From Styela clava (Eukaryota; Chordata; Ascidiacea; Stolidobranchia; Styelidae): 64,000 nucleotides of DNA. The first letter of the stretch is position 1. Every line of letters starts with the position of its first letter. The DNA is taken from contig NC_135261.1 of the NCBI RefSeq assembly GCF_964204865.1, forward strand, positions 7,688,001-7,752,000, written 5' to 3'. The notes beneath the pieces were generated by a model that was given only the letters and a program-made list of their open reading frames with translations, made no database searches and had not been told where the DNA came from. The position numbers and the translations under genes are program-made. Below are positions 1-64,000 of this stretch, in pieces.

Positions 1-1560
1 AAATATTTTTAAAACAAAATTGGCTTTAGTTATTTATATATATACAGTATAGCAAATAATGAACATGCTAGCAGATATCACAAATTTATGAACATATAAA
101 ACGGAACGAAATTGAGTTTCACTTTTGAAAAAAATATAACTTTTTCTTGGTCCTGGCCCCTTTTAAATGTACTCCATCAAAAACACACAAATGGTTAGTT
201 AATAGAAAACATTGCATTATTAAAATGTTGGTTCTATATCCTACATAATAACATCTATTACGCCGCAGTATATATTCAGTGCTCGGAGAGTTTAGTTTCA
301 AATTTTAATTAACAGCACTGCGTGGTGTTCCTGGTGTAAATTCGGAAATAATCTAACTTATAATATATATGAAATCCATGATAGCGTGGTGAATTAATTA
401 TTGCAATGGAGGAATAAATGTTACTGGTAATTTCATAACAACTAATGAAGTATTTTACATAAAGTGGATAAATTATCTGAGTCGATCCTTCGTTACGTTC
501 TTGAGCCTCGGTTTGTTCGACAAATTAAAACTTTCTAACGTTGGAACTACACACCTCATTATAAAATATAATTTATCTTAAATTTTTAAGTGGTTTTTGT
601 TGTCTTCCTTGTTCTCAACAAATTCTATAAACCCAAACAGATTTTACTAATGGCATTCATTGATAGCCTTCGAAAACCTGAACCTCGAGCAAATGGGCTA
701 TTATCAACCTCAATATGGTATTAAGCAAATTTATATGAAAGATGTCATGTCAGCTATGGACTTAACCTCATTCAACGTGTGATGTCGTAACAATCTACCA
801 ACACGTCATGTTCTTTAATAAGCTTATTATAAGTCAAACTTCCTCAATTGCAAATTTGATCAATCGTATCTGTCTTTGAAATTGCCTCTAATTTAACACG
901 ATTTACGACTGCCCTGACCATCTTTCACGTTTAACCTTATTTTTAATTTATTGTTGAAAGAAATGAAAAGGAACTTGCCGGACACCCTTCATGTTTCATA
1001 TCAATCACTAATTACATGATCATTGGTCGTGTCAATTACATGTTTAAAAAATGAGCTCAGAATGAAGTCACTAGAAATATCTCGGCAGTGGAAGGTTTTT
1101 ATGTTTGTAAATTGTTTTACCGTGATCAAGGATATTATTTTTTCAATGATAGATTTGTTATTGATTGACATTTAATTTATTGAACTTATAAGTAAGAGTT
1201 TTAGGATCAAACTCTTTCGTAATTCTTGTTGATTATTTTTTGTTCATCGCATGCAAGAAATCATGTTCTTCTACAGCCTACGCACTTCCGAGTAGTCTTC
1301 CGTTATTCAGATCAATCACTTTTATAAGATTATTCAATTATTATCAATTTTATGTTCGACGATGGAACTCATATGGCTAGTTATATCACGGCAGCATTCG
1401 TATAATGAAGCTTTGACTAATTGGATATTGACGACGTGATACATATACACGAATATATATAGAATAGACACTGGTCTGCTAGATCAGGGGTTCGAGACCT
1501 TTATTGATGTGAGAAATGTGCAGCTAGCTTTTTCCCTGAATACTTAATCCAAATTATTTA
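1..1560 (-). repeat. Relict methyltransferase duplication unit without its coding part
   Basis: Bases 1-310 match the 3' flank of methyltransferase copy A (4796-5105, same orientation) and, inverted, the 3' flank of dead copy B (9073-9330). Bases about 480-1110 match the 5' flanks of copies A and B (6300-6800 and, inverted, 7430-8050). The roughly 1 kb of coding sequence that should lie between them is missing, so the flanks have been joined by a deletion. About 1435-1460 is a decayed version of the TATA-containing promoter block seen at 18.55 kb. No long open frame remains. I infer a duplicate that lost its gene. The similarity was judged by eye. Confidence 0.6.
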
Positions 1561-2149
1561 TTTACTGACAGAGCTTGCAACTCGAAGTTTCTTTTCCATG
1601 TGTTCGTCTGTCTTAACCAATCGAGAAGGAGAATTAATGACGCCCATTTTAGAAAAAGAGTTTTATCCCAATATCTTGAGTCAAAAAGTGATCTATTCTG
1701 TGACTTTTTTCAAATGTGGAAAGTTATTTTGGTCGAGATGTTATCGGTAAAAAGATTCATTTCCAAATACTTTCCTGTCAAATCTGTCTCATTCTAGAAT
1801 ATGCATTTGGCACATTTTCCTTGTGGGTCACATTCGCAGGTTGCACACCTCTGGTCTAGACTAGTTCTACAATTACAAAAATCCATAATGAGGTCTCAAA
1901 TTGCGTTGAAAGGCAGAGCCACAATACAACCAATATGTATGCAGATATCACATCCTCATTGTTACTCTGCCTGCGGTGCCTGGAGCAATAATCAACGTTG
2001 CTTTCTAATTGATAAATAGTTTCCTGTAGGATACAACAGCTTTGAGCTCATCGCACGTGACACTTTATTCTCACACTAGAATTGCTTGAGAAAGCATGTG
2101 AACGAGTTCTGAATCTTAGCGATGGAGGTTATGCTCTCAATACAATTAA

Positions 2150-2330
2150 TTTGCGAAATAATACAAAATTATTTGTTGGTTGGAGGAACTGGCAGAAGAC
2201 ATAGGAAAGTAGCACCCAATCTAATTGGTATCCATGTGCAAACGCAATCTAATCATAGTTCGGCAATAAAGCGCAATCAACAAATCTATGTTAAAATCAA
2301 AATTCTTTCAAATTATACCTCCAAGAAATT
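2150..2330 (+). pseudogene. 3' fragment of a SAM-methyltransferase paralogue
   Basis: This short stretch matches the region of methyltransferase copy D around 19095-19255. It shares the block reading GGAGGAACTG, the CATGTGCAAACGCAATC-type segment corresponding to the KAHPNNFAAI part, and the segment encoding the RRNQQIYD-like motif (here KRNQQIYVKI). The fragment is open for a short distance (the frame starting at 2122 runs to 2364) but has no methyltransferase motif I and no start region. It is a degraded duplicate rather than a gene. Confidence 0.6.
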
Positions 2331-2989
2331 GTATATATATCACAGAAAACGGCCTGTATTTTGATGCAACATAAAAACCAAATCAAATATTTGTTTGAGC
2401 TTTGGCTTAAAGTTACAGTGTCAAACGTTAAAATGGTGTCATTTCCGTGCTTGTGTGTCATAGATGATAATTTGATGAATAATACAATATACGTTTTGTG
2501 ATCATGGAATGGAGAATGAGAATCTTCTGACGACAGATATATATTCTAGGAATCTTCTTATTAAAGCTGAATAAACCAAAAAAAAATTCAATCCATTTAA
2601 ATTTGTATTGTTCGTGTATCCAAGTTCTATAATTACAATTCATTTTTAAAAATGTCTAACAAATAAATCCGATATAGAAAACTAAATGTAATTTGTTGCA
2701 TACCATGTACCATGAGTGATACCATGATAATACATTCAAACTTATTCATTTTGATAGTCGTGGCTGCTGGAGCAATACAATGATCATTAGGAACTTGGCC
2801 CTGTTTTGTTTTTACATCTCAGCCTGCTAAGGCATATTTTACATTTTACCATGGACATATATATTGTATGTCGTTTTCTTTTAAACAAGCGTCGCATTCA
2901 CTTTTTCACTTGCTTTTTTCGGTAATAGAGGGCGACCTAAAAAACTGACACATTAATATTTTAAATAGCCATTTGGAAACAATTCAATT

Positions 2990-3175
2990 TACAGTAGTTT
3001 GCGCTCGAAGTTCTGTTCGCTGATTTTTTTACCCAAAGTTTCAGAAATCTAGGACGCTTGTACAAAAGTTATGCTTTCTCCAGAATATGTTCCAAATTAT
3101 CACCTTGGCATTAGGGACAGACTTACATCCGATAGAAAAAATATCAAATGGGTACCTTATTCATCGTACTTGAAA
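2990..3175 (+). repeat. Copy 1 of an unidentified repeated ORF-like segment
   Basis: This segment, beginning near GCGCTCGAAGTTCTGTT, is homologous to 4000-4400 and to the sequence split by the hAT transposon (9680-9895 plus 15898-16110). It encodes a readable S-P-E-Y-V-P-x-Y-H-x-G-I-R-D-R-L-like string but no complete frame. The product is unknown. See the entry at 9680 for the best-preserved copy. Confidence 0.5.
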
Positions 3176-3199
3176 CCTCTACGTTTTAGCTGTAAGGAT

Positions 3200-3990
3200 A
3201 TTCGAAAGATAATGAGTAACTTCCGTGTTAAAAATGTTTAAAAAGTTTAAGTAAACTTATGAGTGGAGTTATAGTGTACAATAACAACGCTCATGAGTGA
3301 TTAAAATTGGACTTGCTAGCAAACGAGACCAGGATTTTTGATTTTCAATAATATTTGCTTGTTTGACCGATGTCAGATTTTGAAGATATATTTTTTAGGC
3401 TCAGGCATGTTGAGTCTCCAAGCTTACGCAACCTAACGATTAACGATTGAATACTTGTTTCTTAGAAAATTTTCCTTTTTTATTGTTAAATAATAAAATT
3501 CACGACTAACGCGATCGCGGAAGCGTCACAAGTGCTCTAATTTTTTTAATGTCATTGCACCTTAAAACATTTCCATAAACCCCACAGACATTTTTGAAAT
3601 ACTTAAAAGTTATAAACTTCTAGTGAAAAATACAATATTAAATCATTAAAAATTTCAAAGCAATTGGTTTTGTAGTTGGTGAGGAAGGCATAGAAAAAAA
3701 TACCAACAACAACATGATGACAAAACTACTAAAAAGCGAGGCCGACTCCTGATTATGTGAAATTTCAAATGTAGATTGAAATCAAAGTGCCTTCAATTGA
3801 GGGAATAAGACTTAATGAGTTATTGTTATCTGAGTTTCGTGCCCTTCGTGCCCCCCTTTCGAGTAATACCATGAACATTCAATATAAAATTTTTTGTTCA
3901 TTATCTGATAGTAAACAGGACTCATGTGGAAATTGTAGCAAGGGAAATTGAAATTATTTGTCGTGCAAATGTGTAAACTCAACCAGATCA
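3200..3990. other. No gene recognised
   Basis: AT-rich sequence with only short frames in all six readings. I see no splice-bounded exon, structural RNA or clean repeat end. The frame on the minus strand at 3812-4219 overlaps a repeat copy on the other strand and looks fortuitous. Confidence 0.5.
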
Positions 3991-3999
3991 CTGAAATGA

Positions 4000-4470
4000 A
4001 GTAAATTATTTGATTTTGTTTACACTTGAACTTTTGTTTGTTCATGATTGTACCCAAACGTAGGACTTTTTGCATGAACGTTGTGTTTTCCCCGGAATAT
4101 AATCCAAATTCCCTCCAAAGCATATTAGACAGACTAATATCCGCTTCGCAAAGGTGTAAATCACCCTCCAAGTTTTTTGCTGAAGAGCTCTTTCTGTTAT
4201 CTGGGTATGTCAATGGCATAAATATTGATTACCTTGGTACAGCACCTCAGATAAAAGTCTTACAGAGAGGGTTACACCCAGTACAAACATTGCATAACTG
4301 GTCCGTGTTTGTTTGAAAACGAAAATCAAGCGGTGAATATGTAGCGTAATGTGGCGGTGATGAGAAAGTTTTAGGTGCCATTTGGACGATGTAGAATGTA
4401 GGTTGTAGAGGGATAAATTGGGTTGATTAATGATTTCAGTAGGATGATCCCTACATATCAAATTATGCCC
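4000..4470 (+). repeat. Copy 2 of the unidentified repeated ORF-like segment
   Basis: Homologous to 2990-3175 and to 9680-9895/15898-16110. A frame of 96 codons (4026-4316) runs through it and includes a segment like SPEYNPNSLQS and, later, EELFLLSGYVNGI, corresponding to the WSPAEAEYLLS stretch of copy 3 with indels. Downstream sequence 4317-4470 (GCGGTGAATATG onward) also matches the region after copy 3 (16030-16140), so the duplication extends beyond the frame. Function unknown; it may be non-coding. Confidence 0.5.
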
Positions 4471-5184
4471 TTGACTGGCTGGGGAAGCGATTTAAGAAAA
4501 GTATGATAAGGAGGAAGTGTGACGACGGGTGGGGACCTCGTTCACTCGACTAGAACAACTTGGGGGATTTTGAGGGGGATTCAGTTTCTGAGTTTAATGA
4601 TTGTACTGCACAAATCTTTCATAAAAAATGCTCATATATTTTCAAATGATGAGGACCTAAGTTCATTAATTGACAACCAGAAACTTTCTTATCCAATGGA
4701 AATTACCGGATGGGCGAAAATAAACGATACATATTTGTTTTAGGGCTTAGCTTTGTGTCCTAAAACCAGATAATATAACTCAATTCAAATAATGGACTTA
4801 TTTCAAAACAAAATTGGGTGTAGTTATATATATATATATTGTATAAATAATAAACATGCTCAGATATCGCAAAATTATGTACATATAAAACGAAACAAGA
4901 TAGAGTTACACTCGTTAAAGGAAAAATAACTTTTTGGGTTGGTCTGTGGCCCCTAGTAAATATTCAAAAAACACGCAAACGGTCAGTTCATATCGGAGAA
5001 AACATTGCATTAAGAAATACTGGTTGTATATCCTGCTGAATGAATCCAATACGTCGGTGGATATGTCCAGTGCTCGAAGTGTTTAGTTTTAAATTTTATT
5101 TCATTCACATCCCACTATTATTTCTTCAATTTTTGCAAAATGTCTTCAAACTTAAACATTTTTTTCTACTGCAATTTCAATGCA

Positions 5185-6075
5185 TCAAATTAATTTTGCG
5201 AACAAGTATATGGGATAAACCATTTCGACGTTTAAAATGATGTAGTCGTCAGAATTTACATCGTTCAAACGCAGGGATTTCCTGATGTTGTTACCAAAGT
5301 TTTCCAAAGGATCAATATTTGGTTTACCTTGTTTCATTAAAGTGATATAATCGCCAAATGTCCCAAATATGTCCTTAAGCTGGCGTAATGACAATTTCGT
5401 TTCGCAAATGATTTCTTCAAGCAAATCTTTTGTTTTGTTTTGTATTCGATCATAGATCGGCCGATTTCGGTTGAGCGCCGAAAAGTTACATGGATGAGCA
5501 TCTATGTCGATCATAAATTCAGCTATGAATGGATTCAACAACACTTCAAGATGCTTGGAGTCACTCTCCGGTTTGGTCACCTCTTTAATGCTTCCAAAGT
5601 TCATTACATAAAAAGCGCAACATACACCCGGTTTCAAAATTCTTTCACATTCCTTTTCAAATAACCTTATATCAAGATAATGAATCGATGTTCCACAAGT
5701 GATGAGGTCAACTGTGTTGTCTTCTATAGGATATTTGTAACTATCAATCACCTTAAAAAAAACGTTTTTACATTTGTTCAACTTTTTTGCTTCTTTGATT
5801 TTAGCGCTGCTGATATCGACTCCAAGTATTGATTCAAAATACGGAGAAAAAGGTTGTGTTGACAATGTTCCACTTCCACATCCTACATCTAGCATTTGTT
5901 TGAACTTCCCATTTTGAGTGTTGATTAGATGCTTTTTCTTCAAATATCCTATAATTGATTCATGTACAATGTGAGGGTAGGAAGGTCGATATTTTGCATA
6001 AATTTCTGCTAAATCTTCATCTTCGTAAGCGCGAATGAGCTTGGTGTTCTCATTGTCGGTATAGGGCTCTTCCAT
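5185..6075 (-). CDS. Class I SAM-dependent methyltransferase, copy A
   Basis: An intact single-exon frame of 296 residues. Motif I, the SAM-binding glycine loop, is MLDVGCGSGT at residues 61-70; the acidic end of strand 2 is VDIS (D87); motif II/post II is DNTVDLITCGTSIHYLD (119-135); motif III is ERILKPGV (144-151), where the usual second glycine is Val. This layout fits the Tmt1/Crg1 and DDB_G0268948-type small-molecule methyltransferases, presumably soluble. The substrate cannot be read from sequence. About 37 bases upstream of the ATG a splice-acceptor-like TATATTCTCAG (minus strand, ending at 6113) is conserved in dead copy B, suggesting a 5'UTR intron or a trans-splice site. A polyadenylation signal AATAAA (minus strand) lies at 5095-5100. 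It is paralogous to the gene at 18612 and inverted relative to it. The family is clear; the specific name is not. Confidence 0.88.
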   Translation of the reverse strand: MEEPYTDNENTKLIRAYEDEDLAEIYAKYRPSYPHIVHESIIGYLKKKHLINTQNGKFKQMLDVGCGSGTLSTQPFSPYFESILGVDISSAKIKEAKKLNKCKNVFFKVIDSYKYPIEDNTVDLITCGTSIHYLDIRLFEKECERILKPGVCCAFYVMNFGSIKEVTKPESDSKHLEVLLNPFIAEFMIDIDAHPCNFSALNRNRPIYDRIQNKTKDLLEEIICETKLSLRQLKDIFGTFGDYITLMKQGKPNIDPLENFGNNIRKSLRLNDVNSDDYIILNVEMVYPIYLFAKLI

Positions 6076-6111
6076 TATAATTAATTTGCTATATTACGAT
6101 GAACGCCATAT

Positions 6112-6122
6112 CCTGAGAATAT
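6112..6122 (-). promoter_or_regulatory. Conserved 3' splice site just upstream of methyltransferase A
   Basis: On the minus strand the sequence reads TATATTCTCAG followed by GATATGGCG, leaving a 5'UTR of about 37 bases. The corresponding site is preserved in dead copy B (AG at 8304-8305, + strand, preceded by ATATATTTT). It could be the acceptor of a 5'UTR intron or of a spliced-leader addition. Confidence 0.4.
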
Positions 6123-6299
6123 ATGTTAAGTCAGGTAGCAGGTTATGGGACATACCAGTGATTTAATATTATAAGTTACTTTCGCAATAGTCTCACAGGA
6201 AAAAATATTTACGGACTAACCTCCGTATGAATTTAATGATAATTACGCGATGCCAAAACACCTCAATATAAAATATAATTAAATATAGATTTTTTGAAA

Positions 6300-7310
6300 A
6301 ATAATTTCCTGTATTCTGTTCTAAAAAAAATTCTATAAACTTAAACAGTTTTTACTATTGGCATTTATTAAAAGCTTCTGACTACCTGACCCCAAGCAAA
6401 TGGGCTATTGTTGACCTTCATCTGGTAATACACAAATTTATATGGAAGATGTCATGAATACTCAACTATGAACTTTACCTCATTCTACGAGTGATATATA
6501 TCGTTACAACCTAACAAAACTTTTTCTTTGTTAATGCGCTTATTATTATTCAAACCTTTTTATTTGTAAATTTGACCAGTCGTATCCGACTTTGGAGTTG
6601 CCTCTAATTTAACACGATTTACAATTACCTTGGCCGCATTTCACGTTTAACCTATTTGCAATTTATTGTTTGTTCATCGAATGAAAGAAATAAAAAGAAA
6701 CTTCCCAGACACCCTTCATGTTTTATATCAGTCATTATCACATGATCGCTTAGTCATTGTCATTACCAATTTTGAAAATAGAAATCAGAATGAAGTCACT
6801 TCCATTATTCAAATCAATCACTTTTACAAGAGTATTCAATTATTGTCAATTTTATGTTCGATGATAGAACTCAAGTCGATAGAAATATCACGACAGCCTG
6901 TGTAAAAATAAAATTTGACTAGTTGGAACATTGACGACTTGCAAGTCGAATATATAAAGAATAGACATTGGTATAGACCAAGGTGTGCAACCTTCAATAC
7001 AGCAGTGATAGATACGAATAACTTGGTGCAACCACGGGTCGCACCGTAACACTAAACTTAGTCTTTCCAGTAGTTACAGAAATAAAAATAGATTCTTTTT
7101 GTTATTGATGTGAAAATATGTGCAGCTAGTTTTTGTCCCCGAATTCCTATTTCAAATTTTTTATTCAATACCAGAGCTAGCAATTCAAAATCCATTTTCC
7201 AAATGATCATCTATCAGAACCAATCGAAAAGAAGATTTGATGACCCCCATTTTAGAAAAACAAAAGCCAAAAAGTTGAGCCAAAAAGTGCCATATTTAAA
7301 GGCATGAATT
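6300..7310 (+). repeat. Duplicated 5' flank with orphan TATA promoter block
   Basis: The sequence from 6300 to about 6800 matches relic unit 1-1560 and, inverted, 7430-8050. At 6941-6960 lies a plus-strand copy of the promoter block found in front of methyltransferase D: GCAAGTCGAATATATAAAG, with TATATAAA at 6951-6958. No methyltransferase frame follows it. The downstream part 7090-7270 matches 1495-1670. Copy A lies on the opposite strand, so this promoter copy appears orphaned. Confidence 0.5.
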
Positions 7311-8344
7311 ATTTATAAGTTCGATAAATTAGACGTCAAACAATGACAAATATATCATTAAAAAAATTCTATCTTTGATTACATAAAAAATTACATTCGT
7401 AAATTTTTTTTTACTTTTTACTGTCGTGTTATTTCTCGCGACTTCATTCTGAGCTCTATTTTTAAACATGTAATTGGCAATGACTAAGCGATCATGTAAT
7501 ATTGATTGATATGAAACATGAAGGGTGTCTGGGAAGTTTCTTTTTATATCTTTCATGTGATGAACAAACAATAAATTGCAAATAAGGTTAAACGTGACAG
7601 ATGGTCAAGGCGCTCATAGAACGTGCTGAATTAGAGGCAACTTCAAAGACGGATACGATTGGCCAAATTTGCAAATGAAAAAGTTCGACGCATAATAAGC
7701 AAAGAAGAAGTTTTGTTAGACTGTCATGATATCACGCGTAGGATGAGGCAAAGTCCTAAGCTGAGTATTCATGACATCTTCCATATAATTTTGCGTATTA
7801 CCATATGAAGGTCATTAATAGCCATTTGCTCAGGGTTCAAGTTTTCAGAAGCTTTCAATAAATGCCAATAGTAAAAACTGTTTAGGTTTTGTAGAATTTG
7901 TTTACATCAAGGAGAACACAACAAACAAGAAAGGAAAAACAAGCAATAACCACTTAATAATTTTTGAAAAATCTGAAATTATTTATATTTTATAATAACG
8001 CGTTGTGATTCTAATGTTAGAAAGTTTTAATTAATTTTGTCGAAAAAACCTAGGCTCAAGAACGTAACGAATTATCCACTCACTTTGAAGCAGGGAGTAG
8101 CTAGATATTTCATAATTTAAAGAATTTATTTTCGTGACTGACTCTGATATTTTATTTGCTTCATGTAAAATATTTCATTAGTTGATATAGATTACGACTA
8201 ACATTTAATCCTCCATTGCTCAACTCGTAATTATTGTTTTCCTGTGAGACATTACATCACTGGCATGTTCCATAACCAGCTGCCTGAATTAACATATATT
8301 TTCAGGAAATGGCTTTCATCGTAACCGTAATAGCAAAGTAATTA

Positions 8345-9072
8345 GAAAGGAAGAGCCCAACACAGACAATGAGAACACCAAGCTCATTCGCGCCTACGAA
8401 GATAAAGATTTAGAACAAAGTTATTCCAAATAACGACCTCTATACCCTCACATTGTACATGAATCAATTATAGGATAATTAAAGAAAAAGCATCTAATCA
8501 ACACTCAAGAGGGCAAGTTCAAACAAATATTCTATAAAAGACAACACAGTTGATTTCATCCCTTGTGCAACATCGACTCGTTATCTTGATATAGAGTTAT
8601 TAGAAGAATGTGGAAAATATTTGAATCCCAGTGGATGTTTTGCTTTTTATATAATGAACTTTGGAAGCATTAAAGAGGTAATCAAACCGGAAAGTAACTC
8701 CAAACATCTTGAAATAATGTTGAATCCATTCATAGCTGAATTTTTAATATACACATGATCATCCATGTAACTTTTCGGCTCTGAACAGAAATTGGCCAAC
8801 CTACGATCAAATACAAAACAAAACGAAAAAATTGCTCAAAAATCATTTGCGAAACGAAAATGTCATTACGCCAGCTTGAGGACATATTTGGGACATTTGG
8901 CGATTATATCTCTTTAATGAAACAAGGTAAACCAAATATTGATCCTTTGGAAAAAATTGGTAACAACATCAGAAAAGCTCTGGGTTTGCACGATGTTTAT
9001 TGTGACGAATACATCATTTTAAGTTCGAATTATTTTGCAACAATTGAAGAATTAATAGTGGGATGTAAATAA
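8345..9072 (+). pseudogene. SAM-methyltransferase copy B, dead
   Basis: Closely related to copy A but inverted. The start codon region reads ATTAGAAAGGAAGAG instead of ATGGAAGAG. There are in-frame stops soon after (YSK-stop-RPLYP and IIG-stop-LKKK). A deletion of about 170 bases joins the GKFKQ region directly to EDNTVDLIT, removing the whole SAM-binding motif I. Further stops follow in the middle. The last part (8860-9030) is still readable as LRQLEDIFGTFGDY and on to NIDPLE, nearly identical to copy A, then diverges before a stop at 9070. The 3' flank to about 9330 is also shared with copy A. The close match of the remaining sequence points to a fairly recent death. Confidence 0.85.
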
Positions 9073-9679
9073 TTAAAATTTGAAACTAGGCACTTCAAGC
9101 ACCGGACATGTCACGTGGCGTATTATATTCATTCAGTAAGATATAGAACCAACATTTATTAATGCAATGTTTTCTCCGATAATAACTGACAGTTAGCCTG
9201 TTTTTTTATCGAATACATTGAATAGGGGCCAAGGACTAAGAAAAAGTTTTTGTCCTTTAACAGGTGTAACTGCTTTTTGTATGTAAATAAATTTGTGATA
9301 TATAATTACAGCCAACTTATTTTTTAAATATTTCCATCATTTCAATTGAATATTGTATGTACTATCTAGGACACAACGCTGAGTCCTAAAACAAATATGT
9401 TCAATTTTTGTTCGCCCTCTAGTAATTTCTGTTGGATATCGATTGAATATTCATACGCATTTTCTACGCAAGATTTGTGCAGGAAAATCATTGAATCTAA
9501 CAATATATCTACTGCGTTTAACGCATAGTAGCACCGAAAGACCCGGTAAATTGAACAGCATTACTATAACCAGTAATTTGCTATTGTTTATATTTTTTAT
9601 TTTATCAGGTGAATATCATTTATGTCGTATTTTGGGTCACACCAATTTCTCAATTACTCCTCTGAAAATGATATTAATA

Positions 9680-9895
9680 AGTATTCAATTTTGTTTGCGC
9701 TTGAACTTCTGTTTGTGTATTATTATACCCCAAAATTTTATAAATCAAAGACGCTTGTACCAAAAGTATGTCTTCAGAATATGTTCCAAGTTACAACATT
9801 GGCATTAGAAACAGACTTGCATTCGTTGGGAAAAATTGTCGATCACTCACTTGGTCTCCTGCTGAAGCGGAATATCTTCTGTCAATAGTAACAAT
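9680..9895 (+). repeat. Copy 3 of the repeated ORF-like segment, left part, split by a hAT insertion
   Basis: A frame beginning at 9768 (MSSEYVPSYNIGIRNRL and on to WSPAEAEYLLSIVTI) runs into the hAT transposon at 9896. If the transposon and one copy of its 8-bp target duplication are ignored, the frame continues at 15898 with IFTAAPKKVVQ, later HGIYNPYWFHGK, to a stop at 16033-16035. That would give a product of about 90 residues. The family is unknown to me. Related, decayed copies are at 2990 and 4000. It might be an exon of a lost host gene co-duplicated with the methyltransferase, or an old repeat. Confidence 0.45.
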
Positions 9896-10000
9896 CAGTG
9901 GCGGCGCGTCAATAGGGCCAACCGGGGCAATACCCCGGTTGTTTTTTCGGTATAATAAAAAATATTCGAAAAATACCTCAATATCGGTTGCACAGACTGT

Positions 10001-12957
10001 TAGGCCGCGAGCCGAGGCCCTGAAAAACGCCTAGAAAGTGAGTTTCGTAGCGCACATCAGGTAACTACCTGAAAATGATTTTAAAATGTGCCTTAAAAAT
10101 TTAGTAACAAATATTGCCTTGTTCCCACTTCCAAAAGTTGCACGTTTTACGGAAAAGACGCTTTTACTACAAGAAATATGTGCTACGATCTGTCCTATAT
10201 TCTCTACATTTTCGGCATGGAACAATGACTTCTGCATGACGTAACAATTGAATTAAACCAGCTGTTAGCGAGCGGATGAATATTAGTTATTACTGCTCGA
10301 CCTTGCGCTGAGTTGGGCATGCTTTCCATAGCCCTGTTTAGTTATTATTAGTTAAGTTATGCTAAGACGTTGTTGAAAAATGTATAAGTAAGTTATTAAA
10401 CACTTGTAGATCCTTACCACGGATATGGGCCGTGAGACGAAGCCATGAAAACGCCCAGAAAATGAGTTTCGTAGCGCACATCTGGTACCGTAACTAAATA
10501 AATTCTTCAGTTTTGTGTGAAAACGAACATAATGAACGCATTACAGCTTGTTCCACAATCCTGGTGCGAAATTGAATATAAGAGGTTCCCGGAAATTCAA
10601 TAACCATAAGTTCACAACACATACATAAGAACTATGCAATTCGAGAGCCCTACAGCACACAAACACAAATGTATTCCTGTAATGTTTTGCCTGACCAAAA
10701 TCGGACTTCCTCAGTCAATCATAATGTATTAGGTAGATTACGAAAAATATGGCAAACATGTAACCAACAACAAAAAATACTTTAATTGTGTGACAGGAGT
10801 TGGGAGTGAGCTCGAAAGCAGCGACACCAACAACGCTGATTCACATTTGCGAATAAATTTTATGTAATAACCACAAGCAGTTTACAACAAGAACAGCATA
10901 AAAAGCTACATCCATTTTATAGAGGCTATCAAACGTATTTATTTTTAAGCAATGAAGTCACAAATTAACATCGTGAGCACGAAAACACAAATAAATCAGT
11001 TATTTCTCACTTAGAAATTTACAGCAAAAGTCAAAAAAATTAAATGAATGTACATAAAATAGTGAACAGAAATATTACAATTTACAATTAATCTTTTTTT
11101 AGTTTATGTGGTTATGTATTTGAACAAAGGCAATAATATTTCTAGAAACAGGACTACGACACTAACAAATGTCCGAAAAAACAACAAATAAATGATACTT
11201 ATTAAATCAACTGTAATATCTAATTCACTTTCTTCTGAATTGTTTTCGAAATCCACTATCTCAAAAATCGACTTTTCCTCTATAAGTGTACTGTGATTTT
11301 TGCAGTCAATACAAAAACAAAAATCTGTGCAATTTAAGTTGATTTTGGCACACTTTCATAAATTATTTTGACTATTTTTCTTACACTTGCAGTTTGCCAA
11401 CTCAAGAACTGATTTGAGGGCCACATGCTTCTTCAGTGAATCATTGTTGGGTGGAGAGTATAATCCTTAGGTTTGACACTTGACAGTGTTAAATAGACGT
11501 GCCCTGGTATCATTTACATTCTTCATATCCTCTTCAAATTCCTCAGCTTTATTTATTAATGCCTCGTTAACCTCAAAAGATCTTCATAGTCGAGGGAAAA
11601 AAATGAATTGAAAATCTCAATGAAGTCTCCAACATGAATTTGATGGGCAGTTCCAATTGCAGAAAAGTGCTAAAGTATTTCAATATGAATAGCCCATCTA
11701 AGCTGTTTGCAACTATTATGATTCTCATATACCTTTAAGCTTCAAGACTTCTTGTTTAATCCATTTTATAGCACTGATAGCAGCAGGGATCAGAGCCTGC
11801 GTTAGGTCGGATTGGTGGAACATTGCCGTTTTCTTTTGTAGTACAGTATCTAAAATGAGGAAGAAAATAATATTTGGAGCAGCATGAGTTTAAAAATACC
11901 CCTAAACACTAACTAATACCTTGAATACATAATGCATTTTATCTGATGTACTAAATGAGCGTATATATGCTCATTGCATGTACTACAGTCCAGCAGTGTT
12001 TGCATACCATTACTAGACTATATCTACACTAAATTTTGATATATCACAGTCTGAAATGTCCTATGACAGTATGAGTATGGACTATAGACTATATTTTAAA
12101 ACATCAACTGTTTGTCTACAACTTGATTTCTCACCTCTCAATCGTTTCCAATGCTACCTTTCTTTCCACTCCGCGACTCCGGCATAACTTATCATTGCTT
12201 CCCAGGTTCTTGTCGACTCTATGAATTTAGATTTAGACCAACCGACATTAGTGAAATTGAATAATTTCTTCTCTTTCACACAATCGTGCATTACAGAAAC
12301 AGCCATTCATTTATATTTCCAAATATGCTGTGGCCTATATAGTAGTATAAGTCTGCTGAATAGTCAAGAAGAGTCATTAAATTAATCATAAACATTTCAT
12401 GCAAGCCAGAAAATATCGTTGTTTGTGACATATTATTCTAGGTCTAGCCTTCCTTGGTTGGAGTTACCGCTCCGTACCTATTTAACAACGTCTCATGAGC
12501 TAGTGCTCAACTAATATTGCTATTTATGGTAAGGATATACAAGTGTTTAATATCTTACCCATACTTTTCAACACCTCCTTAGAATAACTGAACTAATATT
12601 ACCGGTAACTGAAAAACTATGGAAAGGCTACTCAACGCAAAAGCGAGCAGTTGTAGTACATCTGATATTCATCCGACCACTGGGGATCCACCTACAGCTG
12701 ACTAACTTGACTGTTACGTCGTGCAGAAGTCTGCGTTCATTGGCCCATGATACCGGAAAAGCAGAGAAAATAGGACAGATGGTAACACATATTTATTGTA
12801 GTAAAAGCGTCTTTTCTGTAAAACGTGCAACTTTTGGAAGTGGGAACAAGGCAATATTTGTTACTAAATTTCTAAGGAACATTTTAAAATCATTTTCAGG
12901 TAGTTACCTGATGTGCGCTACGAAACTGAAAGATAAATGTCCTCGGCTCGCGGCCTA
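10001..12957. mobile_element. Nested element with roughly 430-bp inverted arms
   Basis: Left arm 10001 to about 10430 and right arm about 12510 to 12957 are inverted copies. Shared blocks include TAGGCCGCGAGCCGAGG at the tips (10001-10017 and the reverse complement ending at 12957), TTTCGTAGCGCACATCAGG, the AAAAGACGCTTTTACTAC block, and the AACACTTGTAGATCCTTACCA block. The sides differ by scattered substitutions and small indels. A second partial direct copy of the tip sequence is at 10427-10490. The flanking trinucleotide TGT on both sides (9998-10000 and 12958-12960) could be a 3-bp target duplication, but such a short match is weak. The interior carries remnants of an unidentified minus-strand gene. 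The superfamily is undetermined. Confidence 0.7.
11340..12315 (-). pseudogene. Degenerate multi-exon gene of unknown family inside the nested element
   Basis: Three minus-strand stretches look like old exons. (1) About 12305 down to 12134 reads MAVSVMHDCVKEKKLF then FTNVGWSKSKFIESTRTWEA, with an in-frame TAG, ending in a donor-like AG/GTGAG. (2) About 11850 down to 11733 reads TVLQKKTAMFHQSDLTQAL then IPAAISAIKWIKQEVLKLK, bounded by an acceptor-like ATTTTAG and a donor-like GTATATGAG. (3) About 11660 down to 11362 reads VGDFIEIFNSFFSLDYEDL, then a frameshift, then VNEALINKAEEFEEDMKNV, a stop, and NDSLKKHVALKSVLELANC with a CKCKKN tail. I do not recognise the family. Its place between the inverted arms suggests it was the element's own gene. 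Confidence 0.4.
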
Positions 12958-13393
12958 TGTCTACACTAGCCATATTCTCCCGACATGGTTCATTTTTCGC
13001 TCGCAAAGCCTTCGCCGAACGTCGACGGGGCGACGCCGATTTTGCCCCGGTTGTTCATTGTATATCGTATTCTCTCTTTTATCTTCCACTCGCCGCATTT
13101 GTCTCGTTTGTTTTCTGTTTCTTTTACTAAATCATCGGGGCCGATCGGGGCTAGCCCCGAAATTATGACGACACAATGCCGACGTTTCTTACAACAACGT
13201 GTTGACATATTCGCATTCCTTCTCGTTCGTTGGTTGCTTGAAGAGTTGATAGTTTCCTCGCCTTCGTTTTTGTCGCTTGTTTCGCTATTTGAATCAGTTA
13301 GAGACCTTTGGTCCATTTGCTTTCGATTTTCCACATTCCTTTTGAGCTCCTCACTTCTTTCCGGCTTCGCATTTCTTAGCCTTAGACCTCATA

Positions 13394-15475
13394 ATGAATA
13401 AGGTTGATGCACTACTTCGCACTCCGTTTTCGCAGCTGCCGCTGGAACAAAAATCAGAGGTACAACGTCTTGGGCCTTATCAACCAAAAAATTGTTCACT
13501 GGAACAATCCCATTACGGAGGAAAGCGTCGGCGTACATTCTGCGCAGAAACTTGGTTTAAAAAACACGAATGGTTGTGTTACAGCGAGGACAAAAATGCA
13601 CTTTTTTGTTTTTATTGCCTACTTTTTGCTATCGCCCGTGACTCACGTTGGTGTAAATTTGGTTTTAGAGATCTTAAACATCTTTCCGAGCGTGCCAGGG
13701 ATCATCAATCTTCTATGGAGCATCTGGACAATGCAGTAAAATACCGAACATTCAGAAATGTTAATATTGCAGCACAGTTGGATGAAGGACGCGCGGTTTC
13801 TATTCGTCGGCACAACCAAAACGTCGAGAAAAACCGCCATGTTCTCGGTCGATTGATAGATGTTTTGAAGTTGAAGTTCACGAGCTGTCCCTCCGTGGGC
13901 ACGATGAACGGGCTGGCTCTTCTAATAGAGGGGTATTTTTGGATATGGTGGAATACACCGCATCCCTAGATACAGTATTGAGAGATCATCTTGATGCCGC
14001 ATGTGTTTCGAAAGGGACATCTAAGGATATCCAAAATGATTTGCTCGACTCAATGTATAAAATTTATTTACAACATTTGGCTCTGGAAATTGAGAATTGC
14101 CAGTTCCTTTCGATTCAGTCTCACGAGACAACTGACATCACGTGCGTTTCCCGACTGGCTGTGATTTTTCGGTTTGTGAAAGATGGTAAACCTACCGAGA
14201 GATTTCACAGCTTTGTACCAATCGTTGATCGCACGGCTTGCGGGATATCGGCTGTACTGAAAGAAGTGTTACAGCCTTACAACGCGAAGTCAAAATTGAT
14301 AGCTCAAACTTATGACGGCGCGGCAGTCATGAGTGGGTCGAAACATGGTGTTCAAGTTTATATAAAAGAAGATTTTCCTCATGCGCATTTTTTACATTGT
14401 TATGCACACCAATTTAACCTCGTTATTAAAAATATGTGTCTTGATACCCCTCTCGTCCGTATATTTTTTGCAAATGTTTCGGGGTTTTCTTCATTTTTTT
14501 CCGTTTCGCCGAAGTGCTCTGACCTCCTTCGCCAGATATGTAGCCGCCGTCTTCCAGCTTGTGCACCAACACGTTGGAACTTCCAATCACGCGTGGTGCA
14601 GGGCGTGTCCGAAATTAGGTCTGAGCTCATTGAGTGTTTCAATGGCATTCAGAGCTCTCCGGTTTGGGACGAACGCTCTGTGAGGGAGGCGGCAGGTCTA
14701 AAGCGTCTGCTAGAAGATGGTGAGTTTTCATTTTTTCTCTCTTTTTTCTCCACAATATTCTATCACGTGGATGTATTATACGGCGCATTGCAGTCAAGGC
14801 TAATGGATGGAGCGTCTGTGCAGTCGTGTATTTCAGACTTCTGCGATGCTGTATCTCGTATCCGGGAAACAATAAAATACGACGATACATGGAGTGCTTC
14901 TTTACGCCGCGGGCAAACAACGCAGCGTTTGATTTTGTCTGCAAAGGAATGCTGTGACATTCTGGTGAATCAAATAGGCGATCGTCTGCGCACTGAACAC
15001 CTTGCCGCGTTCTCTTTGATGAACCCCAAAAATTTTTCAAAATTTGCACGTCAATTTCCCATCCATTTGTTGGCTACTGTCTCCAAATTTTACCCCATGA
15101 TAAACGTGGGTAAATTGGAAAATGAATTGCGATGTATATACACCAATCAAACTTTTTTGGACATCACATCAACTTGCGCGCTCTATGGGTTCCTCATAGA
15201 TAACACTCTAGTAACTACCTTTGCGGCGTCTGCAAAATTTCTGGACATCATTTTGACGACGCCTATTTCTTCCGCCGACGCAGAGCGAACATTCAGCACG
15301 CTGAAGCGTAAAAACGTATCTCAGAAACACAATGAAGCAAGATAGATTAAATTCCTTGGCTGTTTTATCCATTCACAGAGACGTTATTTCTGGGATGCAT
15401 GACTTTAATCAGCGCGTTATTGAGCATTTTGCTTCCAAGAAACCGCGGCGTGTTGCATATATGTTCAAGCAGTAG
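13394..15475 (+). pseudogene. TTF-type zinc finger / hAT-family transposase (ZMYM1-like), frameshifted
   Basis: Two overlapping frames (13394-13969 and 13939-15345) plus a third short one belong to one protein. The N-terminal part has a TTF-type finger (RRTFCAETWFKKHEWL, then CFYCLLFA, then a D-x-x-H-x-H-like stretch). About 13856-13878 the frame shifts; past that point LSLRGHDERAGSSNRGVF continues the family pattern. A second shift at about 15307-15311 separates SADAERTFSTLKR from KTYLRNTMKQDRLNSL, and the reading then runs to a stop at 15473-15475. The RNase-H-like core has YDGAAVMSG (second Asp) and SADAER (Glu). The first catalytic position reads SHETTD where the family has DETTD: the codon at 14122 is CAC, one change from GAC. 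With two frameshifts and this change it cannot be functional. Confidence 0.88.
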
Positions 15476-15897
15476 AAGTCTAGCAGCATATATATCTATG
15501 AGTGAGCGACGCATGTCCTTATCTTTGCATTACCTTTCCTTTCTTCATAGTAACGTTTTAAACCTTATTTTAGGTTTTGTCTGCTTTCCCGAAGTTTCTG
15601 TTAATATGTCATTGTATTTATCTGGGTAAATATTGCCTTTCCTTTTGAAAGAGGTTTTAAAATAAACTATGTCTATATTTATTAATCCCTTGACTTGGAC
15701 CGGTTTTAAAGACACTTTCTTATCGTTGAAAATTGTCGCTTTTGCCGATTGGTTGTTACCGATGAAATGGTTTTTATACTCATAAAATGATGGGAGAACT
15801 TACAGCGCTCATCCTGTCCCCGTAGATGGGGGTGACTTGGTCCCGCAGTAGCTTGCCCCGGTTGTCAAAATGACCACGCGCCGCCACTGGTAACAAT

Positions 15898-16140
15898 AAT
15901 ATTTACAGCAGCTCCGAAGAAAGTCGTACAGAGACCGTTACCTTCAATTAGATACACGAAAGTGGTAGACATTTCCAAACATGGCATATACAATCCGTAT
16001 TGGTTTCATGGCAAAATTAAAAAATCCAAACGGTGAATACGGAACGTTACGTGATGGTGCCGAGGAAGTTCTGAAGTTCACTAGATCGATGTAGGAAGGT
16101 TGATGGAGGCGACCAGTGATTTCCGCATTACATTACAATG
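15898..16140 (+). repeat. Copy 3 of the repeated ORF-like segment, right part
   Basis: This continues the segment broken by the hAT element at 9896-15889. The frame matching the left part reads IFTAAPKKVVQRPLPSIRY and ends at 16033-16035. Sequence to about 16140 (GGTGAATACGGAACGTTACG onward) matches 4330-4450 downstream of copy 2, confirming that both belong to one duplicated block. Confidence 0.45.
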
Positions 16141-16280
16141 ATTGAAAATTTTGCGCAACGGATGAAAGGCCATTTAAAACATTTGATAAGGAAAACACAA
16201 CGTTTGGGCAAAACGTCCATGTCAATAAATGAATAAGTTTAAATCCTCAGAAAAAGTTTTGATCGATTGAATATTGATGC

Positions 16281-16440
16281 ATTATTGCAAGTCGATCAAA
16301 TAAAGAGAATAGTTATACCAGTTCCATGAGTGCAGAAATCCATCGAAAAGAAAAGCGATACAGAAAGAAAGGTATTCATACGAGTCATACGATTGTATGA
16401 AGATAAATAATTAGCATATACCTATGCAATACATAACTAA
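16281..16440 (+). pseudogene. Promoter and first codons of methyltransferase D, truncated copy
   Basis: Bases 16281-16440 repeat the stretch 18541-18700 in front of and within methyltransferase D: ATTATTGCAAGTCGA, a TATA-like CAAATAAAG, the leader CCAGTTCCATGAGTGCAGAAATCCAT, and coding bases for TLIRLYEDKELAYMYAIY-like residues with stops (GAAGATAAATAATTAGCATA). The similarity ends abruptly after about 16430. It is a truncated duplicate with no functional frame. Confidence 0.7.
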
Positions 16441-16704
16441 AGTGAACTAAGAAATGTTATTCAAACGGCACGTAGTACTTTCATGGTCGCATGATTAAAT
16501 TACTGATACGAAACAAACAATTTTTTATAACATTTATTTTATCAGAAATTAACTAAAAGTGAGAAAGCTGCGCTTGTGGAGTTTATAATATCGTGACTTT
16601 ACTTACGTGTTAATATAGAAGTTGCCAAATTTTACGCTGTGATACTTATATATTTACCATCGAGCAACACTGCCATTGAATAACTTAAGTGGACAGTAAA
16701 TAAC

Positions 16705-16864
16705 AAGTGGACACCAGAATTTCATTTGTTTTAGCGAGGTTTGTTTGTCCAAAAGTCTTAGATTTATCTAACTGTCTGTAGCGGGCTTGCTATGATTTCA
16801 TGGAGGAGGCCCAGTCTTTAAACTTAACTAAATGCCAATAAATTTGAAATTATTGGGCAGGCAA
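16705..16864. repeat. Dispersed repeat, copy 1 of 2
   Basis: AAGTGGACACCAGAATTTC, the TTTGTTTTAGCGAG block, GCGGGCTTGCTAT, the CCCAGTCTTT block, ATGCCAATAAAT and GGGCAGGCA occur in the same order, inverted, at 62685-62844. Each copy is about 160 bp. No family name recognised. Confidence 0.65.
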
Positions 16865-17789
16865 CTTTTATTCTATGATTTCTCTTAATCGATGACAGCG
16901 TAAATTAAAAAAAATGTCGCATTGGAATGAATTTTTGTGATATTTTTCAAATAACTAATGTAGTAAGATCTGTAGTGATTAAATTATTAGAATCATTAAA
17001 TAAAATTATTTAAAGTTTAATGCTAGTTTCTCCTCGGAGGTTACTATAGGTCGCAGACTTGGAAAACTTCTTCCAAAATTTTTTTTTAATTTCTCTCTTT
17101 TTCACGTCATGCGTCGAACGCCTGATACCCAATACGTAGCTGGCGTTGTAGCTCAAATGGCCATTGTGAAGACGCTTTTAAGGAGATCATTTCTGAAGTT
17201 ATAAAACGCAATATGGTTGGCGAGTTGACCTATTCAATATGTGTAAGACATAGTAACGCCAACAAAGGCAGACATCTGTATAATGTCAGCAGTCTTACAG
17301 CGCTAACGTTACAACAGACTCCATTATTTTTTGAATATGAACAAAATATGTCACTTAAGACAGACAACTCGTCACTGCTGTAGATCGGAGTGTTATCAAT
17401 ATAGGCGAGTTGTCCGCATCCCGGTTTTAGTGATAATTTTTAAAAAGCTTCAATAGTTGTTACGTTCTTAAGCCCAGGTTTTGCGACGAAATTGATTAAA
17501 ACTTTTTAACGTTAAAACCACAGCAATTCATTTTGAAATATAACTACATTTTGATTATTTTGAAAGTAGTTGCATGTTTCTTTCTGTCTTTCTTGTATCC
17601 AAGAAAATTCCGTGAATGTTAACAATCTTCAATTGTCTCTTATTTAAAGATTTTGAAATTCTAAACTTTAAGTAGAAGGGCTAATAATGAAATTTGTCCG
17701 CTTATGCACAAATTTATATGGAAGATGTTATGCGCCCTCAGATATGAGTTTTACCTCATTCTTCATCCGATATCGTGACAAGTAAATGT

Positions 17790-18320
17790 TTAAAATAAGA
17801 GCTCAAAATGAATTCCCTGAAAATATCTTGACAGTAAATTTTGTTTGTTCATCGCACGTAAGAAATGCCATCGTTGTGGCGGAGCCGGCGCTCCTGTAGT
17901 ATTTGTAACAAGATGACGCCCATCCTGAACAACCCTAACCTGGTACACATACCATGTTCAGGTTGTGCGTCATCTTGGTACGAATACTTCGGACGCACCC
18001 ACTTCCCAGCCATCTTTCATATCGATCACTATTACATGATCGCAAATTCATTGTCAAGTGCATGTTTAAAAATAGAGTTCAGAATGAATTCCCTGGAAAT
18101 ATCTGGACAGTAAAATTTGTTTGTTCATCGCACGCAAGAAATACCAACGTTGTGGAATACACTTCCCAACCATCTTTCACATTTTATATCGATCACTATT
18201 ACATGATCGTCGAGTCATTGTCTAGTACATGTTTAAAAATAAGGTCAATTGTGTTGAAAAAATAGAGCTCAGAATGAATTCCCTGGAAATATCTTGACAG
18301 TAAAATTTGGTTGATCGGAC
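17790..18320. repeat. Imperfect tandem repeat in the methyltransferase D upstream region
   Basis: The unit containing CAGAATGAATTCCCTG, GAAATATC, GACAGTAAAATTTG, the TGTTCATCGCACGCAAGAAAT block and the CGATCACTATTACATGATCG palindrome is repeated about two and a half times (17790-17890, 18030-18150, 18180-18320). The same unit occurs once each near 960-1110, 6680-6810 and, inverted, 7430-7580, upstream of the other methyltransferase units. A small inverted-repeat MITE (17887-17999) is inserted in the first unit. Confidence 0.6.
17887..17999. mobile_element. Short MITE of the GCTCC-AAGTATG family
   Basis: A foldback of about 113 bp. The left arm begins GGCGCTCCTGTAGTATTTG and the right arm is its imperfect reverse complement, ending ACTTCGGACGCACC. 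The ends match the family that fills the FAN1 introns, here reduced to little more than its arms with the sub-terminal AACCCTAACCTGGTACACAT between them. Confidence 0.55.
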
Positions 18321-18556
18321 AGTGATACATAATTGCAGGGCCGGTGAATAAGGTGAAACAGTCGTTTAAAGTTCAGACTACTGTAAATGCTCCACTTTTT
18401 CGTTTCATAAATTGTTGTCGGGGTTCAGATTTTGATAAATGTCGTTCGTGTAGTCTTTTCCGAAAATATCGAAAAGTTCATGTTTAGTGATAGATCTAAA
18501 GTTGCCGTGTCAGACCGCGTTCTTAAAAAAGTTTGGATCAATTATTGCAAGTCGAA

Positions 18557-18565
18557 TATATAAAG
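18557..18565 (+). promoter_or_regulatory. TATA box of methyltransferase D
   Basis: TATATAAAG lies 47 bases upstream of the ATG at 18612, so transcription would start near 18587-18595 with a leader of about 20 bases. The surrounding block GCAAGTCGAATATATAAAG is duplicated at 6941-6959 and, weaker, at 16287-16305 and about 1435-1460, always upstream of a methyltransferase unit or relic. Confidence 0.55.
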
Positions 18566-18611
18566 AGGATGGTTAGACCAGTTCCATAATTGCAGAAATC
18601 CATGGAAAAGA

Positions 18612-19520
18612 ATGGCGTCGAAATGCAGCGATAAGACTCTCATACGATTGTATGAAGATAAAGAATTAGCATATATGTATGCGATATATCGCCCCCCCCC
18701 CTACCCCACCGCGGTACGTGAAACAATTATCAAGTATTTAGAGAAAAATTGCAATGCGAAAAATAAAGAAGGAAAGTTTGAAAAAATGTTGGATGTAGGA
18801 TGTGGAAGTGGAACATTGTCAACGCAAACTTTTGCATCGTTTTTTGAATCAATACTGGGGATTGATATCAGCGAAGCTAAAATTAAGGAAGCAAAAAGAC
18901 TGAACAAATGTAGAAACGTTGCTTTCGAATGTATAGAAGGTTATGAATTCCCTGTGGAAAACAATAGTGTTGATCTTATTACATGCGCTTCTTCCATTCA
19001 TTTTCTTGATCTAAAATTATTTGAAAAAGAATGTGAACGAATTCTAAAACCTGGCGGATGTTGTGCTGTCTATGTAATTAATTGGGGAAATATTACAGGC
19101 TTCCGCGTTGGAGGAACTGACTGGAGACTAAAGATGGTTTTGCTCTATTTGATTGTTGAAGATTTTTATATCAGTGTGAAAGCACATCCAAATAATTTTG
19201 CGGCAATTCGACGAAATCAACAAATTTATGATCAAATCCAAAATTCATCTAAAATAAAGCTTCAAGAAATAGTAAGTGGACGAGAAATGACGCTTTGTCA
19301 ACTCAAAAATGTTTTCCGCACTTTGGGTGACTACGTCATTTTTATGAAACAAGAAAAGCCGGCTAAAGATCCTCTCGAGATTTTTGACCAAAACATTAGA
19401 CAAGCACTCAAGCTCGGAAACGATTTATCGGATGAGAAAATATTTTTAAAATCTGAAGAGGTGTTTCCCATTTTTGTGTTTACAAAGCAAGTCACTTCCA
19501 GACCCGACAGAGTTTTATGA
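18612..19520 (+). CDS. Class I SAM-dependent methyltransferase, copy D
   Basis: An intact single-exon frame of 302 residues, clearly paralogous to copy A. Motif I is MLDVGCGSGT (59-68), the acidic strand-2 end is GIDIS (D85), motif II is NNSVDLITCASSIHFLD, and motif III is ERILKPGG, complete here whereas copy A has Val for the second Gly. The family resembles Tmt1/Crg1 and DDB_G0268948-type methyltransferases acting on small molecules; the substrate is unknown. Near the N-terminus a run of ten C (18691-18700) encodes RPPPYP where copy A has RPSYP, so D carries one extra residue and a slippage-prone tract. The start is fixed by the TATA box 47 bases upstream. The C-terminal tail ends FTKQVTSRPDRVL, longer than in copy A. 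Confidence 0.88.
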   Translation: MASKCSDKTLIRLYEDKELAYMYAIYRPPPYPTAVRETIIKYLEKNCNAKNKEGKFEKMLDVGCGSGTLSTQTFASFFESILGIDISEAKIKEAKRLNKCRNVAFECIEGYEFPVENNSVDLITCASSIHFLDLKLFEKECERILKPGGCCAVYVINWGNITGFRVGGTDWRLKMVLLYLIVEDFYISVKAHPNNFAAIRRNQQIYDQIQNSSKIKLQEIVSGREMTLCQLKNVFRTLGDYVIFMKQEKPAKDPLEIFDQNIRQALKLGNDLSDEKIFLKSEEVFPIFVFTKQVTSRPDRVL

Positions 19521-19855
19521 GCAAAATTGCATTTATTGAAGAAAATCACTAAATATATATAAATGTATACTGTCAATCTGTCATATTTCATTGTTTTAAT
19601 TTCGATTGTTAGCCCAACCTAATTATTTCATGAAAAGTAACATTATCAGGCTTGTACGTGGTAATGGAATTCCCATGGGAAACGTCCCATCCCAAGCTTT
19701 TCGTAGTGTGAAGTCCAGGGATTTCGCAAGTTTTTGCTAGGCTCCCAAATACTGTTTTTGTTATTGTATATTTTCACTGTTTTTAAACTTTAAAAACGTT
19801 ACTGTTCGTGATATGTTTGCTTATATATGTATAGTATAGCCCATACAATTTTGAC

Positions 19856-19861
19856 AATAAA
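19856..19861 (+). terminator. Possible polyadenylation signal for methyltransferase D
   Basis: AATAAA about 335 bases after the stop codon. It is the nearest clear plus-strand hexamer I see; the assignment is tentative. Confidence 0.3.
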
Positions 19862-20287
19862 AGATGATTAATTGTACATGAGTAATAGAGCCTCCATGAC
19901 GTTTCATTGGGGTTTCGTACCGCCAAAAAGGTTGAAAATCGCAGGTTGAAAATCGAGAAAATTTCATGTTCGAGTTGATTTAGGACATTTTTTTTAATTT
20001 TGTTTATGTAAAAAATCACATTGGGTGAAGGATTTTTTAGAAGCAACTGTATTGTAGAATATTCTGGCTTTTTTTTTTTATCTGTTCTCGATATTCACGA
20101 TATATATGTAGTGAATAGATCCTTCAGTGTAAGGCAATAGAATTAGTCTATTTTCACTCAGACATTCTTACGATTTTCAGATGGTTGAATCAAAGGTTAT
20201 GCTACTTCTCACATTTGTAAGAAAACAAAACGCTTCCAGATTACATACAAATATATTCCAACTTCAAACAAGTCAGCTATTCTGTAC

Positions 20288-20470
20288 TGTATAGACAGGG
20301 TTACCATATCGTGCTTATTTCTAAGATTTGTGCTTATTTTCTAGCCCGCGTCTTATATGAGGCAACGATGTGCTAATTGCTAAGAAAGGTGCTTATTTTT
20401 GATTCGTGTACTTATTTTGTCTTAGAAATAAGTATGACATGTTCTTGTTTTGCGTACTTAACTGTGGGGT
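20288..20470. repeat. Possible non-autonomous DNA element fragment
   Basis: The sequence starts CAGGGTTACCATATCGTGCTTATTTCTAAG and repeats the words GTGCTTATTT and TTAGAAATAAG in both orientations (for example TCTTAGAAATAAGTATGACATG near 20430). This resembles short hAT-type repeats, but no target duplication is visible. Confidence 0.35.
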
Positions 20471-20727
20471 TTGCGGTGTTTTCAGTCAAACTGGGACACA
20501 GTTATAGTTGCTGCTAGTTTTTAGGGACAAACCACAATTTAGACAATGAGAAAAGGAAAAATATTAATTAATGCCCACGATACTACCATGCATAATAACT
20601 ATATTCTTCAATCTTTAATAGATCCTCAGCTAGTGTTACGCAAGTCGAACTCCAGCTTTAGGTTAGTTCAACTAGTTACCACACAACAAAAAGACGCATT
20701 GCGCGGAACCAAAAGATGAAGACATTA

Positions 20728-21318
20728 GAATAAGGTTCGACAAACTACGGCCCGCGGTGTAGAATGATCCGGCCCGCGATTGTCACTGAAATTTAGCGAC
20801 AAAACGGCGGCTGCGATTTTAACCATCATTTGATTCTATAATCTACGCTCAAGAAGCAGATAGTTGGACAAAGAGTGGACGGACCTATGGATCCTTTGTT
20901 ATTATGTTGGTCTTGTTCTTTAATTTCTTCTTCCTATCGTTATGAAAAAATCGCTTTTCTTCTCAATTACTGGACCAAAATGAAATTTTTAGTGCGTAGA
21001 AATGGGATTAGTGATACCCATTTAAAAATGCTCTAATTTTGGCCTCATCCAGTGTGTTACCTGATGTCAAGGGTAATGCAACACCAAGTGTCACATTAAA
21101 TATCATTCGTAAATTTTTGCATAGTAAGACGACTTGGGTCCACGAGTTGTGGCAGTGTTCACCCGCTATTCAAAATCCAACATTTCAACTTCTGATCTGT
21201 GTGAAAAATGTAATTCATCAGCCACACGTTCAGTTTTTAACTTTCTTAAAAAAATATGTGCGGTCCGCCAAGATTTGTAAAACTTGATTTTGGCCCGCGG
21301 AGCAACAAAAGGTTTCCG
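20728..21318. mobile_element. Decayed hAT-type non-autonomous element
   Basis: The left end reads GGTTCGACAAACTACGGCCCGCGG and the right end, reverse complemented, TAGGGGTCGGAAACC with GCGGGCCAAAATC further in. The GGCCCGCGG sub-terminal word is typical of hAT-type repeats. The ends are diverged and I see no target duplication. No transposase can be read in the interior. Confidence 0.45.
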
Positions 21319-21498
21319 ACCCCTACTTTAAAGTTACGTGTGGCAGTGACCCCGTGTCTTCCCTGGCTTATTGCGATTTTCATACAATCGTGTTGGAAGC
21401 GACTTCTATTAATAAATATTGGGAGTGCGAAGGAGACTCGTGTATGATTTCTTTCTCATTTTTAATCTGCGTTTTTCCCGTCGCTAAGTCCCCCCTCC

Positions 21499-21518
21499 AA
21501 AAAAAAAAAAAAAAAAAA
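21499..21518 (+). repeat. Poly-A tract (20 A)
   Basis: An uninterrupted run of A after CCCCCCTCC. It could be a simple homopolymer or the tail of a retroposed sequence; no source element is recognisable. Confidence 0.6.
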
Positions 21519-21897
21519 CTGTGTATATTATTATAATGTGCTGATTTGCTTTGCTACTATATAAGACTTGATTTAGGTTTTCGAATGAAGTCAATTATAA
21601 ATATTATAATACTCAATATAACAAAGTTGTCTTCGACCAGCTACTTCATTCACAAATCATTGATGCGCGTTTGTCAAAGGTATATTGTTACTTTAGGCAG
21701 GTGCTGCTATACGACGCTATACCTGTTCACGACCTATTTTTTTAAAGGCACCATAAATGATCCGGCAGGAAATTGTGCATTTGCTAAGAGAATACGACGA
21801 ACTCTGTTTATCTTAGACTTTTTGTTAACTTTAGAACTGGCTACTATCAATTTTGATTACCAAAAGTTTAAATTTTTATCACGTCATTGATTCGCAG

Positions 21898-22220
21898 CTT
21901 AAGTTTTTACCCGCCTGCGGTTGAACACTCGGAGTTGTTGCGTGCAATTCAACTGCAGAAAAAGATCGATAAATTTATTCCAAAGTATTCTTTGTCACAT
22001 ATTGTCAACCTCGAAAAAATTTCATCGCCTACAATTCAATGTTTTCTTTCACACGATGTTTGCAGCACATATATTTTAGTCACGAATATGACACATGCGA
22101 TTGTCAAAGCCAATCATTCAGATGTGACATTTTATTCCACACGAAAAGCAAATAGAGCTCGACGCAAAGCCATTGTGCTTTTGCTATGCCATACAGATAT
22201 ATTGAATATGTTTGAAATAC
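21898..22220 (+). other. Candidate internal exon of an unknown gene
   Basis: An open stretch of 323 bases with good splice signals on both sides: acceptor GATTCGCAG ending at 21897 and donor CCCC/GTAAGTG at 22220/22221. In the open frame it reads SFYPPAVEHSELLRAIQLQ and later HSDVTFYSTRKANRARRK, LCHTDILNMFEIP, a charged and hydrophobic mix that looks like protein. I could not find convincing neighbouring exons, and I do not recognise the family. It lies about 760 bases upstream of the transporter start and could be a lone exon of a decayed gene or part of a gene whose other exons I missed. Confidence 0.35.
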
Positions 22221-22935
22221 CCCGTAAGTGTCGAATCTTAAAATTTATATAAGAAGTGACAGGGTCTGACTTCGGGGGAGTGGAGTCGCGAGATCGTCCG
22301 CTATGAATCGCTATTGTTATGCAAATGCGCAACAAGGATGAATTTGGATTTAGACTACTATCTGGATTATATAAACTATTTTTAAAATGTATTGAAAGCA
22401 ATAAGATAGATGGCATTCCTATAACCTGTTAATAACTTTGAGGTTTATTTTTAGAATTTTTGAGAGGAACGAGGAGAATAATTACGATGACGATCATTAT
22501 AAATATTTGTGGTCAAATTCAATTTTAGAGTAATGAATATTCAGAAATATACCGGTAAAAGCTGGCTACATCCCAAAAAGTCCAAATGGAAGTTTTGGTT
22601 TACTGAAGGCATCTGAGAGCAACAAAACTTAAAAATACACTCACTGCGATTTGTCTATAATCTATATTATGAACACATTTAAATCCGTTGCACAGTGCTT
22701 CCCGTAGTGTTGTAGTTACTAAACCGAAGTGCAATATATAATGCTACTTTAACTTTGTTTTCAATTGTCTCATTTATCACGAAAAGCAATCCCATCACCG
22801 TGATATCTGTCGTGTCTGATTTTTATCCACTAAATCGTACTGAATTGAACCAATCTCGTGGTTAATCGAAAAAGACTTTCCTCCTCCACCTTCATACGTA
22901 TCAGATTTTCCTAATAAATGTTGTTCATTAACAAT

Positions 22936-22946
22936 TTATTTCAGAA
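22936..22946 (+). promoter_or_regulatory. 3' splice-site-like sequence 5' of the transporter ATG
   Basis: A pyrimidine-rich stretch ending ATTTATTTCAG lies about 37 bases before the ATG at 22983. It suggests a 5'UTR intron or a spliced-leader acceptor. Confidence 0.4.
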
Positions 22947-22982
22947 GCATAATTCGTAAACGACATTCCCGAAGAAATCAAA

Positions 22983-24837
22983 ATGGAGTACAAATCGTAC
23001 GCCCGAAGATGGCTTTTGTTGATGATACTCTGTATCATTTCTTTCACGCAAATTTATACGACAACAGGATTTGCTATTTTACACGATGTCGTTGCAAATT
23101 ATTTCTCCATCACTCCCTATCAAGCGGATATACTTACGATGGTTGGACAGCTAATTGCTTTTCCAGTAGGCATAGGCACAGCCTACTTTGCCGATATTCT
23201 ATCCTTGCAAGCTTTAATGCTGGGAATGTTGATTTCACTTGAGATTGGTTCCTTAATGTGCGCAATAGGATTTAGTTCAAGGTAAACTTTTTAATAATTA
23301 ATAATAAGATGTGTAGATGCATGGGTACACCATTGTTCGTGCTGGTAGGAATCATATGTAAAGTAAAAATACTAAACTTGCATATTAAAAGTGTTCAGTA
23401 TAGTAGCGTTTGGGAAGCTCGCGTAGTTAACTCGACTCGATTCACCATTTATCAGAGACCCTGGTAATCTAAAGTCTAAACTCTTTTACTAATCATTGGT
23501 GAGACTAAACTTGACTTCAATTCGAAGATCGAATGGTTTGTGACTTAAGCTTATGGTTTAGGAGTTTGTACACAACACTAAATATTTAGTTTTTGGAACA
23601 AAATATGGTACCGTTCGAAACGAAAAACAGTTGAATTGCGAATTCCTAGCAGCTGTATATTCTATTTTGTGACTTATTTGTTTTTAGGGAATTATTCTAC
23701 GTCACTGCTGTTGGAAGAATCATGATGTCTTCGATCATGGGCGTACTTCGCGCAACGCAAGTTGTATTAGCAGCAAATTGGTTTTTGCAAAATGAAACAG
23801 CCACTGCGTTCGCGCTGCCACAGTTTTTCATGAAATTAGCTGGAATCGCTGGTTCGCTGATCTATCCACACACTATTCCAAAAGTGCATATTACTGCAAA
23901 TGGAACTGAGGAATACACTTCAACGACAATACTATTCACCGCAACAAATGGGATATTCAGTACCATCGTTTTAATTGCTCTTATAGTTGGAGCGCTTTAC
24001 TGCAAAAATTATCCGCCGTCACCTCCGAGCCGATCTCAAGAACAACTTATTTTATCAACTACGGATTCGGCAAAAAATATGACGAATAATAGACGCTTGA
24101 GCGCTATATGGAACGTTGTAAATTCAAAACCATTTGTTCTTATTAGCGCGGCATTTTTCTTCGCAAGCGTTTCACTTTCATACGTGGTATATCTGATGCC
24201 TTCTTTCGTCCTCTCGTCGTTTCCTGAGTTGGATAATACTACACCTGGTTATATTTCAATTAGTAGGACAGCTGTGTCCGCTTTAAGTGCAATGGCGACG
24301 GGGAAAATCTTGGATAGATACAAAGCATTCAAGCTGACTGCATTCGTCGGTAAGTAAGCGTCGATGATTCGTTTAATTCACACAGTTTACACAATACAGT
24401 TTGAACACTTCCATCATTTATATCCTTGCTTTTTTATAGGTATTGCCGGAGTGGCGTTGTCACTGTTATGCCTTTATTATGCACATTCCTACAAACTTCT
24501 TTCTCTGATATACACTGGGTACTGCGTGGCGGCTGTCGGTCAAAGTGTATTGATTACAGCCAATGTGGAGCTTCTAGTTGAAACAACATATCCCTGTGAT
24601 AAGCTGCGTATGATGTCCATATACGGCGGCATCGCTGGCCTCGGAGTGTTTCTTTGGACAAGTGCTATAAGAGCAGTAAAGGAAAAGTTTAACGTTCCCA
24701 GTGCAACAATCCTAGCGACTGCAGTTGCCACTGTATCAATGTTGCTAATTCTATCAGTGAGTCCAGATTACAAACGACTAAAGACTGACAAAACCAAATC
24801 AGAAACGCTCACCGATAGACTCAATGAAAACCATTGA
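22983..24837 (+). CDS. MFS transporter, SLC49/FLVCR-like
   Basis: Three coding exons: 22983-23281, 23688-24349 and 24440-24837. Junctions are AAG/GTAAAC...TTTTTAG/GGAATT and TCG/GTAAGT...TTATAG/GTATT; phases 2 and 1 join in frame to a 452-residue product. It opens with YARRWLLLMILCIISFTQIY, the K/R-RW plus first membrane helix typical of the SLC49 family, followed by PYQADILTMVGQLIAFPVGI (helix 2) and further hydrophobic segments giving roughly 12 helices. A hydrophilic loop around residues 240-265 (PPSPPSRSQEQL) separates the two halves. FLVCR relatives carry choline, ethanolamine or heme-related substrates across membranes; which applies here cannot be told. AATAAA at 25271-25276 is a likely polyadenylation signal. 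The MFS call is firm, the SLC49 call likely. Confidence 0.85.
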
Positions 24838-25270
24838 CGTTGCTCCTACTAGATGTGTGATAATTGAGTTTTACTCCCTCATGGATGAACAATTATTATA
24901 CATTGTAAATATTACATAAAGACATTGTATATTGTAGTTCGCGATTTGGGTTTGATGCAACCATATTTCGAAACGTTTTTATAATTACTTTTGCATTCTT
25001 TTGATCGAATGTTCTTAATCTATAAATATAAGTTTAACATTCCTCACTGTTGGTAATTTTCGAACATTTCATTCCATTTCTTAAAAATTCGTAGAAATAC
25101 AATTTTCCACACTTCGCGCCCTTCAAGAAAAAAATTTGAAATGTAGTTGCGATTCTCAAAGGTTCTTCTACGAATATAGTTTGTATTCATCTCGACATTT
25201 TAACCAGAGCAATTATCAGCATTCACTTACTCACCTATAATATGCAAGTACTGTAAAATGTGTATTGATT

Positions 25271-25276
25271 AATAAA
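25271..25276 (+). terminator. Polyadenylation signal of the transporter gene
   Basis: AATAAA within TGATTAATAAACAG, about 435 bases after the stop codon and before the repeat that starts at 25363. It is the first plus-strand hexamer of this kind after the stop. Confidence 0.5.
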
Positions 25277-25362
25277 CAGAATTATAAAAATAATCTTGTG
25301 CTTATTTCATCCTTAGATTGCATGCAGTCTATGCCAATGAGCACAATGTATGACATCTAGGC

Positions 25363-26559
25363 CAGTGGTTTCCAGGTGCCTGTTCGCAAATCTTTTTTGC
25401 CGGTCCACGCGAAATTTCATTGTTTTTATGCCGTCTCAATAGCTTTACCTAAAACGACGTTGCATTGGTCCATTACGCAATTTCTCTTTCGCCGTCATAT
25501 TGCGACATCCTGACGCCGAGTAATTACGCTTTTTCGGCTCCGATTCACCGCGAATGAGCTCCTTCAAATCTCGCAAGATTCAGAAACCTAAAAATCGACA
25601 CGCGTGCTTTTCCTGATTAATGTGACCATTCATATAAAAAGGGTATGCATATTTCTTTGTTTAAACCAGAAAACATTCAAGCACAGTATAATATTCCAGT
25701 AAGACATGAACTTGTTGCGACCCTGCAGGTGGTTCACGAGACGCGCAAAAAAGCATAGGCCGCAGAGCTCTTTTCCAGTATTTTGAGCAGGCAGAGTAGG
25801 ATTTCGAGTCTGGTGCCAAAGTTATCGACGACGTTGTCATCGTAATGTAAATTTATTCCGTCTGAGGCGTCGATCAACTGCAGAGGTATAAATATGATAA
25901 ACCCAATGAAAAAGATTGATTAAAATTGTGATTCTACTTTACAGTCCAGATTTAAAAAAGAGTCACTGTCACAATTTCGGATATCTCTTGATAATGAATA
26001 TCGCTAAGTAATCGAGCAATCAATCTGTTGTCCGTATTTTCAAACCAGTTACTTGTGCGTTATGCGAAAAAACTTTTATATCACTAGCTTTGATTAAAAC
26101 GAAGCAAAAAAATTGGCTGCACGCTGCAATGCAACTTGTTGCAGAACTTTCGAGGCCTCGTTTGCAATCCTATATTAGAAACGAAACAGCAAAATTCTCA
26201 CTAGAGTTAATTGTGTTTGTACGTGATTTGGCATGTACATGTTTTTTATGTGAGATGTTTTGCGTGTGCCTTTTTTACGCATAATGGGTGATCAGCATTG
26301 CATTTCATTACCCAAATATATGGTATTATTTCATGTTTCACCCATTTTCAATTTCAATTTTTGACCGACACATTATTTGATAGTTTTTCTTCGTGTGCCT
26401 TTTTTGTCTAGGAGCATATTGAGTGCCTTTTATTGCATTATATTACGCAAATATATGTTACTCTTTTCGGTTCCGGTCATTTCAATTTTTTTGCTGGCCC
26501 GCGAGTACATTTACTTTAATTTTACTGGTCCGCCAGGGTAGAAAGGTTGGAAACCACTG
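25363..26559. mobile_element. hAT-type element (CAGTGGTTTCC ends)
   Basis: The left end is CAGTGGTTTCCAGGTGCCTG and the right end, reverse complemented, CAGTGGTTTCCAACC followed by TTTCTACCCTGGCGGACC. Both ends carry the classical hAT start. Left flank ATCTAGGC (25355-25362); right flank ACTACTAGGC (26560-26569), an imperfect match, which is at the same time the left flank of the next element. No transposase can be read, so it is probably non-autonomous. Confidence 0.7.
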
Positions 26560-27162
26560 ACTACTAGGCCAGGGCTTCCCAAACTTTTGAGCTCGCGGCC
26601 CCTTTTAATATATATCTTAATATTTTTCGGTCGCGGCCCGCGTTCACGTTAATAATGCTGAACAGTTTGAAATATGCATTTTTAATATTTTATTGACACA
26701 GCCAATTCTCAACTTTTGATAGGCCTACTCAATAACAAAAACAAGCACATATTTACTCAGATTAACGTTACTCAGTTAGTTATTCGGTGTACTGGGTGCG
26801 AATGCATTTTGCTGCATAGCAAGTCCAGCCGTGGCTCAATGTTTGTTTATGCAAGCCTAAATGATGAATTACGATGTCTGGCCGATGGCATGGTCCTTAT
26901 CCACTCTTATTGATCAAATATAGCATAAGGCAGCGGTTTGTGCTGCGCCAAATTATCAGAAAAAAACTCGCGGCGCACCTACACGAAAAATATGCTGCCT
27001 CAAAATAAAACACAATTTTGTCATAGTTAGGGCCCGTTCACACCAACGCAATGCGTTGCGTTAGTTTTCTACGCAGTGCGTTGAACTTGTTCACACTGCG
27101 GTGCGTCAACGCATTTTGAGTCAAAAGGTCATATTTTAAAAGAAAAATTATGTAAATGAACG

Positions 27163-27850
27163 ATGCAAAACTATCAGCAGACTAAACTTTCGTGTTTTGC
27201 AGTGGCAGAGTGTAAGACCAGATGGAGGTCAACGAAGGATAGATTTAGAAAAGAGAAGCGAAAGGAAATAGAGGCTACGAGGAGTGGGGCAGCAGCGCGG
27301 GGATACAGGGCGTGGAAGTTTATGGAGATACTGAAGTTATTGGATGAACATGTTGACTTTAGAACGTATGTATTATTTGTTTAGGTGACAGATGCAACAA
27401 TATTGATAATCTCTAGCCTACGGAATGAAACTCCCTTTGTTTCAAAGAACGTCTTCAGATGTTGACGAAGACGTCACCCTCGTGGTGCTTGAAGATGCAG
27501 ATAACATGCAAATAAATGGCGAAGCCAAATGCCTATCACGTGCGGACACCAGTTGGATGACATCAGCATCAGGTAAAGGTCCATTTACAAAACAACCGGA
27601 CCTTGATGAAACTATAATGAGTGTTGTCAACAAAGATATTCAATTCTAAGGCCCTTAAACCTTTTTGTGTCACACAACAGATTTTCAATGTAATAATCAT
27701 GCCTTTATTCACATACAGAAAGTGTTGATGCTAAAAAGTTGGCAATAAGCCTGGTAGATACTCTATGCAGGCTACCAGTTCAACGGTTTCAACTGGCGAA
27801 AGTTAGAATCCACGAGCTATTGTATAATATTGAATTTGGGGAAATATAAA
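27163..27850 (+). pseudogene. MADF/BESS-type accessory protein of the Harbinger element
   Basis: Three plus-strand pieces fit a MADF-BESS protein. The first (27163-27384) contains CKTRWRSTKDRFRKEKRK and YRAWKFMEILKLLDEH, the second half of a MADF DNA-binding domain; its first half is not readable upstream. The second (27425-27649) is an acidic linker (TLVVLEDADNMQI). The third (after an acceptor-like CACATACAG at about 27717, to 27850) reads AKKLAISLVDTLCRLPVQR then FQLAKVRIHELLYNIEFGE, a BESS-like helical motif. Such proteins are thought to help the Harbinger transposase enter the nucleus and bind DNA. The broken MADF start suggests it is no longer functional. Confidence 0.65.
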
Positions 27851-27952
27851 AATATTTGAAAACATTTGTTCGAACTATTTGTAGTTTGTACTAGCGTATG
27901 GGACTTGTGACACCTCTCTATTTCATTAATCGCCCATACATTTGTTCAAAGA

Positions 27953-29040
27953 TCAGCAATGGTGCCTTTGCCAGCGCACAGCACCTTCCCTCGAAAAGTA
28001 GTTGCGAACCGAGCGAGCGTTCTGTGTTGCAAGGCCACCACTTCCGGGTATGTCATGCAGCAGTTGAGTGACCACTCTCACATCTTCGTCAACTGTTGCA
28101 GCTCCATCAACATCTCTCCTCAAAAAATTGTGGAGGCTTCATGTTGCTTTTATAACAGAGTTAATATTATTGCTGGGCTTCAAAGGTAGGCCTACTGGTC
28201 GGTGATAAACTCTCCACTGATTGGCTAATATTCCAAATGTGCTTTCCACCATTCGTCATGCGCGTGATAAGCGATAATTAAAATTTTTCTTCTCTTGCAA
28301 AAGACCATTGCCAGGAAATGGTCTCATCAAATATTCTTTCAGTGGAAACGCTTCATCACCAAGGTAAACAAAGGTAACAGTTGGCCCATTCGTTAATGGC
28401 AATGTCCTGAAAATAGATATGCCCCAGTCAGACGGAAATACAAAATGAGGTTTAGGTAGGAGGTTTTTCAGCATAAACATGCTTTATTATTATGGGTTAT
28501 TAATAAGCTGTAAAAATGATCAGCCTGTTTTACATTATTGATAAAGCAGATCAAACTGGATATTAACTGGGTGTAAAGGAAAATTAAAGCCTGTTCCGTT
28601 ATAGAAAAAAACATCAACAGTCATTAAGTCTAAGCGAAGTATTAGCTTAAATAACCCACCTTGGTGAGGGTGGACTCAAAGTTCCATTCTGCAGGCGACG
28701 CCCAAAACAGGAGTTTGCAAATATTTCCCCATCACTTGCTCTTCCGTAGGCGCCAATGTCCACCGCAAGGAATTTATAACTGGAAAATATAAATTTCATC
28801 GAGTTTTTGATGGCACTGTTTGGATTAAATGCCTATGTAGAATCCACACAATCATAATAGAAGATAATTGATTTTCAATTTATTCATTCATATAAAGCAA
28901 CCACGAGTGGTAAGTAACAGAATTCATTTTATAAATACTAACTAGAGTGATACAAAACCAGGTTTAATATTTACCAAGCATCAACAATAGCCAGGAGTAC
29001 AATGTTATGTGCTTTCTTGTAATTATAGTACAGGAAGCCT
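27953..29040 (-). pseudogene. Harbinger DDE transposase (HARBI1-like), nonsense-mutated
   Basis: Minus-strand exon-like blocks: about 29040-28976 (YYNYKKAHNIVLLAIVDA, donor G/GTAAAT), 28779-28660 (YKFLAVDIGAYGRASDGEIF, containing the first catalytic Asp; donor AAG/GTGGGT), and about 28407 down to 27953 (VYLGDEAFPLKEYLMRPFPG with the second Asp, then NYRLSRA-stop-RMVESTFGILANQW with the Glu region, then SVIKAT-stop-SLHNFL). Both in-frame stops are TGA at positions where the family has Arg and Cys. The N-terminal helix-turn-helix part is not evident. Exon joins are in the correct order for HARBI1-type transposases. Non-functional because of the stops. Confidence 0.85.
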
Positions 29041-29104
29041 GCATTGTTATCATAACAGATAAACCTAGAACCATGCAAGTAGCAATTTCATTTTTGTTAC
29101 AAAC

Positions 29105-29222
29105 CACTGCAAATACGGTATCGTACAAGCATACCGGTGCCGGCACTGGTGCCAGGGCTGCAGAGTGCTGCCGTACCAGTGTGCCGTACCGGTACAGACG
29201 GTACCGGTACCGGTAACCACCT
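29105..29222. repeat. TACCGG-rich short repeat
   Basis: About 110 bases with overlapping GGTACCGGTACCGG words in both orientations (densest at 29150-29215), far more GC-rich than the surroundings. It lies in a transposase intron of the Harbinger element and is probably a separate small insertion. Confidence 0.5.
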
Positions 29223-29632
29223 CTAGTTTCTCTTCTCTGCAAAATAGGATGCACTCACCACCTTCTTATTTTCCATCTCCTTTTTTTATCCTCCCGTTTT
29301 CTCAACCACAACAGTAAACCCAATCGTTGATTTTTGCTTAATGTCATCTCCAAACCACAGAACAAACACCTGAATCCAATTCAAATCTCGACTAACGCAG
29401 CGCGTCAACGCAAAAGAATGTGTCCTCGAGAATTCGTTGCGTTGACGCAGTGCGTCGAAATGATGCGTTAACGCAGCAACGCACGATTAAGTTAAACAAA
29501 CAAGGTTTGAAGGTGCGTCAACGCAGTGGTGCGAACAGATGTGAAAGGGCCCTTAAAGTGTACTTTATGCCTTTTGATTTTTATTTGGAAATCGGTATTC
29601 ATATTTAGTATATTAAAAATCTCGCTATTCTC

Positions 29633-30222
29633 TATCCCGGACTGGACTGGTAGGCCTATTTCTTTGAAATGCTAAAAAATCACTCGTGTTCGATAATCTT
29701 GGTTCAGCAAATGATATCATACACACATCATTTGCAATAATGAGAAACAATAAAACATTTAGAATAAGTAAAATAATAAATAAATATTTAACACAAATAT
29801 CCTAATTTTCGAGGAATCGGGTCTTACGATCAGAATATTCACTGTTATCCAAGCGAGATGATTCAACCGTGTTTCCCCGAAAATAAGACCAAGCCTGAAT
29901 GTTAAAAATGAATAAAGGCAAAAGGCTAACTTTTATTTCATATCCCGGACTGAAATGGTAGGCCTATTTCTTTGAAATCATAAAAAATCACTCGTGTTCG
30001 ATAATCTTGGTTCAGCAAATGATATCATACACACATCATTTGCAATAATGAGAAACAATAAAACATTTAGATTAAGTAAAATAATAAATAAATATTTGAC
30101 ACAAATATCATAATTTTTGAGGAATCGGGTCTTGATCAGAATATTCACTGTTATCCAAGCGCGATGATTCAACCGTGTTTCCCCGAAAATAAGACCAAGC
30201 CTGAATGTTGAAAATGAATAAA
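29633..30222. repeat. Tandem duplication of about 300 bp
   Basis: Bases 29633-29940 and 29941-30222 are direct copies, nearly identical, starting TATCCCGGACTG and ending near GACCAAGCCTGAATGTT. The internal CCGTGTTTCCCCGAAAATAAGACC block is a word found at the ends of some DNA repeats. The segment before copy 1 (29589-29636) is also repeated after copy 2 (30389-30439). Confidence 0.85.
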
Positions 30223-30724
30223 ATATAAAGGGAGTGGCAACTTGAGCATTTTTTTAGAGGGCGTCACAATACAATGAAGTTCGAGAACCACTTAGTCCCA
30301 GTCGATAGCAAGAAATCTTTTCTACTTTTTAAATGTTGAACAATCTTAATGTAGCATTTTTTTTAAATGAAAACGTGCTATTTATAAATAAATGAAAATC
30401 GGTATTCACTTTTAGTATATTAAAAATCTCGCTATTCTCTACCTACATCCCCCACAAATAAGCCCTAGTGTTTTTTTGCGAAAAAAAATTGAACACTCTG
30501 TCTTACTTTCGACGAAACACGGTACGATGGTGTATGTATTCAATCGTAATCGTGAAATTTTTGGTTTACTCTATTTGTAATAATTGCATTTCAAATCAAG
30601 TGTCTGAAAAAGTACAACAGATATATATATATATACAGTACTTTTTGTAAAATTGGTGTTCTCTTTGCGGCCCCCAGTTTGGGAAGTCCTGATCTAGGCG
30701 ATAAGATCCTCCTATAACTTAAAA

Positions 30725-31120
30725 CAGGGATGTCTAAACTGCTGCCCGCAAGGAAATATTGTGCGGACCGCAGATAAGTGCCCTTTTTGAATGGTGTGCC
30801 CGCGAAACACGTTTTTAGTTATTCTGCTACGTGAGAGCAATTCCAATCCTTTTGCGTCGCAAAGCCTATACCAGTACTCGAGTGCTAGTGTCATTTTAGT
30901 AAAAATAGCTAGCAGAATCCAGTTGCAAAATACACAATATTATAAAAACGTGTTTCTCATTGAATTCGTTTAACTCACCATTACAGCAAGGAACCATAAC
31001 ACACCGTAAGATCAATAACAAAATATAACATTTTTATTGCCTGAAACTATAAGAAAAAATCTTTTAAATAAAGGTGCGGCCCGCGGCTTCACCCAATTAC
31101 TTGAATCTGTCCCTCCTGTA
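30725..31120. mobile_element. Possible hAT-type non-autonomous element
   Basis: The left end is CAGGGATGTCTAAACTGC followed by TGCCCGCAAGG; the right end, reverse complemented, is CAGGAGGGACAGATTCAAG with GCCGCGGGCCGC further in. The architecture fits other hAT-type repeats in this window, but the ends match only partly and no target duplication is visible. Confidence 0.4.
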
Positions 31121-31431
31121 ATAAAGGTTGCACCCCCTTGACTTAAACCATAAATAGCAGGATGCTCTGGTTTTTCTAAAAGCCAGACGCGTTTAGGAAT
31201 TTCAAAATTTGGCTTTAAAAGTGGCTCGTGTGTTTAAAGAATTTTTGTTAACGTTTGCGTGTAGTGAATGAATGTAAACGGAGCTGTTACCGAATAAGTC
31301 TTTTGGTGGATATTTTCAACACCGTCGATTGTGAGTTTTCCCGACCCCATCGTCCTGTTATTACGGCCACAAGCCATAATTTGAGGCCGATATCGTCTTT
31401 GCACAAGGCACATTCAAAGTGTACAATTTTA

Positions 31432-31694
31432 GGCGTTCAAGAAGTGTTTGTACCAATATGGTGGTAACTAATTTTGTTCGTTGTCTAACACAGACAGTCC
31501 CCCGAACTCGAAATACAAGTAAATAAAGTAAGTCTTTACATCAAGTTGTGTAAATTAACTGAAACCTATGCCCAGGGGGGTATATTCACTTGGCTAACAC
31601 AAAAGTCCCTGAATTCGTAATAGAACTAAAATAAGGAAAATAGGAATAAAATTATGACCTAGCCTCAACCTGTTACACACACTACGGAAGTACC
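31432..31694. mobile_element. MITE, 8-bp target duplication CAATTTTA
   Basis: The ends are GGCGTTCAAGAAGTGTTTG and, reverse complemented, GGTACTTCCGTAGTGTGTG. The flanks CAATTTTA at 31424-31431 and 31695-31702 are identical. It belongs to the same family as 32832, 37056, 37789, 40457 and 42566. There is no coding capacity. An 8-bp duplication points to hAT-type mobilisation. Confidence 0.8.
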
Positions 31695-31702
31695 CAATTT
31701 TA

Positions 31703-32294
31703 TTTAAACAGTCACAGTCGCCCTTCGAATATAGAATGAAAAAGTACCAATATGATCTGGCAAATACGATACTAATAAAAAATAGTAATTTGGCACAAAT
31801 ATGAAACAGAATGATTGTTCATGGAATTTACATTGCAAAACTATAAATGTTGAGGTATCAAAGGCTTTATGAAATACCAACAATGGACATTGATGATAGT
31901 TTGTCTTGATTATTGCATTGATCTCAATGCTGTTCAATTCATTAGTGCAATGTGTATGACTGAACTAGGCAGAGAAAAAAAAATACTGAAAATGAGAAAC
32001 AAAATTATTCCTGTGCCTCAAAAATGTTGTGGTCCCAGTTTGCTACACTTGTCCCTGATCCGGGTTAAGAGTAGATATATATTGTGGGGAAAATGGTTCA
32101 AGTAAGCACATTATGTAAAATTTGTTCTGGATTATGACATATATAATACTTTGGAAGACGGTTAGAGTATTCATTTTAAGCGAGTTTTAAACAATAGAGA
32201 CAAATGGGGCACAATATTTTTTAGACACCAAAACTATGCTACCAGTTACAAATATTGGAATCTTGCATAATGAACAAGACAAAAATAAATTTGT
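31703..32294. other. 3' flank of FAN1, no gene recognised
   Basis: AT-rich sequence after the FAN1 stop codon (minus strand), up to the MITE at 31432-31694. It should contain the FAN1 3'UTR, but I did not find a clear AATAAA on the minus strand close to the stop. Confidence 0.4.
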
Positions 32295-35200
32295 TCATTC
32301 TTTCAACAATTTCTTTCCTCCGATAGCAATTACTTTACAGACTTCAATATTTGCCCCCAATCTCATCAGCTCATCAATCCAAAGCTTTTGATTGGTTGAT
32401 AATCTGTCACCAGGGCCTTTCACCTCAACCATCTACGAGAAAGGAATTGCCAAAAAATATTCGTTATGGAATTCTAGTTTCAACTTTTTCATTAAACCAC
32501 AAGAATAAACAGGGTGTGGCGTGCCGTGCTGAGTGCTAGTGACCCACGCTAAGAACCCACATTGGTTCAAGTCCTGTGGGGATAATTGAGTGCAAGAAGA
32601 TTGCTGGTTCATGTGACCGCTGGTTTCTCCATCATCAAGTTTATGCTTCTGAAACAAATGACTAGCTAACTATCCCTATACACAAAATGGACTGGTAACC
32701 GGAAGAAGAGAGGCCACAGTTCACCAAGTGATGAATCATCTTATCAGATTTCCTCTGTGATAAATAGGAAAATCTTATTTATGTATCGAAATTTGATTTC
32801 TTTTATACTGCCTTTAAGCACGGCATTACAGGGGGTACTCCCGTAGTGTGTGTAACAGGTTAGGGTTAGGCCATAGTTTTATTTCAATTTTCCTTATTTT
32901 AGTTCTATTACCAGTTCGGGGAATGTCTGTGTTAGTCAAGTGAATATAGGTCCATAGGCTTCAGTCCCTTCATACAACTTGATATAAAATAGACAAACTA
33001 AATTAGTTATCTTCATATTGGTACACACACTTCAGGAGCGCCTTGCGTGGCTGCTGCAATTTGTATGTAAGATGGTAAAAACCACATTCATTACCTTATA
33101 AACTTTTTGTATTGGATTCCATACAACTAGATCTGGTAATCCACTTCTAGTATGACGAAGATCTTTAGCTAGGCGCCGGAATATTCCAGATAAAACTTTA
33201 CCACCAATGCATGCGACAAAACCCTGAATAGAAAAATGTAGATGTAGTGTTCCCATTCATGTTTCAATAAATGAAACATGAAGTGTCAAGTCCAACATGA
33301 CTCGAAAAACTAAATGCAATAACCACTCTATTGAGACTCCTTCCATCTACATATACTGAAGATAATGTTCCATAAGTTGGAAGAGAAAGCAATTTTATCA
33401 CAAGATATCACTTCGTGTGTCAGGCTAGATATTCTTGACAATTGACATACTTTCGCCTCCTCTAAGCTGGCAAATATGTCCCAGTTCATGCCGGCACAAG
33501 CTTTCCCGTATTCCACATCCCATGTCATTGACATTACATCTAAGACAGTTGACGCTTCATCCTTGAGTAGAAATATAATTTAAATGTTAGATTAAATTAC
33601 GATCTCTCTCTAGAAACATTACCATAAAATTCAAATTTGATTCAGGGACGAACAAAACCAGGTAATTTCTGACCTTTCTGAAATGAGAACCTTTTTCCGA
33701 CTGCATTCTGAAATTATATTTTTCGAATATAGAATATAAACCACATTCATTCTAATTTGGGTCATGTTAAAGAACCATATATTGGATATGCCGTACAGCT
33801 GATTAGGATTTATTTTTCAGAAATTGAATGAAGGCTCTTGTTTTACTGTTGTACTCCTAATTATTCTCCACAGGATTAAATACGTGAATCCATGAAGCGT
33901 AATCAGGTAAGCGATGGCAATCATGTTCCTAACGTCTAACGAGATGAGTCAACTCTTATATCATACTTTTAGGCATATTATTTTGAATATTCAGAACTGA
34001 GAAATTCATAATATTTTACTAGATTTAGTCTAAGCGTTGATATGAGAGCACAGCAGACAAAATTGTAGCATTCATCATTCTCATAACATGAACTCAGGAA
34101 ATTGATAATTTTCAATAAATCAAAAAACTTAGCACTTCATGTTAAAGTACATACTTCGAATTCATCAAGTTTTTCATCTTTGTCACAATCCATCAGAACA
34201 CAGTCATCATCCTTCAAATCCTCAATCATTTTCAGTCTCTCTTCAATAGCTTTGTGACGTCTTAGATAAAAATCATCGGTATGATAGTCCAAAGGATGGG
34301 TCTGTGAACAATGCACCTCATTTCTGAATGAAGCGGTTTTGCTCGCTAATTTAACAAAATTTATTTTTAAAGAATTTCCAAATCATCATATTGAAATTAA
34401 GACAAACAAAAGACAGATAAGTGAGTTTGTCAAATTATCTGTGGTGCTCGTTGGTGTGACGTTCACCGTTGATCCAGAAATTGTGGTTTAGGTAATTGTG
34501 TTTTATTTGCTTTGAAAAAAATAGCTGTCCTCCGCAAATTTGACGTCAAATTTGATATGCATGACTATTTCTTTATAAATCAAAAAAAATTTCATATTAT
34601 CAAAAATGGTTCAAAATCTGATGTCATTATATCAAGTTTCCTTTTAAGGAAAAGATTTCATGCATTTTCCACAAAAATCCATTCCAGTTAACTATGATAA
34701 AATAGGTAAATATCAACAGTGAAATTCATATAAATACAAACTAATTTTTTGATTTATATTGATCTAACCTGGTACGTTGTTCTGAATACATCTGAAATTC
34801 CAGGCATAAAAATAATGTCCCATAAAAATAAACAGAACAGAGTTGAAAACGTTCCGCCTTCACCATGGATTCCGAAATCATACCCAAGATGTCTGAAAAA
34901 GACGAATCACTTTTTATACACCATGCCAATTTGTGGAAGTTGGTGTAAATTTCTCCGACAACATAGCCTTGCATAGAATAGGATTTACATATTCTTTCTG
35001 GCTGAGAAAGAATGGCTGTTACATGAACCACCTTACGGCGTCGAGAAGTACTCCTTCCACTCATACATAATTATACCCACAGAATTCGAACCTGCGAACC
35101 CACAAGTGGTAATTAGAGATTGAGAGGTGCGATGGCGAGAGTGTGCGCAAACAATGCGCCACACGGCTGAGCTTGGCCGGTTGAATGAACCTAAAGTTAA

Positions 35201-38200
35201 ATATCTTCAATTTATTAGTAAATATTACCTGTAATGAGATAAAGCCAACTCTTCTACAGAGCATATGACGGTAGATTCAGTTGCTGTGTCATCTTCATGT
35301 TCTGTTCTCAGAAATCTCGATTTTCCAGTCTGAACTTCACCAGGTAATAAACGACCAGTAATCTCAACCTAAATATATTGACAGTTCTATGGCAGGGGTC
35401 TCACTCTCAACTGAGGGCATACTTACCTCTTGGGGGTAACTTCATTATTAAATGTAGTACAGAGAATAACTCATGTAAACGTGATAAAAGCAAAACTAGA
35501 TATTTTTATAGAAAATCAGGGGGTTACAAATGTTGAGAGTGTTTGAAAGGGGGGCCAATAGAAAATGACAGTTTAGGAATTACTGTATAGACAAATGGCC
35601 GACAAAACCATTTCGTAAAAAATGATATGAATTAGAGTGAGAATAATTTTCTCATTCAATTTTTTATAATCTATAACTCCTCTATATATTTCAATATTGA
35701 AAAAGACAGAAAACAGAAATTAAGGTAAAAACACCAACCACAGGAGCTTCTTCTATCTGTAGTCTATCGATTATTGGCTTCAGTTTCGTTTTATAAGTTG
35801 TTGTTAATTGCGGTAACTTTTTCACAGCTTTTGACGTAAGAATCTTGTTTACTCTCTGTGCTAGAGCTAACTTGTGGCCGACACGAACATCAGAATCTTG
35901 TAAAGACTCATGTATGACATCTAGTGAACGTACTGGATCTTTTAAATGTTGATCAATGTTAAGAGCAAGTCTCTCCCACCAATGGCCCCTGAGAACATGA
36001 TAGGAAAAAATATGAATAATAAATTTATGTGCTGAAAAGGATCAAGATTATTATTTGTGGATCATGATTAGATTTTATAATGATTGCCGATATATTCAAA
36101 AATAAAATTAGCAACAAAAACTTCAAAAGCAAGCGTATTTAACAGATAATTTAAGAAAACCTAAACATATAACAGTTTTTGTTATGAATGTTTTTTTTTC
36201 TAAGAGGGTAGAGCTGGACTGGGTGCGGACATTTTCAAATTGTTCATAGTTTTAAAAGACATCATCAATCAGAGTCTTAATATAGGCTCCACATTTCATC
36301 CAAATTTTGCTGTTTCCCTTATATTCACGAGAACACTTTTATATATGATCTTTAACCTTCGTGTGTATATATTGGAGCATTCCCTTTTTATTAGTAATGT
36401 TAGGCATCCAATGACAATGACATTTTAAGCCTGCGCAATTTAAACCCCAAGTCCCAAATACCCAAAATTCTCATTCTTTTCTACATATAAGAGAACATTG
36501 CTATGGTAAAAATCAGTGTTAACACACGCCAGATCAGAAGACTGCATCTCAGGATTTAACTAATTCTGGCATTCTTCCAATTACTAATCAATCAATTTTT
36601 TATTTGTCATCACAAAAAACAAGCATAAAAAAAAATGTTACAACAAATAAAATATACCGATCGAGTTAATTGTGTGACCCGAGTCGCGAGGGACCTATAG
36701 AGGTCTTCAAGCAGCGACACCTAGCTGATACAGGTTAGTACAAAAAAGTAACTAAATGAGGCTCAACTACTTAATACCAGTAGTCGCGACAGTATACATA
36801 ATTGAGACTACTGTGTAGATTATTTAAATGCGACAGTATACATAATTGAGACTACTGTGTAGATTATTTAAAAAAATAAATATACAACTATCACGAGAGA
36901 ATGCACTGAAGAAAGAAAATGGGAGAAAAACAAGTAGAATAAAAAAACTATAAAGAGAATGCAAATGTAAAACTAGAAACTAAGAAAAACAAACAATCCG
37001 CACAAAATATTTTTAACAAATACAATTTTGAAGGCTTATATACAAATTCAGAAGAGGTGCTCCAGAAGTGTGTGTACCAATATGGTGGTAACTGATTTTG
37101 TTCGCTTACTTTACATCCGGTTGTGTACAGGGACAGAAACCTATGGGCAGGGGTATAGTCACTTGGCTAACACAGACAGTCCCCGAACTCGTAATAGAAC
37201 TAGAATAAGGAAAATCGGAATCAAATTATGGCCTAACCCTAATCTGGTACACACACTACGGGAGTACTTTATGTTGTTGGTCTCGCGTCTCGTGCAAAGA
37301 TTATTAAAATTTAATGTGCTGATCATACAACTAAGATATGCAAAGAAATCATACCTTCTTGAAACGCAATACATTCTTTGGTCTAACAATTCTTCCAATA
37401 TTTCTACTGCTTTTTTGTAATTCTTTAATCTCTGTAAAACCTCAACCTGAAAGTAAATTGATTCATGTAAGTTGTTAAGTAATGAACATATCTTATGAAT
37501 AATGAAAATAACAGACACCACAAAGGCCTCAATCTGTGTGAATGCCTATATATAACATTTTGTTCATAAAATTTTCATACAGGTTTTCTTCATACAACTC
37601 ATTTATATGCCTTTCAATTTGAAAAAGGCTCTTGTGTAAGCACTGACACGTAGGCGGCTACTTTATTTTGGAAGGACAAAAATCGGCGCTCCAAAAGTGT
37701 GTGTACCAATATGGACGTAACTAATTTTTTTCCCCTACTTTATATCAAGTTGTGGAAAGGGACGGAAGCCTATGGACAGGACTCATGTTGGTACTCCCGT
37801 AGTGTGCGTACCAGGTTATATTTAGGCCATAATTTTATTCCAATTTTACTCATTCTAGTTCTATTACGAGTTTGGGAACTGCCTGTGTTAGCCAAGTGAA
37901 TATCTCTGTGCCCATAGGTTTCAGTCCCTTTACACAACTTGATGTAAAGTAGGACTTAGCTATGTTGGTATCGCAAGCTAAAAATACCAGGTTTAAATCC
38001 CTTTCCCACTACCCCATTCAGGGTTAAATAAATTGGGTAGGTAATGAGTTACCTTTAACCTTCATATTGGTACACACACTTCTGGAGCGCCCACAAGTTG
38101 GTCATAAGAAACTGGATACTAGGTTTAAAACAACAAGTATCTTTCTTGCTTAACATCAACTACCTACTTGTATGGGCAAAAATAGTATATTTGTATGGAT

Positions 38201-41200
38201 TACCTAAATCAGCATTAATGAGGACTCATCTCACCTCCAATGACCTCAAACGTGTGTATGTCCATTGCGCAGTAAAACAACGTAAGAATTGAGGTAGATT
38301 TTCAGAATGTTTTAAAGATTCTTTATCATTTTCTTTGATGTCTATGTGAACAGAGTGAGCAGAGTCACATAATGCAGCAGCCCCCTGGAAAAAGACAATC
38401 AGAGCTTTTTCTTGTTTGTTTTATGGATTTTCTAAAAATAAAAATCTACAATTTATTTGAGTTGGATCCGGGGTTCCCAAACTAGGGTACATGTACCCCC
38501 AGAGGTACATTTTGACTTTCCAAGGGGTACAGTATAAGAATCAGTCAATACCCATTAGGGTACATTTTGACCTTCCAGGGGGTACATCAGATTGAGACCT
38601 TAGTTTAGTAATTCCTTAGAAAGTCAAATTTTCACCTCAGTAGGAGCTTCAACTACAACTACAGTACTTAGCGAGTTATATTCGCAGTCCACATGACTTA
38701 TTTAGTCCAATCACAGCACACAAGCCAATTTTGTGGGTACATAAGCGATCTATGTAACAGCCCAAGCCAGCAATAATTGATTAAAAGATTGCCAATCAAT
38801 GAGCGATTATCTGCATTTAAGTATCTAGTAAAATTTACACACGATTTCCGATTTCGAACTCTTGACTTCCGACCCTTATAGTTGGTAAAAATTCAAGTTC
38901 CAAACAACTCCAAGTTACAGAACAATATGACTTCGTGGCCAGCTTACAATTTTAATAACGAACACTTTGGCACTTTCTTTATTTGTCTGTTAGGAATGCT
39001 CAGTCCACTCATGTTTTTTGCGTCTAAAAATTTGAATTTGGGTATTGCCATTAAATTTTTGGAATTCCATCTTCGAAAACAGAGAATTTAAAAATACTCC
39101 AATACCATTTAAAACACGCCTGGCTGCGACTACACATCCTTGGTTGAACCACTGCAAACCCTGAATTTCACGAAATGAGTTCAACCGTCATTGTAAACCA
39201 CCGATTATGTTTTAGCAAGAACCATTGGTACTGTTGTACCTTGGAATGCGCTATACATAACCTAGGTTCATTATTGTGTTTGCACTTTATATGAAAAAAA
39301 ACAATAACCGTGAGTTTATAATTAATTTTCCACAAGAAGAGGAGTATCTTTCATACAATATAATTCAATTAAAATAAAATCTAAAATACCTGCCAATTTC
39401 CTGTCTCCACACAGCTTAAAATATCAGTTTGAAATTGAAATGCCGTCTCATAATGTAAAAGGTCTTTTCTCCTGCTGAATATCGGTGTAGGACGATCCAC
39501 AACGCATGATGGGTATGACACCCTTCCCATGCCTGAAAAGGCAATATTTCATGAATAGCATTGCTAATAATTATCAGAATGTATATTGAGAAAAGCATCT
39601 TATTAAAAATATTTATAAATGTCATATTGGTTGAAATGGTTTTTATCATAAATACGTTTTATGATGATGTGACCTTTAAACATTAGTTTTGTAACGTCTA
39701 TGGTTTAAATGTCTGTAAACAATTTCAATTATATTTTAGTCATTGTACGTATTTACCGGTAGCAGAAGAATAATAACAATATAAAATATTCACAACAGTA
39801 TGTCCAATAGTAAGAAAATGTTGACATAATATGACAAATGGACAGGAAAGTGAAAAATCAGAAAAAGTGTTCTCACATGTTATATTATTAAAGTATTACC
39901 ATTGGTTTAATATAAAAGAGTAAAATTTGGGGTGAAATAACAGGACCCATATGATTATAGGTCCCATGAAAGTAATTCTGGAAAAAACAAGTCTTTTAAA
40001 ATGATAGTCTTTATAAATGCTTAAAAACCATCTATCTCAACTTCTCAAGTATTGAAAATTTGTAATTGGTTGGTCAACTACCAGTGGAGAAAATAAATAT
40101 TTCCACAACATCTACAATTAACAAGCAAATCAACACATATATGTAAATCTTACCTGCCATCAAAATAGCAGACAATTGCAAGTGTCTTCCCTGCCCCATA
40201 GCGTTTTGAGAACCAGTTAATGAGCATTCAGTTTCATCATCAATTCCACGTGTTACGTCAAATACCAGAAGTACCCTTGAAAGTACGGTAAGTAAACAAC
40301 AATTATGAAATGCTAAGCTAATGAACAAATATTAAAAATTTGACTAGAATTTTATTTTAACAAATAGAAAGCAAAACAAACAAAGATTCTCGGTGATTAC
40401 ATCGACCTATATTCATCAATGTTTAGGAATTATCTGAAATTAAAGGCACAATGGCCGGCGCTCCAGAAGTATGTGTACCAATTTGGAAGTAACTAATTTT
40501 ATTCGCCTATTATAAGTTGTGTAAAGGGACTGAAGCCTATGGGGCAGAGGGATATTCACTTGGCTAACACAGACAGTCCCCGAACTAAAAGAACTAAAAT
40601 GAGGAAAAACGAAATAAACTTATATAGCCTAACCCTAACCTGGTACACATACTTCGGGAGTACCCAATTGCCTAATGATTAAATTCTTGGACTTGCTATG
40701 TTGGCATCGCAAGCTAAAAATACTAGGTTTAAATCCTAAATCCCTTGCCCACTACCCCATCCAGGGTGTAATAAATCGGGTTGGTGAGGCTGAACCGAAA
40801 AGATTTTGGCCCTTTGGTCCTGATGACTGGACAAGAGGCCATGTCATGCATGGATCCCATATGATTGATTCATCTTTTTCTTTTAATAATATTCTTTCTA
40901 ACATACTTTTTTCTTCTGCCTATAGTCGAATTCATTGTGGAAAATGGATAAATAAACAGATAAATTTTGTATTTGCCCAGAATTCAATTCATTTCAGTGT
41001 TGAAATAAACAAGATAAAGGGATTTAGCATATCGGTAGTTATCTGCAGCAAACGGCAAAAATGGCCTGATCTCAGAAAGCGGATGAGGCCATAACTAACC
41101 AACGATCATATGAATCACGCTGTGTGGCACGGACTCAAAGGAGTCGAGCATTTTTTGTACATAATACAATGTATAGTAAACTGGAGTTTACCTGTTAAAC

Positions 41201-43731
41201 ACTGTTCTTGGATATGAAGCAACTTTATAACAAGGTCCGAGCAATCTGCTAGCTCTTTTCATGACGTTGCTACCCAAGCCTGACTTTTTCTGGTGAGTCC
41301 CTTTCGCCTGAGCTTTTTTATTTTTAAAAAATCCACCAAGCACACTTTGTTGTTTTCTACACATGTCTTCAAGTTCATTTTGGATCTGAACTTTCTGTTT
41401 GCCATTGGCCTGGAATTTGAAACACTAATATTTACACAAATTGAAATAAGAGGATAAATTATTGAGAATTTTCTTTGAATGAAATTTTCCCAATTTTTAT
41501 TTGCATCATCAATTTGGAATAGTTCATGTAACGTTACAAACATTTCTTGGCAGTGAAAATAGATACCTTTTGACCACTGTTTCACAATTTTGAACATAAC
41601 TCCGAAACAATATACCCAATTTTTTTTAGTGCCCAGGGGCCCTCAAAAGTTGTGGCCCTTTAATAAACAGTGACAAACGTCTCCACAGGAAACAAAACTG
41701 CACACCTAAATATACTCTTATGAGAATGATATGAGTGTATTACCATGTGTTGTCGAAAACTCATCTTTGTACGAACAAGCTTCTCAAGAACATTGAGTGT
41801 CGAAAAGTCCCATGACACAATAATGATGAAAATTCAAGTAATTTTACTTTAGTTTGCTAACCATTTATACCTCCAAAACCTTTCGAAAACAAAGTATAAA
41901 ATACTTACATTTAGTTTGAAAGACTTGGCAAGATCTTTGAGACTAGGTGCAGGTAGAAGCTTGAGAACATCAGACAAACTCAAATCATTGTTATTATTTT
42001 GATCAAACCACAATAAAAATCCTTCGTCTGCCAATTTCTTCAATACTCGATGAATATTGCTTGATATATCAGGATAGTTAATCTGTATAGAATGAACAGT
42101 AAATGTATTTCATTCAATTTAGAATAATACAGGGGAAATGCTTCTAGAATAATTAGTCAATCATTAGATTATATATTGGTAATATTGTGGGATTACAGCC
42201 CATACTACTAACAAAAAAGTGCTAACAAAGATGGCCCTTTCGATCGATCATTTTGCTAAACTTGTGTTGTTGATAGTATTGTTGCCAGTGTAGCTTTTCC
42301 AAACAACTGAAATTAGAAGCTTTAATATTTTAGTAGCCATGAATGAAAGCCTCTCCGGGAAAGTTATTAACTTTATACTTTTCTAAATTATCTCTAGTGA
42401 AAATTTGGTCATCATATGAAGGTTTCCATCTTCATTCGGTAAGCAAGTACCCAAATACATTCAAATCTAATTCTCTCATTTTTTTTTACATAATGCAAAA
42501 CGAACTAAAGCTACAGCAGACCCGATAGTTTTTTTTGTATTCAAACAATATTATATAAAACGCACGGTGCTCCCGAAGTATGCGAACCAAGATGGCGGAC
42601 ATCGGAACGTAACATGGGTAACAAGTTAGGGTTAGGCGATAATTTTTTTCCAATTTTCCTTATTTTAGTCCTATTATCAGTTCGAAGACTAGCCAAGAGC
42701 CTCCCGTAGTATTTATAGCTAAAATTATGGCCTAACCCTAACCTAGTACACATATTACATTCAGATGTCCGCCATCTTGGTTCGCATACTTCGGGAGCCC
42801 CAAACGCACAGTAAAAGCATGAACATACATTGGATTGAATTACATTAAATTTGATGATTAGATTCACAGTCTCAATAGGAGTGAACTATCTATCTACTAT
42901 TAAAATAGAGAATTATATTTCTTCATATTTATATTTTAGCATACGTACCTGCTCTAATCTAAGCCAAGCTACTTTACGATGATATAATCTGACATAAAGT
43001 TTCTGAGCTTGAAGAGGTAGTTTATTAAATTTATCAATCCACGAAATGTCATCAGATCCTTCAAATATGGAGCGATCATCTTCATTTCCTAAGACAGTGT
43101 CCAAAATTTGTCGGAAATTTAAAAGATAGTACGCTATTTTCTCTTCCTTATCTTCATTTAGGGAAGATGAGTCTTCAGCAGATAATGCATCAGCCTCAGA
43201 TGTGTTCGCATTTGGCAGAATTCCGGTGATTTTTGAATCATCTATTATTGGCTTTGTGTCGGTCTTTAAAATACATAAATTTAAGTCAGAAATTTTTTCA
43301 TCATCGTGGTGTGGCGAAACGTCAGATATAGAATTTGCAATTTTATTTTTTTGAATGAATTCATGATTGACTATTTCTGGAACAATCTTTTGAGGGGATA
43401 AAGATTTATCATCATTATTTCTGCCTTTTCTTTTAGAAATTGTGGCAACTGATTTTTTACTTTTTTCATTCAGTCTGACATCAATGTTTTCATCAGCACT
43501 GTCATCAGATGAAATAATTATTAGTTCAGTGTTCAAAATTTTTGGCTTCTTGTTTGTGTTACTAAAGGTGTTTCTAGATTTGAGCTTTCGTTTATTATTA
43601 TTCCCATTTATATTTGCGATTCTTTTAGATGAAGTGTCTTCATTGGCACTGTCTTTACATTGTGATGAGAAGTAATTCAAAATTGATGACTTTGGATTTG
43701 TAGTGACAGTCTTTTTCTTCTTTCCAGACAT
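32295..43731 (-). CDS. FAN1: Fanconi-associated nuclease 1
   Basis: Fourteen coding exons (minus strand): 43731-42949, 42082-41909, 41409-41192, 40275-40154, 39532-39390, 38384-38235, 37446-37355, 35988-35739, 35368-35229, 34892-34769, 34301-34155, 33561-33451, 33223-33095, 32432-32295. All junctions are GT-AG and the phases close to 907 codons (906 residues; human is about 1,017). Exon 1 ends with the conserved [33 protein letters not shown] block; exon 2 holds the SAP-like region; exons 6-8 the TPR region; exons 10-14 the VRR-NUC nuclease with [10 protein letters not shown] (E702), GLPDLVVW (D849) and VEVKGPGD (E864, K866), matching human E834, D960, E975 and K977. FAN1 is a nuclear 5' flap endo/exonuclease for interstrand crosslink repair. 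No C-x-x-C...H...C UBZ4 finger is seen at the N-terminus. A splice-acceptor-like TTTGTTTCTAG ends 5 bases before the ATG, so an upstream exon cannot be excluded. The exon 8 donor is GTG/GTTGGT. Confidence 0.95.
32685..32760. repeat. SINE-tail-like fragment in a FAN1 intron
   Basis: GGACTGGTAACCGGAAGAAG, then GAGAGGCC and AATCATCTTATC, resembles 40820-40880 and 51139-51210, where the same words follow in the same order. I interpret it as the 3' body of the SINE family whose head is at 40691. Confidence 0.4.
32832..33043. mobile_element. MITE in FAN1 intron 13
   Basis: The ends are GGTACTCCCGTAGTGTGTG and, reverse complemented, GGCGCTCCTGAAGTGTGTG. The interior matches the other copies (GTTAGGGTTAGGCCATA, TTAGTTCTATTACCAGTTC, CTTCAGTCCCTT). 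It sits within about 50 bases of the donor of FAN1 exon 13. No exact target duplication seen. Confidence 0.75.
35074..35182 (-). repeat. tRNA-derived SINE head in FAN1 intron 9
   Basis: On the minus strand the sequence contains GCTCAGCCGTGTGGCGCA (A-box region) and, about 70 bases later, GGTTCGCAGGTTCGAATTC (B box GGTTCGAATTC). The spacing is greater than in a normal tRNA and the sequence does not fold into a full cloverleaf by eye, so a tRNA-derived SINE is more likely than a tRNA gene. Confidence 0.6.
36786..36873. repeat. 44-bp tandem duplication
   Basis: Two adjacent copies (36786-36829 and 36830-36873) of a 44-base unit starting GCGACAGTATACATAATTG, identical except at the extreme end. 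Located in FAN1 intron 7. Identity suggests a recent event. Confidence 0.85.
37056..37268. mobile_element. MITE in FAN1 intron 7
   Basis: The ends are GGTGCTCCAGAAGTGTGTG and, reverse complemented, AGTACTCCCGTAGTGTGTG, with the family interior (CTATGGGCAGGGG, CACTTGGCTAACACAGACAG, GGCCTAACCCTAATCTGG). No exact target duplication seen. It ends about 90 bases from the donor of exon 7. Confidence 0.75.
37685..38092. mobile_element. Two abutting MITE copies, one containing a SINE
   Basis: Bases 37685-37788 are the left half of a MITE copy (GGCGCTCCAAAAGTGTGTG). At about 37789 a second, oppositely oriented copy begins (GGTACTCCCGTAGTGTGCG) and ends at 38092 with the reverse complement of GGCGCTCCAGAAGTGTGTG. 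Within the second copy, 37952-38054 is an inserted tRNA-like SINE head. The arrangement suggests a MITE inserted into, or recombined with, an older copy. Confidence 0.7.
37952..38054 (+). repeat. tRNA-derived SINE inserted in a MITE
   Basis: The A-box-like TTAGCTATGTTGGTATC (from 37956) and B-box GGTTTAAATCC (37990-38000) are spaced as in tRNA promoters. The sequence continues CCCACTACCCCATTCAGGG. It matches 40685-40790 and interrupts the MITE sequence that is continuous in the copy at 32832-33043. A short GTAG-like duplication may flank it. Confidence 0.65.
40457..40664. mobile_element. MITE, 8-bp target duplication
   Basis: A 208-bp copy with ends GGCGCTCCAGAAGTATGTG and, reverse complemented, GGTACTCCCGAAGTATGTG. 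The flanks are CAATGGCC (40449-40456) and CAATTGCC (40665-40672), matching at 7 of 8 positions. Located in FAN1 intron 3, directly followed by a SINE. Confidence 0.78.
40685..40890 (+). repeat. tRNA-derived SINE in FAN1 intron 3
   Basis: A-box-like TTGCTATGTTGGCATCG at 40693-40709, B-box GGTTTAAATCC at 40726-40736, then CCCACTACCCCATCCAGGG and a body with GATGACTGGACAAGAGGCC. The head matches 37952-38054; the body words recur at 32685 and 51139-51670. This is the most complete copy in the window. Confidence 0.65.
42566..42801. mobile_element. MITE with 35-bp perfect inner inverted repeats and perfect 8-bp duplication
   Basis: From 42569 to 42603 the left arm (starting GCTCCCGAAGTATGCGAACC) is an exact reverse complement of the right arm near 42765-42799; similarity continues more weakly inward (GTTAGGGTTAGGC). 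AAACGCAC flanks it at 42558-42565 and 42802-42809. It is in FAN1 intron 1. The perfect arms and duplication make it the youngest-looking copy of the family. Confidence 0.85.
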
Positions 43732-43747
43732 TGCACCTAGAAACAAA
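43732..43747 (-). promoter_or_regulatory. 3' splice-site-like sequence immediately before the FAN1 ATG
   Basis: On the minus strand TTTGTTTCTAG is followed by GTGCA and the ATG of MSGKKKK. A pyrimidine tract ending in AG so close to the start codon suggests either a 5'UTR intron, a missing upstream coding exon (the frame is open across the site), or a spliced-leader acceptor. Confidence 0.5.
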
Positions 43748-45760
43748 TAAATTCACAATAATAAAATCGATGTGTTAAAATGATGGCTAAAACTGAAAAA
43801 TCGCAATTTCAAAAATATTTTGAAATATTGCATAATGTATATAGTCTCTCTTTGATTTGATAGAACTTTATGGTGCAGAAAAATTATGACTAACTAAATT
43901 ATGAGTTTGTTTAATTTCAGATTCTATTAAAGCTTATTCGAATACAAGCTGCCAAATGCCCAAAATGATAATTTTAATGTAAAACTATTTTGAACTACCG
44001 TATTCCTAAAAATCATGAATTGATTATAGAAACATAAGACAAAACTTAAAACGATGGCTTAAAACTGTAGCTTGATATAAGCTAAATGTTTCGATCAGAT
44101 TGGGCAAAAAAAGTGATTAGTAATTTTGCAAAATTGATATTAAAAAGAATACAGTCGTAACAAATTAGTGCTTTACTTTTCTCCGGCTTTATCCAAAAAA
44201 AAGCTCTCTTGAAGTATTTTCCATTTTGTTCTTGATTGGATTGGTCTAGTATTTTATTTATTTTCAATAAGCAATGTGAATTGAAATAAAATACAAAGAG
44301 ACATGCAGTCACATATAATATGCTCATAGGTGTGGTATAGAGAGCAATTCATCAGAATATAAACAAAATTTTGAGAAGCAATTGGAATTTATTGCGTAAT
44401 GGGGGAAAGGTTCCTATGCTATTATATCACGCTTCCATATAAGAATGTAATTTTGTCACAAACAGGTATTTCACCTCATTAAAAAAGCAGATAGTCAATA
44501 CAACACAAAAATGCCAGAGTTTTATTATTTTATTAAGTTAGGGAATATTCTGCTCATCAGCTTTGAGGTAGCCTACATAACCACATTTGAGCACATAGCA
44601 CAAAGTTAGACACCTGCTACATTTTTCAACCTCAAATATTTATCAGTGACAAAAACATGGACCCTCATCTGCAATGATTATCAGCAGCAGATAAGATATT
44701 TATCAAAGATTAAAATGATTTTGAACAAAATCATTGACTGACCAAAAATAATGAACTTGGGAAGTATTCTAGCATGGTTCAAAACAATCATACTGATTCT
44801 GATTATGCGTCTTAACATAAATAACAGAAAATAAAACCATGGCCAATACCAATATTTTGGACACTTGTCTCATCATATTGAAAAGAGGAATTTTTAAAGA
44901 ACATTATTTTAATATTGCTATAAAGGATAACAAATCCCTTGTCAAAATATTTTGATTTTAATATCTGTGTAGGATATTTTGATCGAAAAACTGGCTTTAT
45001 AGCATGTTTTTGCCACATGAATGAATTTTTTGAAATAATCAAAATAGAAATGTGTTTCAGATATAGACATACTAATATCAGTGATACAGTTGTTGGGTTA
45101 TTTTTTATCAACCAATCATCTTCACAAATTTTAATGAACAAAAAAAAATCACCATATTAAAATTGATTTGAAAAATTAGATATGTTTGAGGACAACTTAA
45201 CAGTTACTCATTGGTTAAATTTTAGTATATTTTCAATCAGTATTAATCACATCTTAAATTCTGGATTAAAATTCCGATGGTATAAAGCTGCACAGGTAGC
45301 ATTTTCATACAAAACATTATTAGAAAGCTCAAGCAACAAAATTAAATTTTTAAGATTGTGACTGTAAATCAAATACCACAATGCATATTGATAGATATTT
45401 AAATGATATGGATGAAATAAGAAATTAAATGCATTTTTCGTCATTGTGTTATGTTAAATGTTAAGAATAGATTTATAAGGTGTTTCAAAAATTTCAACAG
45501 ATTATTTCAGAGCATATAGATAAGTTGAATTTCGAAAATCGTTGGAAATTATGTCATTCGATAGACAGAAAGTTATTTTTAAAAGTTGACCAAATGTAGA
45601 TATGAATTTGTTTTCATTGGAAAGATAAAATTTCAATCAATTCTATAATAAAACATTGTCTGAATTTTCTACACAAAAGCCCACTTAGAGTAACCAGAAT
45701 TATGCAAAATAAATATAAAACGTATGGTGAAATAAAAGATGTCTTACAAAATAGCCAGTA
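43748..45760. other. FAN1-UBE2M interval, no gene recognised
   Basis: AT-rich sequence with only short frames. The minus-strand frames at 44082-44327 and 44812-45141 have no splice context or recognisable composition. This interval should hold the FAN1 promoter and possibly a 5' exon. Confidence 0.45.
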
Positions 45761-45761
45761 T

Positions 45762-45800
45762 TTTATTCGAGTCGTCAAAAGCAACCTTAGTCCATTTATT
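45762..45800 (-). terminator. Polyadenylation signals of UBE2M
   Basis: Minus-strand AATAAA hexamers at 45795-45800 and 45762-45767, about 100 and 135 bases after the UBE2M stop codon. Confidence 0.5.
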
Positions 45801-45899
45801 CTGTGTCAATGGTAAAACTTACCAAATAGCCTATATAAATAAACTATCATTATAAAGGCATCAAAATGATATCAAATACATATCAACATTGCAAAAAAA

Positions 45900-46448
45900 T
45901 CATTTTAAACATCGCTCAAAATATGTGCTCCCAACGTAACCACCCCTCATTGATTTGTATACATTCTGTTCAAATGCACGTCTGTTTTTTGTTAGCATCT
46001 CCGCTGCTTCTTTGTTTAAAGGGTCATCAGGGTTGGGCTCAAGAAAAAGATATTGAAGCCCATAAATGACAGAGTTAATGGTAAGAACAGGTTTCCAATC
46101 TTCTCTGAGAATATTCAAACAAACATTTCCTTCAAGGTCAATGTTAGGATGGTAAACCATGGTTTCACATTTTACTTTTGGGGCATCATGAGGGTAACCT
46201 TGCCCAACTTTAAATGTAAAAGTGAATTTACCATTTTTGTAAAACCCCTCATCAGGGGCAATGATAAGCTTGAAATTCAGTAAATCATTGGGATCAGGGA
46301 AAATAGTACTACATGTAGGTGGTAACTGCAGTTCATTTAAATCCTTAGTAATTCGAAGTTGAGCCGCTGAAGCTTTTCTTCTACCAGATGAAGCCCCCGA
46401 TGCTTCGTCATTTTTCTTTTGCTGTTTTAGTGAAAATAATTTTATCAT
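45900..46448 (-). CDS. UBE2M: NEDD8-conjugating enzyme UBC12
   Basis: A single uninterrupted exon encoding 182 residues (human 183). It begins [10 protein letters not shown], the N-terminal docking extension that binds the NEDD8 E1, followed by a Ser/Ala-rich linker and the UBC fold: HPN at 100-102, catalytic Cys110 in [25 protein letters not shown] and the C-terminal [16 protein letters not shown]. It receives NEDD8 from NAE1-UBA3 and passes it to cullins with RBX1 and DCN1-type partners, in nucleus and cytosol. Only a few conservative changes are seen against vertebrate UBE2M, so the gene is under strong constraint. No introns, in contrast to the multi-exon vertebrate gene. The start is fixed by the conserved MIKLFSLK. 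Confidence 0.97.
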
Positions 46449-47061
46449 TTTCTTCGTGTTTTTCTGTTCTGATCAAAAATTTTCAACTGCACAGTCTACA
46501 CCCATACACGCTCTCAATTCTCTTCCCACAAATGTTATTGGTTCATATCTCACTGATTTTCTTCCGGCTTCAAATTATGGCCCCAAAACTGTCTGAGACA
46601 AATCTTGACCAAAGACAACACCCAGGCTAAAATGGTCAATCTCGACAAAGCGATCGTAGGGAATAAACAAAGAAGTAACTTCTCCTTTCAGATAGTGGTG
46701 TGTATATATATCGAAATGATTGAGAATGGCATATGACGTTATGACAACTTCGGGTAACTAGAAAAAACACTACCAAAAATTTATTACGAATTTAGTACGG
46801 TATTCAGTAATATAAAATATAGATATTTTAACAACAACAAACAACTTAAACTTTAGTTACACTAAACAAGACTCTATGCACCACTAGGGTTGGGATTTCG
46901 GAGCCAGTTCTTGAAATCACGGTATCGGGATATCCCGGGATTGAGCCGTATAATCCCGTGATTTTTCGGAATTAAGTAAAAAATTCAAACGACTTGCATG
47001 ACAATAAAATCACGTATTTATCTCATGTAATATCGACGCAGAAATATTAGAGCATCTAGGG
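46449..47061. other. UBE2M upstream region with a repeat end
   Basis: The UBE2M promoter should lie at 46449-46800; no TATA box is evident. At 46885-46985 a stretch beginning TAGGGTTGGGATTTCGG and containing the palindrome ATCGGGATATCCCGGG looks like the end of a DNA repeat; the matching other end was not found. Confidence 0.35.
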
Positions 47062-50000
47062 CAGTGCTATTTAAATAGTTGCGGCCAATGACATTAAACA
47101 ACATGATAGGCAACTCTGACGTCACTCCATAAGACTACATGCGAAAGATTGTATTTCATGATACGCTCCAATGCACATATTTCTCGTCGCCTTTCGCGAC
47201 CGTTTTCCGCTTGCTTTTGCTAATCGGCGTCCTCTTTACGTTTAGTACCTGCCTTTTTGCGCCTGTAACGAAAGAAAATAATCTCTATATCTAAGAAGTT
47301 TTGCTCACTTTGAAAGCTGGAATGACATACAAGCTGTAAAGAGTAATTCTGGACATCATAGACTTTTTTTTTTATCAGAGAAGATTACAAACGCGATAGA
47401 GTAAAGATTTGTGTGGGACATTTTGCAGATAATGACAAAGTTCAAAGTTAGTAATTTTAATGTTTACGCGTAAACATTGAAATTTCATTTAAAGAGGGTG
47501 TCATACAAAACAGCAAAACTGTTTTTACTTCTCCCAACGGTGCTGTGATACAATTCCATAACACAAAGTTTGCACCTATCGAACTTGCTTTAGTAGGTGA
47601 ATTTATTAGACATTATTAGACAAATTTATTGTGAGGGATTTCGCATGTAATTCTCATTGATTGGTGGCTGTTTATAATTCCTATTAATTGTGAATTCTGA
47701 TTATAACAAAGAATTTACTGGCACCTTTTTCTTGTCAATACTCCAAGCTGAGGTAATAAACAGGACAATACATTTATGTCATCTGGAAGCAAAATATGCA
47801 CACTAATTAAAAGTTTGACACATTGAGATAATACATCATTACAGAAAATACAAGTTAAAGATATGTATTACCATCACATGGTAATTGAAATTAAAAAAAA
47901 AATTAATAGGGGCTGTGGAGTATGAAAAGTTTAAGACAAAGAAAAGAACAAAAGTTCATAGCTCATGAACTCTTAATTTTGCCTCCATTGCTTTGTGAAG
48001 GCCAATATATTTCCAGTGGCTGAATTGGTTTATCTTTATGATAGCAACGATTTCGTATTTAATACGGCAAGATTATTTTCAATTTATTTGAAGTTATAAT
48101 ATTTCCCAAAGAAATGCTTGAATTGTCTAGAATAGATCAGTGGTGTCAAACTCATGGGTTTTCGAGAGCCGCATTGCATGTTGGAAATTGTAAAAAGTGC
48201 CGCAAACAGTTTTTGATAATGTATACTTGAAAGATATTTTCAAGATAGTTTTAGTTTGTGACATATATTAGGATGCAACTAAACAGTTGGATTAAGTTTT
48301 ATTATTTTCTTTAATTTCAAATGCAATTTCATGTTAATATTTGCATTCCACTATTATTGCAAGTTACTGTATTTATTACAAAAAATCATAAAATTCTATG
48401 TACAACCATCAAAATCATTTTTGAACAAGCTTTGGATAAGGAAAGAATAATACATACACTAAAAAAATGACTTAATCTAAATATATGGACCTAAAATTAA
48501 CAAAAATACTACAATATAAACTCAATGTTTTTTAATTACATTTGTCCTGACGTTTGGCATCTTTTTTGTGTCACCAGCATACTAAAGCCAGGATGAAATA
48601 ATTTTATAGTACCAACTCTAACTAACGAGGTCACATGATCATGGGTTAATCTGGATCTTTGCAAATGTTTAATTAATTCCAGTAATGCAAAAAAGTTACT
48701 TTTATCATTTCATGTATAGATCAGTAAAAAAACAAATGACAGATTTTTTCGACAAGACATTTCGCGCCACATTGCATGGCATAGGATTGCTTGAATTATT
48801 ATTGATATTTAGTAACAAAAAAGTTGTATAATTATATTAATATACAAACACATGGAAATTTTCTGTTCGAAGTTGGTCTTCGAATTTGCCATATTGACTG
48901 CTGAGCTTATTGTGTTTTTCATTGTACTGGTGGAAATATGACAAATTAAACAATGTGCTTCAGAGAATTTTGTGAAATGCAGAAATATTGCAACTCCCAT
49001 TTTCTTCGAAAATGCCACCTTCTTCATGTACTTTGCGTTCAATTTAATAACTCAAGTGTTTTATTCAAGTATTATTTTGCTAGCTTGATGTGTATTCTTA
49101 AATGGGTCAAAATGTGAACAAAAAAAATTAATTTTTTAAAACTACTTTTAGTAAATTGTTTTCTGTGTGAATATTCAATTTCACTTAAAAAAGTTTGAAA
49201 AAGCTGTTACATTTAGATAAAAAAAACTTCCAAAATACTTTTACAATTATTGTTAAGCTTTCGAGGCCGCACTGGAAGTTCTCTGGGGCCGCGAGTTTGG
49301 TCTAGATTGAAGTTGTCCAAAATATATACCAGTATTTTATCATGAATCATGATTATACCCTTTCCTGAATTTTTTCTATAGTACTACCAAAAATTGATGA
49401 ACCAAATATAGCATAGGTGTAGTGACCCGTAATCCTCATTTTTCAAAGCTGTTTTAAGTATGCCTGGCATGTTTTGTGCTTTTTCACAAAGAAGACCGCT
49501 TATGCAATCTTACGCATTGGAATTTTTAGTTATTTTCCTCAAGCCTTGCAGGATGTAGGGGCCATACACAACTCTACCGGAGGGTCAAATGCTTTTGCAT
49601 GCCTTCATAGGTTGTTCTTCTATTGCAAACATTTATGGAGTATTCTAATTATATTTCTTGGAATCACACTGTCACTGATATGTCGCCAGACTTCTGATAT
49701 CTCCCCTTCTGCTACAGTTGTCCTGTGAATAAATAATAGGAAATTGAGATTAGACGAATAGTTGAAAGTTTTGCTTTATGTCGGCTTAATTTTTTGATTG
49801 ATATACTTACTATTTTTGCTATTGCCTCTTGTGCTACAGGAGTCTCACAATGCTTAGACAGGTTTGTCCACAACTTTCACATCTGAAGAAAGAGAGGAGA
49901 TTTATTAATTTTCGTTAAGAATAAATAAAGCAGTCAATATGACTTAGAATGGAAAAGCTAATAAATCCAATATCTCATGTTTAATGTAAAAAATGTTTTA

Positions 50001-50640
50001 TTGAATTTGGTATATAAATCAACTAATAAAAGGGTTTAGTCAGAAAATTACAAGCATTCGTGGCTCCAAATACTTGAGAGATCATACTATACAATATAGA
50101 CCGGTATGATTAAAATGTTAGGTGAACTTGTTAACCCTTTGATTCAATACGCAAATAAAAGTGAATGAGCAATAGTATGCTACAGCAATGAGTATATATT
50201 TCTACACTGATTAGAAAAATCTAAATGGAGGTGCATGAACTATTTGAAACCATAAAGGGTAAGTAAATACGCAATTTCGGCAAATGGGCAACTACGTACC
50301 GTATTGATTTGATAACTTCGTAGTATTTGACAAAAGCTGGCTTTCCCACATGTACTTAACAGTGCTATGTCCGGGTGTGATATACAACAATAGTATTTAC
50401 CTTACCTTTTTCCGATTTCTTTTTACCTTCAATTTTCCAAAATATCATTAAAATCGACAACAACTGTCAAAGCAGGCACGAACACCATTTGTGCTACGCC
50501 TTGAAAGCAGCACACATCCGCTCGTTTTCGTCTCGTCAAGTATGTGCATTGGAGCGTGCTATCGAATACGATCTTCGGACAAAAATGCCGGAGTTGCGCA
50601 TCATGTTGTTAAATGTCATTGGTTGCGGCACACCTATCAC
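47062..50640. mobile_element. Old inverted-repeat element of about 3.6 kb
   Basis: The left region 47062-47200 (CAGTGCTATTTAAATAG, TTGCGGCCAATGACATT, AACAACATGAT, GCTCCAATGCACATA) is an inverted copy of 50530-50640 (TATGTGCATTGGAGCG, ATCATGTTGTTAAATG, TCATTGGTTGCGGCACA). Similarity extends about 120 bases. Exon-like minus-strand pieces occur inside (around 49690-49860), but the family is unclear. Another element (48138-49309) is nested inside. No target duplication could be confirmed, so the exact limits are uncertain. Confidence 0.45.
48138..49309. mobile_element. hAT-type element with GCCGCA sub-terminal words
   Basis: The left end is CAGTGGTGTCAAACTCATGG with GAGAGCCGCATTGCATG inside; the right end, reverse complemented, is CAATCTAGACCAAACTCGC with GGCCCCAGAGAACTTCC. 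This fits hAT-type repeats. A minus-strand frame at 48809-49042 (MNAKYMKKVAFSKKMGVAIF, then a Cys-x-x-Cys) may be a transposase remnant but is not decisive. No clean target duplication. Confidence 0.5.
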
Positions 50641-52950
50641 AAAATACGAACATTTTCTACTCATAAAAAGTGTCATAGTCTAACTCGAACAAATGGTTTC
50701 TAGCTACCGATATTACAACTGTTTTCTTACATTAAGGTAAACGAGAGCGTCTTCGGAGCACCTCACATTATTTTAAAAGTTGCGCGGCCGCACGGGTAAT
50801 ACGTGGTCTCCAAACGCACCGCCGATCACGCGCTTCGGTTTTGCTCGCCGTTCCACCTTACGCCATTATTATTATCGCACGTATTCTCACTTTTTCACAA
50901 CCTAATTCATTTTTGTTACAATTAAATATGATTATCCTATTGCCAAAATCATTCAATAATGTTATTGTCGGCACTTGCGAGAGAAATGAAAGAGACAAAC
51001 AAACTGTATTTCATTACAACAATAAATTATTACGCGATCAGCGTATCGAGTGAGTCTAACATCAAATAATACTGAGAAAAAGTCAAACATAAAATACTAA
51101 CAGACATCTGGAAAAAATAAATAGCTAATTACCCGACATGGACTGGTAACCGGACGAGAGGCCGTTGTACGTCATATGATTGAGCACTATATATAAACAC
51201 TTTCCTCTCCCTCGGGATAGATATGTAAATCCTATCCTATGCCCAACACTATGAGAATAATTATGTTCAAGAGAATCCCTGGACTCTTCGCCGTTGTATG
51301 GTGCTACGTAACCACTTGCCGGGTACAGCTTACCACACAATCCAGTCCATAGATTTTAAACCTGGAACTAATGTTCAGTAAATATTTCCATCCCCGATAT
51401 GGGCTGTGACCGGTGACATACGAGAAATCTTGGTTCGTCATATGATTAAGTCATCTTATCGACCACTCTTTCCTAATGATAAAAGTGAAACTCGTATCTT
51501 GTTCCATCACCGTTGAGGCTAATTAGGTTGAGGGGGATTGCTCATTGCTGGACTTCTAACCGTCGAAAGTGGGTGCACACGGTTAGTTACGGCTTCTGTA
51601 TGATTCAAATCATGCAGCTGAAACAAATACCCAACATGAAATGGGAACTGGTCGAGAGGCCCAAGTTAGATCGAATTTTGTTGGTGGTTCGAGTTCGAGT
51701 ACAGAAATTTGTCATAAGGTTCTTCAACATTTAAAAGAATCAAAGTTGAAAAAAATGGTTGACTTGTTTAAAAAAAAGATTTTTTCGAAAAATATTCTTG
51801 AATTGAATGGTTTGTTTGGAGATCCACCTTAAAGCAAAAATCTTTGTATTTTCTACGAGCGAGATCAACACCCTTCTTTTAAAAATATTTGAATTCAAGA
51901 ACATTTCCCCACTACAAGGATACGAACCTGATTCACTTTACTATATGAAAAATATAAAGATAAGGTGCCTTTTCTGCAAAATAAATTATGAAAATAATAT
52001 GTCAAAACTTATTTTTCGCATATCTGGACACGAAATGTACATATGGATCGTTTTTTATTTTTGTTTATGAGTAATTAGTATGATTATATTGTTGTTGGTC
52101 TTGTCCTTGCTGTTAGTATTTCGTTTTTTATTTATTATTACAAATCGCTTTTCTAATTAGCTACTGAATCATTTACTTTCAAATTTTCAATGACTAAAAT
52201 TGTTTTTATCGCTAAAAGGCTATTACTTTTATTTATATTAATTTCATCGTACTAATCGAATATTCAAAGATTCGATTGTTACCGGGCAGAAATATAAATA
52301 TATTTAATTTAAGGATTATTTCCAGCTGCGATTTTCAAACTGATTGATTCTGAATACTTCGGAAATATTTTAAAAACTAATGACATTTGTGTTTGTTATT
52401 TGTGTTTGTTATTTGGACGTGGTACTGCACAAATAATGTATTGACTATTATAACATGCATGATTTATCGGACTTACCATTAAGCGAGGTAGGCTGAAGCC
52501 CATGGGCCTCGACATTCAATTCTAAACTATTCTTCATTTTGAAGTTTTTTTTAAATTGTGAAGTCTTGTTTCAATATAAAAAAAATACTTGGGATCTTAA
52601 TCGTAAATCCGTTCATTTCAAAAGATGGAAAGATAATTTTATTCATGAATAATATTTTTTTTTATCAGTAATTGGGCTGACCTTCAGCTCTCGCACCTAG
52701 AAACAGGTATTAATACGTCGGTTTTCTGGTGCCATGACGTTTTACTGCAGCCTTGAGTTTTTTAATTATTTTAAAATTAAATTCAATCTATTATCTAATA
52801 TACTTGTGCGTACGTATGTTGCCTATAACTAAAATTTCATATTTTGCGCAATTTGAAAAAAATTTCATGGTGCCATAGCACATTTATGTGACTTGAACGT
52901 ATACATGTTGATTGACGCTTCGTGCAACCATGCGCTTTCGAAAGAAGTCC
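50641..52950. other. Repeat-rich interval, no gene recognised
   Basis: SINE-tail-like words GGACTGGTAACCGGACGAGAGGCC-type occur at 51139-51165 and in altered form at 51404-51490 and 51643-51665, with CGTCATATGATTAAG-like words following. These match the body of the SINE at 40685. The remainder (51.8-52.95 kb) is AT-rich with no usable frame. Confidence 0.4.
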
Positions 52951-53280
52951 ATTTACTGAGGTATCTTATTTTCACAACAGTTTGTTGAGAAAATACCTGT
53001 TTTGTTTCGATCTATCAAAAAAACTCTTTTTAAACGAAGTTTTTTGTTTATGGTATAGTTGTACAAACCACCAATATCTGTATCAGAATTTGTCGCGATG
53101 AAAAGATTTCTATCGGAAATTATCATGGCATGAAAAAAAGAACACAACAAATTACAGCTCTGAAACTTCATTGGCATGGAGGGTATGACTGAAGTCACCA
53201 TCACGCGATTATGAGTTGAAGTTAACACTGTAGACCTCTGTACAAAGACCAGCAAACCAACGCAAAATAAGGCCAAACAT

Positions 53281-56200
53281 CGAGTCTCTCGACGCTACTA
53301 AACGGTGCCAAATATCCAAAACAAGTAAACGAATATGTTTCATGTCTCGTTTGGTGTGAGATTCAAGGGTAATTTCAACAAATATTATATATTCAGATTT
53401 ACTTTGTTAATTTTGGTATAACAATTTTGTATATAATTTGTTAGTTTGCAGCCCGCGTCGTCAGTAAATTCCTACAAGTGGCGCGCGACATATTTTGAGT
53501 TAGAGACCCCTGGTGTATTTCAATATAGGAACATTTGGCATTCAATACATTGTGTGCTCATTTACTTTTGAGGATTTCAGAATGGAGTTACACTCTATTA
53601 AACGTGTGTTAAATAACACGCAAGTGAACGCGCAGATAGGGTCATTCTCTCCCTATAACACCATGCCAAACAAATATGCCTTGCATTATTGCACTTTTAC
53701 TTATAATCTGTAACAAGTAGCAGCTTTTGCGATTTATAATTGACTTAGTAAACAACTTTCAGAACAGTCTGCAACATTGAGCTAACACTCTCTGTTGACC
53801 TACACCCAGATGCAGCGTCGACTTTGATATTCTTTGAGCGCTTGAACTTAAGCGTTATCGTGGGCTCAAGTTAGCACCATTGTTACATAGAACCTGCAAT
53901 TTTCACTTTGCATGTTTTTGCAGTCACGCGCTAAAAGCAGAAACAGCAAATCCAATGCGCAGTCAAACAAAAACTCCTGACACAACAGTCATGTAACCTA
54001 TTATTGCAAAAAAAAACTTCTGACAGGTTTTGCCACATTGACATCTTCCTTCCGCTAATAAGGAAATTGAAACTTTTATTAAACAATAATGTAAAGCTGC
54101 TTTGCATGCGTCGAGAATGTATAATTATCCTGTCGGAGAGTTTATTTCGACTATAAGGAGATCGTTAGCATATAAATTTAAAGCGCCCATCGTTGTCATC
54201 CTATTTTTGAGTCCATTCGTTTTTTTAGTGTGTGTGTGTGTGTGTGGAGGGGGGGGGGGGGCAATACGGGCCTACTTCTTCAAATTTCGAACTCACGTCT
54301 AGAAAGTGAGCCCGCGTAAAGTTACGTCGTGACGTGAGCTATTTTTGCTAATATTATTTTAGAAAACATCTTCTTTTTAAACTAATATTATTTCTTCCAT
54401 TTTGAAAGTTATCTGTAGGAGTTAACCATTCAAAGCATTCTGACGTAATAGGTACATAATAGTCTAATGAAACAAGTAGGTTTGAAAACCTCTCGAACGG
54501 CACGTGCGCATGTCGTCAAACATTTCGAACGTCCAATACAGGAGTAATTCAACACTCATCGCCTCGTTTATTAATATAACGATACACTCCAAATCGGACA
54601 CGGTCCTTCGATATTCTATTCAGCCCATCGCGGTAGACCGCCGCTGATTATTTATTTTGCGTCTGACATGTTATGATTGGAGGTATCGCGTGTACCATAC
54701 GACTGAATGGCATCGTTTTCATACACTGATTTATATTACCGAATTACGTTTTCTTAATTGGTTGTGGGAAATCATACTTTCCTATTAGAGGACATACTAG
54801 AAGTATCCATCAGTTCGATTGAAGATTATGTGTTATTTGACGACGCAAGATTTCAGAGTCATTATAATGTTTCCTTGTTCAATATACGGGCCCAGCGTCC
54901 TAAGGCTTAACATTCTGCGTGACTGAAGAAATGGCAAACTCGAACAATTTTATATTCAGACCACCTATGAACATTGACTTTCTGTCAGATGTAACCGTGA
55001 AATTTTTAAAACCTTTAAAACACTAATTGCGCAAACTAAATCGATAATACGATCCGACCAGAATTAATCACGCATTCAACTCTGCATCGAGCAGAACATC
55101 GGAGGAAAAACATTTTAGTCTTTCATCAATGGCGCCGATTAATCGATTTGTCCCATTGAATGCTCGAAACAGTCCTTAAAACAAGTTCACCGAAACATGG
55201 CTGGTCGATTGGTCTGGTAATGGAGTGTACTTTTACACTAAAAGCGCATATTATTACGCGATTTACTTAATTGCTCTGCGCTTGAATGATGGATAAATCA
55301 ATTCGCACTCGTCGCAGACACAATAAATGCGATTCCTCGCACGCTTGTTGGTGTTTATTTATATAAAATATTAGTCCCTGGGTAGTAAATTAGGAGCTGA
55401 AAGGTACATTTGGCCGGCATAGTACGGAAATTGCTAGCCAAGTCATCGGACAAGCGAAAAATGTTACGCTCCCTACCGAATTCGTATGAATCAATTGTCT
55501 TGGTCCCGGCATAATTCGTGGTAGTAATTTAACCTTTCAAGTATGTAACACGTTTCGCGGGGCTGCTTTTGGTCGAATTAATTCCAAGTAGCAAAACGCT
55601 TTACCTTACGTGACATTTTTCCTACTTTTGAATACTTGGTAAGATATTCTATTCCCGGACTAATGGTGTCCGCATAGATTGTTTGTATTCCCACTTCTTC
55701 CGTGCCTATGTCGTCACCAGCCATGTATGATCACAATGCCCACAAGCTTAAATCCCGTTAGAATAATTTTTTACATATACTCATGATTCACCATAATGTT
55801 GCCAAGCTTGAGGCCCAATTAAAGATTATGTCGTTGTGTCTTTCACTTATATTCATGTACTAACGCGATGCCCCCAAAATTGAAGCCCGGTTGAAAGAAG
55901 TTGAGTAGCGCTTTTCACTTATATTCAAATGTGATCTGAAACGTTCACGTCCGATTAACGAATATCTATTTCATGTCACAAAGCGAACTCCATTCGAATT
56001 TCCGTCCCGTGTGTTGTCATTTTCATCATTGCCGTATCTTTAATCGACAAAAAGGTAAGTCTCGACATACGTCATTATGCTATTTCGTTCCGCAAGTTCA
56101 TTTGTTATGCATAGCATGCATTGTGGTGAGTCACCTTGGGAATATCTCTTGTTGGTTTTGAATTCTTGGCAAATGATTAAGAACAGACAATTGAATCAGC

Positions 56201-58953
56201 GGGGTTTTCCGCGCAAGACATTCAGGATCTCGTCTTTAATTAAATCGGGATCAAAACGGTGACGCTCAGCGTTGGGAGCGGACTAACATTCGCGGAAGTT
56301 ACTCACACGACAAACGATTAATAATGTTGATGTTCGTTAGTTTTAATCAATTTAAGCTAGGACGATACTTGCAGTAGATTGGCGAAAGACTTCTAATTAG
56401 AAATTGAAAGCGTTTATCGTCTCTTCGTAGGTAGTTCCCAGGTGGCATCGCTGGTGCCCCCTTAAATTTTAAGGTTGCATCAACCTTGAACGGTGGCTCG
56501 CAATTCCACACATTTTTATGCCCGCGATGGCAGAAGGCTATATTCGTTTTCATTGGTATTATATATAATCTCAGAATACAAAATACGAGAAAACGTTCAA
56601 TTCGACATAAAGTCATTTTAAATCATAAATGAATATTTCCCTGGAAAATGCAGAACTCCTTCATTAACCCAGTTATTAAAATTCACAAAACCGTGTCCTT
56701 GGTTTAGTTTAAATGCATCTAACATGACAGTTCGTGAGTAAAAAAAATTCAAAACCTCCATAACATAAATATTAGTATTACTAGTTTCAATCATACATGG
56801 CCATGCTAGACGGCCTGTGGCACTTTTCCTCACGTTACTTGACTTGCATGTTTCGTCAATTAGGTACAAGGTATATTATTTTACATATTTCGATTTATCA
56901 ACACTTAAGCTTGGACGCCACATGCAAACATATAATATACAGTCTCGTGGTTAGCAGACGGAAATTTAATATATTTTAAAATAGAATGGACGCATATTAT
57001 TAAAGGGAGAATATGATTATGATAATATTTTCGTTTATTTAAAATGTCTAGTTGAGTCCGATAAAATTCATCAGAAAAAGTATAATAAGGGTTAGGGTTA
57101 GCATAAGTGATAGTTGAGAAAATAAATTCAATGAACATTTACTGTGACACCAAATTACTTTTCATAACTTTCATATGTAATAATGTAAATGAGGCAGCAA
57201 GGTTCGATAAAAAAATATATAAAAACTTAAAAAACATTTGGCATATGATAATTTGATAAGAATTCTAATAGGAGTGAAATCAACCCACACTCAGAGGAAA
57301 TACATATCGAAAAAATAAATATTAGATGCGACAAAGGGCAATAACAACTCCGTTTTAACTACGTTAAGTACTGGCTGTTTATTACTTGCATTTCAGTTAA
57401 GAAAAACGAAGCTGTAAAAAAAGTGATATTTGCATTTTTTCAACAATAAGCCACAAAAATTTTGGCTAGAATAATGGAATCTTATGACCTTATAAAACTC
57501 TCAAGTGTAATATAGAAAATTGTTTTTGCTTGTGGGAAACGCTTGTCTGCTCCAAGTAACAGGCTAAAAGAGGTAAATTACATTTTCACAATATGATTCA
57601 ACATATACAAATCAATTATGATCTATGTCTTACTGAATCCAAATATCTTTCATTAAGCAATTTTCAGAGCCAGTCAAGTTTCACAATAATTCAAATTTTT
57701 GGATGTTTACATGTTTTCAGATGTGACATCCGATGCCTGAAATATCTGAAAATAGCATGAGACAGACGCATGACAGAATTAAATTAACATGGTATTTCGG
57801 AATGTTATTCCGAGGGGAGGGTTGTTTTACAAAATATAGTGTGACAAATATTTTGACTGGAAATAGAAGCTTCATAACTGCAACATTGAGTCACGAGTAG
57901 ATTTATTTAATTGAAAGTGTTTCTAGGAAAGAGAAAATTGATAATATATTTTTGAGTTACAACCAAAAAATTGACCTACGTCTTTCATCGAGATTGTTTT
58001 TAAAATAAATTTGCTTCGCAATAAATGAGTATACAATTTAAAAATTCAGAGGATAGCCATATCATGTTGTACATATTTGTATTGAATGGCATTTTTTCAA
58101 TAAAATGTCAACATTTTAAAGAATTACATACATCAGTGAAAAATATTTATTGAGATAATGGTTGAAAAATAATATTGAATATTGATTGAAATATTAATGA
58201 TACTATCTTACCTGAGTACAAATATATAACATAAAAAAACAATTTAAAAAGAATTCAGCTTATCAGTAACACAGGACTTATTCCCAGTAATATGAGAAGA
58301 TACCATAGTAACAGTCAATATTCAAGATCATGAAAACTTTTTATCACTCATTCTCATGAAAAGCATCACAGTTTGGTGCCGATCTGTGTTTTTGTCCAAC
58401 TTCAATTTTGAAGGACCGCTAGTGTTCGTAAAATTGCAGTAATACAAAATAAATTAAATATACAAACCACAGACTTGATAGCATGTGTTGGTGAAGAATA
58501 CGGGGTTTGTAAAGAATAAAATGACTCAATTACTCGAAGATATTTTAATGAGTGATATTTTAATAACATCAGGTGCATTATCTAAGCATGTTACACATTA
58601 ACAGGATAATGCTTATTAATTAAACATTCAATATATACCGTTGAAAACATGAATTTAAGTTTACCAAACTGATATATCATTTTAGGGGTTTTCAGCAAAA
58701 ATATGTAACGAAAGTATTATTTTCAGAGTGAATTTTAGTCAGATATATGTTGTAGCATTAATAATACCAAGCTATATATAGCTTTTTAGCTATAAAAATT
58801 CAATTTGCGGCATTCATGCTCAAAACCAAATTCATAAAATTTGGATTTCTACAAGGGTAAAAGATAAAAAAAATTTTCATGGACTTCAAATTGCACTTTT
58901 TGCATAAGACAAAAATAATGGGGTTAAAAAATTCAGCAAAAAAATAAGCAAAA
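53281..58953. other. Long gene-free interval
   Basis: No frame of convincing composition. At 53440-53515 a right-end-like hAT sequence (TTTGCAGCCCGCG and GAGTTAGAGACCCCTG) is visible without a partner. A (GT)n tract runs into a G homopolymer at 54228-54261. From about 54.5 to 56.3 kb the base composition is less AT-rich and lacks obvious repeats. From 57.1 kb onward it is very AT-rich with two TTAGGG units at about 57085. Confidence 0.4.
54228..54261. repeat. (GT)n followed by poly-G
   Basis: A run of GT dinucleotides (54228-54246) passes through GGA into a run of about 13 G. A simple-sequence tract, prone to slippage and potentially quadruplex-forming on the G-rich strand. Confidence 0.85.
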
Positions 58954-60003
58954 TCATTTAGGTTTATCCAGTTTAACACAAGGTATAGAATGAATGATCG
59001 TGTTTGTACTTTTTGCAGTTCTAACACAAAAGGAGAAATTTTCAAAACCTGTACATGCAGCACCAACTTCACCTTTTATGTTTACACCAATAAGAGCGCC
59101 CTCAAAAGTCGAATATCTTTTTAAAATTCGGTTGAGGGCATCCCTAGCAGCGTCCTCTGGTGACATACCCTGCCTCATGTTTTCTACTAGTTGATATGTC
59201 GGCAAAAGTCTCATCATTACATCACCATCTCCCGTTGCCACGGCAGCACCGACATCATCATCGGTATAAGCTCCAGCCCCAGGAATTGGCGAATCTCCTA
59301 CTCTGCCAGGAATTTTATGATTTAATCCGTTTGTTGAAGTACCGGCAGCAGTTTTACCATTATTATCAATTGCAATCATGCCGATTGTGTCATGATTGTC
59401 AGGCCTGATGTTACCAGTTTTATTTTTACTATTTGATTGGAGATTTGCTGGATGGTAGGGTCCACATGATGTGGTTGGGTCAGGAATACAATTAATATGA
59501 TAATTTGGTTGACATTGTTTACTCTTCCAGTTTTCCCACATACTTGTGGAATGGTTGGTTGCAAGACTTTCTTCTTTAAATCCATTTTGCACGGCAAACT
59601 CTGTTGCAAGCTCACCCACTAACATACTGTGTTCAGTGTTATCAAGAACGAGGCGAGCAACTCCAATGGCATTTTTGACTCGTCGAAGAGCACCGACAGC
59701 ACCCATATTTAATGTTGTTCCATCCATAATCAAAGCATCAAGTGTTGTTTCACCGTTTTCATCCGGTGAGCCTCCGAAACCCACTGTGCCATCACATTGA
59801 TCTTCTTCACATTTTGTGCAGCCTGCTTGAATTGCGTCAAGTACTGCTGTGTTTGAATCGGACGATGATATTAAAGCTTTCCACCCAGCGTCAGTCGCTT
59901 GTGGCCATGGCCATGTGTTGGCAACAATAGGCAAAGTAGCACTGGCACCAGAAATCACAGTGATTCCAAATACCAGTGACTGGAGAACTGCCCCATTTGA
60001 CAT
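58954..60003 (-). CDS. AGA: N(4)-(beta-N-acetylglucosaminyl)-L-asparaginase (aspartylglucosaminidase)
   Basis: A single-exon frame of 349 residues (human 346). The N-terminus (VLQSLVFGITVISGASA) is a signal peptide, then LPIVANTWPWPQATDAGW. GFGGSPDENGETTLDALIMD and LNMGAVGALRRV are family motifs of the alpha chain. Auto-cleavage before Thr206 in NHDTIGMIAID creates the N-terminal nucleophile of the beta chain; substrate-binding RVGDSPIPGAGAY (R234, D237) follows. The catalytic and binding residues keep the same numbers as in human AGA. The enzyme removes GlcNAc from asparagine in lysosomal breakdown of N-glycoproteins. Sequons at N150 and N194 are available for glycosylation. The gene lacks introns although the vertebrate gene has several. 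It is complete and looks functional. Confidence 0.96.
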   Translation of the reverse strand: MSNGAVLQSLVFGITVISGASATLPIVANTWPWPQATDAGWKALISSSDSNTAVLDAIQAGCTKCEEDQCDGTVGFGGSPDENGETTLDALIMDGTTLNMGAVGALRRVKNAIGVARLVLDNTEHSMLVGELATEFAVQNGFKEESLATNHSTSMWENWKSKQCQPNYHINCIPDPTTSCGPYHPANLQSNSKNKTGNIRPDNHDTIGMIAIDNNGKTAAGTSTNGLNHKIPGRVGDSPIPGAGAYTDDDVGAAVATGDGDVMMRLLPTYQLVENMRQGMSPEDAARDALNRILKRYSTFEGALIGVNIKGEVGAACTGFENFSFCVRTAKSTNTIIHSIPCVKLDKPK

Positions 60004-63000
60004 TATTACAGACTAGTCTAAAGCTAAAAAGTGCAGAGACAATAGCAGTTTTCACCATGTGAAATTATATCAATTATCAAATTGGCAAAAACGACACAAT
60101 AATAAAGGTCAAAGGTCGAAATCACTCACAAAAGTGTTTACATTCAGTAGAGCAAAATACAAAGCCAGCTGAGCAGATAAATATTGAAAGCAATTCAAAG
60201 AAAATGTGAATGCCTGTATTTTAAATGTCTATCAAATTTATATTGAACTGAGCATGTTTCTATAAAAGCAATTTAATATATTAAACCAGAGATGGGCCAA
60301 GAACATGAGAACATAAAGACAATTACAATCCAGTATTTGACATCCAAGCAAGAAAAGAAATATGTTTAAAATGGTAGTAAAGGTATGTAAGTAATAACTG
60401 TGGTAAACATACGCCTGTTTGCTAACCAATAACCTTGTTTTATATAACTGGTTATTGGCATTCGTGACTTCAGGGCATACTGTCTACTGTTTACCAAGCC
60501 TTCAGACCTTGAGGGCTATTTCGTCATTCCCATAGTTTTCAGTGAAACATGATTAATTACATTATGTAGTTGGAAGGCTTTCTAACGATGACAAGGTAGT
60601 ATTATGAATATTTTAAGAGCATATGAAATCTATCTCACAGCATCGAAGCACTTAAAATATCTCACAATATCCCGCATAAAATTAAAATTAGCAGTGTTGT
60701 AAGACTAATACAACGAGTGGTATACTGGAACGCAGTTCATTTTGTTCTGTTATATATCAGCCAAAGACTTTTGAATACAACAATGACCAATATAATCAGC
60801 CGAAATGGTGAAGCTATGAACAGCAAATAAGCCCTTACAATTGAATATGACAGCGGAAAACTCTAGGCAAATTAAAATAGCAAAGTGTAGATAACATAAA
60901 AAGGATAGTTGGGCTATTCAGCGATTCCGATAAAGTTCTTAAAATAATATATCAAAGTAATTCAATACTATTTTAAAAGAACTATTTATATGAAATAACG
61001 TAAATACACAATGATTAGCAAGTCAGCAAAACCTGATAGTTTGTATGATTAATGTGTCATGACCTTCATACCTAACCTAGTTTATCACATATAATGATGA
61101 CAAGCATTCTTGAGTAAATATTAATTCATGATCTTGTAAGTCGTAAAATGTGGTCAAAAATTAATAAATTTCATCCAATAACTCTAGATGAAATGGATAC
61201 AATATTTTAGATCAATTGAAGGGAAATTTATTATAAATTATTTTTTTAATTAATAGTATGACTTAAATTGAACTAAAAAAAAATGTGTAAGAAAAATTGA
61301 TATTTATGGGTTTCTTATTTGTATTATTTGCTACATAATATTTGTAACTTATTAATAGCCAGCATACTAATATAACAGAATCCATTTGTATACCAGTTTA
61401 GCTCATTTCTAAATTCGTACTACAAAAATGCCCAAAAGTTTCCATTCCATCGAGGGAAAAAATATAAACAAAAATAATTATTAGTATTTAATAAGCAAGA
61501 AAATGCAAGTTATGGCTTTTTACAGAGTATTTTGTTCAAGAGAGCTATTAGTATAAAAATGTATACCGTAATACTAATGCTGTTCCATAAGTTGTTTATG
61601 AATATTTAATAATTGTTCGAAAGCAAAAACACAATTCTTGTTAACAATATTATATCATGAAACTAGATATCAAATAGAAAATAAATGACGAAGAATTAAA
61701 TTACAGAAATAGCTTGAATCAAAATTGATATACCACAATGCACCAACTAACAGTTTGAATAATTAATAATAAAAATGAAATGAGGGATATGAAATGGGAT
61801 ATTTTCAGTGGACCAGATATCTAGCGCAAAATCAAACGATTTCATAAATAGCATTTAAATGAAACCAGGACAAAAGTATGAGTTGGATTTCAATGAAGAA
61901 AAATATTACGGTAGTTACCTTGAATGAAAAAAGTTTCATATTATTATGCTGTATTTCATGGTGCTACGATTATTTGTGATTGAAAAGTCTGACAAGAAGG
62001 CCACAATATTTATTTACGTTAACCGCATTTTATTTCAGATGGAACAAAAAATAAACAAAACATCCTAACCTGGTTCAGCTACATTGGGCACAATTCTTTG
62101 AGTTTTTATTTGAAGTAGTCAACGTAAATCATCCATAATAATCTATGGGTTTTACATTTCATTAATATATGAAAATGGAAATTTTAATACTTTTGTGAAC
62201 TGTCATCAAGCTCTAAGTAAATATTATGATACGAAATATCATTCAAATATAATGAACATTAACGATAGCTGAATACAGACGTTTCACTTGATTAACTAAA
62301 AGCCAGACTGTGGTGAATTATTAAAAAATGGGCTCAGTAGAATAATAATAGTATAAAGATCAAAAAAGACCAGGAAAAAAAATTTGCGCTAACATTTCGG
62401 AGATCCGAACACATTTGAAAAAATTCATTTTGGCGCAGACCAAATGACATCAGTACAAATTTTAATCCAAGCATAAGAGCAATGTCACGTAAGCAGAGAT
62501 CAAATTTAAAATTTGCTTTTAATTATAGCCTGTGAACGTTGTAATTAGACGTCTACTTTTCATGCCACTTTCTCCAATAGAACCACATAGAAATGAATAA
62601 GACATAGATGAGCAGATTTACAAGATGTTCTGAACATAAATTCAAATCGTAGAACAAAAATAGAAAACTAGATAAATATAATAATGCCTGCCCAAAGGTT
62701 TTTAATTTATTGGCATTCAATTTTCATATTTCCTATTTATTGTGCAAAGACTGGGACTCTTCAATGAAATGATAGCAAGCCCGCTTCAGACCGTTGGACA
62801 AGCAAAGACTCGCTAAAACAAATAAAATTCTTGTGTCCACTTTTGGGTGTGGTTCGATATAAAATCTTCAGGCAAGACTTAAGAGTAATACATCACCAAA
62901 CTATTGGCCTTCAGGCAAAATATACAAACATAACATTCTGTTCGGTTTCAGTATTTCTCAATCATGCGAAACTAAATGTTTGTGAGAAGATGTTCATCAA

Positions 63001-64000
63001 TGACACAATGACCTCTAAAATTGAAAGAAACTGACATAATTACTATCTATGTACAATAATAAATGGCAGGAATGCACTACATGAGCAATTACCCATCGAC
63101 ATATTCAAACAAAGCAAATGTACTATACAATACAACATGGCACAGTAAAATAATAATTACAAGGAATTAATTAATAATTATTACATAATTAAAAAAAGCG
63201 AAATGTAAAATCATGGCAGGCAAATGAGAAGTTTTAAATTGAAATACAGAATAGAGCTCTCATGCAAGCCTATATCTTCACCGCATTAAACAATTGCTCA
63301 CAATAAGGTGATCATAATTTTATCGGTCGATCGTGATGTTTATCAACTTTATCATATTTTGTTTCTTGAAAAACCATGAAAACGACATAAGGATTGTGAA
63401 TTTGTTCAAGCTCACTTATTCTTATCAAGTGCTGTTGACTCCGTCTCACCCAAAATAGCATAGCAAGGAGAAACCACTAAGTGGAGCTTTCGATATGAGG
63501 CTGAAAGCATAGAAATTAAATTAACCAGGCAAGCATACTGCTTTCAAGCACACTCAAATTCACTAAAACTGAATTAGTGGCTTTGAAGGAAAAGTAAAGC
63601 CATAAAGCACAGTATCACTCAATCGAGTACAAAATGTTTTTCTTTAACATTTTCTTACCAGTTGAATATCCGTATATGCGTATGATCAAACATCCAACTT
63701 TATATGGAATTAAATTGAATGAACACAAAGGCATAATATAGAGAGGGAATCACAAAAAATACAAAAGCAAAAAATTTACTGTAATCTCACAGTAATAGAA
63801 ACTGGCGACCTAAAGCTGCTTGCTTTGGGTGTATGAAAGGCATGAAGCTAGCTTGCCCGTATCTGGACAAGTACAAAAACATGCATGATTCTAACAGCAT
63901 TCTTGATATATTTTTTCAATGTACCGCCCATTCGTAACATGGCAAAATCTATTATATAAAAAGCACCATCTCATAATATACCGTAGATACAATAAAATAA
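60004..64000. other. Gene-free right end
   Basis: AT-rich sequence upstream of AGA with only short frames. It includes copy 2 of the dispersed repeat (62685-62844). The frame at 62831-63034 overlaps the end of that repeat and has no protein-like features that I recognise. No splice-bounded exon was found. Confidence 0.4.
62685..62844. repeat. Dispersed repeat, copy 2 of 2
   Basis: The inverted counterpart of 16705-16864, about 46 kb away; shared blocks in order (reverse complement) are AAGTGGACACAAGAATTTTA, TTTGTTTTAGCGAG, GCGGGCTTGCTATCATTTCAT, CCCAGTCTTTG, ATGCCAATAAAT and GGGCAGGCA. It may be a tail or body of an unclassified repeat. Confidence 0.65.

Follow-up and report, generated by a model that had tools for sequence, protein, structure and literature searches.

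The methyltransferase genes at the left end of the stretch of Styela clava DNA analysed here very probably belong to a cluster of an old, large and apparently intronless family of class-I SAM-dependent methyltransferases whose evolution at the DNA level follows a birth-and-death pattern. We refer to the whole stretch, 64,000 nt in length, as the window; its positions 1-64,000 correspond to NC_135261.1:7,688,001-7,752,000, and negative coordinates lie to its left. An earlier note on this DNA had proposed duplication, inversion and decay of a methyltransferase locus, and this is well supported: the copies are of mixed age, they have duplicated flanks, and most are broken. All of the pieces described in that note were recovered when positions 1-24000 were compared with the window by self-BLAST, with scores up to 592 bits (A/B); 20 dinucleotide shuffles of this segment gave at best an off-diagonal score of 41.0 bits, which we took as the chance level. 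The similarity extends outside the coding part, into shared 5' and 3' flanks. The pieces are present within the 20 kb to which the earlier note had confined them, but tblastn and self-BLAST of the joined region place the start of the array at about -18,500, roughly 18.5 kb to the left; a window can split a cluster in two, as here. Outside the window we found four extra gene bodies (X1, A1, B1 and X2), together with second copies of the partial units C, F and E. The order from left to right is X1, the second C and F, A1, B1, E1, X2, and then C, F, A, B, E and D. Two of the seven gene bodies (A and D) have full-length frames; the other five (X1, A1, B1, X2 and B) are broken. The gene content around the cluster is eukaryotic, and includes a FAN1 HTH domain, a ubiquitin-conjugating enzyme, an Asparaginase_2 protein and pieces of an MFS transporter.

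Genes A (5185-6075, minus strand) and D (18612-19520, plus strand) each consist of one open frame, of 296 and 302 aa, respectively. As previously described, both are intact, in that each is a full-length class-I SAM methyltransferase frame scoring above the cut-off for Pfam Methyltransf_11 (PF08241; 59.2 bits for A and 66.3 bits for D, with a cut-off of 21.2). SAM motif I (DVGCGSG) is present in A and D, is deleted in B and B1, and has lost one glycine in X2. Judging from a dS of about 2.3, which is saturated (dN/dS 0.15), A and D are old relatives. An open frame alone is no proof of a working gene, as A and X2 illustrate. In a 20-row family alignment, for which we picked the rows, A departs from all 19 other rows at two positions (V151 and T121 in place of G and S, respectively) and from 18 of the 19 at a third (I146 in place of V); D has one such departure, I144, where V is found in 18 of the 19 others. 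The dN/dS between D and a family member at 17.78 Mb is 0.32, which, like the A-D value, points to constraint. Since its split from A1, A has acquired 6 nonsynonymous and 4 synonymous changes, with 5 more left unpolarised, and constraint on A over this interval is at most weakly indicated. We infer that D is the cluster member most likely to be working; A is open, yet may be losing or changing function.

The sequences support a function at the level of a small-molecule methyltransferase; carboxyl or O-methylation would be the most likely activity, and the family could have a link to secondary or detoxifying metabolism. Matches to NCBIfam models were all below cut-off, no Rfam match reached the gathering threshold, and an AlphaFold2 model built from two sequences had a mean pLDDT of 38.5, too low for judging whether the fold is Rossmann-like.

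A tblastn search of the 376.6-Mb assembly (379 contigs) with A gave 113 matches, which correspond to at least 94 places on 14 contigs when matches less than 600 bp apart on the same strand are merged. At 50 of the 94 places, on 12 contigs, a single stop-free match runs unbroken for 240 residues or more, and the coding part is apparently intronless there. Sixty-three of the 94 places have a neighbour within 20 kb, and six of 45 adjacent pairs are inverted. The 50 apparently intronless places, and the spread of the family over so many contigs, are what would be seen if the genes were processed retrogenes scattered from one parent. We consider this extremely unlikely, because the local copies have long 5' and 3' flanks and a TATA promoter in common; these common flanks and promoters rule out retroposition for the local copies, while the family as a whole could still have had a distant origin of this kind. 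A contig scan with D for prokaryote relatives gave 28 pattern matches and no confirmed relative.

The analysis took in 40 genome stretches, and the phylogenetic tree was built from 41 of 61 matched open frames, namely those of at least 230 aa. The 20 shorter frames were dropped, distant members outside these stretches are absent from the tree, and a 268-aa downstream frame stands in for X1. Several long branches were flagged, none of them among the cluster rows or the 17.78-Mb gene. D, X1 and X2 form a group (support 99/97) inside a larger group that adds the 17.78-Mb gene (100/99), and A joins next (98/94). The four cluster rows require two changes on this tree, and form a single group in 0% of 200 bootstrap trees. 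Hence, the proposal that the copies are closer to each other than to unlinked family members holds for D with X1 and X2, but D joins the 17.78-Mb gene before it joins A, and A matches that gene no worse than it matches D. A matches the 17.78-Mb gene, which lies 10 Mb away, at 55% (361 bits) and D at 55% (341 bits). Descent of all the copies from one parental locus, as the earlier note had envisaged, was not borne out: the cluster does not form a single clade, and the lineages of A and D separated long ago. On the same grounds, with an A-D dS of about 2.3, a single local founder is ruled out.

Self-BLAST bore out the description of A and B as an inverted pair with common 5' and 3' flanks. B (about 8344-9024, plus strand) is an old A-type pseudogene, a broken copy of A, with an A/B dS of 0.28. 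The 5' flank of A, delimited by self-BLAST and a flank search (6258-7289, minus strand), and that of B (7309-8250, plus strand) are the two arms of the inverted pair, which meet near 7300; 6324-6797 is 82.6% identical to 7440-7903. The 3' flank of A (4690-5156, minus strand) is common to B (9018-9438, plus strand, by self-BLAST; 71%) and to unit C (7-310). B has stops at A codons 29 and 44, has lost about 160 nt including SAM motif I, and has a changed start codon. Its twin to the left of the window, B1 (about -6486 to -5777, plus strand), has both stops and the same deletion of about 160 nt with identical ends. Because these disabling lesions are common to both copies, B was dead before B and B1 split; its death is therefore not recent, contrary to the earlier note. 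The JC-corrected divergence between B and B1 is 7% for the body and 15% for the 3' flank. B and B1 retain 81 and 94 of A's 21-mers, respectively, in opposite orientation. Because the dead copies keep such stretches identical to A in reverse, the two head-to-head A/B pairs might conceivably, if the palindrome were transcribed, give rise to hairpin or antisense small RNAs and thereby silence A-type genes, while conversion would maintain the match between the arms. We regard this idea as distinctly unlikely.

The two parts of A's 5' flank differ in their distribution. Of 337 candidates, 40 were scored, and among these the gene-proximal part (from about 324 to 1032 of the query) occurred in this cluster alone, in 8 rows representing six units (A, A1, B, B1, C and C1). 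The distal part (6972-7289) has matches on many contigs and represents a dispersed repeat, located on the A side of the centre of the palindrome. The presence of this repeat would fit a model in which the gene is cargo of a mobile element and the common flanks are the element itself, but that model is at odds with the restriction of the gene-proximal flank to this cluster among the scored candidates, and we consider it very unlikely. A non-exhaustive look for terminal repeats or target duplications around the unit found none. The 5' flank of D (17459-18316, plus strand) contains three internal repeat copies and shows distant similarity to those of A, B and C (66-84% in short stretches; 66% for 17459-17780 with 7722-8068). 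D also has a promoter consisting of a TATA box and a AGACCAGT element (approximately 18557-18582, plus strand). In D, X1, X2 and the 17.78-Mb gene, the TATA box is 42-55 nt and the AGACCAGT element 25-37 nt before the ATG; E has a degenerate version of this promoter. The sequence TATA[AT]A was not found in the 120 nt before A.

Three partial units lie within the window. Unit C (7-1690, minus strand, the orientation of A) consists of a 3' flank (7-310) and a 5' flank (403-1690), with about 92 bp (311-402) in place of the gene; self-BLAST thus agrees with the earlier description of a unit that has only flanks. C seems less likely to be an empty site that predates insertion of the gene, because the split that gave rise to D is older and D nevertheless has a 5' flank of related sequence (66%); flank and gene were therefore joined before C arose. 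The relic F (1994-2333, plus strand, from DNA similarity) had been described as a 3' relic. It does exist, but it is longer than had been thought, and it derives from the middle of a D-type gene rather than from the 3' end only; tblastn places it at 2061-2363, matching D codons from about 130 to 231. Self-BLAST likewise recovered the promoter and 5'-end relic E (16281-16434, plus strand), in which a degenerate D-type promoter is followed by the first codons of the gene, interrupted by a stop in frame. Its second copy, E1 (-5060 to -4801), differs from it by 6% (JC-corrected).

The most recent layer of the cluster is a block of 11.1 kb that is present twice. Self-comparison of the joined region aligned -18372 to -7293 with -2791 to 8286 at 96.6% identity (393 differing of 11,143 aligned columns, 3.5%), and window positions 1-8286 thus lie in the second copy of the block. 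Recognising this duplication, and the identical tract described below, requires the sequence to the left of the window, and the earlier note had therefore missed both. The JC-corrected divergence is 3% for the 5' flanks of A and A1 and 3.5% for X1 and X2. At the right edge of the first copy there is about 740 bp of different sequence, after which B1 resumes; the left edge falls inside gene X, such that X2 lacks its end from about codon 256. The recent losses are those of A1, X1 and X2, all of them left of the window. A1 (-10395 to -9509, minus strand) is 97.5% identical to A but carries one additional T within a T run and lacks 5 nt elsewhere. X1 (-18500 to -17603, minus strand), a D-type copy with a D/X1 dS of 0.28, carries one additional A within an A run. 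X2 (-2788 to -2024, minus strand), truncated at the block edge, has lost a motif-I glycine (G66A), and its open frame, 265 aa long, finishes in foreign sequence; there are 11 nonsynonymous and 4 synonymous changes in X2, versus 4 and 5 in X1.

Within the block there is a tract of 4,058 bp with 0 differences, although the rate in the rest of the block would predict about 152 substitutions over this length. This tract begins at -1670 and its right part occupies window positions 1-2387; the nearest differences on either side are at positions -1671 and 2388 of the second copy. Unit C and relic F both lie inside the tract, which has no open frame for a methyltransferase. The tract is most naturally, and probably, explained by gene conversion, with an assembly artefact as the alternative. 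If the left block (X1 to A1) and window positions 1-8286 were two haplotypes assembled in tandem, the recent layer would be false, and the in-window copies A, B, C, D, E and F would still stand. A divergence of 2.5-3.5% is within the range for two haplotypes, and an identical stretch of 4,058 bp is unusual. Nonetheless, haplotypes of one locus should match throughout, which weakens this explanation: the homology ends at 8286 with a unit offset of 15.58 kb, B and B1 differ by 7-15% past that point, and X2 is cut inside the gene. We therefore consider an artefact unlikely, and favour a genuine duplication of the block.

Taken as genuine, the local duplications are of different age, comprising the inverted A/B pair, the gene-less unit C, the D-type inverted copy X, and then the 11-kb block that occurs twice. 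Promoters and flanks were copied along with the genes, and most copies were broken by frameshifts in base runs, deletions, stops and a duplication breakpoint. One simple tandem duplication does not fit the mosaic of identities (7-15% between B and B1 beside 3% between A and A1), and the order of events, as read from these identities, is not unique. We propose that neighbouring copies undergo unequal exchange and ectopic gene conversion and that these drive the turnover, that the latest conversion produced the 4,058-bp identical tract, and that D presumably continues to act as a working small-molecule methyltransferase.

The cluster is a compact, layered record of gain and loss in an enzyme family within about 38 kb, in which an inversion, a gene-less unit, a gene-truncating breakpoint, base-run frameshifts and a probable conversion tract can be read together. 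We found no description of it in the titles and abstract beginnings of the literature searched. With respect to the enzyme, the first PDB match of A alone (E 2.2e-8), and of a profile of 20 family members (E 2.3e-22), is yeast Tmt1, a trans-aconitate 3-methyltransferase (PDB 3g5t). However, the alignment covers only the first half (profile positions 16-151 of 287) with low identity, rather than the full length. Similarly, A and D are above the cut-off for Methyltransf_11, but the great breadth of this family leaves the substrate unspecified. With respect to the mode of evolution, birth-and-death with ectopic gene conversion is a general process in tandem gene families. The cluster resembles such families in its tandem and inverted copies, its pseudogenes, its mixed ages and its homogenised tract, with no difference of principle, although here the process is read from one genome. 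It leaves knowledge of gene-family evolution unchanged; rather than a new kind of system, it shows a known process at work in an enzyme family that is itself known, and its layers are unusually legible.

A dispersed repeat of two modules (window 6972-7289) adjoins the centre of the palindrome formed by A, a full-length methyltransferase frame, and B, an old A-type pseudogene. Matches to this repeat are found on many contigs, with one further match inside the window, at 31011-31136. Between B and the remains of a hAT-type transposase lies an inverted-repeat element (10003-12927), the arms of which (10041-10218 and 12750-12927) are 94% complementary; a target duplication was not established for this element. 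The transposase itself (13394-15345) is decayed and split over at least two frames, with a Dimer_Tnp_hAT match slightly over the cut-off (21.5 bits; cut-off 21.4) and a DUF4371 match slightly under its own (30.0 bits; cut-off 32.1). Within D, the other full-length methyltransferase frame, a run of ten Cs at about 18690-18702 adds one proline relative to A and to X1, a broken D-type gene left of the window.

Elsewhere in the window, a 44-bp unit is perfectly repeated in two tandem copies (36786-36872). Genes with few introns may be common here, since a ubiquitin-conjugating enzyme (45903-46472), which we take to be UBC12-like, and an Asparaginase_2 protein (58957-60012) are each encoded by a single long, uninterrupted frame.

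Outside the window, farther left than the cluster, another pair of direct repeats lies at about -37300 to -35700 and -29500 to -27900 (window coordinates), with pieces 69-74% alike. On contig C14, two distant members of the methyltransferase family (C14:16326931 and C14:16336066) are near-identical and about 9 kb apart, with branch lengths of 0 and 0.006 in the family tree; this pair is a recent duplication, separate from the window's cluster.
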